From an uncultured Lachnospiraceae bacterium (GTDB lineage: Bacteria; Bacillota; Clostridia; Lachnospirales; Lachnospiraceae): a stretch of DNA of 64,000 nt. Position numbers and translations under genes: made by a program. The notes beneath the pieces were generated by a model, which did not search any database, was not told the DNA's origin, and saw only the letters and a list, made by a program, of their open reading frames with translations. The stretch covers positions 62,001 through 126,000 of the forward strand of contig CAOKOL010000005.1 of NCBI GenBank assembly GCA_948470335.1, written 5' to 3'. Positions 1 through 64,000 of this stretch are shown here, one piece after another (positions within the stretch are counted from its first letter, which is position 1; each line of letters begins with the position of its first letter).

Positions 1-347
1 GGGTCCAGGGAGTGAAAGTCATTGTCAAAAATTTTACAGTTGGCGCCGATCACGCTGTAATCGCCGATCTCGATCCGCTCTCTGGCATAGATCGTGGTTC
101 CGGAGATGCCCACATGATCGCCGATTCTGATCTTTCCTTTTCCTCTGGCGATGATAATGGTCCGCTGATACAGACCGATCAGATTGGAGATAAAATTGCT
201 GTTAATCCCACAGTCCCGGCCGATTTTAATCCTCGCCTGAGGAAAACGGAAGATCAGAGGCCAGCCCCCCAGCTTTAAGCCTTTTCCGTAGGTTACACGA
301 TTCAGTTTTAAGCCCAGCCGGGGCAGATAGCTGTTTACTTTTGACAT
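1..347 (-). CDS. Hexapeptide-repeat O-acyltransferase, 3' end cut off by window edge
   Basis: The first 115 or so residues of a left-handed beta-helix acyltransferase are visible; the gene runs off the left edge. The start ATG at 347 has an AGAGGTG ribosome binding site five bases upstream. The visible protein shows hexapeptide rungs such as IKIGRD, IRIGDHVGISG and IEIGDYSVIGANC, then the DNDFHS segment that carries the catalytic His in the CysE/LacA/NodL/WcaF family. Such enzymes move an acetyl or similar group from CoA to a sugar hydroxyl or amine. As the last visible gene of a polysaccharide operon it probably acetylates the glycan or a sugar precursor in the cytoplasm. The substrate cannot be read from the sequence. 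Confidence 0.85.
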   Translation of the reverse strand, partial: MSKVNSYLPRLGLKLNRVTYGKGLKLGGWPLIFRFPQARIKIGRDCGINSNFISNLIGLYQRTIIIARGKGKIRIGDHVGISGTTIYARERIEIGDYSVIGANCKIFDNDFHSLD

Positions 348-363
348 ACTAACACCTCTAATT

Positions 364-480
364 ACAGTACCGCAACTCCCCTTCCGAACCCCCTGACTCT
401 GGAATAATTTCCGGCCGCTTTCTGCGTCCGCAAATCATTCCGGGGGTTCGTACGGTCCGTTGCTGTTCCAGTTCCGCTGT
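364..480. repeat. Structured intergenic repeat, locus A
   Basis: This element lies between the stop of the GT2 gene (492) and the acyltransferase start. Its arms GAACCCCC (386-393) and GGGGGTTC (442-449) pair. Inside are two small hairpins, GGAA/TTCC and CGC/GCG. The outer ends carry GCAAC and GTTGC. Related copies are at 38153-38470, 61805-61923 (inverted) and 63594-63636. The 16 bases GTACGGTCCGTTGCTG are identical in loci A, C and D. It contains no convincing reading frame. Confidence 0.8.
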
Positions 481-491
481 TTGGGTTCCTG

Positions 492-1292
492 CTACGCCAG
501 GAAAAGTTTCCCGCCTTCCATCAGGATGCACTCGATCAGATACCACCGGCTGTATCCGTTGTCCCTGTATGCCCTGTATTTCGACAGAAAACGATTCCAG
601 GCCACTTTAGGCTGCTTCCGGTTGCTGGAGCCGCCCAGGCGGTAGTTGGCCAGCACCTTCGGCACCACCACCACTTTCCGCCCGTCCTTTCGGATCCGCA
701 GCATCAGGTCCAGATCGTCGGCGTTTCCCTTACAGGCGTACCGATAGATGCCGTACATCTCCTTCGTGATAAAAGTGGTGGGATGGTTCCACTCTCTGGT
801 GGTAATGTAATGCTTCCGATACCGGGATTTCTTGATAAAAACCCTTCCGTCCCGCTTAATCATCCGCAGATTGGCATACATCATATCATAATGAGTTTTC
901 CGGTAAGCCGCCGCCGCCCAGGCCGCCGCATGTTCCTCATACCAGTCGTCGCTGTTCAGCAAACCGATAATATCCCCTGCGGCCATGTCAATGCCTTTGT
1001 TCATGGCCTCATAGATGCCCTCGTCCTTCTCCGACACAATCCGGTAAGCAAACCCTCTCCCGGCAAATGCCTCCCGGTAGCTCTCGGCAATCTCCACTGT
1101 CCGGTCCGAAGACAGACCGTCGATAATCAGGTATTCCACAAAGGGATAGGTCTGGCCCAGCACCGACTCGATGGTATCCCGGATCGTGGCCTGGCTGTTG
1201 TAGGATACGGTGATAACAGTAATCAGAGGCCATACCGTCCTGCCCGGCCGTCCCCCTTCGCCCGCTCCGTTCTTTTTATATTCAGATTCCAT
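492..1292 (-). CDS. Family 2 glycosyltransferase
   Basis: This 266-residue cytoplasmic GT-A glycosyltransferase begins its catalytic domain near residue 23 with ITVSYNSQATI. It continues with LIIDGLSSDRT, the acceptor-region motif DEGIYEAMNKG and the metal-binding segment LLNSDDWYE, all usual for the WfgS/WfeV-type GT2 group of O-antigen and capsule loci. The start overlaps the end of the upstream priming transferase by 11 bases, so the two are translationally coupled. It most likely adds a sugar to the lipid-linked primer made by that enzyme. The sugar donor is not predictable from sequence. A structured repeat lies directly downstream of its stop. Confidence 0.9.
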   Translation of the reverse strand: MESEYKKNGAGEGGRPGRTVWPLITVITVSYNSQATIRDTIESVLGQTYPFVEYLIIDGLSSDRTVEIAESYREAFAGRGFAYRIVSEKDEGIYEAMNKGIDMAAGDIIGLLNSDDWYEEHAAAWAAAAYRKTHYDMMYANLRMIKRDGRVFIKKSRYRKHYITTREWNHPTTFITKEMYGIYRYACKGNADDLDLMLRIRKDGRKVVVVPKVLANYRLGGSSNRKQPKVAWNRFLSKYRAYRDNGYSRWYLIECILMEGGKLFLA

Positions 1293-2736
1293 CGTCTTTT
1301 TTCCCCTGTTCCTCTGTCTGTTCTTCTATTCGTTCCTTCTCCCCTTCCAGCCCGATCCGGGTCATGTCCGAGGACTTTTCATCGGTAAAGCCTTCTGTAC
1401 TTTCCTTCATAAACAGAATTTTCACGGTCATCAGAATCAGCTTGATATCCAAAAGCACCGAATAGTTTTCAATATACATCATATCCAGCTTCAGCTTATC
1501 GTAAGCGGACGTATTGTATTTTCCGTAAATCTGGGCAAAGCCGGTCAGGCCGCCTTTTACTTTCAGGCGAAACCCGAATTCGGGAATGTCTTTCGTATAT
1601 TTCTCCACATGCTCCAGCCGCTCCGGCCTGGGTCCCACCACGCTCATATCCCCTTTCAGAATATCCAGAAGCTGGGGCAGCTCGTCCATGCGGGTCGCCC
1701 GGATCACATGGCCCACCGGCGTAATTCTGGGGTCCCGATTTGTGGCGGGAATCACCCGCCCGTCCTGCTCCGCATTGACAATCATGCTGCGGAACTTGGT
1801 GATATAAAACACCCTGCCCCCGTTGGTGGCTCTGGCCTGGCGGTAAAATACGGGACCGCCGTCATACAGCTTGATGGCCAGGGCGGTAAGCAGCATAAAA
1901 GGGGACGCCACAATCAGCCCCACCCCGGATATCAGAATATCCATCAGCCGTTTCATCAGCTTCTGCTCAATGCTCATGCCGCCATTTCTTGCCAGCAGAA
2001 TCGGCGTGTCAAACAGGTGGAGATCCTCGGAGTTGCGCAGAATAATATCCGAGATGCTGGGACACACATAGACGCGGATTGACGCGCCGTAGCAGTATTT
2101 AATCAGCTTATTCCGCAGGTGAACGGGCACGTCGCACATAATCACTCCCTGCGGATGGGCGTCGATTTTTTCTTTTAGTCCGGCAAACCCCAGATTGTAA
2201 TGAACCTGATCGTCGATCAGATATTTTTCCTTTCTGCCGTTCATCTTATAAAACAGATTCGCCGCGCTCTCCTGATAATCCCCATAGACAAGCAGCAGCT
2301 TTCTGGGCGGAAACATTCTGGTATACCCGTAGTTCAGGACAAAAGACACGACGATAATGCTTGCCACATCCGCCACGGTCATAAACAGAATCGGCGTTAC
2401 CACAGCCATCCGGTTTGACATCAGAGAAGTCTCCAGATAGGTGATGACATTGACGCAGACCACGGAAAGGCTCTGGGAATATACCATATTGGTCAGTTTC
2501 TGATAACCGATTCTGGACGCGCCGTACAGATTCATAAACGTAAACAGAAAGATCACATACAGGCCCGTCATCACATAATTGCCCCGCTTGGCATAAGTCA
2601 GGCCCGCTCCCATCACCTCGTCCACATTATAATAAGTCATCCATACATACCAGAAAATGGCAGCCTCCGCGGCCACCATAATCAGCGTGGACAGCATCCG
2701 GTATACTCGTTTGTATTTTTCGTATTTTACATTCAT
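1282..2736 (-). CDS. Priming undecaprenyl-phosphate sugar phosphotransferase (WbaP/CpsE type)
   Basis: This 484-residue polyprenyl glycosylphosphotransferase starts repeat-unit synthesis by moving a sugar-1-phosphate from a nucleotide sugar to undecaprenyl phosphate. The N-terminal half has about four membrane segments and a CoA-binding-like region (near residues 140-240). The C-terminal catalytic part (about 265-465) starts at KRLMDILISG and carries KFRSM, RATRMDELPQL, GDMSVVGPRPE and GLTGFAQIYG, the diagnostic motifs of bacterial sugar transferases. It follows a Wzz-like gene and precedes a GT2, the usual order in exopolysaccharide operons. The acidic and Gln-rich C-terminal tail after about residue 455 is not part of the core. 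Sugar specificity is unknown. Confidence 0.95.
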   Translation of the reverse strand: MNVKYEKYKRVYRMLSTLIMVAAEAAIFWYVWMTYYNVDEVMGAGLTYAKRGNYVMTGLYVIFLFTFMNLYGASRIGYQKLTNMVYSQSLSVVCVNVITYLETSLMSNRMAVVTPILFMTVADVASIIVVSFVLNYGYTRMFPPRKLLLVYGDYQESAANLFYKMNGRKEKYLIDDQVHYNLGFAGLKEKIDAHPQGVIMCDVPVHLRNKLIKYCYGASIRVYVCPSISDIILRNSEDLHLFDTPILLARNGGMSIEQKLMKRLMDILISGVGLIVASPFMLLTALAIKLYDGGPVFYRQARATNGGRVFYITKFRSMIVNAEQDGRVIPATNRDPRITPVGHVIRATRMDELPQLLDILKGDMSVVGPRPERLEHVEKYTKDIPEFGFRLKVKGGLTGFAQIYGKYNTSAYDKLKLDMMYIENYSVLLDIKLILMTVKILFMKESTEGFTDEKSSDMTRIGLEGEKERIEEQTEEQGKKDDGI

Positions 2737-2825
2737 AGGCTTTTAACCGCTTCTCAATACGGCCCTGTCTGCCGACGCAGACGACACAATTGATGACAAC
2801 AAAACCGGTTCGCATCCCCGCGGGG

Positions 2826-3908
2826 CTAGCGCACGCCCGCGATATAGCCGTACATGCCCGCTCCGACTACCGACAGATTGGCAAATGCCTGATGGGTATC
2901 TTCCGCGGAATCCTGATCCAGCATAACGAAAAGAAACACCGCACCGGCCTCCTTTGCCCGGTCGAGGGCTTCGGCGGAATCCACAAGCCCTTCCGCCATG
3001 GACAGCTCCACCCGGGAATGCCTGTCCGCCAGCGCTTTCTTTATCCCCTCAAACACGTCCGCCAGCCCTCTGCCAGCTTTTGGCGCGGCCAGCAGTATCC
3101 TGCCGTTTTCGGTCCGTCCGCTCACCCCGTCCAAAAGGGCGGCCAGCAGCTCATAAGAGTCCTGCTTTCCCTTTTTCACCTCACAGAAAAAAGGCACGAC
3201 CGACACCTGATCGATCTCCTCCCTGGACCGCAGCGTGGTATCATAGAATACCTTTACCATCACAAAAGCACACCATAAGAAAAATCCCGCGCCCATAATC
3301 ATAATCTTTTTCCAGGACAGAAAACTTCCGAGGGAAACGGCTACTTTCTTTGGCTCGTCCAGCTCAAAAATCTCCACGCCGCCGTTGGACTTCGTCAGAT
3401 ACGTGGTCATCACCGGCTCGTCGATAATTTTCCCTTTAAGCCCCATAATATCTTTCGCTTCTTTTACGAGAAGCTCCGTATAGGTTCCGGCCAGAAACTG
3501 GGTGCGCTCAAGACCGATGCTGCGGACAATCACCCGGTAGCACATGGAAGTCCCCTTCATATCCACATTGGCCGTATCCAGCTTCTTATTAAATTTTTCA
3601 AATCCGTTTGCCAGCAAGGCGTCGTTTACCTGTGTGCGGATCCGTTCGCTGTAGAGCAGGGCCGTATAAGCGTCGGAATAATCCTCATCCGCGCTGTCGA
3701 TATATACCAGCGCCTCCCCCTGGTAGGTTTCAAGAGAGGCGGCGGCCAGATCCGCCCGATACTCCCGAACCGTCATCAGAACCACCATGGCGGCGCAGGC
3801 AGCGATCACGACAGCGCCGAGCAGCCAGTATTTTTTTATATTGCACCAGATCTTCCGGGTGCTTATAAGCATTTCGCCTTTCCATTCTTTTGTCGAAGTT
3901 TGATTCAC
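2826..3908 (-). CDS. Wzz-like polysaccharide chain-length/co-polymerase protein
   Basis: This membrane protein of about 360 residues has the two-helix Wzz layout. One helix is near residues 20-45 (YWLLGAVVIAACAAMVV). An extracellular part follows, then a second helix near 215-240 (MIMGAGFFLWCAFVMV) and a cytoplasmic C-terminal domain of about 110 residues that looks like the remnant of a tyrosine-kinase domain without a Walker motif. The start chosen is GTG at 3908, because GGAGG lies seven bases upstream; the in-frame ATG at 3938 has no ribosome binding site. It probably sets glycan chain length with the priming transferase downstream. A similar two-helix protein is at 54500-55675. Confidence 0.75.
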   Translation of the reverse strand: MNQTSTKEWKGEMLISTRKIWCNIKKYWLLGAVVIAACAAMVVLMTVREYRADLAAASLETYQGEALVYIDSADEDYSDAYTALLYSERIRTQVNDALLANGFEKFNKKLDTANVDMKGTSMCYRVIVRSIGLERTQFLAGTYTELLVKEAKDIMGLKGKIIDEPVMTTYLTKSNGGVEIFELDEPKKVAVSLGSFLSWKKIMIMGAGFFLWCAFVMVKVFYDTTLRSREEIDQVSVVPFFCEVKKGKQDSYELLAALLDGVSGRTENGRILLAAPKAGRGLADVFEGIKKALADRHSRVELSMAEGLVDSAEALDRAKEAGAVFLFVMLDQDSAEDTHQAFANLSVVGAGMYGYIAGVR

Positions 3909-3940
3909 CGTTATACCTCCAGGGATGTAAGTATTCATTT

Positions 3941-3969
3941 AGTATAGCACAATTTGCCAGATATAAAAA
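3941..3969 (-). promoter_or_regulatory. Possible sigma-A promoter for the Wzz-like gene
   Basis: Read on the minus strand, TATACT (3946-3941) is preceded after 17 bases by TTTTTA (3969-3964). The -10 is good and the -35 poor. It would give the last four genes of the polysaccharide locus their own start 33 bases or so before the GTG codon. Poly-T tracts follow the CotH stop just upstream, but no terminator hairpin is clear. Confidence 0.4.
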
Positions 3970-3990
3970 TAAAAATTTTGAAAAAAGACC

Positions 3991-6696
3991 TCACCTGACT
4001 TTCCGGAAAACCGCATTCAGCCTGATTCCGCCCTTCTCCACCGGTATCTCCATGGTTTTTTCCCGATAGACGGTTGTCTTTCTCCCATTTGAAAGAACTG
4101 TTTTCTCCCATCCCACAAACTCATAACCCACGCAGGCTTTCGCCGTTACGATTACCGGATAATCCGTATAGTATTCTCCGCTCCAGGGTCCTTTCGACAA
4201 ATCCGGCGTAATCGTGTTGATCTGCACGGCCCCTGCCTCCGGATCATTGACGGACAATATCACGTCTTCCCGTGTCCCGGACAATCCAAATTCCTCCGCC
4301 ATATAAGGAATAATCCAGAAAGCCCTTTCACGGAAAAAACTGTCATAATAGTCAAGGGGCTGCGTCCCGCCGCCGAGCCCCCCTCCCTGATAACCGTCGG
4401 ATTCATACCCATAAGCCTCTATCTCGGCTTTCACCCGTTCATAGTTAAAATTCTGATTTGCCAAATCCATAAAAGTCAAAACAAACTGCCGGCAAAAATC
4501 CGGGTTTTCTTTCAGAGCCGTATAAATCCGCTGCTGATTAATACTGATTTCCGCATTTACGTCGCGGGGCATTAAACAAAAGGTGTTCTTTTCCTGGGTG
4601 GAGCTAAGACCCCAGTCTTCTGCATATCCCCATTCCATGGCGTCCAGATCATAAAGCGCCCACCGCCATTTTCCGTCCCCATACGGACCCGGAACCCTGT
4701 CTCTGACCCGCCACATCACCACGTTTTTCATATTATCAAAGTCCATATTATCCACATAAATATTGATACACATAAAATCAATATAGCTCTGCAGATCCAT
4801 TATCTCGCCAAGCGCCCGGTAATTGGACGCATCCGCCATATCCTGCTCATCTAAAAAATCATAAAAATCCTGCTCTAAGACCAGATCCTCCTCTTTTCCG
4901 ATATCAAGATATCCCTGGCTGAACAGAATCAGATTATCCGGGGCAGCCCCATATCTCTGTTCAAAATAGTATTCGTCATATTTTTCCATCAGATTCGTAT
5001 GATACCAGAACTCTCCGTTCAGAAACACCGAAACAGGAATACTGCTTTGGACAGCCACCGCCCTGTCCTTTGCCAGCGTCTGACACAAAGCATTGGCGAA
5101 GCCTCCCCTTACTGTCAGTTTATGGGAAACCGTATCGTCAAAAATATACCGGTCGAAAAAACGGCTGCCGCCGTATTCTTTCCTTGCATAAAGGGAAAAA
5201 TTTTTGAGCGGGAAAGCTCTGGAGGTTCCGCCGAAAATACGCATCCCCACATTCTGGGAAAACGACAGTTTTTCAGAAAAACATTCAATATTCGCAGCGA
5301 TTTCCCATTCTCTTCCCTTTTCATGGAAATTCATATAAGGAACGCTGCCTTCCTTCCCGCCTAAGTACCATTGGTCATAAGCCTGCCCGGTCACACAGAT
5401 CCCATCGTCCCCAAACAAATCTTCCGCGTCTGCCACCAGAGAAATCACGGTTTTCTGCGCATATTGATCCAGACCGATAAAATACGTAGCCGTCACCGGG
5501 CTGCTGACCCGCCGGCTTTCCCCCTCCCTGTCCACCGCCACGGCTCTGATGATAAAAGCTTTGTCAACAGGTTTCTGATCGGCGGCACTGTTCCGCCATT
5601 TTGGTATTACGTTGGGGACCGCCCGATATATATTTTCCTCACCGCTCCGGTCATAGACATGGATTGGCTCCTGATACAGAAACGATTGTTCGGTGGGTAT
5701 GCTTCCGTCCAGCGTATAATAAATCACCGTACCCGGCTCCGAAGACAGCTCCAGTTCAAAAGCACTCTGATAAAATCCGCTTTTGTGAGACAGTACCGGA
5801 CTTTTCAGTTGGCTGACCGCCTCTTCATTCGCCATTCCCGGCGTACAGCTTAAAACAGTCCAGACCGGATCCCCATCCGTCTGTCTGGCGCAGGAAAAAT
5901 CTGTTCCGGCTTTCTCCATCGTCATGCTGTCCAGAACTTTTCCCGAAGCATCCGACAGATAAATGGTTTCCCCGCCTTCCTTTTTCAAAGAAAAGCTTCC
6001 GTCATCCAGTGAAATCAGCAGGTATCCCCCCGCAGGCAGCTCACAGGAAGGAAGCTGCTTTTTCCCGGATGCCGTCCTGCCGTCGGACAGATACAGACCT
6101 TCCAGTTCGCAGGCCAGCCAGCCCCTGTTGTACAGCTCGATATAATCCGAAACCGCACCGTTTTCGCCTACGGAATGGGAACTGTTATTTCCGCAGACCT
6201 CATTGATTACCACATGTGCCGTACCGGATAACCTGACGGCACAGCACCCCACGGCTGCGATACCCGCACCGGCAAATGATAAAAACAGAACGATTCTCCC
6301 TTTTGTTCCCGGAGAAGTAAAAAGCCGGGATTCTTTCCGAAGCAATACCGCACCCGCTCTTGGAAGCACTCCCAACAGGACCGCGGCGCCCATGCTGGCC
6401 AGAAATGACCAGGTAAAATAACCGAGATCCTGATAACTGAACTGCATCAGCAGGATCTTTTGAACCGTTCCGAAAACGTTCAGATTATGCAGCAGCAGAT
6501 ACCGCAGCAATAAATACAGCAGAAAATGAACCGCACCAATTGCCGGCAGCAGAAAAAACAGCCTGTGTCCCTCCCTGCCCTTTCCCTTTTTGCCATCGGC
6601 CGGCACACAGGAAAGGACTGCCGTTACCGCCACCGGCAGTATACGCAGTAATAAATTTCCAAAAAGCAAACCGTATCCCGTAATCAATCTCATCAT
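3991..6696 (-). CDS. CotH-family kinase with lamin-tail and chitobiase-like domains, membrane anchored
   Basis: This 901-residue protein has four N-terminal membrane segments (about 8-30, 43-70, 91-120, 133-157). A lamin-tail domain follows (about 160-290, VINEVCGNNS to TPGMAN), then a chitobiase C-terminal-like Ig fold (about 300-400, YYTLDGSIPT). The CotH kinase-like core is at about 415-780 and a small beta domain ends the protein (GYEFVGWEKT). The core shows RIFGGTSR, LKNFSLYARKEY, LMEKYDEYYF and the metal-binding WALYDLDAMEWG. CotH proteins are atypical protein kinases, best known from spore coats. This version would face outside the membrane. It is the last gene of a set with a DUF4956, a VTC and a carbohydrate-binding protein, a recurring neighbourhood. 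Its target is unknown. Confidence 0.88.
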   Translation of the reverse strand: MMRLITGYGLLFGNLLLRILPVAVTAVLSCVPADGKKGKGREGHRLFFLLPAIGAVHFLLYLLLRYLLLHNLNVFGTVQKILLMQFSYQDLGYFTWSFLASMGAAVLLGVLPRAGAVLLRKESRLFTSPGTKGRIVLFLSFAGAGIAAVGCCAVRLSGTAHVVINEVCGNNSSHSVGENGAVSDYIELYNRGWLACELEGLYLSDGRTASGKKQLPSCELPAGGYLLISLDDGSFSLKKEGGETIYLSDASGKVLDSMTMEKAGTDFSCARQTDGDPVWTVLSCTPGMANEEAVSQLKSPVLSHKSGFYQSAFELELSSEPGTVIYYTLDGSIPTEQSFLYQEPIHVYDRSGEENIYRAVPNVIPKWRNSAADQKPVDKAFIIRAVAVDREGESRRVSSPVTATYFIGLDQYAQKTVISLVADAEDLFGDDGICVTGQAYDQWYLGGKEGSVPYMNFHEKGREWEIAANIECFSEKLSFSQNVGMRIFGGTSRAFPLKNFSLYARKEYGGSRFFDRYIFDDTVSHKLTVRGGFANALCQTLAKDRAVAVQSSIPVSVFLNGEFWYHTNLMEKYDEYYFEQRYGAAPDNLILFSQGYLDIGKEEDLVLEQDFYDFLDEQDMADASNYRALGEIMDLQSYIDFMCINIYVDNMDFDNMKNVVMWRVRDRVPGPYGDGKWRWALYDLDAMEWGYAEDWGLSSTQEKNTFCLMPRDVNAEISINQQRIYTALKENPDFCRQFVLTFMDLANQNFNYERVKAEIEAYGYESDGYQGGGLGGGTQPLDYYDSFFRERAFWIIPYMAEEFGLSGTREDVILSVNDPEAGAVQINTITPDLSKGPWSGEYYTDYPVIVTAKACVGYEFVGWEKTVLSNGRKTTVYREKTMEIPVEKGGIRLNAVFRKVR

Positions 6697-6737
6697 TTTT
6701 CAGTCCTGGCCCGCTGCCCTCCGTTACCGGCCGGCAT

Positions 6738-7412
6738 CTATGCCGTCACATTCCCGTCATGCTCCACCAGAGAAGCCGAAACCACGCCGTCCATCCCCAT
6801 CAGTCCGTCAATCAATGCTTTTTGATCCTTCGGTTTCACTTCCACCGCAAGATTCAGGCTGGTCCTCGTCAGATTGCGCGCCCTGGTCTTCGCATATTTG
6901 CAGGTTTCCCCCACCAGCTTCATAATCGTCTCTTCGTCTTCATAGGAGGAGGCATTTACCACCAGAACCACCGTCTCTCTGGCCTCCGGCAGCATGGAAA
7001 AGCAGACGATCAGGATGGTCATTGCGATCGAAGCCACCACCGCTATGGCCGCAAAGCCCGCGCCGCATATAATGCCCACACTGATGGACCAGAACAGAAA
7101 CATCAGGTCAACGGGATCCTTCACCGCCGTCCGGAAACGGACGATGGACAGCGCCCCCACCATACCGAGAGAAACCACAATGTTTGACTGAATCGTCAGG
7201 ATAATCGCCGACGTAATCACGGCCATCCCGATCAGGGACAGGTTAAAGCTCCTGTTATAAAAAGAATTTTTATTGATATTTTTATATAATATAAAAATAT
7301 ACGCCGCGATAGCCGCCGTGCAAAACGTACAGAATAAAATTGTGCCGAGCTGAATATCTCCCGTCGCATATCCCTCTAAAAAAGTTCTTCTGATGATTTC
7401 CTCAATTCCCAT
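6738..7412 (-). CDS. DUF4956 membrane protein
   Basis: This 224-residue protein has three or four helices in its first 150 residues (LGTILFCTFCTAAIAAYIFIL; AVITSAIILTI; IICGAGFAAIAVVASIAM). The family's most conserved stretch, GMVGALSIVRFRTAVKDP, sits near residue 82-99, followed by a cytoplasmic alpha/beta tail of about 75 residues. The family has no proven activity. It is regularly found beside VTC-domain and CotH-like genes, as here, where it lies between them with short gaps (27 and 41 bases). This suggests a joint envelope or polyphosphate-related role. The start ATG at 7412 has GGAG four bases upstream. Confidence 0.9.
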   Translation of the reverse strand: MGIEEIIRRTFLEGYATGDIQLGTILFCTFCTAAIAAYIFILYKNINKNSFYNRSFNLSLIGMAVITSAIILTIQSNIVVSLGMVGALSIVRFRTAVKDPVDLMFLFWSISVGIICGAGFAAIAVVASIAMTILIVCFSMLPEARETVVLVVNASSYEDEETIMKLVGETCKYAKTRARNLTRTSLNLAVEVKPKDQKALIDGLMGMDGVVSASLVEHDGNVTA

Positions 7413-7439
7413 TGTACTCCAGCCTTTCCTCTCCTCTGT

Positions 7440-8126
7440 CTATAAATGATACGTCCTGCACATACCGTATTTTGAAAATGCCGTCCAGATCAATGTGTCC
7501 AGCCCCATCGCCTCTTTAATATGAAGGGGCAGAACCTCGTCCCATTTGACCTCAAGCACGCCGGTTCCCTGGGCAAGCACCGGCCTGACGGCATAATCTC
7601 CCTGTAAAAAACGCCCGGTTTCGCCGGAAGAGGAGATATTTCTGTCAAAGGTGACCCGCACATTCCCGCCGGGATAGATAAAAGGAATCCGCTCATAGGT
7701 CACGATCACTTTCGGCTCCAACCCCTTCAAACGCATTTCCAGAAACATCCTCTGCTTTTGCTCCGGCATCCCGGAAACATCCTCCGGTATCTTTCCCTCC
7801 GTCAGCAGCATGCACTCCTGCCCGCTGAGCGGACAAGACTCTTTCGCGGTCATGCCGTGAATTTTCTGCTTTTTCTCCAGACATACCGAGGTGCTGTCCG
7901 TTCCGTAATACCGCAGCCGGAACTTCGTCCTCAGATCGGTTCCGTTTTCATTTTCCCACAGACATCCGTCTTCCGGATCGTCAAAATAGAGACTTCTCAC
8001 CAGATAACTGCCTGTCTCGCCCGCATGAGGGTCCCGCGCCATCAGGCCTTCTGCCCTGATTAAAAGAATGGCCTCCTGTACGCTGTCCGTCAGATATTTA
8101 TACTCATGTCTGTACCGGCTACTCAT
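7440..8126 (-). CDS. VTC-domain (polyphosphate polymerase-like) protein
   Basis: This 228-residue stand-alone VTC domain is the catalytic tunnel fold of the yeast vacuolar transporter chaperone Vtc4, which makes polyphosphate from ATP. Family residues visible are RHEYKYL at the N-terminus, SLYFDD, RTKFRLRYYG, CLEKKQK, TYERIPFIYPGG, RVTFDRNIS and VLEVKWDEVLP, giving the expected basic residues lining the tunnel and the acidic metal-binding residues. The gene start overlaps the stop of the upstream lipoprotein gene by eight bases. No SPX domain and no membrane segment are present; membrane coupling may come from the DUF4956 neighbour. Polyphosphate synthesis is inferred from the family, not shown. 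Confidence 0.9.
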   Translation of the reverse strand: MSSRYRHEYKYLTDSVQEAILLIRAEGLMARDPHAGETGSYLVRSLYFDDPEDGCLWENENGTDLRTKFRLRYYGTDSTSVCLEKKQKIHGMTAKESCPLSGQECMLLTEGKIPEDVSGMPEQKQRMFLEMRLKGLEPKVIVTYERIPFIYPGGNVRVTFDRNISSSGETGRFLQGDYAVRPVLAQGTGVLEVKWDEVLPLHIKEAMGLDTLIWTAFSKYGMCRTYHL

Positions 8127-9021
8127 TTTTCAGGCACTCCTCCTGCACATACATGCTTTTTCCGGACTGCATATCTCCCAGAATCCCTTTCAGGGCGGCG
8201 CTGCAGTCTTTCACCCAGATCTCGGCGGCGGCAAAAACCGCGTATTCTCCGGCAATCACGGAGACCGTTCCGCCCGATATCTCAACCGCGCCCTTTCCGG
8301 CTCTCCCGCTTTTCGTCGTGCAAAGTCCCATGCCCTCACTCTGAATATCCAGTTGTCCGTCCTGCATCATAAAACCGTCATTCCCCCGGATTCCGTCCCG
8401 CTTCGCATGAATGGCAATCTGACCGCCGAGAATCTTCACCACATCCCTGGAATGGATGCCGTCCTTATAATACCCGTAGACCTCCAGGCTTCCCGCCCCG
8501 TTAACTGTCAGGTCGCACATGCTGTAAATACAGGCATTTTCCTCCGCCGCAGCCGGGAATCTTCCACTGTCCCGAAGCTGATTGACCGCACCTTCTTTTA
8601 AGGTAATCACCACTTTTCCCGCCGAGCGGACCAGAATAGCCGGACCGGCAGCGGCAGCCACGGACACATTGTCCAGAATCAGATGTACAATCTGCTCCTC
8701 CGCGTCAATACAAATCGTTCCTTTCAATTCCCCGGTAAGCAGATAGGCGCCGCCAGCCTCGATCCGGCATTCTCCCGCCTGATCGTCAAGATTCACAAAA
8801 ACTGCTTCCGTTTCTTCCACGGACATATCCGCTTTTGTGGCAGAAAATACCGGCTCATACGCATCGGCGCCGTTTCTGTCCGTATGGCTTTGCCCTTCCG
8901 GCCGGCCGGCCGGATCCGCAGCAGAACAGCCCGCCGCCAGAAATACACAGAGAAAAAGAACCGCTGACAGACGGCCGCCCGCCACAAAGCGGCCGCCGCC
9001 CAACCGTTTTAAACACCGCAT
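8119..9021 (-). CDS. Carbohydrate-binding (DUF4353-type) beta-helix lipoprotein
   Basis: This is a secreted lipoprotein of about 300 residues. The signal peptide ends in the lipobox LAAGC (near residue 32). A parallel beta-helix follows with repeating IHLILDNVSV-like, KVVITLKEGAVNQL, ENACIYSMCDLTVNGAGSLEVYG, KDGIHSRDVVKILGG, KRDGIRGNDGFMM-like rungs. This matches the Cthe_2159/DUF4353 family of calcium-dependent polysaccharide-binding proteins. The ATG at 9021 (GGGAG upstream) was preferred over a TTG at 9081 without a binding site. It sits first in the VTC-DUF4956-CotH set and overlaps the VTC gene. It may hold glycan or serve as the substrate of the CotH-like kinase; both are inference. Confidence 0.8.
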   Translation of the reverse strand: MRCLKRLGGGRFVAGGRLSAVLFLCVFLAAGCSAADPAGRPEGQSHTDRNGADAYEPVFSATKADMSVEETEAVFVNLDDQAGECRIEAGGAYLLTGELKGTICIDAEEQIVHLILDNVSVAAAAGPAILVRSAGKVVITLKEGAVNQLRDSGRFPAAAEENACIYSMCDLTVNGAGSLEVYGYYKDGIHSRDVVKILGGQIAIHAKRDGIRGNDGFMMQDGQLDIQSEGMGLCTTKSGRAGKGAVEISGGTVSVIAGEYAVFAAAEIWVKDCSAALKGILGDMQSGKSMYVQEECLKNE

Positions 9022-9070
9022 TCGGATTGATTTCTCCCTTCTTTTGCCGGTATCCCGGCCATGCTCCGCC

Positions 9071-9961
9071 TTAAAACTCAAACTTCACATAACCCCGGCT
9101 TTTATACAGCCGGTCAAAATACCAGCCATACTTATAAATGACATAATCATCGGTACGGCCGATCTCCGCCAGCCCCGCGCCCAGCAGGTAATCATGATTG
9201 GGACCGCTGGCGTCATATACCACATAGGCTGTCTCCGTCACATTCAGCGCGCTCATAAAATCCTCGTGCGGAACCCAGTACCGATCCAGCATCAGAAGCT
9301 CCACCAGGGTGATCCGGCTGTTCAGCCAGATATTATCCGTATCCGTCTTTGTCCGGCCCGTATTCACGGTCGTCATCATATTTTCATAGGGGATAATGAC
9401 CCGGAAAGAAGGGTCATACTGCGTGACCAGCAGGTTCAGATTAAAATCGAACACAACGCCCACATCCTCCAGACGCTCCCTCTTCGCATCTTTTTTGATA
9501 ATGTCACAGGCAATAATCATATCGTCGGGAATCCGGTAAGGATTGGAAGTAATCGGCAGCTTCCGGCTCCAGGCCGGGGCGCCGGCCGCGGCAATGACAA
9601 TTGTCAGCAGAAGGAATACCAGAATTTTTTTCATCCGTCCGTTCCCGGAAGCCGTCAGGCGGGTACACACATAGGGAATTACGATGCCAAGAGGAAGCAG
9701 CCAGAAAAAACGGTAGTATTCTCCGCTGAGGTTCAGTTTCCGGATAAAAACCTGCATAATCAGAATATTATATACGGTACAGACCAGAACGGTAAAATAG
9801 GGCCACAAAAGAAGCCTGAGTGTCCGGGATTCGGGATCCTTCAGCCAAAACAGAAGCAGCATGGCCCCGGCAAAAAGCAGAAGGAACCAGGTTTCTCCCT
9901 GATAGGTTTGCAGACACTGACGGATAAAATCCACTCCTGCCTCGGTTATCTGAATCGGCAT
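9071..9961 (-). CDS. Membrane protein, probable C-terminal half of a split GT-C-like protein
   Basis: This 296-residue protein has about four helices in the first 120 residues (TWFLLLFAGAMLLLFWL; LLLWPYFTVLVCTVYNILIM; FFWLLPLGIVIPYV; ILVFLLLTIVIAAAGAP). An extracellular domain of about 160 residues follows, containing NPYRIPDDMIIACDII. That layout is the end of a GT-C glycosyltransferase or YfhO-like protein without its N-terminal catalytic loop. The gene lies 15 bases after a DUF6077-like gene that looks like the missing first half. It has its own strong GGGAGGA ribosome binding site before ATG, so this is gene fission rather than a simple frameshift. Function is unknown beyond an envelope-glycan context. 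Confidence 0.6.
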   Translation of the reverse strand: MPIQITEAGVDFIRQCLQTYQGETWFLLLFAGAMLLLFWLKDPESRTLRLLLWPYFTVLVCTVYNILIMQVFIRKLNLSGEYYRFFWLLPLGIVIPYVCTRLTASGNGRMKKILVFLLLTIVIAAAGAPAWSRKLPITSNPYRIPDDMIIACDIIKKDAKRERLEDVGVVFDFNLNLLVTQYDPSFRVIIPYENMMTTVNTGRTKTDTDNIWLNSRITLVELLMLDRYWVPHEDFMSALNVTETAYVVYDASGPNHDYLLGAGLAEIGRTDDYVIYKYGWYFDRLYKSRGYVKFEF

Positions 9962-9976
9962 ATCCTTCCTCCCACC

Positions 9977-11041
9977 TTATATATGAACGACAAACAGGCC
10001 GAATGAACTGGCCACATACAGCAGCAGAATTACCAGACAGGGCGTCATACAGAGAAGTCCTTTCGCTAAGGGCCTCCAGTCCCGTCTGACAAGAGACAGG
10101 CTCAGCGTCAGCGCCCCCACCTCCACCGGAATCAGCGTCATGGCAGAGGAAGAAATGGCACAACTGCTCAGGCAGAGCAGAAACAAAAGCCACCAGAAGG
10201 CTTTCTTTTTCCCATCCCGATACAGTCTGGCGACAATATACAGTACCGCCGGCACAATCACGCTTCCCAGCACGGCCTTTCCCTCGTAGCTGCGCAACAG
10301 AAGAAAGCCGGAGGAAGTATAGGCGGTATAGGTAAACAGATTCAACAGCAGGGCAAACACAACCATCAGCCCGGTATGCTCTCTGTTTCCTTTAAAAAAC
10401 AGACGGGCAATGTTGTAGGTCACCAGATTATTGATAATCGTGACCACCACCCCCATCACCGTCTTCATCTCAATCAGCGGATGGATGCCGAATGCCTTGC
10501 AGACCACCGCATCCTGCACCAGATAAGTGGCGAAGCAGTGGCGGATATCAAAGGCGGAACGCATCTCCCCGGTCAGGGGGTCAAAAAGGCTGATGGTGTT
10601 CGTATAGACAGACAGGGAAACATCTCCGATATAATAAGTGGCGTCCCAGTAATCCGTCTGCCACATCACCACGAAAACCGCCTGGGCCGCAACTGCCAGC
10701 AGAGGAACCAGCGTCCAGAAGGGCTGTTCGAAAACCTGCCGGCGGATTCCGTCAAAGGCCCCCATCCAGATTTTCCTGTACGCAGCCGTCCCGCACATAT
10801 ACACCACCACAGCCACCAGGCTGAGCCAGATAACGGCCAGCCAGCTCAGCGGCAGCTTAAGAAAGGTGCAGGGCACCGCGATGACCTGAAAAATACCGTA
10901 ATACAGGAAAAATCCGATCATCATCGTAAAAGTAACGGAAAATTTTTCCTCCTTCATCCTGACCGTCACCAAAGATCCGAAAGAAAAGTATACAATCATA
11001 TAAAACAACAACATATAGATGCAGAATAAAATCTCCAGCAC
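9977..11041 (-). CDS. DUF6077-like polytopic membrane protein, probable N-terminal half of a split GT-C-like protein
   Basis: This 354-residue protein has roughly ten hydrophobic segments. It carries a first-loop acidic pattern (TDYWDATYYIGD, near residues 130-141) like the DxD-type loop of GT-C enzymes, and an RHCFATYL stretch. GTG at 11041 is the start, with AGAGGTG five bases upstream. It ends in GLFVVHI immediately after a helix, with no extracellular domain; that domain appears in the next gene. The pair sits between a large glycosyltransferase and the CotH-type module in a polysaccharide operon, so transfer of a sugar on the outer membrane face is a reasonable guess. Confidence 0.6.
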   Translation of the reverse strand: MLEILFCIYMLLFYMIVYFSFGSLVTVRMKEEKFSVTFTMMIGFFLYYGIFQVIAVPCTFLKLPLSWLAVIWLSLVAVVVYMCGTAAYRKIWMGAFDGIRRQVFEQPFWTLVPLLAVAAQAVFVVMWQTDYWDATYYIGDVSLSVYTNTISLFDPLTGEMRSAFDIRHCFATYLVQDAVVCKAFGIHPLIEMKTVMGVVVTIINNLVTYNIARLFFKGNREHTGLMVVFALLLNLFTYTAYTSSGFLLLRSYEGKAVLGSVIVPAVLYIVARLYRDGKKKAFWWLLFLLCLSSCAISSSAMTLIPVEVGALTLSLSLVRRDWRPLAKGLLCMTPCLVILLLYVASSFGLFVVHI

Positions 11042-11088
11042 AGTCTCACCTCTATTCCCGGTACCGCTCCGCCCTTCTCATGCGCCTG

Positions 11089-14000
11089 CTATTGAAAATC
11101 TTCCTTCACGATCTCCCACACCGCTTCCATCCCAAAGGTGTTTTTTACATATTCCACCGCAGCGCGCCCGGTTCTCCCGGACAGCTCCGGGTCCTCGCAG
11201 TACTTTAACGTCATCCGGGCAAAATCCTCCGCCGTATCCGCCACGGCCAGCACTTCGTCCGCCCCCTCGATGCCTTCCGCACCGATGGAGGTGGTCACCG
11301 TGGGCAGTCCGTAATACAGCGCCTCAATCACCTTTCCCTTCACCCCGGCGCCGAACCGCAGCGGTACCACCACGGCCTGGCAGGAGCCGTACAGTTCCTC
11401 CAGCTCCTCGTCAGTGACAAAACCTTTTACGACTATGCCATTCTGCCCGTCCAGAGCCAGGATTTCCTCCGGTGCTTTGGAACCCACGATATAGAACGGA
11501 ATATCCGTCCGGCGGCGGATCAGCGGCCAGATTTCCTCCACAAACCACATCACCGCGTCCTTATTGGGATGATGGGCAAATCCGCCTACAAACATAAGCC
11601 CTTTGCGCTTTGTAAAATCAAAGTCAATATTTTCCCTAAAGGACTCAAACATATTCAGACACACAGCCTTTACCCGCAGGCTGCCGTCGATCTCACGGAG
11701 TACATCCCGCTCCACACAGGAAGGATAATAGGACATATCCGCCGTCCTGATCAGCGCCAGCTCCTGCTTCTTCATATACTCCGACTCTTTTTTATGGGCC
11801 GGATCCCCGGTCACATCATACTCCCGCAGCTCCCGCAGAAAATGGAGATCATGACCGTAATACATAATCTTAATATCCGTCTTTTTCCGGATAAAATCCA
11901 TATATTTAATGGCAATATGTGGCCTGTTGATATAGGCAAACTGAATATACTTCTGGTTTTCCTCTATCCAGGACAGGATATTTTCCTCATACCAGCGCCC
12001 ATAGAGCACTTCAATGCCCATCTGCTGGAACACGGTCGTATAAGGCTCCTCATGACCATAGTTATCGCCGATAAATTTCACCACATAACCTTTGTGCAAA
12101 AACAACTTCAGATACTGAAACGTACTCTTGGAACCTGCGTCTTTGTCAAAAGTGGGCACATAATGGTCGATGGCCAGTATCACTTTCCGGTTTCCCAGCC
12201 GCTCTCTGGCCCCGAAGGGATTGGGACGCTCGCCGTGAATCTCCTGTTTCGCGAATTCCTCCGCCCATTTTTCTTTCAGCTTTTCCAGGTTCGCCACCTG
12301 GTAAGCTTTGATGCCGCTGCCGGTGTCGGTTCCGTTGGAAATGCCCTCATAATGGACCACCACGGACAGGGGCTGATATACCACCCTGTATCCGGCTTTC
12401 CGCACCGCAAAGGCCAAGTCCGCGTCCTCACAGTAAGCCGGGGCAAACCGCTCGTCAAAGCCGCCCAGCCGCTGCCACAGTTTCTTTGACAGCATAATGG
12501 CGGCGCCGGAAATATAATCCACATCCTTCACATAGTTATATTCCGGCTTGTCCGGGTCGTCAAATTTCCCGTAATTCCAGCCGTTGCCCTCCCGCCAGAA
12601 GATGCCGCCGGCTTCCTGCAGCCTGCCGTCGGGATAGACCAGCTTCGAGCCCACCATGCCGATAGACGGGTCAGACTCCATCAGCGTCACCAGCGAAGAT
12701 AGCCAGCCCGGCTTTACCTGAGTATCGTTATTTAAAAAGAAAATATATGTTCCCCTGACATGTTCCGCCGCATGGTTGCAGTTTTTCAGAAATCCCAGAT
12801 TCACCGTATTTCTGACGATTGTAATGCCTTTACAGTACACAGGCAGCGCCTTTGTGCCGTCGGTAGACAGATCATCCGCCAGAATCACCTCATAAGGGAC
12901 ATCCTTGGTATTCTCCAGAATCGAGGCCAGGCAGCGGTAGGTATAGCCTACCTGGTTATAAACCGGAATAATAACGGACACTTTCGGCTTTCTGTAAACG
13001 GGAAATTCCAGCCCGCCCAGTTCATAGTACAGACGGTCCAGCTCCTCATCCCCGGCAAAGAGACGTCCTTTTTTCGCTGCCAGCAGCTTTCCCGACTTTT
13101 CAGGATGCATCAGCACATTTTTAGAACTATTTAACAGTCGTCTCCGGTCCGTTCCCTCAGGGAACATTGTATTTCCTGCGGCGGAGGCTTCTTTATATAA
13201 AGATTTCAGTCCTTTATAGACCGCTTTTCCGCCCATCATCTTCGCCGCCTTTTTAAAAGGCGCATATTTTTCCAGCATGGCGTCCCGATCGGCAATCATC
13301 ACATTCAGGTTCTGAATATGATTTTCTTTCAGTTTCACTGCCAGCTTATAATCTTCAATCTGATGTTCGAACTGCTGTCTGGACCGCTCCTGATCCTCCA
13401 TAAGCTCCCGGAAGGTCTTCACCTCTTTTTCATACCGCTTCGTATAAGCGTATTCCTCTTTTTTGCCGTGGACATACTCCTGAAAGGATACTTCCATTCC
13501 GGCAAACAGCTCCGCCTGCTCTCTGTTAATGCCCAGACGCTCTAAAAACTCCCTTCTCGGACAATAAGCCGACAGAAAGCTCCCGAACTTCCGGTAAAAA
13601 TAGTGAAGATTCCGGTAACGGATAAACTGGGCCGGCACCGGAAAATCCAGCACCCATTCGTAATCCAGGCAGTAAAGTTTTTCCATGCCGCGGCCTGTCC
13701 GGTCAGCGGTCCCGCTACCGTCCGATTCGGGATAACAGCCGTCTTTGCAGCCCTCTTCACCGGTTACCATGATATTTTCAAAAATCATATCTATATTAGA
13801 GACGGTAAAAGCCATGGGACTGTCCAGAATTTTCCCGATTTGATCCGCCGCATCCCGGCCGAAGACGTCGATAAATTCCGGCGATACCAGAAACGGAACC
13901 AGTCCTCCCGGCTTTACCGCAAAAATCAGCTCTATGGCCCCGGCAACCGCCGCAGCCGGGTCCGCCTCCTTTTGCAGCCGCTCAGACAGGACGTCGTCAA

Positions 14001-14256
14001 AATTCCGGCCTTCCAGATAGGCGTACCGCATCATGCCCTTTTCCATTTCCGGCTTTAACGCCTCCACATTCTGAAAACAGTCATTGATCGCCTGACAGCG
14101 GCGCGGGAACGCGGCAATGTGTTCCTGTCCGCAGGCTCTGACCGCCTCCTTCTCCACAAACCGCCGTCCTGTCTCCGTGTCCAGACAGATAGCGGTGCGG
14201 ATCTGAAACTGAGGCCTTCTTAATTTATTATACTTTACATATTCAATCTGTCTCAT
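11089..14256 (-). CDS. Large glycosyltransferase: kinase-like domain + helical linker + GT2 + GT4-like
   Basis: This cytoplasmic protein of about 1055 residues has several parts. Residues 1-240 look like a kinase fold: a FVEKEA lysine, SNIDMIFENIMV resembling a catalytic loop, and CLDYEW resembling a metal-binding Asp. Residues 270-360 are helical and rich in E, K, R and Q. From about 430 a GT2 domain runs (PKVSVIIPVYNQ, LADDLSTDGT, FLNNDTQV, GGFDERFAPAYCEDADL). After about 700 comes a GT4-like domain (AIDHYVPTFDKDAGSKS, GGFAHHPNKDAV, VPLRFGAGVKGK, TSIGAEGIEG). ATG at 14256 is the start because GGGAGA lies upstream; the longer frame would overlap the methyltransferase gene. It may both extend and cap an exported glycan. 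Confidence 0.85.
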   Translation of the reverse strand: MRQIEYVKYNKLRRPQFQIRTAICLDTETGRRFVEKEAVRACGQEHIAAFPRRCQAINDCFQNVEALKPEMEKGMMRYAYLEGRNFDDVLSERLQKEADPAAAVAGAIELIFAVKPGGLVPFLVSPEFIDVFGRDAADQIGKILDSPMAFTVSNIDMIFENIMVTGEEGCKDGCYPESDGSGTADRTGRGMEKLYCLDYEWVLDFPVPAQFIRYRNLHYFYRKFGSFLSAYCPRREFLERLGINREQAELFAGMEVSFQEYVHGKKEEYAYTKRYEKEVKTFRELMEDQERSRQQFEHQIEDYKLAVKLKENHIQNLNVMIADRDAMLEKYAPFKKAAKMMGGKAVYKGLKSLYKEASAAGNTMFPEGTDRRRLLNSSKNVLMHPEKSGKLLAAKKGRLFAGDEELDRLYYELGGLEFPVYRKPKVSVIIPVYNQVGYTYRCLASILENTKDVPYEVILADDLSTDGTKALPVYCKGITIVRNTVNLGFLKNCNHAAEHVRGTYIFFLNNDTQVKPGWLSSLVTLMESDPSIGMVGSKLVYPDGRLQEAGGIFWREGNGWNYGKFDDPDKPEYNYVKDVDYISGAAIMLSKKLWQRLGGFDERFAPAYCEDADLAFAVRKAGYRVVYQPLSVVVHYEGISNGTDTGSGIKAYQVANLEKLKEKWAEEFAKQEIHGERPNPFGARERLGNRKVILAIDHYVPTFDKDAGSKSTFQYLKLFLHKGYVVKFIGDNYGHEEPYTTVFQQMGIEVLYGRWYEENILSWIEENQKYIQFAYINRPHIAIKYMDFIRKKTDIKIMYYGHDLHFLRELREYDVTGDPAHKKESEYMKKQELALIRTADMSYYPSCVERDVLREIDGSLRVKAVCLNMFESFRENIDFDFTKRKGLMFVGGFAHHPNKDAVMWFVEEIWPLIRRRTDIPFYIVGSKAPEEILALDGQNGIVVKGFVTDEELEELYGSCQAVVVPLRFGAGVKGKVIEALYYGLPTVTTSIGAEGIEGADEVLAVADTAEDFARMTLKYCEDPELSGRTGRAAVEYVKNTFGMEAVWEIVKEDFQ

Positions 14257-14284
14257 ATCTTTTCTCCCACAGAGCTGTTCCGCG

Positions 14285-15175
14285 TCAGGATGCAAAAACC
14301 AAAAAAGAATTGGCAAAATAAGGAAACTGCCCATCTTTAATCAGGCCTTCCCAGGCCGCCGCCTCCCGGAACATCTGGCACCGGTCTCTGTCATAAGCAG
14401 CGGCGGCACCTCCAAGCATACCCGGCTTCGGCAGAAAACGATCGGAATAAATGGTATCCGGCAGCTTGTAATCCGGCATCGGATAATAAAATTCCGGCTC
14501 CTCAAAACCGGCTTCCGAAAGCAGCCGGATCAGCTCCGGCCTGGAAAATGTCTGAATCCCTTTCACATTTCCATATCCCTCAATGCCGTCAAACAGCCCT
14601 CCGGTATGATCCTCCGGCGCGCCGGCCCAGTATTTTAAGCCATATTTATTTTCGATGGCGATAATCAGCTTTCCGCCCGGTTTCAGAAAAGACTTCACCC
14701 TCTTTAGCATCTCCGCATAGGGAGCGTCCCCGCTGATATAATAACCGGCATACTCCAGCACACCGATCAGCGTCACATAATCAAAGGTATTCTCAATCCG
14801 GATATCCTCAAAATTCCCCACAAAAATCTCCAGATTGCCATATCTGCCATTTCGGGCCGCATTGATTGCGGAACGCCGCTTCGACAGGTCAATGGCCGTC
14901 ACACGGGCGGTTTTTCTGCAAAAAAGGCCTGTGACCGCGCCGCAGCCGGCACCGATTTCCAGCAGTGTCCCCTGCGGATCGAACCCATACCAGTCCAGCA
15001 CATTTTCCCGGATATCCGATAAATGGTACAGAATCGGCCAGTCCTGCTCCTTACGCAGTATCTCGTCCAAATCCTGTCCGCTTTCGCATAATTCCAGCAG
15101 ACGATCCTCAATGTCGCCATCACTGTACCGATCCTCTCCTTTATAAAATTTCAGATTTAAAACATCCTCATACAT
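14285..15175 (-). CDS. Class I SAM-dependent methyltransferase of a polysaccharide locus
   Basis: This 296-residue methyltransferase has the Rossmann motif I LLEIGAGCGAVTG (near residues 70-82), the acidic AIDLSKRR at the end of beta 2, LIGVLEYAG, and LKPGGKLIIAIENKYGLKYW. The last motif, with the following GAPEDHTG and FSRPELIRLL, is typical of methyltransferases in O-antigen and glycan loci. It lies directly downstream of the exporter genes and 28 bases upstream of the kinase-like/GT fusion. In the WbdD system of E. coli O9a a methyltransferase and a kinase domain cap the chain end for ABC export, so a similar capping role is suggested. The start has AGAGG eight bases upstream. Confidence 0.85.
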   Translation of the reverse strand: MYEDVLNLKFYKGEDRYSDGDIEDRLLELCESGQDLDEILRKEQDWPILYHLSDIRENVLDWYGFDPQGTLLEIGAGCGAVTGLFCRKTARVTAIDLSKRRSAINAARNGRYGNLEIFVGNFEDIRIENTFDYVTLIGVLEYAGYYISGDAPYAEMLKRVKSFLKPGGKLIIAIENKYGLKYWAGAPEDHTGGLFDGIEGYGNVKGIQTFSRPELIRLLSEAGFEEPEFYYPMPDYKLPDTIYSDRFLPKPGMLGGAAAAYDRDRCQMFREAAAWEGLIKDGQFPYFANSFLVFAS

Positions 15176-15222
15176 GGTTTTAACCTCTTTATTCTTTTAC
15201 GGCCCCTGACCGCTCTCTCAAA

Positions 15223-16584
15223 TCAGGCTTCCGCCGTCCGCTTCTCTTTCTCCACGGAAACCCTGGAATTCATATCATAAACCCCTACCGTATTTTTATT
15301 GGAAATCACCGTGATATTCACCGCGTCATACAGCCGGTCATGTACCACAAACTCACCGCCCTCAAATCCGGTGCAGCCAAGAGAGAGCAAATATTCTCCG
15401 CCCTGCAGGCTCATGCTCTGACGGAAAGAAATCACATATTCTTCACCGGCCCTTGCCGTCACCACCTGACAGTCTTCAATCAACGTATTGGTCCCGGTCA
15501 GCTCCGTTCCTTTGGAATCTTTGATGGTAAACGCAAAAATCGGGGCCGGCACTTCCGCCAGAAAACGCACTCTCATCTTTAGAGTAAAAGGCTTTCCTTT
15601 TAAAATCATGCCGGTCAGCTCTCCGTTGTGATCGAACAGCCCCACATCCATAATCTCCGCCCGGCCGTCGCCGTATTTCAGTTTTTGTTCATTTAAAGTC
15701 AGGGCGGATTTCCACAGCATTTCACCTGTTCCCCGGCCCTTTTGATCCCGGTTTTGGCTTCCTTCGCCGCCGTCTCCGACACCATCCTCTGCCGCCGGTC
15801 CTCTGTCCCCGGCAGCGTCTTCGGACCCGCTTTCACAGGCCTCCGGCATATCCTCCTGATTCGCCAGTATCTTCTTATATAAATCCACCATCTGTCCCGC
15901 CGGGCCTTCCGCTACAAACTTTCCCCGGTTCAGCACCACCACCTTGTCACAGTACTTGATCACGGTGCTCATGTCATGCGTAACAAGAAGCACCGTCGTA
16001 CCCGACTTGCAGATTTCATTGATCTTCTGATAACATTTGGCCTGGAAAAACACATCCCCTACGGCCAGCGCCTCATCCACAATCAGAATCTCCGGGTCCA
16101 CATTGATGGCCAGGGCAAAAGCCAGACGGACAAACATACCGCTGGAATAGGTTTTCACCGGCTGATACACAAAGTCTCCGATATCGGCGAATGCCAGAAT
16201 CTCCGGCAGCTTTTCATCCATCTCCTGCCGGGTGTAGCCCATCATCGTACCGTTCATATAGACATTCTCAATTCCGGTATATTCCATATTGAAGCCGCCG
16301 CCCAGCTCCAGAAGAGCAGATACCCGCCCCGATACCGTCACCTGACCGGTGGTAGGCGTCAGCACGCCGGTGATAATTTTCAGAATCGTGGATTTCCCGG
16401 AACCGTTGGTTCCGATAATTCCCACAAACTGTCCTTTTTCCACCTGGAAGGAAATCTCATTCAGCGCGTAAAATTTTTTGTGATACGCCTTGTGGAAGGG
16501 GTTCAGAGACTCCTTTAACCGGTCGATGGGCCGGTCAAACAGCCTGTATATTTTCGTCACCTGATCAACTTTAATCGCAGACAA
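15223..16584 (-). CDS. Polysaccharide ABC exporter ATPase with C-terminal glycan-binding-like domain (Wzt type)
   Basis: This 453-residue protein starts at TTG 16584 with GGAGGA eight bases upstream. The ATPase domain has Walker A GTNGSGKST (near 57-65), signature YSSGMFVRLA, Walker B ILIVDEAL and the switch His in LLVTHD. An acidic, Gly-rich linker lies at about 240-290. A C-terminal beta-sandwich of about 150 residues follows (KYGDGRAEIMDVGLFD to VYDMNSRVSV), corresponding to the Wzt C-terminal domain that recognises the modified end of an O-antigen chain. It pairs with the permease gene 16 bases upstream to drive export of a finished glycan. TagH-type teichoic acid exporters are the Gram-positive relatives. 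Confidence 0.92.
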   Translation of the reverse strand: MSAIKVDQVTKIYRLFDRPIDRLKESLNPFHKAYHKKFYALNEISFQVEKGQFVGIIGTNGSGKSTILKIITGVLTPTTGQVTVSGRVSALLELGGGFNMEYTGIENVYMNGTMMGYTRQEMDEKLPEILAFADIGDFVYQPVKTYSSGMFVRLAFALAINVDPEILIVDEALAVGDVFFQAKCYQKINEICKSGTTVLLVTHDMSTVIKYCDKVVVLNRGKFVAEGPAGQMVDLYKKILANQEDMPEACESGSEDAAGDRGPAAEDGVGDGGEGSQNRDQKGRGTGEMLWKSALTLNEQKLKYGDGRAEIMDVGLFDHNGELTGMILKGKPFTLKMRVRFLAEVPAPIFAFTIKDSKGTELTGTNTLIEDCQVVTARAGEEYVISFRQSMSLQGGEYLLSLGCTGFEGGEFVVHDRLYDAVNITVISNKNTVGVYDMNSRVSVEKEKRTAEA

Positions 16585-16600
16585 ACAAACACTCCTCCAA

Positions 16601-17404
16601 TCACAGCACATCGGCAAAATGGGGCCGCAGTCTCTGAAACACACTGACCCCCGCAAACAAAAACAACAATGAAAAAGCCCAGAAATACAATGTTTCTCCC
16701 GGTCTCTGCCAGAACCACATCTGATCTAACAGACTATCCCGATACCCCTGGGCAATATAAAACATCGGATTCAGCCGAAGCAGCGCCAATGCCGTGCCCC
16801 CAATCCCAATCTCCGCATAATTCCACATAATCGGCGTTACCCAGATACCAAATTGCAAGACAATGCCCACAATCTGGGCCATATCTTTAAAGAACACATA
16901 GATGGAAGCGCACAGATAGCCCACGGCCAGCGCAAGAACCAGCATCGCCAGGGAATAATAGGGAATCTGGAGCCAGTATACCGTGGGAAAAAATCCCATA
17001 GCCCCATAAAACAGAACCATAATCAGCAAAAAAATCAGGTGGATTAACAATGCCGACACCACTTTAATCACCGGCAGGACACTGATATTAAATACCACCT
17101 TTTTCACCAGATAACTATATTCATATAAACTGTTTGTGGCCATCTGCAAAGCCTCGCTGAAAAAAAACCAGGGCACCAGCCCGGCTACCAGCCATAAGAT
17201 AAAAGGATACCGGTCATTGCTGCCGTCCCGAAGCAGCGTAAACACCAGATAATAGATCACGATCGTCACCACCGGCTGAATAAACATCCAGACCATGCCG
17301 AAGTAGGAACCGGCAATCCGTTTCTTAAAATCCGCTTTTGCCAGCTCCGAGACCATCTCCTTATGTTTCCAGATCTGAGCAATCTCAGAAAAAAACTGTT
17401 TCAT
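16601..17404 (-). CDS. Polysaccharide/teichoic-acid type ABC-2 permease (Wzm/TagG-like)
   Basis: This 267-residue permease has six predicted helices and the ABC-2 hallmarks: an amphipathic start, ADFKKRIAGSYFGMVWMFIQPV (helix 1), LVAGLVPWFFF, and the late IWVTPIMWNY and LNPMFYIAQGYRD segments. It is the partner of the Wzt-like ATPase just downstream. ATG at 17404 was chosen because AGGAG precedes it and the mapped promoter would start RNA near 17439, so the longer TTG form at 17443 would not be transcribed. It is the first gene of the operon running to the left edge. The substrate is a lipid-linked glycan, identity unknown. Confidence 0.93.
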   Translation of the reverse strand: MKQFFSEIAQIWKHKEMVSELAKADFKKRIAGSYFGMVWMFIQPVVTIVIYYLVFTLLRDGSNDRYPFILWLVAGLVPWFFFSEALQMATNSLYEYSYLVKKVVFNISVLPVIKVVSALLIHLIFLLIMVLFYGAMGFFPTVYWLQIPYYSLAMLVLALAVGYLCASIYVFFKDMAQIVGIVLQFGIWVTPIMWNYAEIGIGGTALALLRLNPMFYIAQGYRDSLLDQMWFWQRPGETLYFWAFSLLFLFAGVSVFQRLRPHFADVL

Positions 17405-17445
17405 TTGCTCTCCTAATACATCATTCTCCAAATATTCATCCAACC

Positions 17446-17474
17446 ATTATAAGGCACATCTCCTGAAAAAGCAA
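17446..17474 (-). promoter_or_regulatory. Sigma-A promoter of the polysaccharide operon
   Basis: On the minus strand TTGCTT (17474-17469), a 17-base spacer and a perfect TATAAT (17451-17446) are seen. RNA would start near 17439, about 35 bases before the permease ATG. It lies just after the glgA terminator, so the operon is separately expressed. Confidence 0.75.
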
Positions 17475-17515
17475 TCTTTACCGGTCATTTTCTCATGTGG
17501 AGCTTTCCTGCGGAT

Positions 17516-17561
17516 ATAAAAAACCGTACGCCACAGGTATTCCTCTTCCCATGACATACGG
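17516..17561 (-). terminator. Rho-independent terminator of glgA
   Basis: On the minus strand a 14-base stem (CCGTATGTCATGGG paired with CCTGTGGCGTACGG, with several G-U pairs) is followed directly by six T. It lies 40 bases after the glgA stop and isolates glgA from the polysaccharide operon. Confidence 0.8.
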
Positions 17562-17598
17562 CTGTCTTTGTCTTACTAGTATTCATTTTTCCTGTGTA

Positions 17599-19035
17599 TT
17601 ACATATACCTGTATAATTCTTCGTACTGTCTGGCGGAATTCGCCCAGGAGAAATCCCTGGCCATTGCGCGGTCCACCAGCTTATTCCACTCTCGTTTCTT
17701 ATTATAAAATACGCTAACCGCATAGCGGATTGTATTCAACATCTCGTGTGCATTATAGTTTGCGAAAGAAAATCCGGTGCCGGTGCTCTCATATTCATTG
17801 TAAGATTCCACCGTATCCCGCAGACCGCCTGTCTCTCTGACGATCGGGATCGTCCCGTAGCGCAGACTCATGAGCTGGCTCAAACCGCAAGGCTCAAACA
17901 GGGACGGCATCAGAAACGCGTCGCATCCTGCGTAAATCTTATGGGCCAGCGGATCGGAATAATAAATATTCGCCGATACCTGTCCATGGCACTTCCAGTC
18001 ATAATGACGAAACAGATTCTCATATTGTGCTTCACCGGTTCCCAAAATGACCAACTGTAGATTTTCCGCGCAGATTTCCTCCATCACGCAATTAATTAAA
18101 TCAAATCCCTTCTGATCAGTCAGTCTGGATACGATTCCCACCATGAATTTCTGGGGATTCTCCTCCAAACCCAACTCTTTCTGAAGGGCAGTCTTATTCT
18201 TCACTTTGTCCTTTCTGAATGTTCTGGCATTATAATTCTTCGTAATATGGGGATCTGTCTCCGGGTTGAACTCCTCATAGTCAATTCCGTTTACAATTCC
18301 TGACAGACAGTTTGACCTGGCCCGGATCAATCCATCCAGCCCTTCTCCGAAGAACGGATCCTGGATTTCCCTGGCATAGGTACCGCTGACCGTCGTCACA
18401 CGGTCGGCATATACGATTCCTCCTTTCAGCATATTCGCATCCCCGTAAGCCTCCAGTTTATCCGGTGCAAAATAGTAATTGGACAAGCCGGAATAAGCCT
18501 GAATCGTCTTTTTATCCCATACGCCCTGAAAACGCAGGTTGTGTATGGTAATCATGCTTTTCATACCCGCATAGAAGGGGCCGTCGCCAAATTTGTCTTT
18601 CAGATGGACCGGAATCAGTCCTGTCTGCCAGTCATGGCAGTGTACGATATCGGGCCGGAACCCGATCACCGGAAGGGCTGAAAGGGCGGCCTGTGAGAAG
18701 AAACAAAACTTCTCGATATCCCACAGCACATTCCCATAGGGCCTGTCCCCCGAAAAATATTCCTCATTGTCAATAAAATAAAATATATTTCCCTCATGAT
18801 TCAACTGCAGAACGCCCACGTATCTGGACAGATTATTGTAGTGCATATAAAAATGGCTGACATACTCCAACTGTGATTTATACGGCTCCGCCATGCAGGA
18901 ATATTTGGGTAAGATCACACGCACATCGAATTCATCTTTATTAAAATATTTGGGCAGCGACCCGACTACGTCCGCAAGTCCGCCTGTCTTAATAAAGGGA
19001 ACTGACTCTGATGCTACTAACAACACCTTTTTCAT
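17599..19035 (-). CDS. glgA: Glycogen synthase (ADP-glucose type, GT5)
   Basis: This 478-residue GT-B enzyme extends alpha-1,4-glucan using ADP-glucose. The N-terminal KTGGLADVVGSLPK (16-29) holds the nucleotide-sugar-binding KxGGL motif. Further marks are HCHDWQTGLIPVHLK, TIHNLRFQG, GIVNGIDYEEFNP and the C-terminal donor-site EPCGLSQLMSLRYGTIPIVRETGGLRDTV. Length is normal for GlgA. GGAGG lies seven bases before the ATG. It stands alone here: glgC, glgD, glgB and glgP are not in the window. It lies between spo0A and the envelope operon and has its own terminator; storage glycogen is often made by clostridia before sporulation. Confidence 0.97.
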   Translation of the reverse strand: MKKVLLVASESVPFIKTGGLADVVGSLPKYFNKDEFDVRVILPKYSCMAEPYKSQLEYVSHFYMHYNNLSRYVGVLQLNHEGNIFYFIDNEEYFSGDRPYGNVLWDIEKFCFFSQAALSALPVIGFRPDIVHCHDWQTGLIPVHLKDKFGDGPFYAGMKSMITIHNLRFQGVWDKKTIQAYSGLSNYYFAPDKLEAYGDANMLKGGIVYADRVTTVSGTYAREIQDPFFGEGLDGLIRARSNCLSGIVNGIDYEEFNPETDPHITKNYNARTFRKDKVKNKTALQKELGLEENPQKFMVGIVSRLTDQKGFDLINCVMEEICAENLQLVILGTGEAQYENLFRHYDWKCHGQVSANIYYSDPLAHKIYAGCDAFLMPSLFEPCGLSQLMSLRYGTIPIVRETGGLRDTVESYNEYESTGTGFSFANYNAHEMLNTIRYAVSVFYNKKREWNKLVDRAMARDFSWANSARQYEELYRYM

Positions 19036-19141
19036 GAAAAAACCTCCGTATCATACATATTCCCATGAGCTAAATGATCTGCCAAACTCTATATGCCGTC
19101 TCGGAAAAACAGCAAATCATCCGGCAAATAAATGTGCCCCT

Positions 19142-19170
19142 GAGTATAATCGCATAGTATGATTATACTC
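19142..19170. promoter_or_regulatory. Perfect inverted repeat between spo0A and glgA
   Basis: The arms GAGTATAATC and GATTATACTC (10 bases each, perfect, 9-base spacer) lie 107-135 bases before the glgA start and 61 bases after the spo0A stop. Each arm contains TATAAT-like sequence on one strand. It may be an operator or a promoter with two-fold symmetry; it lacks the T-run of a terminator. Confidence 0.45.
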
Positions 19171-19230
19171 CATTTTTCACTGATAGGAAAGAGGTTTCAC
19201 AGAATAATTGGAATATAATTGGAATATTTT

Positions 19231-20031
19231 TTATATCCTGTTTTTATACTCCAGCCGAATCTTGTCGGCGATCAGGGCAATAAACTCTGAATTCGTCGGT
19301 TTTCCTTTTCCCGTATGGATCGTATAACCAAACAGAGCATCGATGGTATCCATCTTCCCTCTGTTCCAGGCTACTTCTATGGCATGGCGGATCGCCCGCT
19401 CCACCCTGCTTGGCGTCGTCTGGTTTTTCTTTGCCACAGTCGGATAAAGGACCTTCGTAATAGAATTCAGCATCTCCACATCCTGCACTGACAGAATAAT
19501 GGCTTCCCGCAGATACTGATATCCCTTAATGTGGGCCGGAACGCCAATCTCATGGATCATGGCGGTCACATCATTCTCCAGATTCCGTTCCACATAGCTT
19601 TCCCTGGCCTCCGCATAGGGGATCGCCTTAATTTCCTTCTGCACCTGTCTCGTCGGTTCCATGAGAGATTTGATCTGACTCACTACCGTCTCCTGGTTCA
19701 ACGGCTTCATCATATAATACACCGCTCCCAGCCGAAACGCGTCCTCAGTCATCCGCTCGGACCCCACTGCCGACATGACAATAAATTCCGGCCTTTTTTT
19801 AATGGTCTGATCCTCATTGACCTTTGACATCAGCATCAGCCCATCCAGTTTCGGCATGATCAGATCCAATAGTACAACATCCGGTTGTTTATGACGAATA
19901 ATATCATAAACATCCTTTCCATTTGACGCCTTACCTACAACGTTTACATCGTTCTCCTTCGACAATACATCATCCAGCATCTGAACAATTCTTTCATTGT
20001 CGTCCGCAATCGCCACATTAAGCTTTGCCAC
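19231..20031 (-). CDS. spo0A: Sporulation master regulator Spo0A
   Basis: This response regulator of about 266 residues has a receiver domain with acidic pocket D10/D11, phospho-acceptor D56 (VVLLDLIMP) and the conserved Lys in MMKPL. The C-terminal Spo0A DNA-binding domain includes [19 protein letters not shown] and the recognition helix [15 protein letters not shown], essentially diagnostic. GTG at 20031 is preferred over GTG at 20040, because AAGGAG lies eight bases before the former and overlaps the latter. Phosphorylated Spo0A binds TTTGTCGAAA-type boxes to start sporulation. A sigma-A promoter (20079-20107) lies upstream; two direct ATTGTGCGT repeats and a 0A-like box are nearby. Confidence 0.98.
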
Positions 20032-20078
20032 TTTCCTCACTCCTTTTCCACTATTTTACATGTTTTTCAGGTAAAAAC

Positions 20079-20107
20079 ATTATACGCACAATATGAAGAA
20101 TCTTCAA
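20079..20107 (-). promoter_or_regulatory. Sigma-A promoter of spo0A
   Basis: TTGAAG (20107-20102), 17 bases, then TATAAT (20084-20079) on the minus strand. The -35 region overlaps TTGTTGAAG, one mismatch from a 0A box core. ATTGTGCGT occurs twice, inside the spacer and upstream of the -35, as a direct repeat. Confidence 0.7.
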
Positions 20108-20200
20108 CAATATATAAACGCACAATTTCTCGAAATATTACAATTATTTTACAATTCGTCATTATACTTTGATGATTCTACACAATGTTTTTCAAAATAG

Positions 20201-20207
20201 TGTCGAA
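20201..20207 (+). promoter_or_regulatory. 0A-box core TGTCGAA upstream of spo0A
   Basis: The seven-base core of the Spo0A binding site lies in the 240-base gap between the LysR stop and the spo0A start, about 95 bases upstream of the spo0A -35. A seven-base match is expected several times by chance in 64 kb, so position is the main support. Confidence 0.35.
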
Positions 20208-20270
20208 TGCCGACAAAACTTTTTTCATCTCTGTCGTACTTACCGGTATATTTTCGGCAAAAGACATAAA

Positions 20271-21173
20271 CTAACTGTTTCTTTCTCTCATTTCGTTTTT
20301 TACAAATTTTTGAAATTTCATGACAGCTTCCGTCACCGGCTCCCCGGTCCGGGTCAGCATGCATACGTTCCAGCGGAGATTTTCCTCATCCGCAAAAGGA
20401 ATCATCACCACATTGGAATCAGCCATCTCCCGGTAAATATCGTTGACCACCACGGAAACACCACTGCCCCTGGAGACCGCGCTTTTGCACAGAGAAAAGC
20501 CGCTTGTCTGAAACACGATATCCGGTGCAAACCCCGCCCGGTCACAGGCATTTTTAATTATATGGTGAATCTTAAATGCTTTGCTCTCCAGATAGACCGG
20601 CTCCCCTTTCAGATCGGTGATCTGAGCCTGACAGCGCCCTGACACTGCCAGCGGATGGCTTTTATGTACGATCATGCTGAAACGAAAAGAAGCAATCGGC
20701 GTAATCTCATATCTGCCCGGATCAAAGGGTTCGATCGAAAAGGCCACATTCCCCTCCCGCTGGTCGAACAGCCGCTCCACCTCCAGATCCGGATACTCCC
20801 GATACTGAAAAATAATTTCCGGATGCTCTTTCTGAAAGCGGAGAATGGATTCCGGCTGCACAAGACGCAGTACGCCAAAAGCCGACAGCAGATTTACCTC
20901 TCCCAGAGAAGTCTGTTTAATCAGCTCCAGGTCCTTTTGCAGCATCCACTGTTCCGTCAGAATCTTTTCCGCATGCTCCAAAAGGCAGCGGCCGCTCTCT
21001 GTCAGCTCCACGCCGGAAGCGGAACGGTAAAGCAGCACGACCCCCAGCTCTTCCTCCAATGCTTTTACAATACGACTCAGATTCTGGGTGGAATGATACA
21101 GGTTCCTGGCCGCCTGGGCCATACTGCCGCAGCGGCAAATCTCGCGAAAACAATAGAGCTGATTCATATCCAT
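20271..21173 (-). CDS. LysR-family transcriptional regulator
   Basis: This 300-residue regulator has an N-terminal winged helix-turn-helix (about 1-60: MDMNQLYCFREICRCGSMAQ onward to AARNLYHSTQNLSRIVKALEEELGV). A periplasmic-binding-type effector domain follows. ATG at 21173 gives the family's usual length and has GGGGAGG seven bases upstream; the longer frame to 21341 has no start signal. It is divergent from the DUF6273 gene across 178 bases. LysR proteins often control the divergent neighbour, and a TTATAAT-ATG-ATTATAA symmetry overlaps that gene's -10. The effector is unknown. The HTH has Asn-Leu-Ser in the recognition helix. Confidence 0.92.
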   Translation of the reverse strand: MDMNQLYCFREICRCGSMAQAARNLYHSTQNLSRIVKALEEELGVVLLYRSASGVELTESGRCLLEHAEKILTEQWMLQKDLELIKQTSLGEVNLLSAFGVLRLVQPESILRFQKEHPEIIFQYREYPDLEVERLFDQREGNVAFSIEPFDPGRYEITPIASFRFSMIVHKSHPLAVSGRCQAQITDLKGEPVYLESKAFKIHHIIKNACDRAGFAPDIVFQTSGFSLCKSAVSRGSGVSVVVNDIYREMADSNVVMIPFADEENLRWNVCMLTRTGEPVTEAVMKFQKFVKNEMRERNS

Positions 21174-21288
21174 GGCGATTCCTCCCCGTCGTATATTGCT
21201 GCAGACTGCCTCCGCTGCCAGTCGCAGCCTGGTCACTGCGCAAACGGTACCTTCACGCTTTTCGGGCACCCCGTCACATTTTTCTTGA

Positions 21289-21317
21289 TAGACAAGCAGA
21301 AGCAGGTCTATTATAAT
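21289..21317 (+). promoter_or_regulatory. Sigma-A promoter of the DUF6273 gene with a symmetric site at -10
   Basis: TAGACA (21289-21294), 17 bases, TATAAT (21312-21317). The -10 is inside the inverted repeat TTATAAT-ATG-ATTATAA (21311-21327). Such an AT-rich T-N11-A site fits LysR-type regulators, and a LysR gene is divergent from it. Confidence 0.65.
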
Positions 21318-21351
21318 ATGATTATAAAATGAACAAAGCAAGGAGAACGAT

Positions 21352-22011
21352 ATGGAAATTCTTTATACACAGGCAAAAGAAGCTTTTTTTCACGCTACGA
21401 CCCACGAAACCATGCTGGTAGCCAAAAAGCAGTTCGAACAGTTAGGAGATTACAAAGACAGTGCCAATTATCTGAAAAAATGCGACACCTGGCTGCATTT
21501 CAGCCTGGGGAACACCGTTGTTTACGGCAATTACAAAGGACGCCCGCTGGAGTGGACCGTTATGGAAGTCAGCGGCAAAGTCCGCCTGCTCTTAGCCAAT
21601 GACAATGTGGATTACCAGCCCTTTAATCTGGAACGGGACAATACATACTGGGCTACCAGCCATCTGCGCCAGTGGCTGAACCACGATTTTATCAACGAAG
21701 CTTTTACAATGGCCGAACGCATGTCCATCATGATCAGCAAACTGAAAAATCCGGCCAGCCGTGAATGGAATACCTACTGCGGCCCCGACACCAAAGACAA
21801 AGTGTTTGTGTTCAGCCATGAAGAGATCGATCAATATCTGCCGGACTCTGCAGACAGGGGGCTGAACGACTGGTGGTGGACACGCACCATGGGCTATATC
21901 CTGCTTGCCGCCGCCTGCGTTTATACCGACGGCTCCGTATATGACCTGGGCATTAATATCCATGAAAGACACATCGGTGTCCGCCCGGCCATCCGTATTA
22001 TGCTCCGGTGA
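21352..22011 (+). CDS. DUF6273-domain protein
   Basis: This 219-residue soluble protein has no signal peptide. A short helical N-terminal part (residues 1-45: TQAKEAFFHATTH, YKDSANYLKKCD) resembles half of a tetratricopeptide-like repeat. The DUF6273 domain follows, with WTVMEVSGKVRLLL, TYWATSHLRQWLNHDFINEAF, and the C-terminal WWWTRTMGYI then VRPAIRI motif. This fold recalls formylglycine-generating or C-type-lectin-like domains, common in Lachnospiraceae and often secreted, but the function is unknown. AAGGAG lies eight bases before the ATG. Its own promoter and a strong terminator make it a single-gene unit divergent from a LysR regulator. Confidence 0.8.
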   Translation: MEILYTQAKEAFFHATTHETMLVAKKQFEQLGDYKDSANYLKKCDTWLHFSLGNTVVYGNYKGRPLEWTVMEVSGKVRLLLANDNVDYQPFNLERDNTYWATSHLRQWLNHDFINEAFTMAERMSIMISKLKNPASREWNTYCGPDTKDKVFVFSHEEIDQYLPDSADRGLNDWWWTRTMGYILLAAACVYTDGSVYDLGINIHERHIGVRPAIRIMLR

Positions 22012-22069
22012 AACCGCAGGAGTCCGCAGGACATCATCACGGAATCTTTCACTATACCGTCTCTCTTTT

Positions 22070-22102
22070 CCGGTCCGGTCTCTGACCGGACCGGGCCTTT
22101 TT
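22070..22102 (+). terminator. Terminator of the DUF6273 gene
   Basis: An 11-base perfect stem (CCGGTCCGGTC with GACCGGACCGG), loop TCT, then GCC and five T on the plus strand. It lies 59 bases after the stop codon. Confidence 0.88.
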
Positions 22103-22200
22103 ACACAATACAGAAATGACTGTTATGAAATGCCGCCTGACATACCGGCCCGCCGATCCGGTAAACCGTATTTTTTGACGGCATCCGAACCGACCGTACA

Positions 22201-22917
22201 CTAAGCCGGACTTGGCTCCCTGTGAACCGCAGCCCTGTGAACGGGATGAAACATATATCCTTTTCCCCAGACCGTATGGATCATCTCCGGCCTCTGGGGA
22301 TCCTCCTCCAGCTTGTTCCGCAGAGAACAAATCACATCCGCAAGTCTGGCGTCCGCTTTCCCGTCGCGGCTGTTCCAGACCCGGTTTGACAGCATACCGG
22401 CAGATAAAGGAGTTCCCTCATTTTCCACCAGAACTTTCAGCAATTTTCTCTCCGAACTGCTTAACCGCACCTCCTCCGTGTCCCGAAATACTTTTTCTTT
22501 ATCCATCTGATAAGATATCGCTTTAAAACGGCACTCTCGCTCCGGCAGCTTTTTCTGCTTCTTCCACACAACATCGGTAATCGTCTCTTTCAACTGTGCC
22601 AGGGAAAATGGCTTCATGATCCAGACGTCCTTCTCCCGAAAAGATTTCATGATCCCTTCCGGCTCCGTTCCTCTCTCTGCCAGCACAATCACCGGCGTAT
22701 CCAACGTCTGATGGATCTGCTCCAGCAGCTCTCTGCCTTTACCGTCCGGCAGCTTCCATGACATAATTATCAGGGAAAAGGTTTTATATCTGATATTTTG
22801 CAGCGCATCTTTCAGCGAAAAACTCTGGGTAACTCGATAAGGCCCCTGAACAAGTCCCAGAACGATCCCGTCGCTTAATCCTCTGTCCTGTTCCACCAGT
22901 AAAATTTCCTTCATCAT
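22201..22917 (-). CDS. OmpR/PhoB-type response regulator with degenerate receiver
   Basis: This 238-residue protein has an N-terminal receiver fold and a C-terminal winged helix (about 130-230: RLSSSERKLLKVLVENEG, NRVWNSRDG, IHTVWGKGYMF). The receiver start ILLVEQDRG keeps E9 and D11. The phospho-acceptor position is Ser (S53 in LIIMSWKLPDG, where Asp is normal), and the conserved Thr/Ser is Ala (VIVLAERG). The Lys in IMKPFS remains. It therefore probably does not use ordinary Asp phosphorylation, as in atypical response regulators. No histidine kinase gene is near. AGAGG lies four bases before the first of two ATG codons. It is divergent from a small Cys-containing protein. Confidence 0.9.
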   Translation of the reverse strand: MMKEILLVEQDRGLSDGIVLGLVQGPYRVTQSFSLKDALQNIRYKTFSLIIMSWKLPDGKGRELLEQIHQTLDTPVIVLAERGTEPEGIMKSFREKDVWIMKPFSLAQLKETITDVVWKKQKKLPERECRFKAISYQMDKEKVFRDTEEVRLSSSERKLLKVLVENEGTPLSAGMLSNRVWNSRDGKADARLADVICSLRNKLEEDPQRPEMIHTVWGKGYMFHPVHRAAVHREPSPA

Positions 22918-22937
22918 TTTACCTCTGATATTTTTAT

Positions 22938-22965
22938 ATTATATTTTCATTCTTTCATATGTCAG
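22938..22965 (-). promoter_or_regulatory. Promoter of the atypical response regulator
   Basis: On the minus strand CTGACA (22965-22960), 16 bases, TATAAT (22943-22938). It ends 21 bases before the start codon, giving a very short leader. Confidence 0.6.
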
Positions 22966-23029
22966 TGTTTTATTTTAACGAAGGAAAAGAACACTGTCAA
23001 GATTTTTTATTGGTAATTGCTGCAAAATA

Positions 23030-23058
23030 TTGCAAATTTGTTCAAAAATGCGTAATAT
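23030..23058 (+). promoter_or_regulatory. Promoter of the 77-residue protein gene
   Basis: TTGCAA (23030-23035), 17 bases, TAATAT (23053-23058); start codon about 45 bases after the expected RNA start. It is back to back with the response-regulator promoter 65 bases away. Confidence 0.6.
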
Positions 23059-23108
23059 ATAAAAAGGTAACCTGTCAACAGAGTAAAACATAAAGGAGGC
23101 TTCCCATC

Positions 23109-23342
23109 ATGTCACAGACCGCACCGCAACCCAAAACCATCTATGAATATGCATCCGGCTACTGCCGGGTACTGGACAATCACAGACTTGTGGAATGTAC
23201 TTTATTCCAATACCCGGACGGCCGCAGAACTCTGGAAGAAATGGACTGTGATTTCGGCCAGTGCCCCAACCACATCGACTGCATCATCGCAAAAGCCGCC
23301 CGGGAAATGGAACAGTCCGGAACAGAAAACACCCCGGATTAA
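23109..23342 (+). CDS. Small Cys-containing protein of unknown function
   Basis: A 77-residue protein that I do not recognise. An excellent AAAGGAGG precedes the ATG by about nine bases and a promoter lies upstream, so it is very likely expressed. There is no signal peptide or membrane helix. It has five Cys (C19, C30, C47, C52, C58); DCDFGQCPNHIDC gives C-x4-C-x5-C, which could bind metal. The C-terminal tail is acidic and polar. Its stop overlaps the stop of the convergent pncB gene by two bases, with no terminator between them. It is divergent from an atypical response regulator, which may control it. Confidence 0.7.
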   Translation: MSQTAPQPKTIYEYASGYCRVLDNHRLVECTLFQYPDGRRTLEEMDCDFGQCPNHIDCIIAKAAREMEQSGTENTPD

Positions 23343-24787
23343 TGCTCCTTTTTGTTCAGAAGACTTTCTTTTAAGTCGTACAGCTTTTTCGACAGATCTA
23401 CATAGTGGACATGAGGATTCTCAAAACGCTGTTCCTCCTCCCACACCGTATATTTCAATTGCTTGTTTACATGCTCTCTGATCTCCTCCAGCGTGGGAAG
23501 CTGATAAACCAGCTTTCCATCCTGGTAGATGGTCTTCTGCACTTTTTCCACCATAACATTGGTAAAAGTCATTTTCTTCCACGGCTTCTGAGGGTCCACA
23601 AAAGCAAACGGCGTCTCTCCGTCGATTTCCTCATCGCTCAGCGTGAGCAAGTCCGCATAGCCGAAACCGGTTTCTTTGTTGTAGATTCTCCACAGTGTCT
23701 TTTTACCCGGATTCGTCACCTTCTCCGGATTCTCGGAAATTTTAATTCTGGGCTCGTAGGTTCCGTCCGGCTGTTTTACCGCCACCAGCTTGTACACGCC
23801 GCCGAATACGGGATCTGATTTTGAGGTGATCAGACGCTCGCCCACACCGTAGGAATCAATCCTGGCCTCCTGGATATTCAGGGAATTAATCAGATATTCG
23901 TCCACGCTGTTGGACACCACGATCTGACAGTCCGTCAGTCCCGCGTCATCCAGCACTTTCCGCAGTTTTTTGGAAAAATACGCCAGATCCCCGCTGTCGA
24001 TGCGGACGCCTTTCAGCCGTTTTCCCATCGGCTCCAGCACCTCTTTTGCCGTGCGGACCGCATTGATTACGCCGCTCTCCAGAATATCATAGGTATCAAT
24101 CAGCAATGTGCAGGAATCGGGATAAACCTCCGCATAAGCCTTAAACGCTTCAAATTCCGTAGGGAAAAACTGCACCCAGGAATGGGCCATGGTTCCCACC
24201 GCTTTTACGCCGAACATCTGATCCGCCAGTACCGTAGCCGTTGCGCCCACGCCGCCGATATAGGCCGCTCTGGCCCCGTTGACAGCCGCATCCGCGCCCT
24301 GGGCCCTTCTGGCGCCGAATTCCATAATCGTCGCGGGTGCCGCCGCCCGGCAGATTCGGTTTGCCTTGGTGGCAATCAGCGTCTGATGGTTGACCGTCAG
24401 AAGCAGCATGGTCTCCACCAACTGCGCTTCTATCAGCGGCGCAGTCACCGTAACCAGCGGCGTGCCCGGATAGACAACGGTTCCTTCCGGCACCGCCTCG
24501 ATGGTTCCGGTAAAACGGAAATTTTTCAGATAATCCAGAAAGCCCTCGTCAAACATCTCCCTGCCGCGCAGATAGGCGATATCCGCATCGGTGAACTCCA
24601 TATGCTCAATATAGTCCACCAACTGTTCCAGACCGGCGCAGACGGCAAATCCCGCCCTATCCGGATTGCTTCTGTAGAACATGTCAAATACCACCGTAAT
24701 GTCTTTCAATCCCTTGACAAAATACCCGTTGGACATGGTCAGTTCATAAAAGTCCATCAGCATCGTCAGATTTCTTTTCTCGTTCAT
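23339..24787 (-). CDS. pncB: Nicotinate phosphoribosyltransferase
   Basis: This 482-residue enzyme makes nicotinate mononucleotide from nicotinate and PRPP with ATP, the first step of NAD salvage. Family signs are LTMLMDFYELTMSNGYF at the N-terminus, FDMFYRSNPDRAGFAV, EFGARRAQG, GTMAHSWVQFF, LLIDTYD, GVRIDSGDLAYFSKKLRKVLDDAG-type substrate-site motifs, and SYGVGERL. Length fits the NaPRTase family. AGAGGGG precedes the ATG. Its own promoter (25009-25037) is separated from the start by a leader of about 215 bases with a strong hairpin. Genes for other NAD steps are not nearby. Confidence 0.96.
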   Translation of the reverse strand: MNEKRNLTMLMDFYELTMSNGYFVKGLKDITVVFDMFYRSNPDRAGFAVCAGLEQLVDYIEHMEFTDADIAYLRGREMFDEGFLDYLKNFRFTGTIEAVPEGTVVYPGTPLVTVTAPLIEAQLVETMLLLTVNHQTLIATKANRICRAAAPATIMEFGARRAQGADAAVNGARAAYIGGVGATATVLADQMFGVKAVGTMAHSWVQFFPTEFEAFKAYAEVYPDSCTLLIDTYDILESGVINAVRTAKEVLEPMGKRLKGVRIDSGDLAYFSKKLRKVLDDAGLTDCQIVVSNSVDEYLINSLNIQEARIDSYGVGERLITSKSDPVFGGVYKLVAVKQPDGTYEPRIKISENPEKVTNPGKKTLWRIYNKETGFGYADLLTLSDEEIDGETPFAFVDPQKPWKKMTFTNVMVEKVQKTIYQDGKLVYQLPTLEEIREHVNKQLKYTVWEEEQRFENPHVHYVDLSKKLYDLKESLLNKKEH

Positions 24788-24881
24788 ATTCCCCTCTTTC
24801 CCGACGCATCTGCCAGCTTATCCGGACCGGACGGCAAACACATGTCTATTCACGATCCTTCCCGGATATGCATCACGCATC

Positions 24882-24926
24882 GTTCGGACAGAATCCGACA
24901 GCCCGCTCCCGGATTCTCTTCCGAAC
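24882..24926 (-). promoter_or_regulatory. Long hairpin in the pncB 5' leader
   Basis: On the minus strand GTTCGGAAGAGAATCCG and CGGATTCTGTCCGAAC pair almost perfectly around a 12-base loop. It lies in the 215-base leader between the pncB promoter and start. There is no following T-run, so it is not a plain terminator. It matches no riboswitch I recognise, including the known NAD-binding classes. Confidence 0.5.
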
Positions 24927-25008
24927 TTCTGATCTATGCGGATGCGCATTTTTTATCACAGTTTCCAAAACCATTTTTGTATCTGTTTCATATTTTTCGC
25001 TTTATCCT

Positions 25009-25037
25009 AGTATATATATGTTACCGGCGTTTATCAA
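25009..25037 (-). promoter_or_regulatory. Sigma-A promoter of pncB
   Basis: TTGATA (25037-25032), 17 bases, TATACT (25014-25009) on the minus strand. It lies just after the stop of the giant Ig-like gene, where no terminator is visible, so read-through from that operon is also possible. Confidence 0.65.
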
Positions 25038-25075
25038 CCATATTTTCGGAAAAAATACATTTTCGAACCTACATT

Positions 25076-28000
25076 TCAAGCCGGCCGTTTTCGGACTGCC
25101 AGCCACAAAGCCGCTGACAAAAGCACCGTCAGCGCCGCCGCGCTTCCCCAAACCAGCCATGGCCTTTGGTACCACTGAATCAGCAGATTTTTCGTAATCA
25201 GAAAGGTTCTGCTGTCCGAGACGGTTTCATTCCCCGCGGCATCTGCCGCCTTTACATAAAGCGACTGCCAGTCATCCTCACTGCTGAGTGAAAAGGTTAC
25301 GATCCCGCCGGAAGCCGCCAGTTCTTCCTGATCAAAGGTATCAGCCAGCCTGCCATTCAGCCAGACTTCCGCACAGAGCAGAGACAGATTATCCCTGATG
25401 TCGATTGTCACGGTGCGGCCGGTATCATAATATCTGGCCTGATCCTCCACGCCTGTCACAACGACCGAAGGCGGCGCGGTATCCACGGCAAAGGCAATCT
25501 CTTTTTCCTTTATCCCGTTGCTGGAACGATTGGAGGCTTTGTCCTCGGAATAAATAGTAACCGTATAGAAGCCATCCTCCCGGAAATTTTCCGGGCCGAT
25601 CTCATAGGTATAAGCTTTCCAGCCCTCCTTGCTGTCAGACTGCGTTACCCTATAATCTTCCCCCTGACGCAGCCGGCAAAGCTCTCCGTCTCTGCCGCAG
25701 GTGATCTCGCGAAATTCAAGGGTATCCACATTGATTTCCGTCACGTTCAGACCGGTGGGACGATCAAGATAAAACCGGTCCAGCGCTTCCTGGGTTTTGC
25801 TGTCAAACAGATAGGCGGAACCGAAACGGTTCACGGAAAACAACAGGGTTTCCTCTGACACATTTCCGGCCAGATCTGCCGCCGAGACAGAAAGGGTATA
25901 GAGGTCATCCGTCTCTTTCGTTCTGGGAAAATCCTTATATCGGATCTCCTGCCCTCCCGGAATAGGTGTCCTTTCGGCTTCGGGGCTGACGGCGCCGTTC
26001 CTGGCGCCTGTCAGTCTGATCTCTGCGCCGTCCGGAGCCAGATTTTCGTCGGAATAGAGGACGTTCGGAGCCACCTCCTGATTATTGGCCGATTTGTCCC
26101 GGATATTTGTAATCTCCAGCCTGGGAGGTGTCAGATCAATTATAAAATGATCCTCCTCATACGCCCGGGCCTGATTTCCCGCCAAGTCCTGACAAGCAAT
26201 GTGAAAGGAAAATTCCCCGTCATAATCATACAGCACAAAAGCGCTGTGCCTGTCGGCGCTGCCGGTCCATCCGCTTATGGCAGGCGGCGCAATCTCCTCC
26301 CCTGCCCGCCGGGCGGTAATGGTAATCACCGCATCCTCAGGCTGAAAATTGCGCTCCGTAACCGTAATTACCGCCTGCCGCTGCCGGTTATAATACAGAC
26401 CATGAGCGGCATTTTGATTATCATAGACCACAGTTACCTCAGGCGGCGTACGGTCGATGATAAAAGGGGCGGCCTCTGTCCGCGCCGATTTGTTCCCGGC
26501 CCGGTCGGTACACTGAAAGGCCAGCGTATAATCACCGTCCTGCGCAAATGTCACTCTCATCTCATAGATACAGCCGTCCACATGGCCGCTTTCCTCCCCC
26601 GTACACCCGCTGCCCGGCACATGCCGCCATTCTCCCGTCTCCGGTTTCTCCCCGGAAGCCGTAATGAAAAGTTCTCCGTCCTCCGGGCGAAAACAGCGGT
26701 CTGTCACTCTGATCAAAGCCGTCCTTGCCTCCCGGTAAAATTTTTCATGGGCCGGATGATTCTGATCAAATGTAATTTCCACTGACGGCAAAAGGGTATC
26801 AATAACAAATTCCGCGGCGGCAGGCTCCTCTGCTTTCCATCCCGCAAGATCCTCCGCGGCACAGGTAAACTGCCAGGTTCCCTGTTCTTTAAACGTAACC
26901 GTATTCCTGTAAATTCCCTCCCCCTCATTCCGCCAGGAGCCATCCCAGCCGGCAGAGAGAATCCTGTGATCCTGACTGCCATAGCCCTGAATATTAAGCT
27001 TTGTCAGCGCAGGATCAAAATTTGCCTCCCTGACCGTTACCTGGACCGTCACCGGACCGTCATAAAATTTCTTTTCCCGGATTTCCCCGGTGATATCGGT
27101 GCCGTTATGGAGAAAAGTCACCTCAATCACCGGCTTTTTCGTATCCAGTACCAGATATTTGCTGGTAAATCTGCCCTCCGACACTTCCGCGCCTTCCATC
27201 AGGTTGCCGGAACGGTCCGCATACTCCGCGGAAAAACGGTAGATTCCGTCTTCGGACATGGAAAAAATACTTCTGTGTTCCTCCCCCTGATTTTCCCATG
27301 GACTCCTCTCAAGCGCCTTTGAAGCGCCGGCCGCCTGACAGTCGATCCGCATCCGGCGTCCGTCCTCCGGAAAAAAGTAACGCTCTCGAATGAATACGTC
27401 CACATTCCCGCCGTCCCTGTAAAAATAGGTATCCGGATACCCTTCATGCTCCGTATAGCTGCCCGGATGATAATCTACCTTCCATTCCGGCGGCCGGTTG
27501 TCCAGAATATAACGGACACTGTCGCCAAGGGGCGCGGCCGAAGCCGGCGCGGTATTTCCGGCATTGTCATAAATTCGAATATCCTCAATCTGTTTTTCCG
27601 TCTCCGTCTGCTCAGGAATCTTCCAGTCAAGGTAAAAGACCGCTTCCAGATACGCCTTTCCTCCGATCTCTGCCCTCCCGGTCTGCGGGCCGATGCTTTT
27701 TACCAGCGTTTCCCTTTTTCCGTCATGGTTCACCGTAACCGATATTTTCTGAATTCCTGAGGAGATCCTGCCGGGTTCCGCCTGATACATCCCTTCCCGC
27801 AGTTCATCCCGGACATACAGCTTCAAAGCCGTATGATCCCTGCCGTAAACCGCGCCCCTGCCCGGCATCTGATAGCGATGCGCCGTCAGTTCGCCGTACC
27901 CGCTGTTTTCCGGGCTGTCTTTCGGGTTGTCTATCAAGTTGTCTTTCAGACTGTCCTTTCCGCTCTCAGTTATGCTGTCTGCCTTTTCCTGTTTTAGATA

Positions 28001-30403
28001 TCTGTGTTCTTCCGCTTCCTGATCCGGTTCAGGATCATTTTCATTCCCATCTCCATGATCCCACTGAATCAGCACCGTTTCCCGGGGTGCTCCGTTGTCG
28101 ATGCGGACCCTGCTGCCCTGGCCGCCCGATTCGTCGGTACAGAAAAACGCCCGGTTTCCCGCCCAGTCTGTCACCTCTGCCCCATACAACTGATCCTGAT
28201 CCTGCAAAAAAGTCTCACTGTGAGAGAATGACCTGACCGCCTCATCCGGATTCGCCGTCCCGCCGATCAGCAGACTGCCCTCCGGCTGATTTTCGCCGTC
28301 TGTTTCCCCCTTTAAGGCATACCACCTGATTGAGGAAATACCAAAGGCATCCTCCGCCGTGGCACAAATGGTTTTTCCCCTTCCGTCCGCGGCGGAATAC
28401 CATCCGGTCAGTTCGCTGCCGTCTGCCGTTCTGACATGATTTTCTCCGGCTGTCGTGCGGAATACGCCTTCTTCCGGCTGTGCCGGACTTTTTTTATCCA
28501 CCACAATCGTCAGGCTGCCAAGCCCTTCCTGCGTGTATGGACAGACCGTCACATTCCCGGCATTGTCCGTTATGCGGACAGCCCTGCATTCATAGACCGT
28601 TTCTTCACCTTCCGCCCCGGTCAGAGTCAGCCGGCAGACCCCTTTGCCCTTTTCGGGAAGGGAAAACCTCTGCTCGCCCCGGCTGGTCATCAGCACAGCT
28701 TCTTTCAGGCCGGACGCCTTTGTATCCGGCGCTTCCGGAAGATCTTCTGCCGTAACGGCCACCCTGACGTCCGTACCGCTGACCAGCTTCCCGTTCACCA
28801 TATGATCCCGATCTGTCAGCGCCTGATCCTGAACCGGCGCCTCCTCCTGATATTTTACATTGGAAAAACAATACGTCACATTGGGCGCGCCGCCGGACTC
28901 CGTAATCACGGCAGGCTGATTGTCAATATTTACCCGGCTGCCCTTATTTTCCGAAATATCCCCGTTCCAAATCAGTCCTGTGGCATTTCCGGCCCAGTCA
29001 ATGGCTCTGACAGCATATAATTGTGTCTGCGGCGACTGAAACAGAGCGGTGCCCGATAAAGGAGTCTGGCCAAAGGCACCCGAAGTCTGTTCCGGCACTG
29101 TCATCATCTTTCCGGGCTGTTCCGCCGTCAGAGGACCTTGGATCACCTTTCCCTCCTCGTCTGTCATATACCATTGCATGGAATAAATCCCATGCCGGTC
29201 CCGGGCATTGGCAGTGATGCGCAGCGCCTGCCCCCGGGCGGATGCGGAATACCATTCCAAAACCCCCTCCCGGTTTTTCGCCGAATATGCCTCGTCCAGA
29301 AAATCCACTTCCGGTACTTTTCCGTCCACCGCGATGGTTTCCGGAGCCAGATCCGCGCCAAACCGGTAAACTGTCCGGTTCCCCGCCCGGTCCGTTATCT
29401 CCAGCGTTTCCGGATGGTATGCTGTCTCCTGTCCCGGCAGAACAGGCAACTGAAAACAGTAACGCCCCTCCCCATTTTCTTCCTCCGGCTTCCTGACCGG
29501 ATCGTAGTTCTGCCCGTTTACTTTTAATATTACGGTTTCAATTCCCGACCCGGAAATTTCCTTTTCCGGTATGACATTTTCCGAGACGCTCCCTTCCAAA
29601 TCGTTTTCCTTTGCAGTATTATCCGCCCAAGAAGCATTTTTTTCATTCTGATCCGCCTCTAAAGTGTCCGGTTCTTTTTCATCCGCCCCGGTTCTTCCGG
29701 TTCCGTCTCTGACCTCCACAGTCAGGACAACGGCCGTCCGGCTGAGCAGGGTTTCCCGGAACAGATAATCGCCGATCTGACTTTCCTGTACCCGGTCCCC
29801 GCCGGATATTTTCTCATATGCCGCATTTGCAAACTGATAATAAACCGCCGGGTGCCCGTCCCGTGTCTCAATTACGGGGCCCGTCTCGTCGATTCTGACT
29901 TCCACGGCCTCCGACCTTGCCTCACATCCCGCCTGATCTTTTACGACAACGACATAGGACTGACTCTGATCTCCCCGCTTTGCGGCCCCCTCTCTGTTAT
30001 AAACCCAGCTTCCAAAAGAGACCTGCCCGTCCGTCACAAGGACATTCTCCTTTTGGTCCGATATGCTCTCCTGTTCTTCCTCCGCCGCCACGCAATAGAC
30101 AGAAGCAGTCAGCTCCCTGTCCGCGTCGCAGTCTTCCACCGTAACCATAAATTCAAACTGTGCCTCCCCTCCCCGATACCAGTAATCTTCTTTCCCCGTC
30201 CCATTCCATTGAACACGGATTTTCGGAGGCTTCAGGCCATTCTCCGAAACACTGCCGTCAGAACCGCTGCCGGACTCCGCATCAGCAGCATCCTGAGCTG
30301 TTTTTACCAAAATACGGCCTTTCTGCGCCTCTGCCCCAAAAGGCGTCAGAAAAAACAACATCAGCAGCAGCGCCGTCAGAAACATTCCCTGTCTTTTTTT
30401 CAA
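25076..30403 (-). CDS. Giant cell-surface protein with about twelve Ig-like modules
   Basis: This 1775-residue protein starts at TTG 30403 with AGGGG upstream. A signal peptide (MKKRQGMFLTALLLMLFFLTP, ending AEA) leads into an array of bacterial Ig-like modules. Nearly every module ends in D-x-A-G-N or a close variant: DRAGNR, DWAGNA, DNAGNV, DWAGNR, DNAGNT, DRSGNL, DLAGWK, DRAGNK, DLAGNQ, DLAGNV, DKASNR, DAAGNE. A C-terminal helix (LVWGSAAALTVLLSAALWLAV) and the basic RKRPA end anchor it in the membrane; no LPXTG is seen. It probably spans the wall as an adhesin, sensor or scaffold. It is last in the PP2C-kinase operon, so phosphorylation may control its export or partners. Confidence 0.85.
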   Translation of the reverse strand: MKKRQGMFLTALLLMLFFLTPFGAEAQKGRILVKTAQDAADAESGSGSDGSVSENGLKPPKIRVQWNGTGKEDYWYRGGEAQFEFMVTVEDCDADRELTASVYCVAAEEEQESISDQKENVLVTDGQVSFGSWVYNREGAAKRGDQSQSYVVVVKDQAGCEARSEAVEVRIDETGPVIETRDGHPAVYYQFANAAYEKISGGDRVQESQIGDYLFRETLLSRTAVVLTVEVRDGTGRTGADEKEPDTLEADQNEKNASWADNTAKENDLEGSVSENVIPEKEISGSGIETVILKVNGQNYDPVRKPEEENGEGRYCFQLPVLPGQETAYHPETLEITDRAGNRTVYRFGADLAPETIAVDGKVPEVDFLDEAYSAKNREGVLEWYSASARGQALRITANARDRHGIYSMQWYMTDEEGKVIQGPLTAEQPGKMMTVPEQTSGAFGQTPLSGTALFQSPQTQLYAVRAIDWAGNATGLIWNGDISENKGSRVNIDNQPAVITESGGAPNVTYCFSNVKYQEEAPVQDQALTDRDHMVNGKLVSGTDVRVAVTAEDLPEAPDTKASGLKEAVLMTSRGEQRFSLPEKGKGVCRLTLTGAEGEETVYECRAVRITDNAGNVTVCPYTQEGLGSLTIVVDKKSPAQPEEGVFRTTAGENHVRTADGSELTGWYSAADGRGKTICATAEDAFGISSIRWYALKGETDGENQPEGSLLIGGTANPDEAVRSFSHSETFLQDQDQLYGAEVTDWAGNRAFFCTDESGGQGSRVRIDNGAPRETVLIQWDHGDGNENDPEPDQEAEEHRYLKQEKADSITESGKDSLKDNLIDNPKDSPENSGYGELTAHRYQMPGRGAVYGRDHTALKLYVRDELREGMYQAEPGRISSGIQKISVTVNHDGKRETLVKSIGPQTGRAEIGGKAYLEAVFYLDWKIPEQTETEKQIEDIRIYDNAGNTAPASAAPLGDSVRYILDNRPPEWKVDYHPGSYTEHEGYPDTYFYRDGGNVDVFIRERYFFPEDGRRMRIDCQAAGASKALERSPWENQGEEHRSIFSMSEDGIYRFSAEYADRSGNLMEGAEVSEGRFTSKYLVLDTKKPVIEVTFLHNGTDITGEIREKKFYDGPVTVQVTVREANFDPALTKLNIQGYGSQDHRILSAGWDGSWRNEGEGIYRNTVTFKEQGTWQFTCAAEDLAGWKAEEPAAAEFVIDTLLPSVEITFDQNHPAHEKFYREARTALIRVTDRCFRPEDGELFITASGEKPETGEWRHVPGSGCTGEESGHVDGCIYEMRVTFAQDGDYTLAFQCTDRAGNKSARTEAAPFIIDRTPPEVTVVYDNQNAAHGLYYNRQRQAVITVTERNFQPEDAVITITARRAGEEIAPPAISGWTGSADRHSAFVLYDYDGEFSFHIACQDLAGNQARAYEEDHFIIDLTPPRLEITNIRDKSANNQEVAPNVLYSDENLAPDGAEIRLTGARNGAVSPEAERTPIPGGQEIRYKDFPRTKETDDLYTLSVSAADLAGNVSEETLLFSVNRFGSAYLFDSKTQEALDRFYLDRPTGLNVTEINVDTLEFREITCGRDGELCRLRQGEDYRVTQSDSKEGWKAYTYEIGPENFREDGFYTVTIYSEDKASNRSSNGIKEKEIAFAVDTAPPSVVVTGVEDQARYYDTGRTVTIDIRDNLSLLCAEVWLNGRLADTFDQEELAASGGIVTFSLSSEDDWQSLYVKAADAAGNETVSDSRTFLITKNLLIQWYQRPWLVWGSAAALTVLLSAALWLAVRKRPA

Positions 30404-30418
30404 CCTTTTCCCCTCCCG

Positions 30419-30694
30419 TCATCCGTCTGTCCTCTCATCCGTATGAACAACCATAATATCCCTCTCAATCACAAACGCCTCTCTTTTTGCTTCTTTTCCG
30501 CTTCCTTCAATCTGCCGCAGCCACTTTCTGACCGCCATGCCGGATTCCAGTGCAAAAATATCGGGAATATCAAACAGAAAAAATTCCGCCAGCGCCGCCG
30601 CCAGAAACAGCGCCGTAAATACCAGCGCCCCGATCCGGGCCGTGTGCAGCATCTGTGCCTGATCCCCGCCGTATATTCCAATCATAACCGTCAT
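30419..30694 (-). CDS. Small single-pass membrane protein in the kinase operon
   Basis: This 91-residue protein is not from a family I recognise. One strong helix (about 21-45, ARIGALVFTALFLAAALAEFFLF) is followed by a polar tail with IPDIFALESGMAVRKWL and a basic-acidic stretch. AAAGGAG lies eight bases before ATG. Its stop is 15 bases from the start of the giant Ig-like gene, whose ribosome binding site begins within that gap. The position between a membrane Ser/Thr kinase and a surface protein makes it a candidate kinase substrate or assembly factor. Confidence 0.65.
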   Translation of the reverse strand: MTVMIGIYGGDQAQMLHTARIGALVFTALFLAAALAEFFLFDIPDIFALESGMAVRKWLRQIEGSGKEAKREAFVIERDIMVVHTDERTDG

Positions 30695-30780
30695 ATCGTC
30701 GGCTCCTTTCTTTTCGTCTCAAGTCTGCACAATTCAATGGCTCCAAACTCCGGTTTTTCCGCAATTCCGCTATGTACCAT
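30691..30780 (-). CDS. Possible 29-residue peptide linking kinase and membrane-protein genes
   Basis: A short frame, MVHSGIAEKPEFGA and on to KRKEPTI, fills the gap between the kinase stop and the 91-residue gene. Its TGA overlaps the ATG of the next gene (ATATGA), a common coupling pattern. The upstream AAGGA is ten bases from ATG, so the start signal is weak. It could be a real small protein or only a coupling leader. No family is recognised. Confidence 0.3.
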   Translation of the reverse strand: MVHSGIAEKPEFGAIELCRLETKRKEPTI

Positions 30781-30815
30781 ATCTGATCCGTCCTTATTTC
30801 CCTACTGCCGGTCAT

Positions 30816-32501
30816 TCATTCTTCTTTCCGCACCCGAAAAGCCGCCTCCACCTGTCTGGCCGCCTGCTCCAGATCCGACAGCAGGGCTTCTTTCAGCAGC
30901 CGGTTTCTCTCCTGATTCCCGTCTTCCGGAATCACTATCTCCGTCACAAGCCGCTTCCTGACCGCTTCCAGCTCATTTAGCATCTCCTGTTTCTCCACCC
31001 CTGCTTCATGAAACAGAGACGCACAGCGGTAAATCTGATACGCCAGCTCTCTGTACACCATCATAGCCGTGGTAATATTATCTTCTCCGGCAATATCCCC
31101 TGCCGCCAGTTCTGTCAGATCCTCCCAAAAATCACGGTAACTGACCGCCGCATCTCCCGCCTTATTCGCCATGCCGATTTTTCCGTAATATTCGGCAATC
31201 TGTCCCAGCTTCCGGGCCCGCAGACTCATATGGGATTCCAACGTCCGGCCCTGGGAGGCAATGCGCAGCCATTTTAAAGCCATCCCCTTATTTCCGTTTT
31301 TCTCATAGGAATAAAAGTAGGCCAGTCCCAGACGGTACGCCAGCATTTCATATCCTTTTTTATTTTCCGCCAGCGACTGTTCATGGGAAATACTCCCCGA
31401 ACCGGCATCGTTCAAAATACGGCGCAGTTCCTCATCCTCTTTCACCGTCAGATTATCATCTGCCAGAAAGATCCGGTCCAGCAGCAGCAGATATGCCTCC
31501 TGTCTCGCAGGAGCAATGGAAATGGCTTTTTCATAATAATCAAAAGATTCCAGAGGCGCGGCGCAGCTCTCGGCCGCCAGAATACAGGCTTCATATGTAT
31601 TGGCCCGCACATGCCGCTCTCCAAGCCAAAGGCCCAGCGCTGCCATACCGCACAGAAGGGCAAGCCCTGCCGTGGCGAAAAACAGAAACAGCTTTCTCCT
31701 GCGCTGCCTGCGGCTTCTTCTGTCAATCCGGTCATAGTGCTCCAGATCATAAAGCAGTTGGCTGCAGGACTGATATCGGTCCTCTTTTTGCACCTGGGTA
31801 CATTTTAAGATAATGCCCTCCAGCCCCTGTGAAAGAGCCGGATTGATCTCCGTAATCGGCCGCAGACCATGGGGATCCGCGCCGGTCAGCAGTTGGAACA
31901 GCATCACGCCAAAACAGTAAATATCCGTCCGGGCATCGCTTTTTCCTTTCTCCTCATACTGTTCCGGCGCCGCATATCCCCTGGTTCCCAGTGATACGGT
32001 ATCTTTGATTTTTTCCGGCCTGTACTCTTTTGCCGCGCCGAAATCAATCAGAGCGATCTCCTCACCGTCCGGTTTCAGCATCACATTGGCCGGTTTCATA
32101 TCCCGGTATATCACGGCAGGTTCCCGGTTATGGAGATAAAACAGCACGTCGCAGATCTGCCTGGCCCATTTCACCACCTGCGTCTGGGGCTGAGGACCCT
32201 GCTCCTTCAAAATCTCCTCCAGCGATCTTCCTTCTATATAATCCATTACGATCAGCAGAGAATCCCCATGCTCAATCACATCGGCGATGGCCGGCAGATT
32301 CGGATGTTTCAGCCGCCGCAACATCTCAATCTCTTTTCTGTCCGCCTCCAAGTCTACCCCCTGCCCTTTTTGCACTTCCTTGATCGCCCAGGGTCTGTTC
32401 GCCCGCTCATTGATCGCCAGATAGACCACGCTCATACCGCCTCTGCCGATCACGCTCAGTATCTTATAATTTCCGGCCACCACAGAACCGATCTCTAACA
32501 T
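30816..32501 (-). CDS. Membrane Ser/Thr protein kinase (PknB/Hanks type without PASTA)
   Basis: This 561-residue kinase starts at ATG 32501 with GGAGG close upstream; the longer frame has no start signal. The kinase domain (about 12-260) has the Gly loop GRGGMSVV (19-26), catalytic K41, IYRDMKPAN with D134 (Tyr in place of the usual His), DFG 153-155 and an activation loop with TVSLGTRGYAAPE. One helix is at about 271-293. The outer or distal part (300-561) is helical with TPR-like segments rather than PASTA repeats. The PP2C phosphatase gene lies just upstream, giving the usual kinase-phosphatase pair. Downstream genes encode membrane and surface proteins, the likely output. Confidence 0.93.
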   Translation of the reverse strand: MLEIGSVVAGNYKILSVIGRGGMSVVYLAINERANRPWAIKEVQKGQGVDLEADRKEIEMLRRLKHPNLPAIADVIEHGDSLLIVMDYIEGRSLEEILKEQGPQPQTQVVKWARQICDVLFYLHNREPAVIYRDMKPANVMLKPDGEEIALIDFGAAKEYRPEKIKDTVSLGTRGYAAPEQYEEKGKSDARTDIYCFGVMLFQLLTGADPHGLRPITEINPALSQGLEGIILKCTQVQKEDRYQSCSQLLYDLEHYDRIDRRSRRQRRRKLFLFFATAGLALLCGMAALGLWLGERHVRANTYEACILAAESCAAPLESFDYYEKAISIAPARQEAYLLLLDRIFLADDNLTVKEDEELRRILNDAGSGSISHEQSLAENKKGYEMLAYRLGLAYFYSYEKNGNKGMALKWLRIASQGRTLESHMSLRARKLGQIAEYYGKIGMANKAGDAAVSYRDFWEDLTELAAGDIAGEDNITTAMMVYRELAYQIYRCASLFHEAGVEKQEMLNELEAVRKRLVTEIVIPEDGNQERNRLLKEALLSDLEQAARQVEAAFRVRKEE

Positions 32502-32610
32502 TCCGCCTCCCTGCACACACCTCACCGGACAGCCCGGCATCTTTTTCCATTCCGGAGAAACCCGCACAGCTCCGTCGACCCGCCGCTCTGAAAAAACAGC
32601 GAACCCCCCG

Positions 32611-33384
32611 TCACACCGCTTTTACCGCAATCACCGAAATATTATCCGTCTCCCCTCTGGCTTTATCAAGCTCCGTCATCCTGACGCAAGCCATCTTAAG
32701 ATCCGCTTCCCGCGCCATCGCCGAAGGACAAAAGGCCTGCATCAGCTCCTCCTTAGAAATTTCATGGCGGAATCCGTCGCTGCAGAGCAGATACACGCCG
32801 CCTTTTCGGACAGTGCCGCGAATAAAAGCAGGAACAGGCCTGCCGCCTGCGCCGATACTCTGCAGCAGCACATTCCGCCGGCTGTCCGACTCCGCTTCCT
32901 CCTTTGTCAGACGCCCCTGCTCCACTTCCCGTTCCGCAAGGGTCTGATCCCTGGTCAACTGCCGGATTCCTCCGTCAAGCTCATACACACGCCCGTCGCC
33001 CACATGGACAATATAATAAACGCCGCCCGCAAATAACATGGCCGTCGCCGTCGTCCCCACGGCGATTCCATGTCTCCGGCCATAGGCGCCGATGGCTTCG
33101 GCTTCCTGTTCCAAAATCGCTGTCCAGGCCGCCAGCACCCCGGCTTCCCGTTTTTTCTGTCCTTTTTTCAGCAATGCCGGAAGCTCCTGCCGGAACCACC
33201 GGGCAAACCGCCGGATTACGGAAGCGCTGGCCACCTCACCTTTTTCCAGGCCGCCCATTCCGTCGCACAGAACGGCCAGCACGGCCCGTTCCCCTTTCAG
33301 GCATCCTGACTGGAGTAAAAGAGAGTCCTGATTGACCTGCTTTACCCTTCCGGTATCCGTGTGATAAGACAACAAATATTTCAT
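32611..33384 (-). CDS. PP2C-family Ser/Thr phosphatase
   Basis: This 257-residue cytoplasmic phosphatase starts at ATG 33384, with GAGGAAAGG upstream; the ATG at 33414 lacks a binding site. The metal-binding motifs are VNQDS (D20), LCDGMGG (D41), VGDGRVYEL, LLCSDGF and the final TDNISVIAV. These define the bacterial PrpC/Stp family, which removes phosphate from Ser/Thr targets and from the partner kinase. It is the first gene of the kinase operon, with a promoter at 33555-33583 and a leader of about 165 bases. The kinase follows after a 109-base gap. Confidence 0.95.
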   Translation of the reverse strand: MKYLLSYHTDTGRVKQVNQDSLLLQSGCLKGERAVLAVLCDGMGGLEKGEVASASVIRRFARWFRQELPALLKKGQKKREAGVLAAWTAILEQEAEAIGAYGRRHGIAVGTTATAMLFAGGVYYIVHVGDGRVYELDGGIRQLTRDQTLAEREVEQGRLTKEEAESDSRRNVLLQSIGAGGRPVPAFIRGTVRKGGVYLLCSDGFRHEISKEELMQAFCPSAMAREADLKMACVRMTELDKARGETDNISVIAVKAV

Positions 33385-33554
33385 CTGCCTTTCCTCACAT
33401 GAACTTTGTTTCATTTTCTCTGTAATTTACTTTGCTGCCAATCGTAATCGGAAATCTACTGCGAAACGCAGTTTAAAGAAATAGAATGACCGAAATCATC
33501 CGACCCTGAAATGTCAAATATCCGTTAAAGATTCTCTAAATCCGACCTGTCCCT

Positions 33555-33583
33555 ATCATAACATATATGGAATTATTTTACAA
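33555..33583 (-). promoter_or_regulatory. Promoter of the phosphatase-kinase operon
   Basis: TTGTAA (33583-33578), 17 bases, TATGAT (33560-33555) on the minus strand. It lies in the 447-base gap 33385-33831, which otherwise holds only the ATPase terminator hairpin at 33703-33742, a small CTGCGAAACGCAG hairpin and no convincing gene. Confidence 0.6.
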
Positions 33584-33702
33584 CCATTTTTTTCAAATTT
33601 TTTCCAGAAACCATTCCGGCATCAGAATCTGCCTTATTCAATCATCCTCCATGGTCCGGCAGAAGGGGCCACAGGCGTATTTTACCAAATCTTTCAGAAT
33701 AC

Positions 33703-33742
33703 AAATGCCCCGGAAGACCCTTCCGGATCTCCTGAGGCATTT
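33703..33742 (-). terminator. Nested hairpin after the P-type ATPase gene, probable terminator
   Basis: Outer arms AAATGCC/GGCATTT enclose CCGGAAG-ggt-CTTCCGG. On the minus strand only a weak T-rich tail follows. It is about 90 bases after the ATPase stop. A second GC-rich hairpin, without a T-run, is close by near 33759-33782. Confidence 0.45.
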
Positions 33743-33831
33743 ACAATGCATCGTCCAGGCGCCCGCTATTCCGCGGGGCGTCCTATGACATATCATACAT
33801 AAAATCCCGCGTTCTGCATACTTTGATTCCG

Positions 33832-36795
33832 CTACCGTGTTTTCCCATACAGAATCCGAATGGAATTCAGAATACAGAGCATGGATACACCGGTATCGGC
33901 AAACACGGCCAGCCACATATTGGAATAAATTCCCGTAATGCCCAGCATCATAACCACCGCCTTGACCGCCAGGGCAAACACGACGTTCTGGTTGGAAATC
34001 TTGCTGGTACGCCTGGCAATTTTAACAGCGTCCGGAATCGCATCCATATTGGAATTCATAAATACCACGTCCGCCGCCTCGATAGCCGCGTCGGCGCCGC
34101 TGCCCATGGCCGCGCCCACATCCGCTCCGGCCAGCACCGGCGCGTCGTTGATGCCGTCGCCCACGAACATCACGGAACCATGGGTATCCCGGATTTTCCG
34201 CAGCTCGTTCAGTTTATCCTGGGGCATCAGCTTTGCATGAACCTCCTGAATACCGGTTTCTCTGGCCACCGCCTCGGCACTGTCCTGTGCGTCGCCGGTC
34301 AGCATGGCCGTCGCTATGCCCATACCGGCAATCCGCCTGATCGCTCCGGGAGCTTCTTCTTTAACGGTATCGGAAATCAGCACATGACCTTCATATTTCC
34401 CGTTCACGGCCACCAAAACCTCGGAGCCGAAACCCGTTTTTTTATACCGGTCCAGATTCACATGAAATGAATGCATCAGCTTTACATTGCCGCAGAGGAC
34501 AGTGCCCCAGGGCAGCTCCGCCTGAATGCCTTTTCCGGCAATTTCCTCCGCGGACAGGGGCTTTTCCAGCTCCAGATTTCTGCTCTTTGCGGCTTCCACA
34601 ATACTGTTTCCAATCGGATGGGTGGAAATCTGTTCCGCCGCCGCACACATTGCCAGCATCCGGTCTTTGTCCATCCCCAGGGAAACGACGTCCTGCACCG
34701 CAAAATTCCCCTTGGTGACGGTTCCTGTCTTATCCATGACAACCGCAGAGATTTTGGCCAGAGATTCCAGTACCACGCCGCCTTTGAATAAAATTCCCCG
34801 CTTAGAGCCTGCGCCGATACCGGAGAAAAATGCCAGCGGCACGCTGAGCACCAGAGCGCAGGGACAGCTCATCACCAGCAGCGTCAGCGCAGTATACACC
34901 CAGTAATACCAGTCCTGTTTCAGAAGCAGAGGCGGAATCACGGCGATGGCCGCGGCGCCGATTACCACGCAGGGAGTGTACACCCTGGAAAAACGGGTGA
35001 TAAACCTGTCAATCTGAGGCTTGCTGGCCGCAGCATTTTCCACGGAATCCAGGATACGGGTTACCATGGATTCTTCCAGAACCTTTTCCACGCGGATCCG
35101 GATCGCGCCGGAAGTATTGACGCAGCCGGACAAAACCTCATCGCCGTATGCCGCTCTGACAGGAACAGGCTCCCCGGTTACAGGAGAGGTATCAATCCGG
35201 CTCTCGCCGTCGATCACAATGCCGTCCAGCGGGATTCTGTCGCCGGGCCGGACCAGCAGGATATCGCCCACATTGGCATCCTCCGCCGGAATCACCCGCA
35301 CCTCCTCGCCGATCAGCAGGTTTACAACCTCCGGTCTTAAATCCACGGCCTCCATAATCTGGGAACGGCTCCGCTCCGTAGCAATATGTTCAAACAACTG
35401 GCCGATCCGGTAGAACAGCATAACGCCTACGGCTTCGGGATACTCGCCGATTGCAAAGGCACCCAGTGTGGCCGCCGCCATCAGGAAATTTTCGTCAAAA
35501 ATATGACCTCTGGTTATATTGCGCAATGCCGTCAGCAAAATATTGCCGCCTAACACCAGATAAGCGGCCACGAATGCAATGACCAGGGGCGGTGAAAAGT
35601 GCTCCTCTCCGCCCCCGAACAGCCCTGTCTCATGACAGATTTCCACGCCCACGAACATGATCGCACCCAAAATAACCGTAATCACGCTGATCTGTTCTCT
35701 GGTGATCCGTTTCTTTTTTTCCGCGGTTTTGACTTTTCGGGCCTCCGCCGCGGAGGCTCCGTCCGGCGTCACGGTCTTTTTCGCCGATGCTTTTTCTCTG
35801 ATAACCGTGCCCGGCTCCAGTCTGTCGCAGATTTTCTGAATTTCAGGCAATACCCTGTCGATATTTCTGGCGGTCAGCTTCATCTGTTTTGTGGCATAGG
35901 TAATGACACAGTTGGAAACCTCCTCCAGCTCATTGATTTTCTGTTCCATCTTTGCCGCGCAGTTGGCGCAGTCCAGCGTCTCGATCACATACGTTCTCGT
36001 CTCATGCTCTCTGGAAACTTTCCCGCTTCTGGGCACCACGCGCACCTCAGATTCGATGGACTCGCAGATTTCCTGAAACTTCGGCAACAGAGCGTCCGGA
36101 TCCGCCGCCGAAACCCGAAGCTGTCTGGTGGTAAAGGTGATGCTGGCGTACCGGACGGAAGGAATCTCTCTGATCTTTTTCTCCATCTTGGAGGCACAGT
36201 TGGCGCATCCCAGGTTTTCCAGGATATATACTTTTTTTACCAGATGCTCGTCGGGCATTTTACAGGTACATTTGTCCAGACTCTCGCCGCACACGTCACA
36301 GTACTCCGCATGAGGGTGGCACAGCTCGCAGTCACAGTCATCGGGGTGGCCCGGTACGTGATGGGGATGGACATGATGATGCGTTTCCTGATCGTGATTA
36401 TGAACATGGCCGCAGCCGCAGCTGTCCCCGTGTTCGTGGCTGTGCGTATGCTCCTCATACGCTTCATGATCGTGACCGCAGCCGCAATCGCAACTGTCTC
36501 CGTGTCCGTGGCTGTGATGATGTTCCTCATGCGCTTCATGACTGTGGCCGCAGCCGCAGCTGTCCCCGTGTTCGTGGCTGTGCGTATGCTCCTCATGCGC
36601 TTCATGACTGTGACCGCAGCCATCTTCATGTCCGTGACTGTGGTCATGTTCCTCATGCATTCCATGATTATGACCATGTTCGTGGCCGCATCCACAGCTT
36701 TCTCCATGTTCGTGACTGCGGTCATGATGATGTTTTTCCGTTTCTCCAGAAGCCTGGGGTAAGGAACACTTTTGAGTAAAATCATTTCTGCTCAT
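33832..36795 (-). CDS. Zn/Cd/Pb-type P1B ATPase with His-rich N-terminus and two HMA domains
   Basis: This 987-residue metal-efflux pump starts at ATG 36795 with GGAGG upstream. Residues 21-170 hold 47 His by my count plus many Cys, in four units starting HEEH or YEEH, then a Cys cluster. Two heavy-metal-associated domains carry GCANC (196-200) and DCANCAAK. The P-type core shows SPVTGEPVPV, the transmembrane metal site CPCAL, DKTGTVT with the phosphorylated Asp, the HPIGNS ATP-site motif and GDGINDAPVL. The C-terminal helix with KAVVMMLG and WLAVFADTG fits ZntA/CadA pumps rather than copper ones. Use is most likely efflux of Zn, Cd or Pb. The promoter contains an ArsR/SmtB-like operator. Confidence 0.95.
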   Translation of the reverse strand: MSRNDFTQKCSLPQASGETEKHHHDRSHEHGESCGCGHEHGHNHGMHEEHDHSHGHEDGCGHSHEAHEEHTHSHEHGDSCGCGHSHEAHEEHHHSHGHGDSCDCGCGHDHEAYEEHTHSHEHGDSCGCGHVHNHDQETHHHVHPHHVPGHPDDCDCELCHPHAEYCDVCGESLDKCTCKMPDEHLVKKVYILENLGCANCASKMEKKIREIPSVRYASITFTTRQLRVSAADPDALLPKFQEICESIESEVRVVPRSGKVSREHETRTYVIETLDCANCAAKMEQKINELEEVSNCVITYATKQMKLTARNIDRVLPEIQKICDRLEPGTVIREKASAKKTVTPDGASAAEARKVKTAEKKKRITREQISVITVILGAIMFVGVEICHETGLFGGGEEHFSPPLVIAFVAAYLVLGGNILLTALRNITRGHIFDENFLMAAATLGAFAIGEYPEAVGVMLFYRIGQLFEHIATERSRSQIMEAVDLRPEVVNLLIGEEVRVIPAEDANVGDILLVRPGDRIPLDGIVIDGESRIDTSPVTGEPVPVRAAYGDEVLSGCVNTSGAIRIRVEKVLEESMVTRILDSVENAAASKPQIDRFITRFSRVYTPCVVIGAAAIAVIPPLLLKQDWYYWVYTALTLLVMSCPCALVLSVPLAFFSGIGAGSKRGILFKGGVVLESLAKISAVVMDKTGTVTKGNFAVQDVVSLGMDKDRMLAMCAAAEQISTHPIGNSIVEAAKSRNLELEKPLSAEEIAGKGIQAELPWGTVLCGNVKLMHSFHVNLDRYKKTGFGSEVLVAVNGKYEGHVLISDTVKEEAPGAIRRIAGMGIATAMLTGDAQDSAEAVARETGIQEVHAKLMPQDKLNELRKIRDTHGSVMFVGDGINDAPVLAGADVGAAMGSGADAAIEAADVVFMNSNMDAIPDAVKIARRTSKISNQNVVFALAVKAVVMMLGITGIYSNMWLAVFADTGVSMLCILNSIRILYGKTR
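36388..36657 (-). repeat. In-frame repeats encoding the His-rich metal-binding tail
   Basis: Four units of 20-24 codons encode residues 47-136 of the ATPase. Each has HEEH or YEEH, then xHSHxHGDSCGCGHxHEA-like sequence. The DNA is also repetitive, which favours length change by slippage or recombination. Confidence 0.85.
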
Positions 36796-36832
36796 CCGGG
36801 AAACCTCCTTAAAACAAAAATAATATAAAACC

Positions 36833-36864
36833 ATATATTCTCATATGAGCATTTATTCATATAT
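36833..36864. promoter_or_regulatory. ArsR/SmtB-like operator before the P-type ATPase
   Basis: Minus-strand ATATATGAATAAATGC then TCATATGAGAATATAT form an imperfect AT-rich repeat with perfect ATATGA/TCATAT arms, like the 12-2-12 sites of SmtB, CadC and CzrA. It covers the expected RNA start and lies just after the -10. No ArsR-family gene is in the window. Confidence 0.6.
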
Positions 36865-36866
36865 AG

Positions 36867-36895
36867 ATAATACTTCATTCCGCCGCAAAAGTCAA
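36867..36895 (-). promoter_or_regulatory. Promoter of the P-type ATPase gene
   Basis: TTGACT (36895-36890), 17 bases, TATTAT (36872-36867) on the minus strand, directly followed by the ArsR-like operator. The leader before the ATG is about 65 bases. Confidence 0.7.
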
Positions 36896-36980
36896 CTGAT
36901 ATTTGGCCAGCGAAGCAGGATTCTTATTCGTCACAGGAAAATACTAAGAATTTTCTTAATATGATTCGGATGTCAAAACA

Positions 36981-37026
36981 AAAAATCCGACAAAATATGA
37001 CATTAACATATCCTGTCGGATTTTTT
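36981..37026 (-). terminator. Terminator after the second envelope-glycan locus
   Basis: AAAAATCCGACA and TGTCGGATTTTT pair perfectly around a 21-base loop. T-runs on both sides let it act in either direction. It lies 27 bases past the stop of the TPR glycosyltransferase gene. Confidence 0.85.
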
Positions 37027-37052
37027 GCAGGCACCGGATGAACAACGGCCCC

Positions 37053-38132
37053 CTATTCCGCCGGAATCTCCCATTCCCGCGCCTCTTTTCGATACGCTTC
37101 CGCCTGCTCCTCACACTGCCGGATCAGCTCCTGATGTTCCGGCAAAAACGGCGATGCTGTTCCCAGTGCCTCCGCTAGCTTCCCATAGCACTCGCTCAGC
37201 GCAAAAAGCGGCACGGAACCGCTCCGGCGGATATCAATCACGGCCTCCGTCCTGTACGCGGCCGTCTCAAACCACTGAAGCGCCTCCTGATAATCTCCTC
37301 TGTCAAAAAAATGGCTGCCCACCTCGCAGCAAAGCTCCGCGCACAGGGAATCCGGCATCAGCTTAAAAGCCATGGAGAAAAACCGGTCGGTCTGCCCTGC
37401 GGTCCGGTAGGCATGGCAAAGCACGCAAACAGCCTCTTTTACCATATCTCCCGTGGCCTCCGGCCGTATCAGCGTGGCTTCAAACACCGGAACCGCATCT
37501 GCAAAATCCTGATCCTCCCCACTGATCAGCAGCTCTTTCGCATACATGGAATGCAGCTTCGCCGACAGCCTGCCTTCCCTGGCGAAAGCCAGACCGAACA
37601 GACGAAAATCCCTGCTGCTGTGCAGACTCTGAGGCAGATGGAGAATCTCAATCTCGCTGTCAAAAACAATCGGTTCCAGACACACCGTCTCATGTACGGC
37701 GTCGATCCACCGGAAAGTCCGAAGCCGCCTGTACAGCTTCGGCCTGTATTCTTTCATGAAATTAGAAGACGTATTATATTCCGGCGGCGTAACATAGTAC
37801 ATTTGGACAATCTCCACCTCCGGCATCAGCACCTGTTTTAACTGCCGAAAACGGATACGGTTTTCCTCGTCCACCACTTCGTCGGCGTCGGCGGAATAAA
37901 TATACTCCATCGTCGCCTTGGAAAAGGCAAAATTCCTGGCCGCCGCAAAATCATCGGTCCAGGCGTAATCATAAATTTGATCGGTAAACTCCGCCGCGAT
38001 CTCCTTCGTATTATCATCGGAACCCGTATCCACAATAATAATCTCATCCATCAGATCCGCAACGGAAGACAGACACCGCCTTAAAACAGCGGCCTCGTTT
38101 TTTACAATCATGCAGAGACTGAATGTAACCAT
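37053..38132 (-). CDS. Family 2 glycosyltransferase with C-terminal TPR-like helices
   Basis: This 359-residue protein's N-terminal GT-A domain (about 1-200) starts FSLCMIVKNEAAVLRRCLSSV. It has EIIIVDTGSDDNT, the DADE segment in place of the usual DxD, and RWIDAVHE. These mark the SunS/WaaE-like GT2 branch, which includes enzymes that glycosylate peptides or lipid acceptors. The rest is helical with repeats such as FFDRGDYQEALQWFETA, resembling a tetratricopeptide domain. AGGAG lies ten bases before the ATG. It is separated from the four paralogous membrane proteins by three tandem structured repeats, and is followed by a terminator. Confidence 0.88.
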   Translation of the reverse strand: MVTFSLCMIVKNEAAVLRRCLSSVADLMDEIIIVDTGSDDNTKEIAAEFTDQIYDYAWTDDFAAARNFAFSKATMEYIYSADADEVVDEENRIRFRQLKQVLMPEVEIVQMYYVTPPEYNTSSNFMKEYRPKLYRRLRTFRWIDAVHETVCLEPIVFDSEIEILHLPQSLHSSRDFRLFGLAFAREGRLSAKLHSMYAKELLISGEDQDFADAVPVFEATLIRPEATGDMVKEAVCVLCHAYRTAGQTDRFFSMAFKLMPDSLCAELCCEVGSHFFDRGDYQEALQWFETAAYRTEAVIDIRRSGSVPLFALSECYGKLAEALGTASPFLPEHQELIRQCEEQAEAYRKEAREWEIPAE

Positions 38133-38152
38133 ATCAGAAATTCTCCTATTTG

Positions 38153-38470
38153 AAGTTCCGCTACAGTCCTCTCAAGCCCCCCTGCTCTGGAAGTATTTCC
38201 AGCCGCTTAAAGCGTCTGTAAATTCTTCCGGGGGCTTGTTCGGACTTCCGCTGATTTTTCAAGTTCCGCTACAGTCCTCTCAAGCCCCCCTACTCTGGAA
38301 GTATTTCCAGCCGCCAAAGCGTCTGTAAATCCTTCCGGGGCTTGTTCGGACTTCCGCTGATTTTTCAAGTTCCGCTACAGTCCTCCCAAGCCCCCCTGCT
38401 CTGGAAGTATTTCCAGCCGCCAAAGCGTCTGTAAATCCTTCCGGGGCTTGTTCGGACTTCCGCTGATTTA
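38153..38470. repeat. Three tandem copies of the structured intergenic repeat, locus B
   Basis: Three head-to-tail units of 108, 106 and 104 bases (38153-38260, 38261-38366, 38367-38470), each beginning AAGTTCCGCTACAGTCC and ending near CTTCCGCTGATTT, fill the gap between two genes. A start of a fourth unit (AGTTCCGCAACT) runs into the next stop codon. In unit 1 CAAGCCCCC (38173-38181) pairs with GGGGGCTTG (38230-38238) and AGTCC with GGACT. Inside, CTGGAA/TTCCAG and CGC/GCG form two hairpins. They are related to locus A at 364-480. Confidence 0.9.
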
Positions 38471-38482
38471 TAGTTCCGCAAC

Positions 38483-40693
38483 TTATTTCCCGCTGCCTTT
38501 TCCTGTTCGTTTCACCCATCCGGACAGCCGCTCTCTGTTCCGATATCCCAGAAGCCCCAGAAAAGCCCCGATCGTAACGGCATAACCGACCCAGAAAATT
38601 TTCTTCCCCACAAACTTCACGGTAATCACCTGCTCCTCAGGGGAAGCCGGCAGATTCACGCGGATTCGGTTGTTGCTGCCGGTCGCAACGGGCAGCCGCT
38701 GTCCCTGTTCGTTAAAGGCGCCGTATCCGGGATAATTAAAAATCGGCACGTCCATATACTGCCCCTCCTGCTGACAGAGCAGGCGAATTTCCGCCCGGTT
38801 TCCCTCCAGCGTATAATCGATGATACTGACCTTCGATTCGTCGGACTCATACACCCAGCGGTTCAGATCGCCGAAGTCCGTATCCCTTATAAAATACTCT
38901 TTGACCGTGGCCACCATAGGCGTACCCGGCGGATAGGTCTTCCGCTCATTGGCAAAGGTGGTCACTATGGTCTGCATCGTAATCAACGCCGCCAGAAACA
39001 AAACACACGTCATCTGGGACGCATACTTTTTCAGCAGACCGCTTTCATACAGCCAGCCCACACCGGAAAACACCAGACAGGCATGGGCAATCACCAGGAA
39101 ACGGTAGGGAAACTGAATGGTTTCCGTCACCTGATCGATAAAGTGGATGCGCTTCAACAATTCCCAGGGAACAATATTCGTAATCAGCAGCGTAAATATA
39201 ACGCCGCAGGCTGCCAGAACCGCCAGATACCCCTGCCTGCGGTCCTTATTTTTCTGTGTCAGCGAACCGATAATGCCAAACACCATACAGAGCAGGCCCA
39301 CCGGCCCTAAGCTGTTTGTCTGCGGCCCTCTGCTGGAAGCGACTCTGGGCGTATGAATCTGAAACAGCTCCGTCACGTACTGGACTGTTTTCATCCACCA
39401 TCCGCCGTCATACATCGCACTTTCCAGATCCAAATTTCCCTGCATATAATAAACCACAAAGGGAATCAGGTACCACGCGTTAAAAACCGCCACACAGCCA
39501 AGTATTTTCAGCAGCTCTTTCCACCGCTTTTCCTTAAAGAAAACGTCTGCATAAAACAGCCCTGCCGTAACGGAAAAAATACTGACCATGATGCAGCTTA
39601 ACATATGGCTTTGCAGCAATCCGCTGTAAGCGACGGCCAGATACCACCATTTCTTTCTGTCGCCCACAAGCAGCTCATAAAGCCCCAGAACCACCAGCGG
39701 CAGAAACATCATCGCCGTCACCTCTCCGAAAGCGGAACGCATCCACATGGAGCTGCCTACCCGGTACAGTCCTGTCATATAAAGCACGGCGATCAGCAGC
39801 GGAACAGATTTATGTTTTCCCAGCAGTTTTCTCGCCGTTATATACGCCATCCAGCCCGTACCCAGATTCACGGCACACATCAGCGACTTGTAACAAAACT
39901 CCACGGTAACCCCAAACATCCGCAGAATCGCCGCCGGATAAATAAACAGGTTGGGATACAGTGCCTGCAGGTACCCGTAGCTGTTAACCGCATACGGATA
40001 AACGTATACCGGAAACTGCCCGTTCAAAAGACCGTCTTTAATCCCCTGAATTTTATAGGCATGGTATGACATGTCATAGCTCCGGAATAAATCCGGCCTG
40101 AGGTAAGGCGCGCTCACCAGAAAGCCGGCTGCCGTAATCACCACTATGGCCGCAGCCGTTTCCTGAGAAACTTTTCCTTTATTGAAAAACAGAAGATAAT
40201 AAAGGAGAAGAGCCAAAAGCGTCATCATCACCGCCAGAAAAACGTAATCATTGTTCAGCGGCCGGTCGCTTCCCACCTCCATGCCGCCTATGGTCACTGT
40301 CCCGGCCGCGCCTTTCTCCACATGCATCCGAAAATCCGTGGAATCCCGTTCCAGGCTGACCGGTATGCCCAGAGAAGCCGGAGTTTGTGTGACGGGCAGC
40401 TCCACCGACGCAAACTCTCTTTCATAAGCCTCCACCACCAGCCTGCTTCCCGGCGCGCTGGCCGTGTAATCAACCACAGCCACATAATCGCCCTTATTCA
40501 GAGAATAATACGCGGTGGTCAGCATACGCCCTTCCAGCCCGTCGCCCGCCGCATACCGACCCTCCTGTTCCTCGCCCAATTCGACGGTCCAATAATCATG
40601 GGCGAATATAAAACGCCGGTTTGTAAAATGATGCCCCAGCATTCCCGCGATAAACAGAACGCTGAACATAATAAACAGTATCCTCTGTTTCAT
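38483..40693 (-). CDS. Polytopic membrane protein of the PTPS-related/YfhO-like group, paralog 1
   Basis: This 736-residue protein has about 13 membrane segments. A first helix (1-20) is followed by an outer beta domain of about 120 residues (GRYAAGDGLEGRMLTTAYYSL). The helical core contains YDMSYHAYKIQGIKDGLLNGQFPVY, YGYLQALYPNLFIYP and VGDRKKWWYLAVAYSGLLQSH. An outer C-terminal domain with FNYPGYGAFNEQGQRLPV and TGSNNRIRV precedes a last helix. Proteins with this first-loop pattern are treated as GT-C-like or 6-pyruvoyl-tetrahydropterin-synthase-related membrane proteins. It probably handles lipid-linked sugars at the outer membrane face. It is the last of four paralogs; its stop abuts the tandem repeats. 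Confidence 0.75.
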   Translation of the reverse strand: MKQRILFIMFSVLFIAGMLGHHFTNRRFIFAHDYWTVELGEEQEGRYAAGDGLEGRMLTTAYYSLNKGDYVAVVDYTASAPGSRLVVEAYEREFASVELPVTQTPASLGIPVSLERDSTDFRMHVEKGAAGTVTIGGMEVGSDRPLNNDYVFLAVMMTLLALLLYYLLFFNKGKVSQETAAAIVVITAAGFLVSAPYLRPDLFRSYDMSYHAYKIQGIKDGLLNGQFPVYVYPYAVNSYGYLQALYPNLFIYPAAILRMFGVTVEFCYKSLMCAVNLGTGWMAYITARKLLGKHKSVPLLIAVLYMTGLYRVGSSMWMRSAFGEVTAMMFLPLVVLGLYELLVGDRKKWWYLAVAYSGLLQSHMLSCIMVSIFSVTAGLFYADVFFKEKRWKELLKILGCVAVFNAWYLIPFVVYYMQGNLDLESAMYDGGWWMKTVQYVTELFQIHTPRVASSRGPQTNSLGPVGLLCMVFGIIGSLTQKNKDRRQGYLAVLAACGVIFTLLITNIVPWELLKRIHFIDQVTETIQFPYRFLVIAHACLVFSGVGWLYESGLLKKYASQMTCVLFLAALITMQTIVTTFANERKTYPPGTPMVATVKEYFIRDTDFGDLNRWVYESDESKVSIIDYTLEGNRAEIRLLCQQEGQYMDVPIFNYPGYGAFNEQGQRLPVATGSNNRIRVNLPASPEEQVITVKFVGKKIFWVGYAVTIGAFLGLLGYRNRERLSGWVKRTGKGSGK

Positions 40694-40715
40694 CTTATAC
40701 TTGTTCCCCCTGCTT

Positions 40716-42917
40716 TCATCCTGGATTTCGTTTCTGTCTTATTTTGTTTCCCAGCCGGCGCAGCCTCTTCCGGTTCAGATAACCCGCCGCCCAGCATACC
40801 GCCGCCAGCGTCACCCCGTAACCGACCCTGAAAATGTCCTCGCCCGCAAACCGTACCGTAATCTCCTGCTCATGATCCGAAGGAGAGAGCGCTACCCGGA
40901 CCCGGCTGTTGCTGCCGGTTTCAACGGGAAGACGGCCGCCGTCCCCGCGAAAAGCCTGATATCCCGGATAGTGAAACATAGGCGCCTCAATATATTGCCC
41001 CTCCTCCCGGCATGTCAGCCAGACCGTCGCCTTAGAGGGTTCCAGAACATAATCCCGGATCACCACCTTTTCCTCGTCGGAACTATAAATATAGCGGTTA
41101 TAATCCGTATTATCCGCCCCTGCCGGAATATATTCCTCGGCAATCAGAACCAGCGGCCTGTCAGGCGGCGTAACTTTTCCGTAGCTGGCTGTCAGATTCA
41201 CGATCTCCCACATCGGCAGCACCGCGGCCAGTACCAGAACGCTGCAGACTGCCGAACGATATCTGACCAGAGCCTTCGTCTCAAACAGCCATCCCACCCC
41301 TGCCAGTAAAAAACAGAGGGTGGTAAAGACAAGAAAACGCCAGGGAAACTGCATTGTCTCCGCAATCCAGTCAATCACTGCCAGCTCTCTTAACTGTTTC
41401 CACGGAACCAGATTTGTCATCAGCACCGTAAAAATCACGCCGGCTGCCAGCAGCACGGACAGAAATCTCTGCTTCTGATTTTTGTTTCTGTTTACCAGCA
41501 CGCCCACGATCCCCGCCGTCATGCAGATCATCCCTGCCGGTCCTATGGTGTTGCTCCTCCATCTGTAGGTTCCGGGAAGTCCGGACACATAGCTCTGAAA
41601 CAGCTCGGCCACATCCATCACATGAATAAACCAATCCTTATGCAGCTTCGAAAGATTTAGATCCAGCCCCATATAGACGACAAAGGGAATCAAAAACCAT
41701 GCGTTAAAAGCCAGAAGACAGCCGATCACTTTTAACAGCTCAATCCACCTTTTTTCCTTAAAAAACACATCCACATAAAAAAGCCCTGTGAGAACGGAAA
41801 AAATCAGAACCATCAGACAGCTCAGGACATGACTCTGAATCAGCCCGCTGTAACCCACCGCCAGATACCACCATTTCTTCCGGTCCCCTGCCAGCAGCTC
41901 GTACAGTCCCACCGCAATCAACGGCAGAAACATCATTGCAATCAGTTCTCCCGCCGCGCCGCGCACCCACAGATTTGTTATTCTGTAGGGCGCTGTCAGG
42001 TAAAGAAACGCAAACAAAACAGGCGCCTGTCTGTGCTGCCCGATCAGCCTTTTGGAACACCGGTACGCAATCCATGCGGTCCCCAGATTCACGGCAAACA
42101 TCAGAGATTTATAGCAGGCGGCCGCAGACACGCCAAGCATCCTGAGAAACGCCGCCGGATATATAAATAAGCTGGGATAAAGCGCATTGAGATAGCCATA
42201 CCCGTTAAAAGTATGGGGGAAAAAGTAAACGGGAAACTGTCCGCTTTTTATGGCATCCCTGATTCCTTCTATTTTATAGGCATGATACTTCACATCGTCC
42301 GCAGAATAAAAACCGTTCCGAAACATCGGGGCGCTGATCAGAAAGCAGACCGCAAGAAGGAGCATCCCGTCCAGAACTGTCTCCGGCGGAATCCGCCCGT
42401 TGTTGATAAAGATCAGATAGTAAAGTCCGGCCAGCAAAAGCGCCGCCACAACAGCCAGATAAGTATAATCCTGACTGACCGGTTTATCACCGGTAATATC
42501 AATCTCCCACACCACCAGAGAGCACTCCGCAGGTTTACTGATATACAGACGGAAATCCACGCAGTCTTTCTCAAGGCTTACCGGCACTTCCACCGTATCC
42601 ACAGCTTCCCCGGCAGGCAGCTCCACTGTCATAAACGGACTCTCCGAAGTCTCCACAACCAGCATTGCTCCCGGAGCGGAGGAATGAAATTTTACGGCCA
42701 CCCTGTAGTCGCCCTGATCCAGAGAGTAATAAAGTGTTTCCAGAACCCTTCCTTCCGTCCCTTCGCCGGCCGTCAGAACGCCGTTCTCAATACTGCTTCC
42801 GGACTGCGCGCTCCACCGGTCTTCATCGCAGAGAATCGTATGGTTTGTGACGTTGTGCGCCAGGATACAGTAGATCAGCCCTATGCCAATGCAAAGAAAT
42901 ACGACTCTCAATCTCAT
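40716..42917 (-). CDS. Polytopic membrane protein of the PTPS-related/YfhO-like group, paralog 2
   Basis: This 733-residue protein has the same plan as its neighbours: N-terminal helix, outer beta domain (GVLTAGEGTEGRVLETLYYSLDQG), multi-helix core with DDVKYHAYKIEGIRDAIKSGQFPVYFFP and YGYLNALYPSLFIYP, and a C-terminal FHYPGYQAF/TGSNSRVRV domain. It is most like paralog 3, with near-identical stretches such as ILAHNVTNHTI and DQGDYRVAVKFHSSAPGA, so this pair is a recent duplication. The start overlaps the stop of paralog 3 (ATGA), so they are co-translated. Function is presumed glycan transfer or flipping; no direct evidence. Confidence 0.75.
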   Translation of the reverse strand: MRLRVVFLCIGIGLIYCILAHNVTNHTILCDEDRWSAQSGSSIENGVLTAGEGTEGRVLETLYYSLDQGDYRVAVKFHSSAPGAMLVVETSESPFMTVELPAGEAVDTVEVPVSLEKDCVDFRLYISKPAECSLVVWEIDITGDKPVSQDYTYLAVVAALLLAGLYYLIFINNGRIPPETVLDGMLLLAVCFLISAPMFRNGFYSADDVKYHAYKIEGIRDAIKSGQFPVYFFPHTFNGYGYLNALYPSLFIYPAAFLRMLGVSAAACYKSLMFAVNLGTAWIAYRCSKRLIGQHRQAPVLFAFLYLTAPYRITNLWVRGAAGELIAMMFLPLIAVGLYELLAGDRKKWWYLAVGYSGLIQSHVLSCLMVLIFSVLTGLFYVDVFFKEKRWIELLKVIGCLLAFNAWFLIPFVVYMGLDLNLSKLHKDWFIHVMDVAELFQSYVSGLPGTYRWRSNTIGPAGMICMTAGIVGVLVNRNKNQKQRFLSVLLAAGVIFTVLMTNLVPWKQLRELAVIDWIAETMQFPWRFLVFTTLCFLLAGVGWLFETKALVRYRSAVCSVLVLAAVLPMWEIVNLTASYGKVTPPDRPLVLIAEEYIPAGADNTDYNRYIYSSDEEKVVIRDYVLEPSKATVWLTCREEGQYIEAPMFHYPGYQAFRGDGGRLPVETGSNSRVRVALSPSDHEQEITVRFAGEDIFRVGYGVTLAAVCWAAGYLNRKRLRRLGNKIRQKRNPG

Positions 42918-45109
42918 AAATGTATATCCCTCCGGTTTCCGAGCCGCCGCAGCCGTTCTCTGTTACAATAGACAGCCGCCCATATCACTGCTGCCAGCGT
43001 AATGCCATAGCCGACCCGGAAAATATCCTCTCCCGTAAACCGCACCGTAATCTCCTGTACCTCCGAAGACGGAGAAAGGGGAACCCTGACCCGGTTGTTG
43101 CTGCCGGTTTCCGTAGGCAGTCTTGTTCCATTCCGGTCAAAAGCCTTATATCCCGGATAATGAAACATCGGCGCCTCTATGTATTGCCCTTCCTCCCGGC
43201 AGACAAGCCAGACCGTAGCTTTCGAGGTTTCCAGTATATAGTCCTGAACCTCTACCTTTTCCTCATCTGAAAGGTAGATCATCCGTTTAAAATCCGTATA
43301 GTCCGATCCCGCCATCACATATTCAGGCGCCCTTGAAACAAGGGGTCTGTCCTGGGGCGTATAACCCCCTCTGCGCGCCGTCTCATTCACAATATCCCAC
43401 ATGGACAGCACCGCCGCCAGCAACAGAAGCGCGCAGACCATCGGGCGGTATCCGTCCAGCTTTTTATTCTGATACAGCCACTCCACACCCGCCAGCAGCA
43501 GACAGAGACTGACAAAGGCGAGAAAACGCCAGGGAAACTGCATCGTCTCCGTAACCCAGTCAATCAGCGCCGACTGCTTTAACAACTCCCAGGGCACCAG
43601 ATTTGTCATCAGCACCATGAAGATCAGGCCGCAGAAAAACAAAACCGACAAAAATTTCTGTCTTTTATCTTTTTTTCTCTGTGACACGATGCCGGCGGCT
43701 CCCAGGATTAAACAGATTGTCCCCGCAATTCCCAGACTGTTGCTCCTCCAGAAATATCTGCCGGGCAGTCTTCCTATATGGCTCTGGAAGATCTCGGCCA
43801 GAGCCATGGAATGATCATACCAGTCCATCTGCAGCTTCGATAAATCCAGATCCAGCCGCATATACACAAGAAACGGAATCAGATACCAGGCATTAAAAGC
43901 CAGCAGACATCCAATCACTTTCAGAAGTTCAATCCATCTCTTCTCTTTCAAAAAAACATCCGCATAAAATATACCCACCGCAACCGAGAACATCAGCACC
44001 AGCAGACAACTGAGTACATGGCTCTGAATCAGGCCGCTGTAGCCGATCGCCAGATACCACCATTTCTTCCGATCCCCCGCCAGCAGCTCATATAAGCCCA
44101 CGGCAACCAGCGGCAGGAAGGCCATAGCCAGCAGTTCCCCCGCCGCAGACCGAACCCACAGATTGTTGATCCTGTAAGGCGCCAGCACCCAGAGCAGGGC
44201 AAATAAAAGAGGCGCCCATCTGCGCTCCTTTCCGAGCAGCCGTTTCGCCGCCCAGTACGCGATCCAGGCCGTCGCCAGACTCGCCGCAAAAAACAGCGTT
44301 TTATAGCAGGTCATCGAAGACACACCCAAGATCCGCAGTAAAACAACCGGATAGAAAAACATGTTTGGGTAAAGTGCGTTCAGATAACCATATCCGCTGA
44401 ACACATATGGAAGGAAATATACCGGAAACTGACCGTTTTTGATGCCGTCCCGCATTCCTTCTATTTTGTATATGTGATATCGCTGATCGTCTCCGTCATA
44501 CATGCCGGTTCGGAACATTGGTGCGCTGATCAGAATACAAACAGCAAGCAGCAATAAAACCGAAAAAACCGTTTCCGGCGAAATATGGTTCCGATTGAGA
44601 AAAATCAGATAATAAAGCAAAGCTAAAACTATCGCCGACACCACGGCCAGGTAAGTATAATCCTGATTCACCAGTCCCTCACTGGTAATGTCAATCTCCC
44701 ATATGACTAACGCGCCTCCTATCGGTTTATTAATATACAGACGAAAGTCCACACTGTCCCTATCAAGGCTGACCGGAATCTCCAGCTCCTTTATTCCTTC
44801 TCCGGCAGGCAGCTCTACCGTCATAAGAGGACAGTCGAAGGTTTCCACGTTCAACTCCGCTCCAGGGGCGGAAGAATGGAATTTCACGGCAACCCTGTAG
44901 TCACCTTTATCCAGAGAATAATAAAAAGTTTCCATAACCCTTCCTTCCGCTCCTTCAGCGGCCGTCAGAACACCGTTCTCAACGCTGCCTCCCGACAGGC
45001 CGCTCCATCTGTCCGAATCGCAGGGAATCGTATGATTTGTAACATTATGCGCTAAAATACAGCAAATAAATCCGATGCTGAAAAAAAGGAACAGCATTTT
45101 CAGTTTCAT
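42914..45109 (-). CDS. Polytopic membrane protein of the PTPS-related/YfhO-like group, paralog 3
   Basis: This 731-residue protein starts at ATG 45109 with GGAGGAG ten bases upstream; the longer frame would run into the divergent amidase gene. The core has GDDQRYHIYKIEGMRDGIKNGQFPVYFLP (split here by the charged loop), YGYLNALYPNMFFYP and GDRKKWWYLAIGYSGLIQSH. The C-terminal outer part carries FHYPGYKAFDRNGTRLP and TGSNNRVRV. It is the first gene of the three-gene block 38483-45109 and is divergent from the amidase. Its closest relative is paralog 2. Role in the locus is as for the other paralogs and equally unproven. Confidence 0.75.
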   Translation of the reverse strand: MKLKMLFLFFSIGFICCILAHNVTNHTIPCDSDRWSGLSGGSVENGVLTAAEGAEGRVMETFYYSLDKGDYRVAVKFHSSAPGAELNVETFDCPLMTVELPAGEGIKELEIPVSLDRDSVDFRLYINKPIGGALVIWEIDITSEGLVNQDYTYLAVVSAIVLALLYYLIFLNRNHISPETVFSVLLLLAVCILISAPMFRTGMYDGDDQRYHIYKIEGMRDGIKNGQFPVYFLPYVFSGYGYLNALYPNMFFYPVVLLRILGVSSMTCYKTLFFAASLATAWIAYWAAKRLLGKERRWAPLLFALLWVLAPYRINNLWVRSAAGELLAMAFLPLVAVGLYELLAGDRKKWWYLAIGYSGLIQSHVLSCLLVLMFSVAVGIFYADVFLKEKRWIELLKVIGCLLAFNAWYLIPFLVYMRLDLDLSKLQMDWYDHSMALAEIFQSHIGRLPGRYFWRSNSLGIAGTICLILGAAGIVSQRKKDKRQKFLSVLFFCGLIFMVLMTNLVPWELLKQSALIDWVTETMQFPWRFLAFVSLCLLLAGVEWLYQNKKLDGYRPMVCALLLLAAVLSMWDIVNETARRGGYTPQDRPLVSRAPEYVMAGSDYTDFKRMIYLSDEEKVEVQDYILETSKATVWLVCREEGQYIEAPMFHYPGYKAFDRNGTRLPTETGSNNRVRVPLSPSSEVQEITVRFTGEDIFRVGYGITLAAVIWAAVYCNRERLRRLGNRRDIHL

Positions 45110-45212
45110 GATATATACTCCTCCAACTAGAAAAGATTCTTTCCGGACAAACTCAAAACGATTCCCTGCCGCATATCCTGATATAAATTGTATGTTCCGG
45201 GAGCAAACAGCT

Positions 45213-45971
45213 ATGGAAAAAATCATCATCGACGCCGGACACGGGGGAAGTGATCCGGGTACCGTATACAACGGACGGCTTGAAAAAAACGACAATCTGA
45301 GACTGGCGCTGGCCGTGGGGAACATTCTGTCCGACCACGGTGTCGACGTTTCCTATACGAGAACAACGGATGTCTATCACTCTCCTTACGAGAAGGCCAT
45401 GATCGGAAATAACTCCAATGCCGACCTGTTTATCTCCATCCACCGAAACGCCGCACAAAAACCCAATACCGGAACGGGAATCGAAACCCTGGTTTATGCC
45501 GATAAAGGAATCGCCGGACAACTGGCCAGAAATGTCAACCGCGAACTGGAAACCACAGGCTTCCAAAACCGTGGCGTAATTGAACGGCCCGAACTGACCG
45601 TGCTGAACCGGACCGTTATGCCGGCCATCCTGATTGAAGCAGGATTTCTGAACAACGATTCCGACAATCAGCGCTTTGACGCTAACCTGAACCAGATCGC
45701 CAAAGCCATCGCCGACGGCATTCTGGCCACACTGGGTTCCGAACCCTCAAAACCTGAAAAAATATACCGCGTCCAGGTAGGCGCCTACAAAAACAAAGAT
45801 TATGCCAATCGACTGGCCGACCGGCTGAAAAGCGACGGATTCTCTGCCTTCGTGGCTTACCGTGACGGCTACTACCGGGTCCAGGCCGGCGCATTCACCA
45901 ATCTTGACAATGCGGTTAACATGGAACGCCAGCTCCGCCGGGCCGGCTATGACACATTTATCACCAGTTGA
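45213..45971 (+). CDS. N-acetylmuramoyl-L-alanine amidase with SPOR domain, no signal peptide (CwlC-like)
   Basis: This 252-residue enzyme starts at ATG 45213 (GGGAG upstream). The Amidase_3 domain (about 1-175) shows the zinc ligands in IIIDAGHGG, the following Glu, SIHRNA, and the catalytic Glu in ILIEAGFLNN. A SPOR domain (about 180-252: YRVQVGAYKNKDYANRLADRL, YYRVQAGAFTNLDNA) binds denuded glycan strands. Absence of a signal peptide and the length near 255 residues match CwlC of Bacillus, which lyses the mother cell at the end of sporulation. It is the only plus-strand gene between 25 and 53 kb and splits an array of four paralogous membrane proteins. Confidence 0.92.
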   Translation: MEKIIIDAGHGGSDPGTVYNGRLEKNDNLRLALAVGNILSDHGVDVSYTRTTDVYHSPYEKAMIGNNSNADLFISIHRNAAQKPNTGTGIETLVYADKGIAGQLARNVNRELETTGFQNRGVIERPELTVLNRTVMPAILIEAGFLNNDSDNQRFDANLNQIAKAIADGILATLGSEPSKPEKIYRVQVGAYKNKDYANRLADRLKSDGFSAFVAYRDGYYRVQAGAFTNLDNAVNMERQLRRAGYDTFITS

Positions 45972-45995
45972 TTTCTTCCCCGTCCCCAAAGACGA

Positions 45996-46055
45996 CCAGG
46001 CTCCGCAGCAGCACCTGTGCCGATTTCACAGGTTTCAGGCTGCGGAGCGGCCTGG
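45996..46055. repeat. Long imperfect inverted repeat between convergent genes
   Basis: CCAGGCTCCGCAGC and GCTGCGGAG then CCTGG form the outer stem (two-base bulge); ACCTGTG and CACAGGT form an inner stem. It lies between the amidase stop and the stop of paralog 4, and may end transcription from both sides, though no T-run follows on either strand. Confidence 0.5.
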
Positions 46056-46074
46056 GGATACAGCTTCTTTTCTG

Positions 46075-48264
46075 TCACCTGGTTTTTTTTCCTGTGCGCC
46101 TGCCCGTCCACTGACGCAGCCTTTTTCGATTGATATAGCCTATGGCCCAGACAACCGACGCCAGCGTTGCCGCATAGCCGCCCAGGAAAATCTTTTTCCC
46201 CGCAAACCGAAGGGTAATGGTCTGTTCTTCTGCGGAAGGCTGCAGCAGTACCCGCGCGCGGTTGTTGCTGCCCGTCTCAACAGGAAGCCTTGTACCATTC
46301 TGGTCATATGCCCGATAACCTGGATAGTTGAATATCGGGAACTCCACAAACTGGTTTTCCGTCTGCCCGGAAACCCGAAGCCTTGCCCCCTTTTTATCCC
46401 GGCCATAATCCGCAACCGTCACCTTTCCTTCATCGGAAGTCCGGGGGAAAGGCGCCAGATCGCCGGGATCCGTCCCCGCAAGCAGGCCCGTCTGCTCCAC
46501 AGCCGCAGGCAGGGTATCTGCCGTCACCAGCGTCCCGAAGTCCACCTGCCAGTCCACAACGTTTAACGTAGCCAGCATCGACGCCAAAACGGTTACTCCG
46601 CTTATATATACGGCATATTTTTTCAAAAACTGGCTTTGCGCCAGCCATCCCGTCCCCGCAAGCAGCAATGCCGCCGTCGCCGGGCCGAGAAACCGCCGGG
46701 AATACCCGATCAGCCCGGTCAGCCGGCCGATCCCCTTTACCTGTTCCAATAGCTGCCACGGCACAAGTGCGGTAGCCATAAAGGAAAAGCACACGCCGCC
46801 GGCCAGCAGAACAGACAGATATTTCTGCCGTTCATCTTTTTGTTTTTCCATCGTCAACCCGGTCAGGGCAAAAAAACCGCAAAACAGCGCCGACAGTCCC
46901 AGATATCCGGCCTGTACTTCCTGGGCGGTCTTATTTGCGTCCATCAGCAGCAGATCCATCACATACAGCAGCCCGCCGCAAAAATCCACATCCTGCCCCG
47001 TCATGCTGACGCCGGCTTTCCAATATGACGCCAGCGGAACCAGATACCATGCGCTGAATGCCAGCACGCTTCCGGACACTTTCAAAAGCTCCATCCATCT
47101 TTTTTCCCTGAAAAATCTGTCGACATACCAGATGCCCATAAACAGGGAAAACAGGACGGCGATCACAAAAGAAGGAATATGGCACTGGAGCAGACATCCG
47201 TATCCCACAGCCAGATACCACCACTTTTTCCGGTCACCCGCCAGCAGTTCATATAAACCGGCCGCAATCAGAGGCAAGAACATCATTGCCAGCAATTCTC
47301 CCAGGTCAGACCGGTTCCACAGAACGGACACCCGATAAAAGGCCGTCAGATACAGAACCGCAAAGAGCAGCGCCGGTTTTTCTTTCTGTCCAAAAAGCCG
47401 TTTTGCCGAAAAATATGCAATGATGCCGGTTCCCAGATTCACCGCAAACAAAAGAGATTTATAGCTGGTAAGCAGAGATACGCCCGCCATCCGAAGAAAT
47501 ACCGCCGGATACAGAAACAGGCTGGGAAGCAGCCCGCCCGCTCTGCCGTAACCATTCATCCCATAAGGAAAAACATAGGCTGGAAACTGTCCGCTCTTCA
47601 GCGCATCTTTCATTCCTTCGATCCCGAACAGATAAGAAGTCAGATCGGAGCCTTTGAAAAGCTCCGATCTGAACATGGGCATACTGACAAAACAGGCCGC
47701 CGTCGCCAAAACCAGCGCCGTCAATAAATGCTTCCTGTCAATCCGGCCGCGGTTCAGGAATAACAGATAATAGAGAACCGCTGACAGCGCCGTCATAAGA
47801 ACAGCCAGATAAATATAGTCGCAGTTGACAAGCTTCTCTCCCGCAATGTCAAATTCCCGGATCGACACCACGCCGCCCGGAGCCTTGTCCACATGGAATG
47901 AAACGCCTCCGCCCTCCTGCTCCAGAGTCATCGGAACCGATATGGATGTGATTTCTTCGCTGACCGGCAGCTCTATGTCCAGCACGGACATCCCCATTGC
48001 CTCCGCGGTGACCCGGCTGCCCGGAACAGAAGAAGAATAGAGCACCGTAACGGTATAATTTCCTTTCCCCACCAGACATTTTCCGGAGTTCAGCATTCTG
48101 CCCTCCACATTCTCGCCTGCCGTCAGAATCCCCTTTTCTATTCCGCCGTTCCAGTTCTCCCACTTGCTCTGTTCACAGACAAACGTTTTGTTCCCCACAT
48201 TCTGACATGCTACCCCGGCAATCAGCAAAATGCTGAAAACAACAAATAAAATCCTCTGTTTCAT
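46075..48264 (-). CDS. Polytopic membrane protein of the PTPS-related/YfhO-like group, paralog 4
   Basis: This 729-residue protein is the most diverged of the four. It keeps the N-terminal helix and beta domain (GILTAGENVEGRMLNSGKCLVGKGNYTV, broken here by the loop), the core motif GSDLTSYLFGIEGMKDALKSGQFPAYVFP, the GDRKKWWYLAVGYGCLLQCH segment, and the C-terminal FNYPGYRAYDQNGTRLP/TGSNNRARV domain with last helix. The first core motif lacks the His-Tyr-Lys of the others (YLFG for YHIYK-like), which may mean altered activity. GGGAGG is 13 bases before ATG. It follows a GT39-like gene after 35 bases, so it belongs to the upstream operon although the amidase separates it from paralogs 1-3. Confidence 0.75.
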   Translation of the reverse strand: MKQRILFVVFSILLIAGVACQNVGNKTFVCEQSKWENWNGGIEKGILTAGENVEGRMLNSGKCLVGKGNYTVTVLYSSSVPGSRVTAEAMGMSVLDIELPVSEEITSISVPMTLEQEGGGVSFHVDKAPGGVVSIREFDIAGEKLVNCDYIYLAVLMTALSAVLYYLLFLNRGRIDRKHLLTALVLATAACFVSMPMFRSELFKGSDLTSYLFGIEGMKDALKSGQFPAYVFPYGMNGYGRAGGLLPSLFLYPAVFLRMAGVSLLTSYKSLLFAVNLGTGIIAYFSAKRLFGQKEKPALLFAVLYLTAFYRVSVLWNRSDLGELLAMMFLPLIAAGLYELLAGDRKKWWYLAVGYGCLLQCHIPSFVIAVLFSLFMGIWYVDRFFREKRWMELLKVSGSVLAFSAWYLVPLASYWKAGVSMTGQDVDFCGGLLYVMDLLLMDANKTAQEVQAGYLGLSALFCGFFALTGLTMEKQKDERQKYLSVLLAGGVCFSFMATALVPWQLLEQVKGIGRLTGLIGYSRRFLGPATAALLLAGTGWLAQSQFLKKYAVYISGVTVLASMLATLNVVDWQVDFGTLVTADTLPAAVEQTGLLAGTDPGDLAPFPRTSDEGKVTVADYGRDKKGARLRVSGQTENQFVEFPIFNYPGYRAYDQNGTRLPVETGSNNRARVLLQPSAEEQTITLRFAGKKIFLGGYAATLASVVWAIGYINRKRLRQWTGRRTGKKTR

Positions 48265-48299
48265 TTTTTCACAATTCCTCCCAAAATATCCGGTATCCC

Positions 48300-49721
48300 T
48301 CAGCCGGGCGATTGTATCTGATACAGCCGGAACGAATACTCATCCAGCCCATATTCTCCCTTTAAAGTCCGGTCCAGTCCCAGCTCCTCCATCCGTTCCT
48401 CCGTCAGCTCGTTAAAAACCTGACAGTACCATATGTCACCGGACCCGTTCCAGTCCACATCTTCCCAGTATGCCACCTCATAATCGGGATAATAATATTC
48501 CAGCACAAGGCCGATATGTCCGTAATCATAGATCAGCCGGTCTCCAGGCTTTAGCATCCGTTCGATCTCCGACCGGGTCCGGGCGGTCTGTATCCCGTAT
48601 TCTTCCTTCCACACATCCCGGTAGCCCAGCCCGCCGGTAAGCAGCAAAAGACCGCACAAAAGCGCCGTCAGCCGCCGAGGCATCTGCGCTATGAATACCG
48701 CCAGTCCGAAAGCGGCCAGCCCCGCCGCGGGAATCATATATCTGGGCACAAAAACCGGACGGAACAGAATACCGGCAGTCACCCCTGTCAGGACTGTCAA
48801 AAACAATATCCCGTAACCCGCGGCTCCGGCCAGCAGCTCCTCTCTCTGTTCGGTAATCCCCCGCCATAAAAGCCATACAAAGCCAAAGGCAAAAACCACC
48901 GTAAACAAAAGGGATACCGGCATCGCCTCCGTCTTAAACAGCCAGCCTGCCCACCGGATCGCCGTCCCCAGGGAAGGCTGTTCGATCCAGTAATTCTCCT
49001 CCACCTGAACAGCCTGTCCCACAAACACAAAAAGCCAGGGCAGGTAAGCGGCGATGCTGACGGCCAGGCAAAGAAGCCAGCGCCGGACTGCCGTTTTCCG
49101 CACCGCCCGATCAAAAAGAAAGGCCAGAAGCAGAAATCCATAGATCCAGGCCACCGATACCAACGCATAATAATGGGTATACGCGGCGGCGGTGCCAAAG
49201 GCCCAAAATCCGATCCACCGCCAAAATAAGCCCCGTTCTCTCCGATGCTTCCGGAGTGAATAAGCCAGCAGACCGCAGGCCGTTACGAAACACATCGCCT
49301 GAGGATACATGCGCGGTTCCACGCCATGGCGGATCAACTGAGGCATCAGCCCCACCGCAGCGATATAAATTGCCGCAGTTTTTTTTCCGAATTCAGGACC
49401 GATCAGCCAGATCCCCTGCAGCATCGTCAAACATATAAAGGCAGCCGATATCCCTTTCACCACCGGTACCGAATACCCGAACAGGGTACAGATCAGCTTC
49501 ACAATCATATAATACAGCGGCGGATGCACGTCGGAAATCAACAGCTTCCACGCTTCCGGCCAGGGTTTTTGAACCAGCAGCATCGTGTATGCCTCATCCG
49601 CCCACAGAGAATCATTGAAACACAGTCCGGCATACGCCGCCCCAAGACCGAGCGTCAGTCCCCACAGCAGAACCTTATTCTCTTTTTCATCAAACTTTCT
49701 CCGAACTGTCCTGTTTCTCAT
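48300..49721 (-). CDS. GT39/ArnT-like membrane glycosyltransferase (GT-C)
   Basis: This 473-residue protein starts at ATG 49721 (AAGGA upstream). About eleven helices are predicted. The first outer loop has the catalytic-type acidic motif DSLWADEAYTMLL, followed by SDVHPPLYYMIVK, the classic pattern of GT-C enzymes using polyprenyl-phosphate sugars (ArnT, PMT, GT39/83). The C-terminal part is a small outer domain with RLIYDYGHIGLVLEYYYPDYEVAYWED. It lies in a run of envelope glycosyltransferases and likely adds a sugar outside the membrane. Acceptor and sugar are not predictable. Confidence 0.85.
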   Translation of the reverse strand: MRNRTVRRKFDEKENKVLLWGLTLGLGAAYAGLCFNDSLWADEAYTMLLVQKPWPEAWKLLISDVHPPLYYMIVKLICTLFGYSVPVVKGISAAFICLTMLQGIWLIGPEFGKKTAAIYIAAVGLMPQLIRHGVEPRMYPQAMCFVTACGLLAYSLRKHRRERGLFWRWIGFWAFGTAAAYTHYYALVSVAWIYGFLLLAFLFDRAVRKTAVRRWLLCLAVSIAAYLPWLFVFVGQAVQVEENYWIEQPSLGTAIRWAGWLFKTEAMPVSLLFTVVFAFGFVWLLWRGITEQREELLAGAAGYGILFLTVLTGVTAGILFRPVFVPRYMIPAAGLAAFGLAVFIAQMPRRLTALLCGLLLLTGGLGYRDVWKEEYGIQTARTRSEIERMLKPGDRLIYDYGHIGLVLEYYYPDYEVAYWEDVDWNGSGDIWYCQVFNELTEERMEELGLDRTLKGEYGLDEYSFRLYQIQSPG

Positions 49722-49777
49722 AGTTCCTTTCTTTCCGCAACAGAGTTCCACCGCGGTCCTCCGTTATGTTATCCGTT

Positions 49778-51808
49778 TTATTCCAGTATGGCAATGCTAA
49801 GGTCCGAGATCTGCATCTGCATATTCTCTGTCTCATAAATCCGGAATTCAAACCCCAGCGCATTTTCATTCAGGGTAAAGGGCAGCTCCACCGTCACGGC
49901 CCCCTGTCCTTCCAGCTCTTTCGCCGTGTACTCCTTCACGCCGTACACCTGCTCTCCGCCGCCCCGGCACACATCTATGACACAGCGCTCTTCTCCGGTC
50001 ATTTCCTGAAAATCATCTTTGAGCCGAATCGTCACTTTTGCCAGATAGGTGCCCGGAAGCAGCTCCGTATACGGCCCGCACACCACATAGCCTTCGCTGC
50101 CGCCGGTGTCAAACACCGTCTGCCCCTCTTCAATGCCGCTCATATGTTCCAGTGCGGCCGACTCCACAAAATCCGTATACCGATCCTCCGGTATGCGGAA
50201 AATCCGGATTCCGCCTCCCGTATACCCAAGACGGGAAATCTCCATGGCATATCTGACATTGGCCGCCAGCCCGCCAAGGGCCGTACGGCTGTCCTCTTTG
50301 CGGACCGTACCGTATTCCTTCATCAGCTCAAATTCATCAAATATACGGTCATAAATCTCAATTTCCTCCCCGTATTTATCAGGAGAAGAAAAATATCTGC
50401 CCCAAACATTGCTGTTCATCACCAGATAGTTCCGATTGCGGTACTCTCCTTTCACCATCAGTTTTCCGTCCCGGATCACAAACTGATCGAACAGGGCGAC
50501 TCCCTCGGTGTCCAGAGAATCCACCCCGTCGGACACCGCGTTCTCCCTGGTGATCTGATGTTCCTGACAGTAGCGCACCGCCACCTGCTGGCTGTCGTCA
50601 AGCACCTGACTGAACAATTCCACGGCCATCAGCGCCGTCATTCCCAGAAACACCACCGCCGTAAAGACCGCCGTTAAGACAGACGCCGCTTTCTGAGGCC
50701 ACCCGCCTGCCAGCCATTTCCGGCACAGCATCGCCGCCTCCAGAACGCCCACGGAACCGATCATAATAAAAACCGCAAAAATGGGAATTCCCCACCGTGT
50801 CCAGTAAAAATTCAGGCAACTTAAACAGACCCAGTATATCAGAAGAAATCCGATTCCCGCCGCGGACTGACGTTTCCGTTCCTTTATCAGAACCGCCGCG
50901 CCCAGAATCAGAAATACCATAAATTCCCTCCCGGCATTCTCCAGAAAGGTTCTGACATAATACACAAAATTTTTCCGGAATCCCTGAGGCTCCATGCCCA
51001 TATGCTCATGGTCCGCCTGCCAGAACAGAAACTCGATGACTGCCTTATATTTGATAAACAGCGCCGGAGAACACAGGAATGTAAACAGCACAAACGCCGC
51101 CGCCGCCAAAAGTCCGTGGCCGAAAAATAATTTCCAGCTTTTCTGCCGCAGGCTTTCCATCGTAACCACAAGGGCGATACCCAGACACAGAGCCGCCGCC
51201 GAATATTTCACCGTCACGGCCAGCCCCGTGAAAAAACTCATAAGCAGCAGATTTTTCACCGACGCCTGTTCCAGATAACACACGCCGCACAGCACTGCCG
51301 CCAGCATTACGCACATCAGCGGAATATCCGCGGAGGCATACTGAGAATGGATCACATATACCGGAAAGACCGCCGCAATCAAAGCGGCCACCACGCCCGC
51401 ATTCCTCTTGATCTTTTCCATAATCAGAAAAATCAGTACAATTGATACCGTACCGAAAAATATGGATACGTACCGCGACAACAGATACAGCACCGCCGGA
51501 TTCTGCTCATATACCAGCTCCACTGGCATATGCAGCTTTACCGCCGCATACAGCTTGTATAAAACCAGACTCATGTACATCATCAGATGTCCGGGCCATT
51601 GAAAAATTTCCTCCGGCGGCAGGAACGTATGCTCCCTGACCATATACATGGCGCCGTCCACGATCTGCCATTCGTCCGGGTGCAGCAAAAGCGGCAGTCC
51701 CCAGCCCCGGCCATAGAGGCGCAGTCCGGCGCCCAGCGCCGTGATCAGAATCAGCGCATAATGCCGCCAGTCCATTTTCTCAAGGATTCTTTCCATATAT
51801 TTTTTCAC
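49778..51808 (-). CDS. GT39-like membrane glycosyltransferase with C-terminal outer domain
   Basis: This 676-residue protein starts at GTG 51808, with GAGG six bases upstream and the previous stop one base before. The first loop has GWGLPLLLHPDEWQIVDGAMYM, an acidic GT-C motif, then about eleven helices (SRYVSIFFGTVSIVLIFLIMEK, HSQYASADIPLMCVMLAAVL). The last 260 residues are outside and contain GVALFDQFVIRDGKLMVKGEY-like and beta-rich segments, with no known domain. It is tightly linked to the GtrII-like gene upstream. Probable role: transfer of a sugar from undecaprenyl phosphate to an envelope glycan or protein. Confidence 0.83.
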   Translation of the reverse strand: MKKYMERILEKMDWRHYALILITALGAGLRLYGRGWGLPLLLHPDEWQIVDGAMYMVREHTFLPPEEIFQWPGHLMMYMSLVLYKLYAAVKLHMPVELVYEQNPAVLYLLSRYVSIFFGTVSIVLIFLIMEKIKRNAGVVAALIAAVFPVYVIHSQYASADIPLMCVMLAAVLCGVCYLEQASVKNLLLMSFFTGLAVTVKYSAAALCLGIALVVTMESLRQKSWKLFFGHGLLAAAAFVLFTFLCSPALFIKYKAVIEFLFWQADHEHMGMEPQGFRKNFVYYVRTFLENAGREFMVFLILGAAVLIKERKRQSAAGIGFLLIYWVCLSCLNFYWTRWGIPIFAVFIMIGSVGVLEAAMLCRKWLAGGWPQKAASVLTAVFTAVVFLGMTALMAVELFSQVLDDSQQVAVRYCQEHQITRENAVSDGVDSLDTEGVALFDQFVIRDGKLMVKGEYRNRNYLVMNSNVWGRYFSSPDKYGEEIEIYDRIFDEFELMKEYGTVRKEDSRTALGGLAANVRYAMEISRLGYTGGGIRIFRIPEDRYTDFVESAALEHMSGIEEGQTVFDTGGSEGYVVCGPYTELLPGTYLAKVTIRLKDDFQEMTGEERCVIDVCRGGGEQVYGVKEYTAKELEGQGAVTVELPFTLNENALGFEFRIYETENMQMQISDLSIAILE

Positions 51809-51809
51809 G

Positions 51810-53456
51810 TCATTCCTCTTTTCCTGTCTCCGACAGTTTCACCACGGCCACATGATCGACGACCTGCACGGCATCCGCCGCCGGCCAGCAGCCCATCTCC
51901 CTCACCTGCTCGGAGCCGGCCAGTCTCTTATAGGTCTCAAAATCCGTCATGGGGAATTTCCATTCCCAGTCGTCCGGCACCGGCCACTGGGGCTGGGAGG
52001 AGAAATCCACGGGAGGAATCTCCTCTTCCGGACGCTCCCGGTAGTAGGACAGCTCCAGTCCCACGATCTCCGATAAAAACAGCGTCGAATAGGTATTCCC
52101 GGCGCTGAACAGATCTCTGTGAACATATTTCAGCAGGCCCAGCTCCCGCAGTCCGGCAGCTCCCTCATATTCCTCTTTGTTAAACCAGTCTGTCTCTCCC
52201 ACTACCATAACGGAGGTAATCTCTCCGTGGTCCAGCAGATGAATCCGGAAAGCGATCTCCACGCCGATTCCGTAGGACCTCTCATAGCAGCGGTGAACAT
52301 ACTGGTAAAACAGATTGGCCGTAATGCCGTTGTGTACAATAATCACGGCCAGAAACAATGCTGCCATACTGCTGAGTCCGGGCTTTACCCACCGTTCCAG
52401 CAAGACGGCCGTCAGAATATAGAGCAGACAGATACTCTGCTCCATCCGGGTGCTGTACTGGGTTCCCGGAGAGGCAAAAAACCAGATAAAGGCCGCGAAG
52501 GGAATCGCCGCCGCACTGAGCAGAAAGAGGGCACACCGGCCTTTTCCGGCAAACAGACGGCTTTTTATCATGGACGTCACAACCGTAACACCGAAGAGCA
52601 GAAGAAACATCATATTCAGCAGCGTATAAACCGTCAGCCCTCTCTGCATAAAATTCCATACGGCAAATACGGAAAAAAATGCCTTCGCCGTTTCCAGAAC
52701 CGCCTGCACAAACGTAGCCGGACTGACATGCCCCACCGCCGCAATTCCCAGATAAGGAGAGGGCCGGATCCCCTGAACAGAGAGAAGCAGCTTCCAGATT
52801 ACATAATATGCCGCCACCCCCGCTCCGTATATCAAAATCTGATTTCTGATCCAGAGCAGATATTCCTTCCAGGGGTAACGATTCTCCAAAAGCTCTGCCA
52901 TAAAATAACACAGCGCCAAAACCAGCGCAAAAGAAAGATAAGCCTGGTAAATGCCGCAGCAGAACACAATGCTGAAAAAAGCCGCGGACAGACAGGATTT
53001 CCGTTTTTCTCCGATCATGGAACAGCGGACCGCAAAAGCCGCCAGCGCCATGGCCATCATATATCCGTCCGCCGTAAATCCAAAATAAAAGGTCTGGGTC
53101 ACGGCCGGAAATGCCGCCAGAAAACCACCGGTCAGCACAATCAGCACCGGATTTTTCATGCGGAACAGATCCGCAACCAGTACTGCCGTAATCCCGATCC
53201 AGAACAATGCGATCAGTCCGATCACCCAAGGCAGGTCAAAATAAGAGCTGAAACCACAGGCGGCAGAGAGAAACCATCTGCCCAGCTTCGCCATATTCTG
53301 GCTGCTGTATACATTATACAGAGAATCATGCCCCGGCAGCGTGTTGGTAAACTTATAGATATGGATCAGCAGACCGATCAGAAAAGCGGAGGCAAACGCC
53401 TTCTTCCATTCCTGTTTTATTTTTGTGTGGTAAAACCGAATCAGACCTTCTCCCAT
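51810..53456 (-). CDS. GtrII-like membrane glucosyltransferase
   Basis: This 548-residue protein starts at ATG 53456 (AAGGA five bases upstream). About twelve helices are predicted. The signature region is HDSLYNVYSSQNMAKLGRWF, then FPAVTQTFYFGFTADGYMMAM and CCGIYQAYLSF, matching the glucosyltransferase GtrII family that decorates O-antigens of Shigella phages and many capsule or teichoic-acid chains. A C-terminal outer domain of about 120 residues contains VVGETDWFNKEEYEGA and WKFPMTDFETYKRL. It is the first gene of the second glycan locus. A clear promoter was not found upstream, only a TAGAAT-like -10. Confidence 0.85.
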   Translation of the reverse strand: MGEGLIRFYHTKIKQEWKKAFASAFLIGLLIHIYKFTNTLPGHDSLYNVYSSQNMAKLGRWFLSAACGFSSYFDLPWVIGLIALFWIGITAVLVADLFRMKNPVLIVLTGGFLAAFPAVTQTFYFGFTADGYMMAMALAAFAVRCSMIGEKRKSCLSAAFFSIVFCCGIYQAYLSFALVLALCYFMAELLENRYPWKEYLLWIRNQILIYGAGVAAYYVIWKLLLSVQGIRPSPYLGIAAVGHVSPATFVQAVLETAKAFFSVFAVWNFMQRGLTVYTLLNMMFLLLFGVTVVTSMIKSRLFAGKGRCALFLLSAAAIPFAAFIWFFASPGTQYSTRMEQSICLLYILTAVLLERWVKPGLSSMAALFLAVIIVHNGITANLFYQYVHRCYERSYGIGVEIAFRIHLLDHGEITSVMVVGETDWFNKEEYEGAAGLRELGLLKYVHRDLFSAGNTYSTLFLSEIVGLELSYYRERPEEEIPPVDFSSQPQWPVPDDWEWKFPMTDFETYKRLAGSEQVREMGCWPAADAVQVVDHVAVVKLSETGKEE

Positions 53457-53579
53457 TTTTCCTTTCCCGTTCCGCAAAACCGCGGCATATTTTTTATGAC
53501 ATTCACACATTGCTTTCCATTCTAACACAAAATTCCCGGACAGGCCACTATTTCTTATGGAAAAAACAACCGGCCGATA

Positions 53580-53608
53580 TTGCCAATCCTCCGGATTTAT
53601 ATTAAAAT
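53580..53608 (+). promoter_or_regulatory. Promoter of the DUF4261 gene
   Basis: TTGCCA (53580-53585), 17 bases, TAAAAT (53603-53608). It lies in the 188-base divergent gap before the GtrII-like gene. Confidence 0.55.
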
Positions 53609-53644
53609 AGTTTTTAAATTTTCAAGGAAAGTGAGAATCATGAA

Positions 53645-54388
53645 ATGAGCGATGAACATACCCTTTTTCCCCAAACCCTTTCCGGTCATATCCTGTTATC
53701 CACGGATACCTTTGACTGGGATACGTTTAAACTGCAATTTTTTGACAACTGGCAGACAGAAGTGACTGAGGAGCCTGTGGAGGACAACCTAATTTTCCAG
53801 CTCGGTGAAATCACGGTCACCCTGTCCCTGATTAAAAAAACCGTGCCCGAAGCCATTGACACGGCGGAGAACAATTATCTCTGGATCAACGCTGCGGAGG
53901 CCATCGGCAGCCACAAAGCCCATGTGGCTCTGGGCGTTATCGGTGCTGACAACCCGCTCCAGCGCCACATTCTGTTTACGATGACTGCCGCCAGCATCAT
54001 GAGCCAGGAAAATGCGATCGGCCTGTATCAGTATCCGGTAACCAGAAAGGCCTCCGATTATATCGAAGCCGCCATGTCGCTGAAACAGGACAATTTTCCC
54101 GTTACGATCTGGGTATTTGCCGGTTTTTACAAAGGGAAACTGGGCAAGATCTGCTGTTATACATACGGACTGGAACAGTTTGGCAGGGAGGAAGTGGAGA
54201 TTCTGGACAGCGATGCGGACATGGTGATGATCTATCAGTTTATCTATCAGATCATCGGCTACCTGATCGCCCAGAACGGAACGCTGAACGACGGAGAGGC
54301 GATCGGATTCTCCAAGGAACATTCTTATGACGTAACCCGGTCCCCGGGCGCCGCGCTGGAAGGAACAACTGTCAAAATCAGTTTTTAA
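53645..54388 (+). CDS. DUF4261-domain protein
   Basis: This 247-residue cytoplasmic protein has no signal peptide. The second half holds the DUF4261 motif set: MTAASIMSQENAIGLY, PVTIWVFAGFYKG, TYGLEQFGREEVEIL and the C-terminal IAQNGTLNDGEAIGFSKE. The family is widespread in Firmicutes and has no established function; members often occur alone. Immediately before the ATG (53645) is a two-codon frame ATG-AAA-TGA that overlaps it, and GGAAAGTGAG upstream serves as ribosome binding site. It is a single gene with its own promoter and a bidirectional terminator. Confidence 0.8.
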   Translation: MSDEHTLFPQTLSGHILLSTDTFDWDTFKLQFFDNWQTEVTEEPVEDNLIFQLGEITVTLSLIKKTVPEAIDTAENNYLWINAAEAIGSHKAHVALGVIGADNPLQRHILFTMTAASIMSQENAIGLYQYPVTRKASDYIEAAMSLKQDNFPVTIWVFAGFYKGKLGKICCYTYGLEQFGREEVEILDSDADMVMIYQFIYQIIGYLIAQNGTLNDGEAIGFSKEHSYDVTRSPGAALEGTTVKISF

Positions 54389-54400
54389 CATACTCCGTAT

Positions 54401-54438
54401 AAAACCGGGGGGAACGGATATCCGCTCCCTCCGGTTTT
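54401..54438. terminator. Bidirectional terminator after the DUF4261 gene
   Basis: AAAACCGGGGGGAACGGA and TCCGCTCCCTCCGGTTTT pair with one mismatch region; T-runs lie on both strands. It serves the DUF4261 gene and the convergent Wzz-like gene. Confidence 0.85.
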
Positions 54439-54499
54439 ATGTTATGCATCACTTTGCCGCCGGCAGCACCCTTCGCAATGCACCCGGACAGCAGCGGTT

Positions 54500-55675
54500 T
54501 TATTCCACCACTGCCACGCCCAGCGGCTTTTTCTTTACGTCGTCTATAAAGGAAATCTCCTGACGGATCTCCTCCAGCCTGCTCTTTCCCGTCTGCTCTA
54601 CCAGCAGAATCTCGTCAGCCTGTCTGAACTGGGGAAGCGCGTCAAGATTTTTCAGAGGATTCGCCAAAATCATATATTTCACGGAACTGTCTTTTCTTCC
54701 CAGATATTCCGTCAGCTCCCGCAGATGGCTTTCCTCCGCCATACCTGTCACCAGAACCGTTTTTCCTTTCAGTTCTCCGGCCAGATTGGACATCCTGCCG
54801 TAGATCACGTCATAGGCTTCTTCTCTGGTATGGAAAATATGTCCGTTTAACCGGTCAACCAGACCGTCGATTCCTTTTCGGGCCTTTTTCACGGGAATAA
54901 CCGAAAGCAGTCTGAGGCCGTACATATCCTTCAAGGCCCCGGCATCCAGAAGCTTCCCGCTAAACAGATACATCAGGCAGAGAATAAAGCCCGCTGCAAA
55001 AACACCTCCTGCCAGACCGATCACCGCAAACTTAACGGCTATCCTGGAAGGAGCCGCGGCAATAGCCGCTTCTTCTTCCTCTGTCTCTTCCGTCTCCTCC
55101 AGCGTCTCCAGCAGGGCGGCGGCGCTCTTTTCATTTTCCAGTATTTTTTTCTTCAACAACTCGATCTGATATTCTGTTGACGCGATATCTCTTTTGCAGG
55201 ACTGAACCGAATTTGCCAGGGTAGTCTTCTGACCGTACAGCAAAACGGCGTCTTCCCCTGTCAGATTTTCCTGCCCCTGCCAGGTCTGATCAAATTCGGC
55301 CTGCTGGTTTTCAAGAACTTCCAACTGTTTATGGCTGGCCTGAAGCTGGTATTCCCTCTGGCCCATTTCATCCTCCAGGCTCTTCCCTTTCACCCGCAGA
55401 TTATAATACAGCAGCGTATCTCCCGTCATTAGAGCGGGATCTGCCACCCCGTCCATGACATCCTGCACCAGTTGTTCGGGGTCTATTTCTTCTTCCTCTT
55501 CCTTCTCGGCAGGCTCCAGCGCTGCTGCCTGCTCTCTGCTTGCCGAAACATATTTATAACCGCCCAGGGCCGCCATACAAAGCAAAGCAGCTACAAAAAG
55601 CAGCTTCCATCTGCACAATACATAATATAAGAGATTTTTCAGGTCAATCTCTCTTTCGTATTCCTGTTGTTCCAT
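54500..55675 (-). CDS. Second Wzz-like chain-length/co-polymerase membrane protein
   Basis: This 391-residue protein has two helices: about 25-45 (LLFVAALLCMAALGGYKYV) and about 220-243 (FAVIGLAGGVFAAGFILCLMYL). The outer region between is rich in coiled coil and acidic residues (EKEEEEEIDPEQ, ETLEETEETEEEEAA). The cytoplasmic C-terminal part (about 245-391) resembles a CpsD/Wzc nucleotide-binding fold without a Walker A motif (KGKTVLVTGMAEESHLRELTEYL). This is the Wzz/CpsC layout. GAGGAAAG precedes ATG. No glycan genes adjoin; it lies between DUF4261 and rsmI. It may regulate a glycan made elsewhere, such as from the loci at 1-17 kb or 37-53 kb. Confidence 0.7.
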   Translation of the reverse strand: MEQQEYEREIDLKNLLYYVLCRWKLLFVAALLCMAALGGYKYVSASREQAAALEPAEKEEEEEIDPEQLVQDVMDGVADPALMTGDTLLYYNLRVKGKSLEDEMGQREYQLQASHKQLEVLENQQAEFDQTWQGQENLTGEDAVLLYGQKTTLANSVQSCKRDIASTEYQIELLKKKILENEKSAAALLETLEETEETEEEEAAIAAAPSRIAVKFAVIGLAGGVFAAGFILCLMYLFSGKLLDAGALKDMYGLRLLSVIPVKKARKGIDGLVDRLNGHIFHTREEAYDVIYGRMSNLAGELKGKTVLVTGMAEESHLRELTEYLGRKDSSVKYMILANPLKNLDALPQFRQADEILLVEQTGKSRLEEIRQEISFIDDVKKKPLGVAVVE

Positions 55676-55832
55676 ACTTTCCTCTTTCCTGACGCGTTTA
55701 TCGCGTCATCCGGGCAGATTTGAACATTTCCTTTCAAACCTTCGCCTCAAAATTCATATCATCATAAGTTACCCACTCATTGTAAAAAAGAATCCGGCCG
55801 ATGTCAAGTAAATAATCAGGCCGGCCTGTTAT

Positions 55833-56699
55833 TCATATGCCTCCGTCTATCAATCTCTGATAAATATCCCGCTTGCTCACTCCTCTGTCCTTCGCCATCT
55901 GCTTCATCGCCTCTTTTTTAGACAACCCCTGATCCAGATACTGCTGCAGATGGTCCTCCAAAGAAACCGTCTCCCACTCTCTTTGCTTTTCCTCCTCCAG
56001 TTCCCGGGGATTTCTCCCCCGGATCACCAGAACAAACTCTCCTTTGGGTTCGTTCTGCCCGTAATAATCAACCGCTTCCTCCAGCGTCAGGGAAAGCCGT
56101 TCCTCAAACCGCTTTGTCAGTTCCCGGCAGACTGTCAGACGGCGCCCGGCACCCAGTACCTGTTTAAGCTCCGCCAGCGTTTTTCGCAGATGATGGGGCG
56201 CTTCATAAAGGACGATCGTCCGGGTTTCTTCCCCAAGCTTCGCAAGCACTCTCTCCCGCTCTTTTTTATCATAGGGCAGAAAGGCTTCAAAGCAAAACCG
56301 TCTGGTTTCCAGACCGGAGGTGATCAGCGCCGTAATACAGGCGGCCGGCCCCGGCAGCGCCGTCAGCGGAACACCGGCTTCATAACACTGACGCACCAGC
56401 TCCTCCCCCGGATCGGAAATGCCGGGCGTGCCTGCGTCGGTAATCAGCGCCACCGACAGCCCTTTCAGCATCTGCTCTACCAGATAACGGGCCTTTTCCA
56501 TTTTATTGTGCTCATGATAGCTGGTCATCGGCGTTTTGATGCCAAAATGATTCAGCAGTTTCAGGCTGTGCCTGGTATCCTCGGCGGCAATCAGATCCAC
56601 CTCTTTTAATATGCGCAGGGTGCGCAGCGTAATATCCTCCAGATTGCCAATAGGAGTGGCACAGAGATACAGTATTCCTGACTTCGTTTCAATATCCAT
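55833..56699 (-). CDS. rsmI: 16S rRNA (cytidine1402-2'-O)-methyltransferase
   Basis: This 288-residue SAM-dependent enzyme of the tetrapyrrole-methylase fold 2'-O-methylates C1402 in the decoding centre of 16S rRNA. Family motifs are LYLCATPIGNLEDITLRTL at the N-terminus, AAEDTRHSLKLLNHFGI, SYHEHN, ITDAGTPGISDPGEELV and ALPGPAACITAL; the C-terminal helical domain ends SKKEAMKQMAKDRGVSKRDIY. The start overlaps the end of yabB by 11 bases. The order holB-ricT-yabB-rsmI is the conserved Firmicutes set, here without yabA and yazA. Confidence 0.97.
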   Translation of the reverse strand: MDIETKSGILYLCATPIGNLEDITLRTLRILKEVDLIAAEDTRHSLKLLNHFGIKTPMTSYHEHNKMEKARYLVEQMLKGLSVALITDAGTPGISDPGEELVRQCYEAGVPLTALPGPAACITALITSGLETRRFCFEAFLPYDKKERERVLAKLGEETRTIVLYEAPHHLRKTLAELKQVLGAGRRLTVCRELTKRFEERLSLTLEEAVDYYGQNEPKGEFVLVIRGRNPRELEEEKQREWETVSLEDHLQQYLDQGLSKKEAMKQMAKDRGVSKRDIYQRLIDGGI

Positions 56700-57444
56700 A
56701 GATTGTATAAATTTCCTCGCTGTAAACGCCCGGCGCCTGATAGACGATCACCGGCGGCTCGACGCGCATCTGGGGCCGGCCGCCCAAAAAGGCTTCGATC
56801 AGCACCATATTCGCTTCCTGATCCGCAAAGGGATGTACAAATTTCATCCGCTTCGGCTCCAGCCGATGAACCCGCATTGTTTCAAACAGCTCCGTCAGGC
56901 GGTGGGGGCGGTGGACAATATACAGACGGCCTCCCGGACGCAGAACTTTTGCAGCTTCTCTTGCCACGTCTTCAAACGTACACAGAATCTCATGACGGGC
57001 GATTGCTTTCGGCTCCTCCGGGTTTTTCAGCCCGTGATTCTGGTTCATATAGGGCGGATTGCAGGTGACGACGTCGAAAGAAGCTTCACCAAACAAAGCG
57101 GAAGCTTCCTTGATATCGCCGCATACAATCGAAACCTTTTCTTCCAGGCGGTTACAGGCCACGCTGCGGCCTGCCATCTCCGCCATCTCGGACTGAATCT
57201 CCAGTCCGGTAAAATGCCTGCCCTCGGTTTTGGCCTCCAGAAGAATCGGAATAATGCCGGTTCCGGTTCCCAGATCCAGCGCCCTCTCTCCTTTTTTCAC
57301 CTGGGCAAAACCGGAGAGCAGAACCGCGTCCATGCCAAAACAGAACCGTTTCGGCTTCTGAATAATCTTATAATGGTTCCGCTGCAGATCGTCCAGCCGT
57401 TCGTCCTCGTATATGCTGACACCATTTTCTTCTCTCCCGGTCAT
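56689..57444 (-). CDS. yabB: tRNA1(Val) (adenine37-N6)-methyltransferase-like protein
   Basis: This 251-residue N6-adenine methyltransferase has DLQRNHYKIIQKPKRFCFGMD at the start, SAM motif I ALDLGTGTGIIPILL, the GLEIQ acidic turn, and catalytic motif IV NPPYMNQNHG. RPGGRLYIVHRPHRLTEL follows. It belongs to the TrmN6/YabB/YfiC family that modifies A37 of tRNA-Val. It overlaps ricT upstream (ATGA) and rsmI downstream, so expression is coupled. The substrate is inferred from the family and synteny. Confidence 0.93.
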   Translation of the reverse strand: MTGREENGVSIYEDERLDDLQRNHYKIIQKPKRFCFGMDAVLLSGFAQVKKGERALDLGTGTGIIPILLEAKTEGRHFTGLEIQSEMAEMAGRSVACNRLEEKVSIVCGDIKEASALFGEASFDVVTCNPPYMNQNHGLKNPEEPKAIARHEILCTFEDVAREAAKVLRPGGRLYIVHRPHRLTELFETMRVHRLEPKRMKFVHPFADQEANMVLIEAFLGGRPQMRVEPPVIVYQAPGVYSEEIYTIYGY

Positions 57445-58346
57445 GACAGCTTTGAGTTTCCTTCCTTTTTCTCCAGCGCTTCCAGCTCTTTCAATTCCTC
57501 ATCTTTAATATCCAGACGCTCTTTTTTGCGCTTCGGACGGAAACGAAGCTGCTTTACCTTATATTCTCGGATATCCCGGTCATCCCGGTCCACCGTCACA
57601 AGTACCTTTACCGTCTGGCGCAGCACATTGACGCTGTGTACCTCACCCTTAAACCCGTCCTCGGTGGTAACATAGTCTCCAATGGAAGGAAGCCGGCTGT
57701 TCAGATACTCATAAGTATCCTCCTCATTTTTCAGACAGCACATCAGTCTGCCGCAGGTTCCTGAGATTTTCGACGGATTCAGAGACAGATTCTGCTCTTT
57801 GGCCATCTTAATGGATACCGGGATAAATTCCGACAGATAGGTATGACAGCACAGCTCCCGGCCGCAGTTGCCTACGCCGCCCAGAATCTTCGTCTCGTCC
57901 CGAACTCCGATCTGCCGCAGCTCAATCCTGGTTTTAAATACCGACGCCAGGTCCTTTACCAGCTCCCGGAAGTCAATCCGGCCATCCGCAGTAAAATAAA
58001 ACAGCACTTTATTATTGTCAAAGGTATACTCCGTGTCGATCAGCTTCATATCCAGGTTATGCTTGGATATTTTTTCCAGGCATACCTGGTGGGCCGCCTT
58101 TTCTTTTTCCTTGTTCTTTTCCTCGGTCCGGTCGTCCTGCTCCGTGGCGATACGCAGTACGGCCTTTAAAGGCTGTACCACCTTCTCCTCCTCTACTTCC
58201 CGGACGCCCATAACCACATAGCCATACTCCACCCCTCTGGCCGTCTCAACGATCACATTCTGACCCCTTCTGACTTCCAGCTCTCCCGGATCAAAAAAAT
58301 AAATTTTGCCGGCGGTACGGAATCTGACCCCTATCACTTTTATCAT
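57441..58346 (-). CDS. ricT: PSP1-domain protein RicT/YaaT (stage 0 sporulation/competence)
   Basis: This 301-residue cytoplasmic protein has a PSP1 domain (about 60-150). The family Cys clusters are GNCGRELCCHTYL (near 158-170) and GTCGRLMCCLKNE (near 194-206), which hold Fe-S clusters in the Bacillus RicA-RicF-RicT complex. That complex helps RNase Y mature transcripts and promotes Spo0A phosphorylation, biofilm and competence. The C-terminal 30 residues are highly charged (KRKKERLDIKDEELKEL). It sits between holB and yabB as in Bacillus. With spo0A in the same window this supports a spore-forming host. Confidence 0.95.
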   Translation of the reverse strand: MIKVIGVRFRTAGKIYFFDPGELEVRRGQNVIVETARGVEYGYVVMGVREVEEEKVVQPLKAVLRIATEQDDRTEEKNKEKEKAAHQVCLEKISKHNLDMKLIDTEYTFDNNKVLFYFTADGRIDFRELVKDLASVFKTRIELRQIGVRDETKILGGVGNCGRELCCHTYLSEFIPVSIKMAKEQNLSLNPSKISGTCGRLMCCLKNEEDTYEYLNSRLPSIGDYVTTEDGFKGEVHSVNVLRQTVKVLVTVDRDDRDIREYKVKQLRFRPKRKKERLDIKDEELKELEALEKKEGNSKLS

Positions 58347-58421
58347 AATCGATCAATCGTTCCTTCCTGTTTTTCGTTATTCATGTATTCTTCCGCAGGA
58401 TACGATCCATACGGCGCCTCT

Positions 58422-59414
58422 CTACAGATCTTTGATCGTCAGCAGCAGCAGCTCCATAGTCAGATCGAAGCCCACATTCGCATTCAGCCGGACCCCGGCT
58501 TTCTCTACGGCGTCGATCACCGTGTCGATTCCGTGAAAACTGCTGTAATTGGCAGTCTCCCGGATCGCCGTCAGCTCATGGATGAAAATCAGCACATTGG
58601 CATCCTGGGTAGCTTTAAAAACCATCACGTCCCGGTACCACAGCTTCATCAGCTCCAGACATTCCGAAAAATCCCTGTTTCCCTCTTTCAAAACGCGCAG
58701 GCTCTCCAGCATCACAGGCACGGACATCTCTCTTGCTCCTTTCAGAATCCGAAGCACACTCTGGTACATATCCATAAAATCCTCGGACTGCGCCAGCGAA
58801 ACCGCTTTGCCCAGATTCCCTCTGGCAAAAGCGCAGCAAATATCTGTCTGCTGCTTCGCCGTGTGCAGGTGCTCCGTCAGATAGCCCGCCACTGTCTCGT
58901 CAGGCAGAGGCTTTAACGGCAGCGTAACACACCGGGACAAAATCGTCGGAAGAAATGTCTCGCTGTTTGCCGCCAGCAGAAGAACGACGGCATATTCCGG
59001 CGGCTCCTCTATGGTTTTCAGAAGCGCGTTCTGAGCCTGAACCGTCATCTTCCCGGCTTCGTCCACAATATATATTTTATAAGGATTGCTGTAAGGCTTA
59101 ATCTGCACATCCTCCACCAGCTTTTCCCTGATATCGTCCACGCCGATGCTGCCTGGCTTCTCATGAGTGACATAAATCACGTCCGGATGATTGTCCGTCA
59201 GAAACTGACGGCAGGAATGGCAGACGCCGCAGGCCTCCGCGCCTTTGCGGTTTTCGCATTCCAGCGCCATGGCAAAGGTCTTTGCCAGCATCTTCTTTCC
59301 CATGCCTGCCTCGCCGGAAAAAATATAGGCATGGGAAATATGGGTTTCTTCAATCGCCCTGGCCAGATGTTCTTTCACTGCGTCCTGCCCTAAAATATCT
59401 TTGAACTGAAACAT
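58422..59414 (-). CDS. holB: DNA polymerase III delta-prime subunit
   Basis: This 330-residue clamp-loader protein starts at ATG 59414 with GGGAGGGG just upstream; the longer frame lacks a start signal. AAA+ features are SHAYIFSGEAGMGKK (P-loop-like), the zinc-binding Cys set CENRKGAEACGVCHSC, IYIVDEAGKMTVQAQNALLKTIEEPPEY-type Walker B and sensor region (with TILSRC sensor 1). It loads the beta sliding clamp with tau and delta at the replication fork. It is the first gene of the holB-ricT-yabB-rsmI group. Confidence 0.96.
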   Translation of the reverse strand: MFQFKDILGQDAVKEHLARAIEETHISHAYIFSGEAGMGKKMLAKTFAMALECENRKGAEACGVCHSCRQFLTDNHPDVIYVTHEKPGSIGVDDIREKLVEDVQIKPYSNPYKIYIVDEAGKMTVQAQNALLKTIEEPPEYAVVLLLAANSETFLPTILSRCVTLPLKPLPDETVAGYLTEHLHTAKQQTDICCAFARGNLGKAVSLAQSEDFMDMYQSVLRILKGAREMSVPVMLESLRVLKEGNRDFSECLELMKLWYRDVMVFKATQDANVLIFIHELTAIRETANYSSFHGIDTVIDAVEKAGVRLNANVGFDLTMELLLLTIKDL

Positions 59415-59541
59415 AATCCCCTCCCATTTGCCCGCGCTGAACATTTCTTTCATACACAGTATATCATATTATTGCCCAAATGAAAAACTTTTTCCGTAAA
59501 GAATTCCGTCGAAATCGCATTATCAGGAAAACCGAAAAGAA

Positions 59542-59573
59542 TAACAGACTCTCCCTGGGCGGAAAGTCTGTTA
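59542..59573 (-). terminator. Terminator between the exonuclease and holB
   Basis: TAACAGACT and AGTCTGTTA pair perfectly around a 14-base loop; on the minus strand TTATTCTTTTC follows. It lies 50 bases after the exonuclease stop. The remaining 127 bases to holB show no clear promoter. Confidence 0.65.
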
Positions 59574-59622
59574 TCACAAAGAATCCGGTAAAACGCGCCG
59601 GAGACGTGTTTTCCGGATCCTT

Positions 59623-60585
59623 TCAGGTCTCCTGTTTTTGCTTTCTGCGGCTTTTCCGTTTGATGCGGAGGTTTTCCCTCTTTTCCCGAACCTCCGCCGC
59701 ATCCTCTCCGTCGGCCGGACGAAGAACCCTCACCGCATAATACTGCCGGTCGTCCGCCGATTTTTTCAGACGGATCTTCCCCTTCATATAGCCATGGTCC
59801 GGACACCAGGACAGACTGTCATAGGTCTTCCCCCCGGAGGGAAACCAGCGAATCCGTTTGCGCAGAAAACGGCCGCAGACACAGCAGGGCGTAGCGGTAA
59901 CCGTCTTATCCTCCATCACTTCTTCTTTCGTATCGAAGAGACGGGACACATATTTCGCGTAATCGGGAAAATTCAGGTAAATCTCATCTTCTTTACAGGC
60001 AGGCGGCCGATGGTAATCCACAGACAGGTACATTTTCACCCGTTCCCAGTCAAACTGCTGCATAATCATGGCAGTGTAACAGGTATCCTCATATGCCCCG
60101 TGAAAGGAGAGAGACTTCTGAAAATGTAAGAATTCCACCGCATATTCCAGAGACCTTCTGGAATGGCCATCTTCATAGGTCCGGCTGAACAGTTTCTGCA
60201 CATCATAAAAAAGCAGCGGTTTAGGAAAAGGATTCTCCAGATGGTAAAATTCAATATTCCGCTGCAGTTCTTCCAGATCCATGCTCCCCCAGGTGCAGAC
60301 AACATAATCGTCTCCGCACCAACTGATAAAATCCGCTATCACCTCCGGAAAACAGCGGGCGTCCCGCAGTTCCTTCATGGAAATATGGACCAGCTCCTGG
60401 GTCTTAAAGTGCAGACGCTGATATACCTGAGGACGGACACATTCATGAAAGCGGTCCGCAATCTGCATGGATTCTCCCAGCTTCAATGCGCCGATTTCAA
60501 TGATCTCAAAGGGAATGGCCCGATTCTCACCAGACTTGCCGGCAGGGGACTGATTCCATTCCAGATCCAATACGATATAATCCAT
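59623..60585 (-). CDS. DEDDh 3'-5' exonuclease (KapD-like) with C-terminal Cys/His region
   Basis: This 320-residue protein's exonuclease fold covers about 1-195. Catalytic residues are D6 and E8 in LDLEWNQ, the Asp of TWGSMDLEEL, and the His-x4-Asp pair in SFHGAYEDT. This matches KapD/ERI-1-like RNase T-type enzymes acting on RNA or DNA 3' ends. The last 120 residues are not part of the family core: they contain CCVCGRF and CPDHGYMKG, a possible zinc-binding knuckle, then a very basic tail (RKSRRKQKQ) likely to bind nucleic acid. GGAGG lies six bases before the ATG. Confidence 0.88.
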   Translation of the reverse strand: MDYIVLDLEWNQSPAGKSGENRAIPFEIIEIGALKLGESMQIADRFHECVRPQVYQRLHFKTQELVHISMKELRDARCFPEVIADFISWCGDDYVVCTWGSMDLEELQRNIEFYHLENPFPKPLLFYDVQKLFSRTYEDGHSRRSLEYAVEFLHFQKSLSFHGAYEDTCYTAMIMQQFDWERVKMYLSVDYHRPPACKEDEIYLNFPDYAKYVSRLFDTKEEVMEDKTVTATPCCVCGRFLRKRIRWFPSGGKTYDSLSWCPDHGYMKGKIRLKKSADDRQYYAVRVLRPADGEDAAEVREKRENLRIKRKSRRKQKQET

Positions 60586-60676
60586 AATGATCCTCCTCTG
60601 CCAAAAGGCACGGCACCTTGCACTATTTTATCATAACATCACGGCGGGGTCAAAAGGTATTTTTTTGCACAGGCTA

Positions 60677-60704
60677 TTGCTATTCGACATAAATAGACTA
60701 TAAT
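60677..60704 (+). promoter_or_regulatory. Promoter of hydE-hydF
   Basis: TTGCTA (60677-60682), 16 bases, perfect TATAAT (60699-60704). The start codon is about 45 bases after the expected RNA start. A 0A-box core lies in the spacer. Confidence 0.65.
60683..60689 (-). promoter_or_regulatory. 0A-box core inside the hydE promoter
   Basis: Minus-strand ATGTCGAATA contains the Spo0A core TGTCGAA between the -35 and -10. Binding there would repress. A seven-base match can occur by chance. Confidence 0.3.
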
Positions 60705-60756
60705 AAAATTATCTGTTCATTAATATGAATAAAGAAACCTGCACAAAGGAGCGTCT

Positions 60757-61803
60757 ATGGAAGAATTAACCCGCCTGATCGACCGGCTGGAACAGGATCA
60801 GGTTTTAAGCAAGGAAGCATTTATCCGGCTGATCCGGGAACATACCCCTGACACGGATGAATATCTTTATGAGAAAGCCAACCGGACACGGCAGAAACAT
60901 TATGGAAATGAAATCTATATCCGGGGCCTGATCGAACTGACAAACTACTGTAAAAACGACTGCCTGTACTGCGGCATCCGGCGGGGAAACCGAAACGCCC
61001 GGCGCTACCGGCTGGAACCGGAAGATATTATGGAATGCTGCCGGACAGGCTATGACCTGGGATTTCGCACCTTCGTTCTCCAGGGCGGAGAGGACGGCTG
61101 GTATACGGATGAAAAAATCTGCCGGATTGTTTCTTCCATCAAACACGATTATCCCGACTGCGCCGTCACGCTTTCTCTGGGAGAGCACAACCGCGAAAGC
61201 TACCGGGCCTGGTTTGACGCGGGTGCGGACCGTTATCTGCTGCGCCATGAAACGGCGGCTCCGGAACATTATGCAAAACTCCATCCGCCGGAACTGTCGC
61301 TGGCCCGTCGAATGGAATGCCTTGGTAATCTGAAAGAGATCGGCTACCAGACCGGCTGCGGATTTATGGTGGGCTCCCCGTTTCAGACCGCGGAGCATCT
61401 GGCGGAAGATCTTTTATATATCCACAGGCTTCAGCCCCAGATGGTAGGCATCGGTCCCTTTATCCCCCACCATGACACCCCTTTCGCAAAAGAACCGGCG
61501 GGCACGGCAGCGGACACGCTGTTTTTCCTGGCCCTGATCCGGCTGATGCTGCCCAGAGTACTTCTGCCCGCCACAACGGCGCTGGGAACCATCGCCCCGG
61601 ACGGACGGGAAAAAGGCGTACGCGCAGGAGCAAATGTTATTATGCCCAACCTGTCTCCTTTATCCGTACGCAAAAAATACATGCTTTACGATAATAAAAT
61701 CTCCACCGGCGAAGAAGCCGCCGAGAGCATCGACTCCCTGAAAAAGCGGATGAACGCCATCGGCTGTCAGGTAATCATCGGACGGGGAGATTATAAAGAA
61801 TAA
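60757..61803 (+). CDS. hydE: [FeFe]-hydrogenase maturase HydE (radical SAM)
   Basis: This 348-residue radical SAM enzyme has the cluster motif CKNDCLYCG (C-x3-C-x2-C, near residue 66-74). It continues with FVLQGGEDGWY, TLSLGEHN, RHETAAPEHY, GCGFMVGSPFQT and IGPFIPHHDTPF, the pattern separating HydE from BioB and PylB. HydE acts with HydG and HydF to build the 2Fe H-cluster subsite of [FeFe] hydrogenase. AAAGGAG precedes the ATG. hydF follows after 136 bases that contain a structured repeat. Neither hydG nor a hydrogenase gene is in the window. Confidence 0.97.
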   Translation: MEELTRLIDRLEQDQVLSKEAFIRLIREHTPDTDEYLYEKANRTRQKHYGNEIYIRGLIELTNYCKNDCLYCGIRRGNRNARRYRLEPEDIMECCRTGYDLGFRTFVLQGGEDGWYTDEKICRIVSSIKHDYPDCAVTLSLGEHNRESYRAWFDAGADRYLLRHETAAPEHYAKLHPPELSLARRMECLGNLKEIGYQTGCGFMVGSPFQTAEHLAEDLLYIHRLQPQMVGIGPFIPHHDTPFAKEPAGTAADTLFFLALIRLMLPRVLLPATTALGTIAPDGREKGVRAGANVIMPNLSPLSVRKKYMLYDNKISTGEEAAESIDSLKKRMNAIGCQVIIGRGDYKE

Positions 61804-61804
61804 A

Positions 61805-61923
61805 AGTTGCAGAACTGTAAAATCAGCAACGGACCGTACAGGCCCCGGAAGGATTTTCTGACGCAAATGCGGCAGGAAATTCTTCCAGATCATGGGGCCT
61901 GGAAGGGGAGTTGCAGAACTGTA
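61805..61923. repeat. Structured intergenic repeat in inverted orientation, locus C
   Basis: This is the reverse complement of the element at 364-480. It retains the shared 16-base GTACGGTCCGTTGCTG on the minus strand. CAGGCCCC (61839-61846) pairs with GGGGCCTG (61894-61901). The two ends carry the same direct repeat AGTTGCAGAACTGTA. It separates hydE and hydF and ends about 17 bases before the hydF start, so it is probably transcribed. Confidence 0.85.
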
Positions 61924-61939
61924 TTGGGAGGAAAACACT

Positions 61940-63151
61940 ATGAGTCTTAACAGCACACCTGCATCCGACAGGGTCCACATCGGTTTTTTCGGCCGCAGAA
62001 ACGCAGGCAAATCCAGCGTTGTCAACGCTGTCACCGGCCAGAACCTGGCGATCGTATCCGACGTTAAAGGCACCACCACTGACCCGGTATACAAAGCCAT
62101 GGAGCTTCTGCCTTTAGGTCCCGTTATGATCATCGACACGCCGGGTATCGACGATGAAGGCGCTCTGGGAGAGCTGCGCATCAGGAAAACCCGACAGGTT
62201 TTAAATAAAACAGATGTGGCCGTCCTGATCGTGGACGGCACAGAAGGAAAGAAACAGAGCGATGAAGAGCTGATCGCCCTGTTCCGGAAAAAAGGACTGC
62301 CCTACGTCATCGTCTACAACAAAGCCGACCTGTGCGCCGGAACCGCCGAAACCGAACCGAATGAAATCCGTGTCAGCGCCCTCACAGGCTCCAATATTTA
62401 TGAACTGAAAGAACTGATCGCCCGACTGGCCGCCACCCAGGAGTCCAAACTGCGGATCGTGGCCGACCTGCTCTCCCCTTCCGATTTCACAGTGCTGGTG
62501 GTTCCCATCGACAAGGCCGCCCCCAAAGGCCGTCTGATCCTGCCCCAGCAGCAGACCATCCGGGACATTCTGGAGGCTGACGCCGTTTCCATCGTCGTGA
62601 AGGAAAACGAGCTGAAAAACACCCTGGAGCATCTGGGACAGAAACCCAGGCTGGTCATCACCGACAGCCAGGTATTTGCCGGCGTATCCGCCGATACTCC
62701 TGAGGATATTCCGCTCACCTCTTTCTCCATCCTGTTCGCCCGATATAAAGGCAATCTGGAGCTGACCGTAAAAGGAATCCGGGCCATAGAATCATTAAAA
62801 GACGGAGACAAAGTACTGATCTGCGAGGGCTGCACCCACCACCGCCAGTGCGACGACATCGGCACGGTAAAAATCCCCCGCTGGGTACGCCAATATACCG
62901 GCAAAGAACTGCGGTTTGACTTCACCTCCGGCACAGAATTTCCCGATGAACTGGGCGAATATGCCCTGGTGGTTCACTGCGGCGGATGTATGCTGAATGA
63001 ACGGGAGATGAAATATCGGCTGCAATGCGCCGAAGATCAGGGCGTACCGATTACCAATTACGGTATTTTAATGGCTTACATCAACGGAATTTTAAAACGC
63101 AGCCTGGAACCGTTCCCCCAGATCGCCATGGCGCTGGAAAATGAAGTGTGA
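61940..63151 (+). CDS. hydF: [FeFe]-hydrogenase maturation GTPase HydF
   Basis: This 403-residue scaffold protein starts at ATG 61940, with GGGAGG upstream; the longer frame begins in the repeat. The GTPase domain has G1 FGRRNAGKSS, G2 GTTTDPV, G3 DTPGIDD and G4 YNKADLC. A dimerisation domain and a C-terminal cluster-binding part follow, with CEGCTHH and later HCGGCML giving the Fe-S ligands. HydF carries the 2Fe precursor and delivers it to the hydrogenase HydA. It completes the hydE-hydF unit. The convergent cheY gene ends 59 bases away, with a perfect hairpin between. Confidence 0.97.
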   Translation: MSLNSTPASDRVHIGFFGRRNAGKSSVVNAVTGQNLAIVSDVKGTTTDPVYKAMELLPLGPVMIIDTPGIDDEGALGELRIRKTRQVLNKTDVAVLIVDGTEGKKQSDEELIALFRKKGLPYVIVYNKADLCAGTAETEPNEIRVSALTGSNIYELKELIARLAATQESKLRIVADLLSPSDFTVLVVPIDKAAPKGRLILPQQQTIRDILEADAVSIVVKENELKNTLEHLGQKPRLVITDSQVFAGVSADTPEDIPLTSFSILFARYKGNLELTVKGIRAIESLKDGDKVLICEGCTHHRQCDDIGTVKIPRWVRQYTGKELRFDFTSGTEFPDELGEYALVVHCGGCMLNEREMKYRLQCAEDQGVPITNYGILMAYINGILKRSLEPFPQIAMALENEV

Positions 63152-63156
63152 AAAGA

Positions 63157-63192
63157 CTGCCGCAAAACAACGAAACCATTGTTTTGCGGCAG
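63157..63192. terminator. Hairpin between hydF and cheY
   Basis: CTGCCGCAAAACAA and TTGTTTTGCGGCAG form a perfect 14-base stem with an 8-base loop. On the minus strand TCTTTTC follows; on the plus strand no T-run follows. It serves the convergent hydF and cheY transcripts. Confidence 0.75.
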
Positions 63193-63209
63193 CAGACTTG
63201 TCTCTGATA

Positions 63210-63572
63210 TCAGCACAGCGCTTCCTCAAACACCTTGAGTAGCTGCTCCCGGTGAAAAGGCTTATCCACAAAGCCTTTTGCGCCGATAGCTTTGGCTCTC
63301 TCAAAGGTATCGTCATATGCCAAGGAGGAAACCATGACGATTCTGGCCTCGGGATGCTGTTTCAGAATAATCTCAGAAGCATCCAGCCCGTCCATTCCCT
63401 GCATAATAATATCCATCGTCACCAGATCAGGCTTTACTTCATCATACTGGGCAATCGCATCCTCGCCGCTTCGGCAGTATGCCGCGATTTCATAATCCGT
63501 GCCTTCCAGAACATCGCCTAGCTGAACCCGTACCAGTCGGGAATCATCTACTACCATCACTCGTTTGCTCAT
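63210..63572 (-). CDS. cheY: Stand-alone CheY-like response regulator
   Basis: This 120-residue single receiver domain starts at ATG 63572 (GGTAAAGGA upstream). Complete active site: VVDDS (acidic pair), phospho-acceptor Asp in LVTMDIIMQGMDG, Ser in VMVSSLAYD, and Lys in FVDKPFH. The DIIMQGMDG pattern is usual for chemotaxis CheY proteins of clostridia. The next gene upstream encodes a CheX-like protein, a family that dephosphorylates CheY-P, so the two likely form a signalling pair. A short form of the structured repeat lies just before its ribosome binding site. Confidence 0.9.
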   Translation of the reverse strand: MSKRVMVVDDSRLVRVQLGDVLEGTDYEIAAYCRSGEDAIAQYDEVKPDLVTMDIIMQGMDGLDASEIILKQHPEARIVMVSSLAYDDTFERAKAIGAKGFVDKPFHREQLLKVFEEALC

Positions 63573-63593
63573 TTCCTTTACCCCCTTCTCATA

Positions 63594-63636
63594 AAGTTCC
63601 GCAACTCCCGGGGATTGTACGGTCCGTTGCTGTTTT
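63594..63636. repeat. Internally deleted structured repeat, locus D
   Basis: GTTCCGCAACTCCC is joined directly to GGGG and ATTGTACGGTCCGTTGCTGTT. This equals the two ends of the locus A element with about 75 central bases missing. It lies 22 bases upstream of the cheY start and 26 bases past the CheX-like stop. Confidence 0.75.
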
Positions 63637-63661
63637 TTCATAAATCATTTGACACTACCTC

Positions 63662-64000
63662 TTACTCGTTACCTGAAACCGTATCGTCCTCATCGAAACA
63701 CGGTACATGGTGGATAAACTGCGCGCCTCCGCAGTTCTCATCGGAATATGTAAGCATAAACTGTACCTCACTTCCCTCAGGCTCATAACGCCCACGGTAA
63801 AAGACAGGCGGGCTGAAATGCGCCGGGACCTGTGTGGCCTGAAACATAGCCCCGGCGATCCTGCCGCAGAGTACGTTAAAATATTCTTTGCTGAATTCCT
63901 CCAGATCCTCGGGACTGACGGATTCCTCATGGAAAGAATTGCTTGCCATACGGCACAGCAGCCCGGTGTCCGCACAGAGGGTCAGGCTGGTGCGGAACCC
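63662..64000 (-). CDS. CheX-like chemotaxis phosphatase, 5' end outside the window
   Basis: The last 112 residues of a CheX/CheC-type protein are visible; the frame is open to the right edge and continues upstream of the ATG at 63949 (GFRTSLTLCADTG then LLCRM). The helix EESVSPEDLEEFSKEYFNVLCGRIAGAMF corresponds to the conserved E-x2-N helix, with Glu and Asn placed for phosphatase action, followed by a beta-rich end (VQFMLTYSDEN). CheX proteins remove phosphate from CheY-P. Co-location with cheY fits. The assignment rests on this partial sequence only. Confidence 0.75.
   Translation of the reverse strand, partial: GFRTSLTLCADTGLLCRMASNSFHEESVSPEDLEEFSKEYFNVLCGRIAGAMFQATQVPAHFSPPVFYRGRYEPEGSEVQFMLTYSDENCGGAQFIHHVPCFDEDDTVSGNE

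Follow-up and report, generated by a model that had tools for sequence, protein, structure and literature searches.

The four minus-strand genes at 25076–33414 of the window (the whole 64,000-nucleotide stretch that was analysed, G000:C5:62001-126000, from an uncultured Lachnospiraceae bacterium) form a real operon, and we put at about even odds that it is a stand-alone transmembrane receptor-kinase module, that is, the F-D-H-I part of the T7SSd/e systems existing without a T7SS and relaying its signal in trans. Its large Ig-like protein is more likely an input or co-receptor of the kinase than a phosphorylated output, since the cytoplasmic tail of this protein consists of the five residues RKRPA, without Ser or Thr, and all the rest lies outside. 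The parts are known from T7SSd/e; what is new is that they occur where no T7SS was detected, that the kinase and the stem of the Ig protein pair nearly one to one, that the Ig protein has a constant stem and a variable tip, and that small proteins and FHA proteins have a docking motif in common.

Operon layout, phosphatase and kinase

From 5′ to 3′, the genes encode a PP2C phosphatase (32611–33414), a membrane Ser/Thr kinase (30816–32501), a 91-aa protein with one transmembrane (TM) segment (30419–30694) and a 1775-aa Ig-like protein (25076–30403), all on the minus strand, and successive genes are separated by 109 nt (measured to the kinase start as revised below), 121 nt and 15 nt. Consensus scans place an extended −10 promoter-like site (TTGTAA-17-TATGAT with TG, 33583–33555) upstream of the phosphatase gene, preceded by a terminator-like hairpin (33727–33709) between the operon and the upstream heavy-metal ATPase gene, which fits a single operon. 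A sequence-only reading of this DNA had described five genes running in one direction with short gaps from one promoter; the shared strand, the short gaps and the promoter-like site stand, but the genes number four. The fifth candidate, an 81-aa ORF at 30570–30815, lies partly over the 91-aa gene in a different frame, and homologues were found only for the 91-aa frame. The kinase almost certainly starts at the ATG at 32501 (MLEIGS...) and not at the GTG at 32567: the N-termini of nearly all homologues read MLEIGS or differ from it only slightly, and a GGAGG lies just upstream.

Several neighbours in the window can be mentioned here. Directly downstream of the operon, 23339–24787 probably encodes a nicotinate phosphoribosyltransferase, judging by its sequence, and a promoter-like site of its own lies at 25037–25009. 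A Spo0A-type regulator is located at 19231–20040 (Spo0A_C, E = 1.9e-45), and on the minus strand at 38483–48264 there are three similar polytopic membrane proteins of 736, 733 and 729 aa among glycosyltransferase-type genes, one of which has a weak YfhO match.

The phosphatase at the operon head (267 aa, TseF-type), already named in the sequence-only reading, matches PF13672 with E = 2.5e-13 and the NCBIfam Stp1 family with E = 1.9e-44, the latter under the equivalog cut-off of that family. The kinase (561 aa, TseD-type) carries a Pkinase domain (PF00069, E = 4.6e-47), whose catalytic residues K41, E57, D134, N139 and D153 are invariant in a 25-sequence alignment, followed by one TM segment and a 267-residue extracytoplasmic domain (30816–31619). 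The AF2 model of this ectodomain is all-helical (pLDDT 94.4, pTM 0.88), and its best match in the VIA comparison is to LGN TPR domains over ~220 residues, with Z ~10.5, a size common among helical repeats. Since helical repeats often reach such Z values, and the VIA matches include 14-3-3 as well as TPR proteins, the modelled fold is claimed as a class only, namely TPR-like; Foldseek against the PDB gave no match at E ≤ 0.001. At this level of fold class, the TPR-like distal part that had been read from the sequence is confirmed.

The kinase had also been read as a non-PASTA kinase, which agrees with the searches: there is no match to PASTA repeats in it, and it scores 190 bits in the Stk1/PASTA equivalog model against a cut-off of 450, so that identity as a PASTA kinase is ruled out. 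The window operon resembles that of the PASTA kinases PrkC/PknB in having a single-pass Ser/Thr kinase together with a PP2C, but it differs in its TPR-like ectodomain, in lacking PASTA repeats and in its other neighbours. The same genome does have a PASTA kinase elsewhere, on contig C7, together with a PP2C and RsgA.

Relation to T7SSd/e and other systems

In the published description of T7SSd/e (PMC11217815, Microlife 2024), TsxF is the PPM, TsxD the membrane kinase and TsxJ a DUF6382-FHA protein; TsxH and TsxK each have one TM segment and a short unstructured cytoplasmic part; and TsxI is an Ig-like protein with a signal peptide and a C-terminal TM segment, predicted to span the envelope and perhaps forming a conduit or taking part in the recognition of targets. 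The window locus likewise has a PPM, a kinase with a helical ectodomain, a small one-TM protein and a large Ig-like protein with a Sec signal and a TM segment. By sequence it matches the TseF-TseD-TseH/K-TseI set (F-D-H/K-I) of T7SSe, the membrane kinase TseD, the PPM TseF and the large Ig-like TseI all being found in the window. The differences are that the locus has no TsxA, TsxC or TsxJ, that its small protein, which appears to be a minimal TsxH/TsxK-like family member, has only 91 aa, and that the set stands alone. Literature searches on FHA/Tad/T7SS phospho-regulation, DUF6382 and FHA motifs found, among the titles and abstracts listed, no paper on the module besides PMC11217815.

The T7SS itself was looked for in the whole genome G000, whose assembly is 93% complete. 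No WXG100 protein (TseA/TseA2) scored over the cut-off, and the search for the TsxC/TseC ATPase, an FtsK type with an N-terminal FHA domain, returned only a generic FtsK of ~1100 aa with E = 7e-22, while TsxC-positive genomes score below 1e-100; by these two results, key parts needed for membership of the window set in a T7SS were not found. TseJ was not found in the window locus either, the FHA proteins of G000 being confined to contigs C17 and C6. One explanation would be a genuine T7SSe whose locus is split, or only incompletely present in the assembly, in which the Ig protein is the envelope conduit for secreted WXG100/LXG substrates, a role proposed for TsdI in PMC11217815, and the kinase controls secretion. 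In two Lachnoclostridium loci (L084 and L086), PPM, kinase, a small protein of 71 or 77 aa, Ig protein, FHA protein and TsxC do lie in a single run, a WXG100 cluster is present in the sister species G002, and with 93% completeness a T7SS could lie on a missing contig, which also counts against the receptor model. On the other side, the same-genus genome G001 (84% complete) has no WXG100 over the cut-off and no TsxC, just as G000. Among the 34 genomes that contain a relative of either the kinase or the small protein, WXG100 occurs in 16, of which 15 have TsxC, and the other 18 have neither, several of them being 97–100% complete. Moreover, the association of WXG100 with the kinase is weak (15/35 kinase-positive against 40/165 other genomes of the family, p = 0.036), while that of the stem with the kinase is near absolute. 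A split T7SSe is thus considered improbable.

Besides T7SSe, Tad/Flp-type clusters of other genomes that contain a DUF6382-FHA protein, such as those at loci L061, L070 and L071, have at their ends the same kinase family, a PPM, a small protein and an Ig stem, but the window set has no adjoining Tad genes and its kinase falls in another large clade. Descent from the Tad-linked module is therefore not supported, as far as a tree made by a quick method with a midpoint root can tell. The T6SS threonine phosphorylation pathway, which is cited in PMC11217815, is similar in the way of working only: there, too, a membrane kinase, a phosphatase and FHA-phosphothreonine docking switch a surface machine. 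The window set differs from it in being Gram-positive, in its other ectodomain and its Ig rod, and in having no contractile system and no FHA protein in the operon.

Two other loci show further arrangements of such genes. At L164 (G002:C219, same genus as the window), several WXG100 genes come first, then a vWA-FHA protein (552 aa), a PPM and a 740-aa kinase, and after these about eight tandem lipoprotein-like TPR-type proteins with a common sequence like EKWQEQYDLGMRYLEEGSYEEAIVAFTAAIE. At L077 (C6:29001-49000 of G000, the genome of the window), the end of a Tad-type cluster contains a second kinase system with a DUF6382-FHA protein, a PPM, a 67-aa one-TM protein and a 1096-aa kinase with weak beta-propeller matches; surface proteins come after it, one of them with DUF285/LRR domains.

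The Ig-like protein and its pairing with the kinase

The Ig-like protein (TseI-type) matches Big_13 (E = 2.4e-23) and Big_3_3 (E = 6.4e-15), and a signal peptide is read at its N-terminus and a TM segment, followed by RKRPA, at its C-terminus; the 1775-residue surface protein of the sequence-only reading is thereby upheld. It is built as a constant membrane-proximal stem below a hypervariable distal part, which is a new point. The stem, i.e., the last 590 residues (25076–26848), is conserved in 49 homologues at ~29–43% identity; in total length these homologues range from 1093 to 2906 aa. Measured in blocks of 75 residues against close relatives, identity averages 36–54% in the stem and only 9–27% in the distal part (26849–30325). 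The AF2 model of the stem (pLDDT 90.2) contains five Ig-like domains, as counted from the strands, a linker and a TM helix, and its Foldseek matches are generic Ig-type folds only, including the Ig domains of PrgB and the extenders of RTX adhesins.

The kinase and the stem pair almost one to one, which is also new. With a profile cut-off of E < 1e-75, a full or nearly full stem was found in 38 of 200 genomes of the same family: in 31 of 35 kinase-positive genomes and in 7 of the 165 others (Fisher 2.5e-25). When a profile of the full kinase alignment was used, these 7 apparent exceptions, together with G088, which has a partial stem, turned out to carry the kinase 0.4–6.5 kb from the stem, and with this better profile the kinase is present in all 38 full-stem genomes. 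Conservation of the gene set in related genomes had been named as the check on the sequence-only reading, and separation of the kinase pair from the surface protein as its refutation. The set is indeed conserved, with a PP2C/PPM just upstream of the kinase at 89 of 104 related loci and an Ig protein near the kinase at 68–70 of ~84 (loci cut by a contig end left out), but kinase and Ig protein lie apart in a minority of loci. Such separation occurs in one small Lachnospiraceae clade, and in genomes such as G080, G108 and G222 the stem gene is away from the kinase in the same genome. The distant loci L053, L054, L056, L060 and L068 are reduced to kinase and Ig protein, without PPM or small protein, so kinase and rod appear to be the minimal unit.

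Pairwise distances of the kinase ectodomain and of the stem are correlated (Spearman 0.56; 0.49 by a second measure), and the partial correlation, given the catalytic-domain and PPM distances, is also 0.56; for the catalytic domain and the stem the value is 0.09 (second measure 0.07). This is supportive of pairing and not decisive, because both parts are outside the cell and the catalytic domain and the ectodomain of the same kinase barely correlate (0.05); the correlation could come partly from shared exterior exposure or clade structure.

Additional genes accompany the set in some loci. A second kinase of the family, with ~630 aa, follows the Ig gene in loci such as L091, L097 and L141, with which L090 is grouped. 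A protein of 145–170 aa with three to four TM segments often lies between the small protein and the Ig gene, as in the group of L039, L045, L050 and L052; the one example searched against Pfam had no match.

Proposed phospho-relay and its significance

The 91-aa protein, whose single TM segment had been noticed in the sequence-only reading, has no match in Pfam or NCBIfam, but it belongs to a family of small proteins found after related kinases elsewhere (family profile E = 4e-21), and the operon has no second small one-TM protein of this family. Its relatives have a characteristic motif in their cytosolic linkers: 99 small proteins contain T-x-[VILM]-L 262 times in total, where shuffled sequences give 16.8 ± 3.9. 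The consensus is [ED]-[EG]-T-[ETS]-[VL]-L, and Bacillus marasmi has 17 copies. The repeated form [ED]T[ET][VL]L is common to the FHA proteins as well; most FHA proteins of related loci carry the motif, often as ETTVL twice, in both the DUF6382-FHA and the signal-trypsin-TM-FHA types. Threonines followed by Leu at position +3 are among the known ligands of FHA domains, and the T-x-x-L repeats are likely to be the phospho-relay sites of the family. In PMC11217815, the cytoplasmic part of the small protein is called short and likely unstructured, and the motif is not mentioned in the accessible text. The signal-trypsin-TM-FHA proteins, located upstream of the PPM at L039, L042, L044, L045, L051, L052 and other loci, have double ETTVL/ETTLL-type motifs and would seem to couple a surface protease domain to phosphothreonine binding; the word "trypsin" does not occur in PMC11217815.

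The window 91-aa protein has no T-x-[VILM]-L motif. In the same genus, the small protein of G001 keeps a single TMPL site and that of G002 reads NRTMPLENEEK, and small proteins without the motif are also found at L047, L084, L086 and L111. This bears on the sequence-only reading, which took the surface protein and the 91-residue membrane protein as the apparent output of a possible phospho-controlled display or sensing system. In the corresponding output model, kinase and phosphatase would control how the Ig protein, as an adhesin, is displayed or assembled, and would do so by way of the 91-aa protein. The operon structure agrees with such an output role, as do the adhesin-like rod with its hypervariable distal part and the position of the 91-aa gene between kinase and rod; near its C-terminus the 91-aa protein also keeps a FVIERDIMVVHTDE segment similar to one found in many relatives. 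However, the Ig tail offers no Ser or Thr, the 91-aa protein lacks the T-x-x-L repeats of its family, and the distant loci do with kinase and rod alone. The direction from kinase to surface protein is thus probably wrong, and we regard control of adhesin display as unlikely, if slightly less so than a split T7SSe. The missing repeats and secretion genes, together with a kinase branch longer than that of its sister (0.65 against 0.36), could also mean that a T7SSe was lost and that the set is what remains of it, decaying and without a function today. Against this, none of the four frames is broken, not even the one of 1775 codons, the catalytic residues of the kinase are kept, G001 retains the same stand-alone set at only ~40–55% protein identity, i.e., over a long term, and other genera without T7SS keep the set too; decay is accordingly very improbable.

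For the receptor module, a partner in trans may be sought among the FHA proteins, which occur in 34 of 34 kinase-bearing genomes; the weight of this count may be small, as FHA proteins could be near-universal in the family owing to the commonness of Tad clusters. G000 has two DUF6382-FHA proteins, both in Tad-type clusters unlinked to the operon. The cluster on C6 includes a PPM of its own and a kinase other than that of the window; the FHA protein on C17 has the sites EETCVL and NATTIL, and no kinase gene adjoins it. Similar to the latter are the only FHA protein detected in G001 (DETCVL/DETRLL) and one of two in G002 (NETQVL), so a motif-bearing DUF6382-FHA protein, in a Tad-type cluster with no adjoining kinase, is common to all three species of the genus. 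This Tad-linked protein is proposed as the best candidate partner.

The receptor mechanism can then be pictured as follows. The secreted Ig protein would act as an envelope-spanning co-receptor, with the variable distal rod meeting the exterior, and the constant 590-residue stem and TM segment would engage the TPR-like ectodomain of the kinase at the membrane and change kinase activity. Kinases of the family would phosphorylate the threonines of [ED]-T-[ET]-[VL]-L in the small membrane scaffold and the FHA proteins; the phosphorylated proteins would dock via FHA domains and gather the output machine, namely a T7SS ATPase, a Tad pilus or a membrane trypsin-like protease, and the PP2C would reset the system. 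As the small protein here has lost its motif sites, relay in trans to the DUF6382-FHA protein of the unlinked C17 Tad cluster seems most plausible for the window operon. It counts against the receptor model that the operon itself, with a motif-free 91-aa protein, leaves the relay in this species unexplained, and that the FHA partner is unlinked.

A wider reading is tentative, and we consider it rather less probable than the receptor module in this operon: TsxF-D-H-I may not have originated as a secretion component; it may be a modular receptor-kinase system widespread among Bacillota, in which a TPR-ectodomain kinase reads an Ig rod with variable tip and constant stem and signals through a multivalent ETxVL/FHA phosphothreonine code. 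Such a system could be coupled to T7SS, to Tad pili or to a membrane protease or, as here, work in trans. If this is right, the role assigned to kinase and Ig protein in the new T7SS subtypes would shift from a secretion conduit to a sensor that does without secretion, and ETxVL repeats and FHA domains would form a phospho-code that the accessible text of the published description does not mention. The module would then represent a receptor class common in gut Lachnospiraceae, hypervariable outside and conserved at its base.
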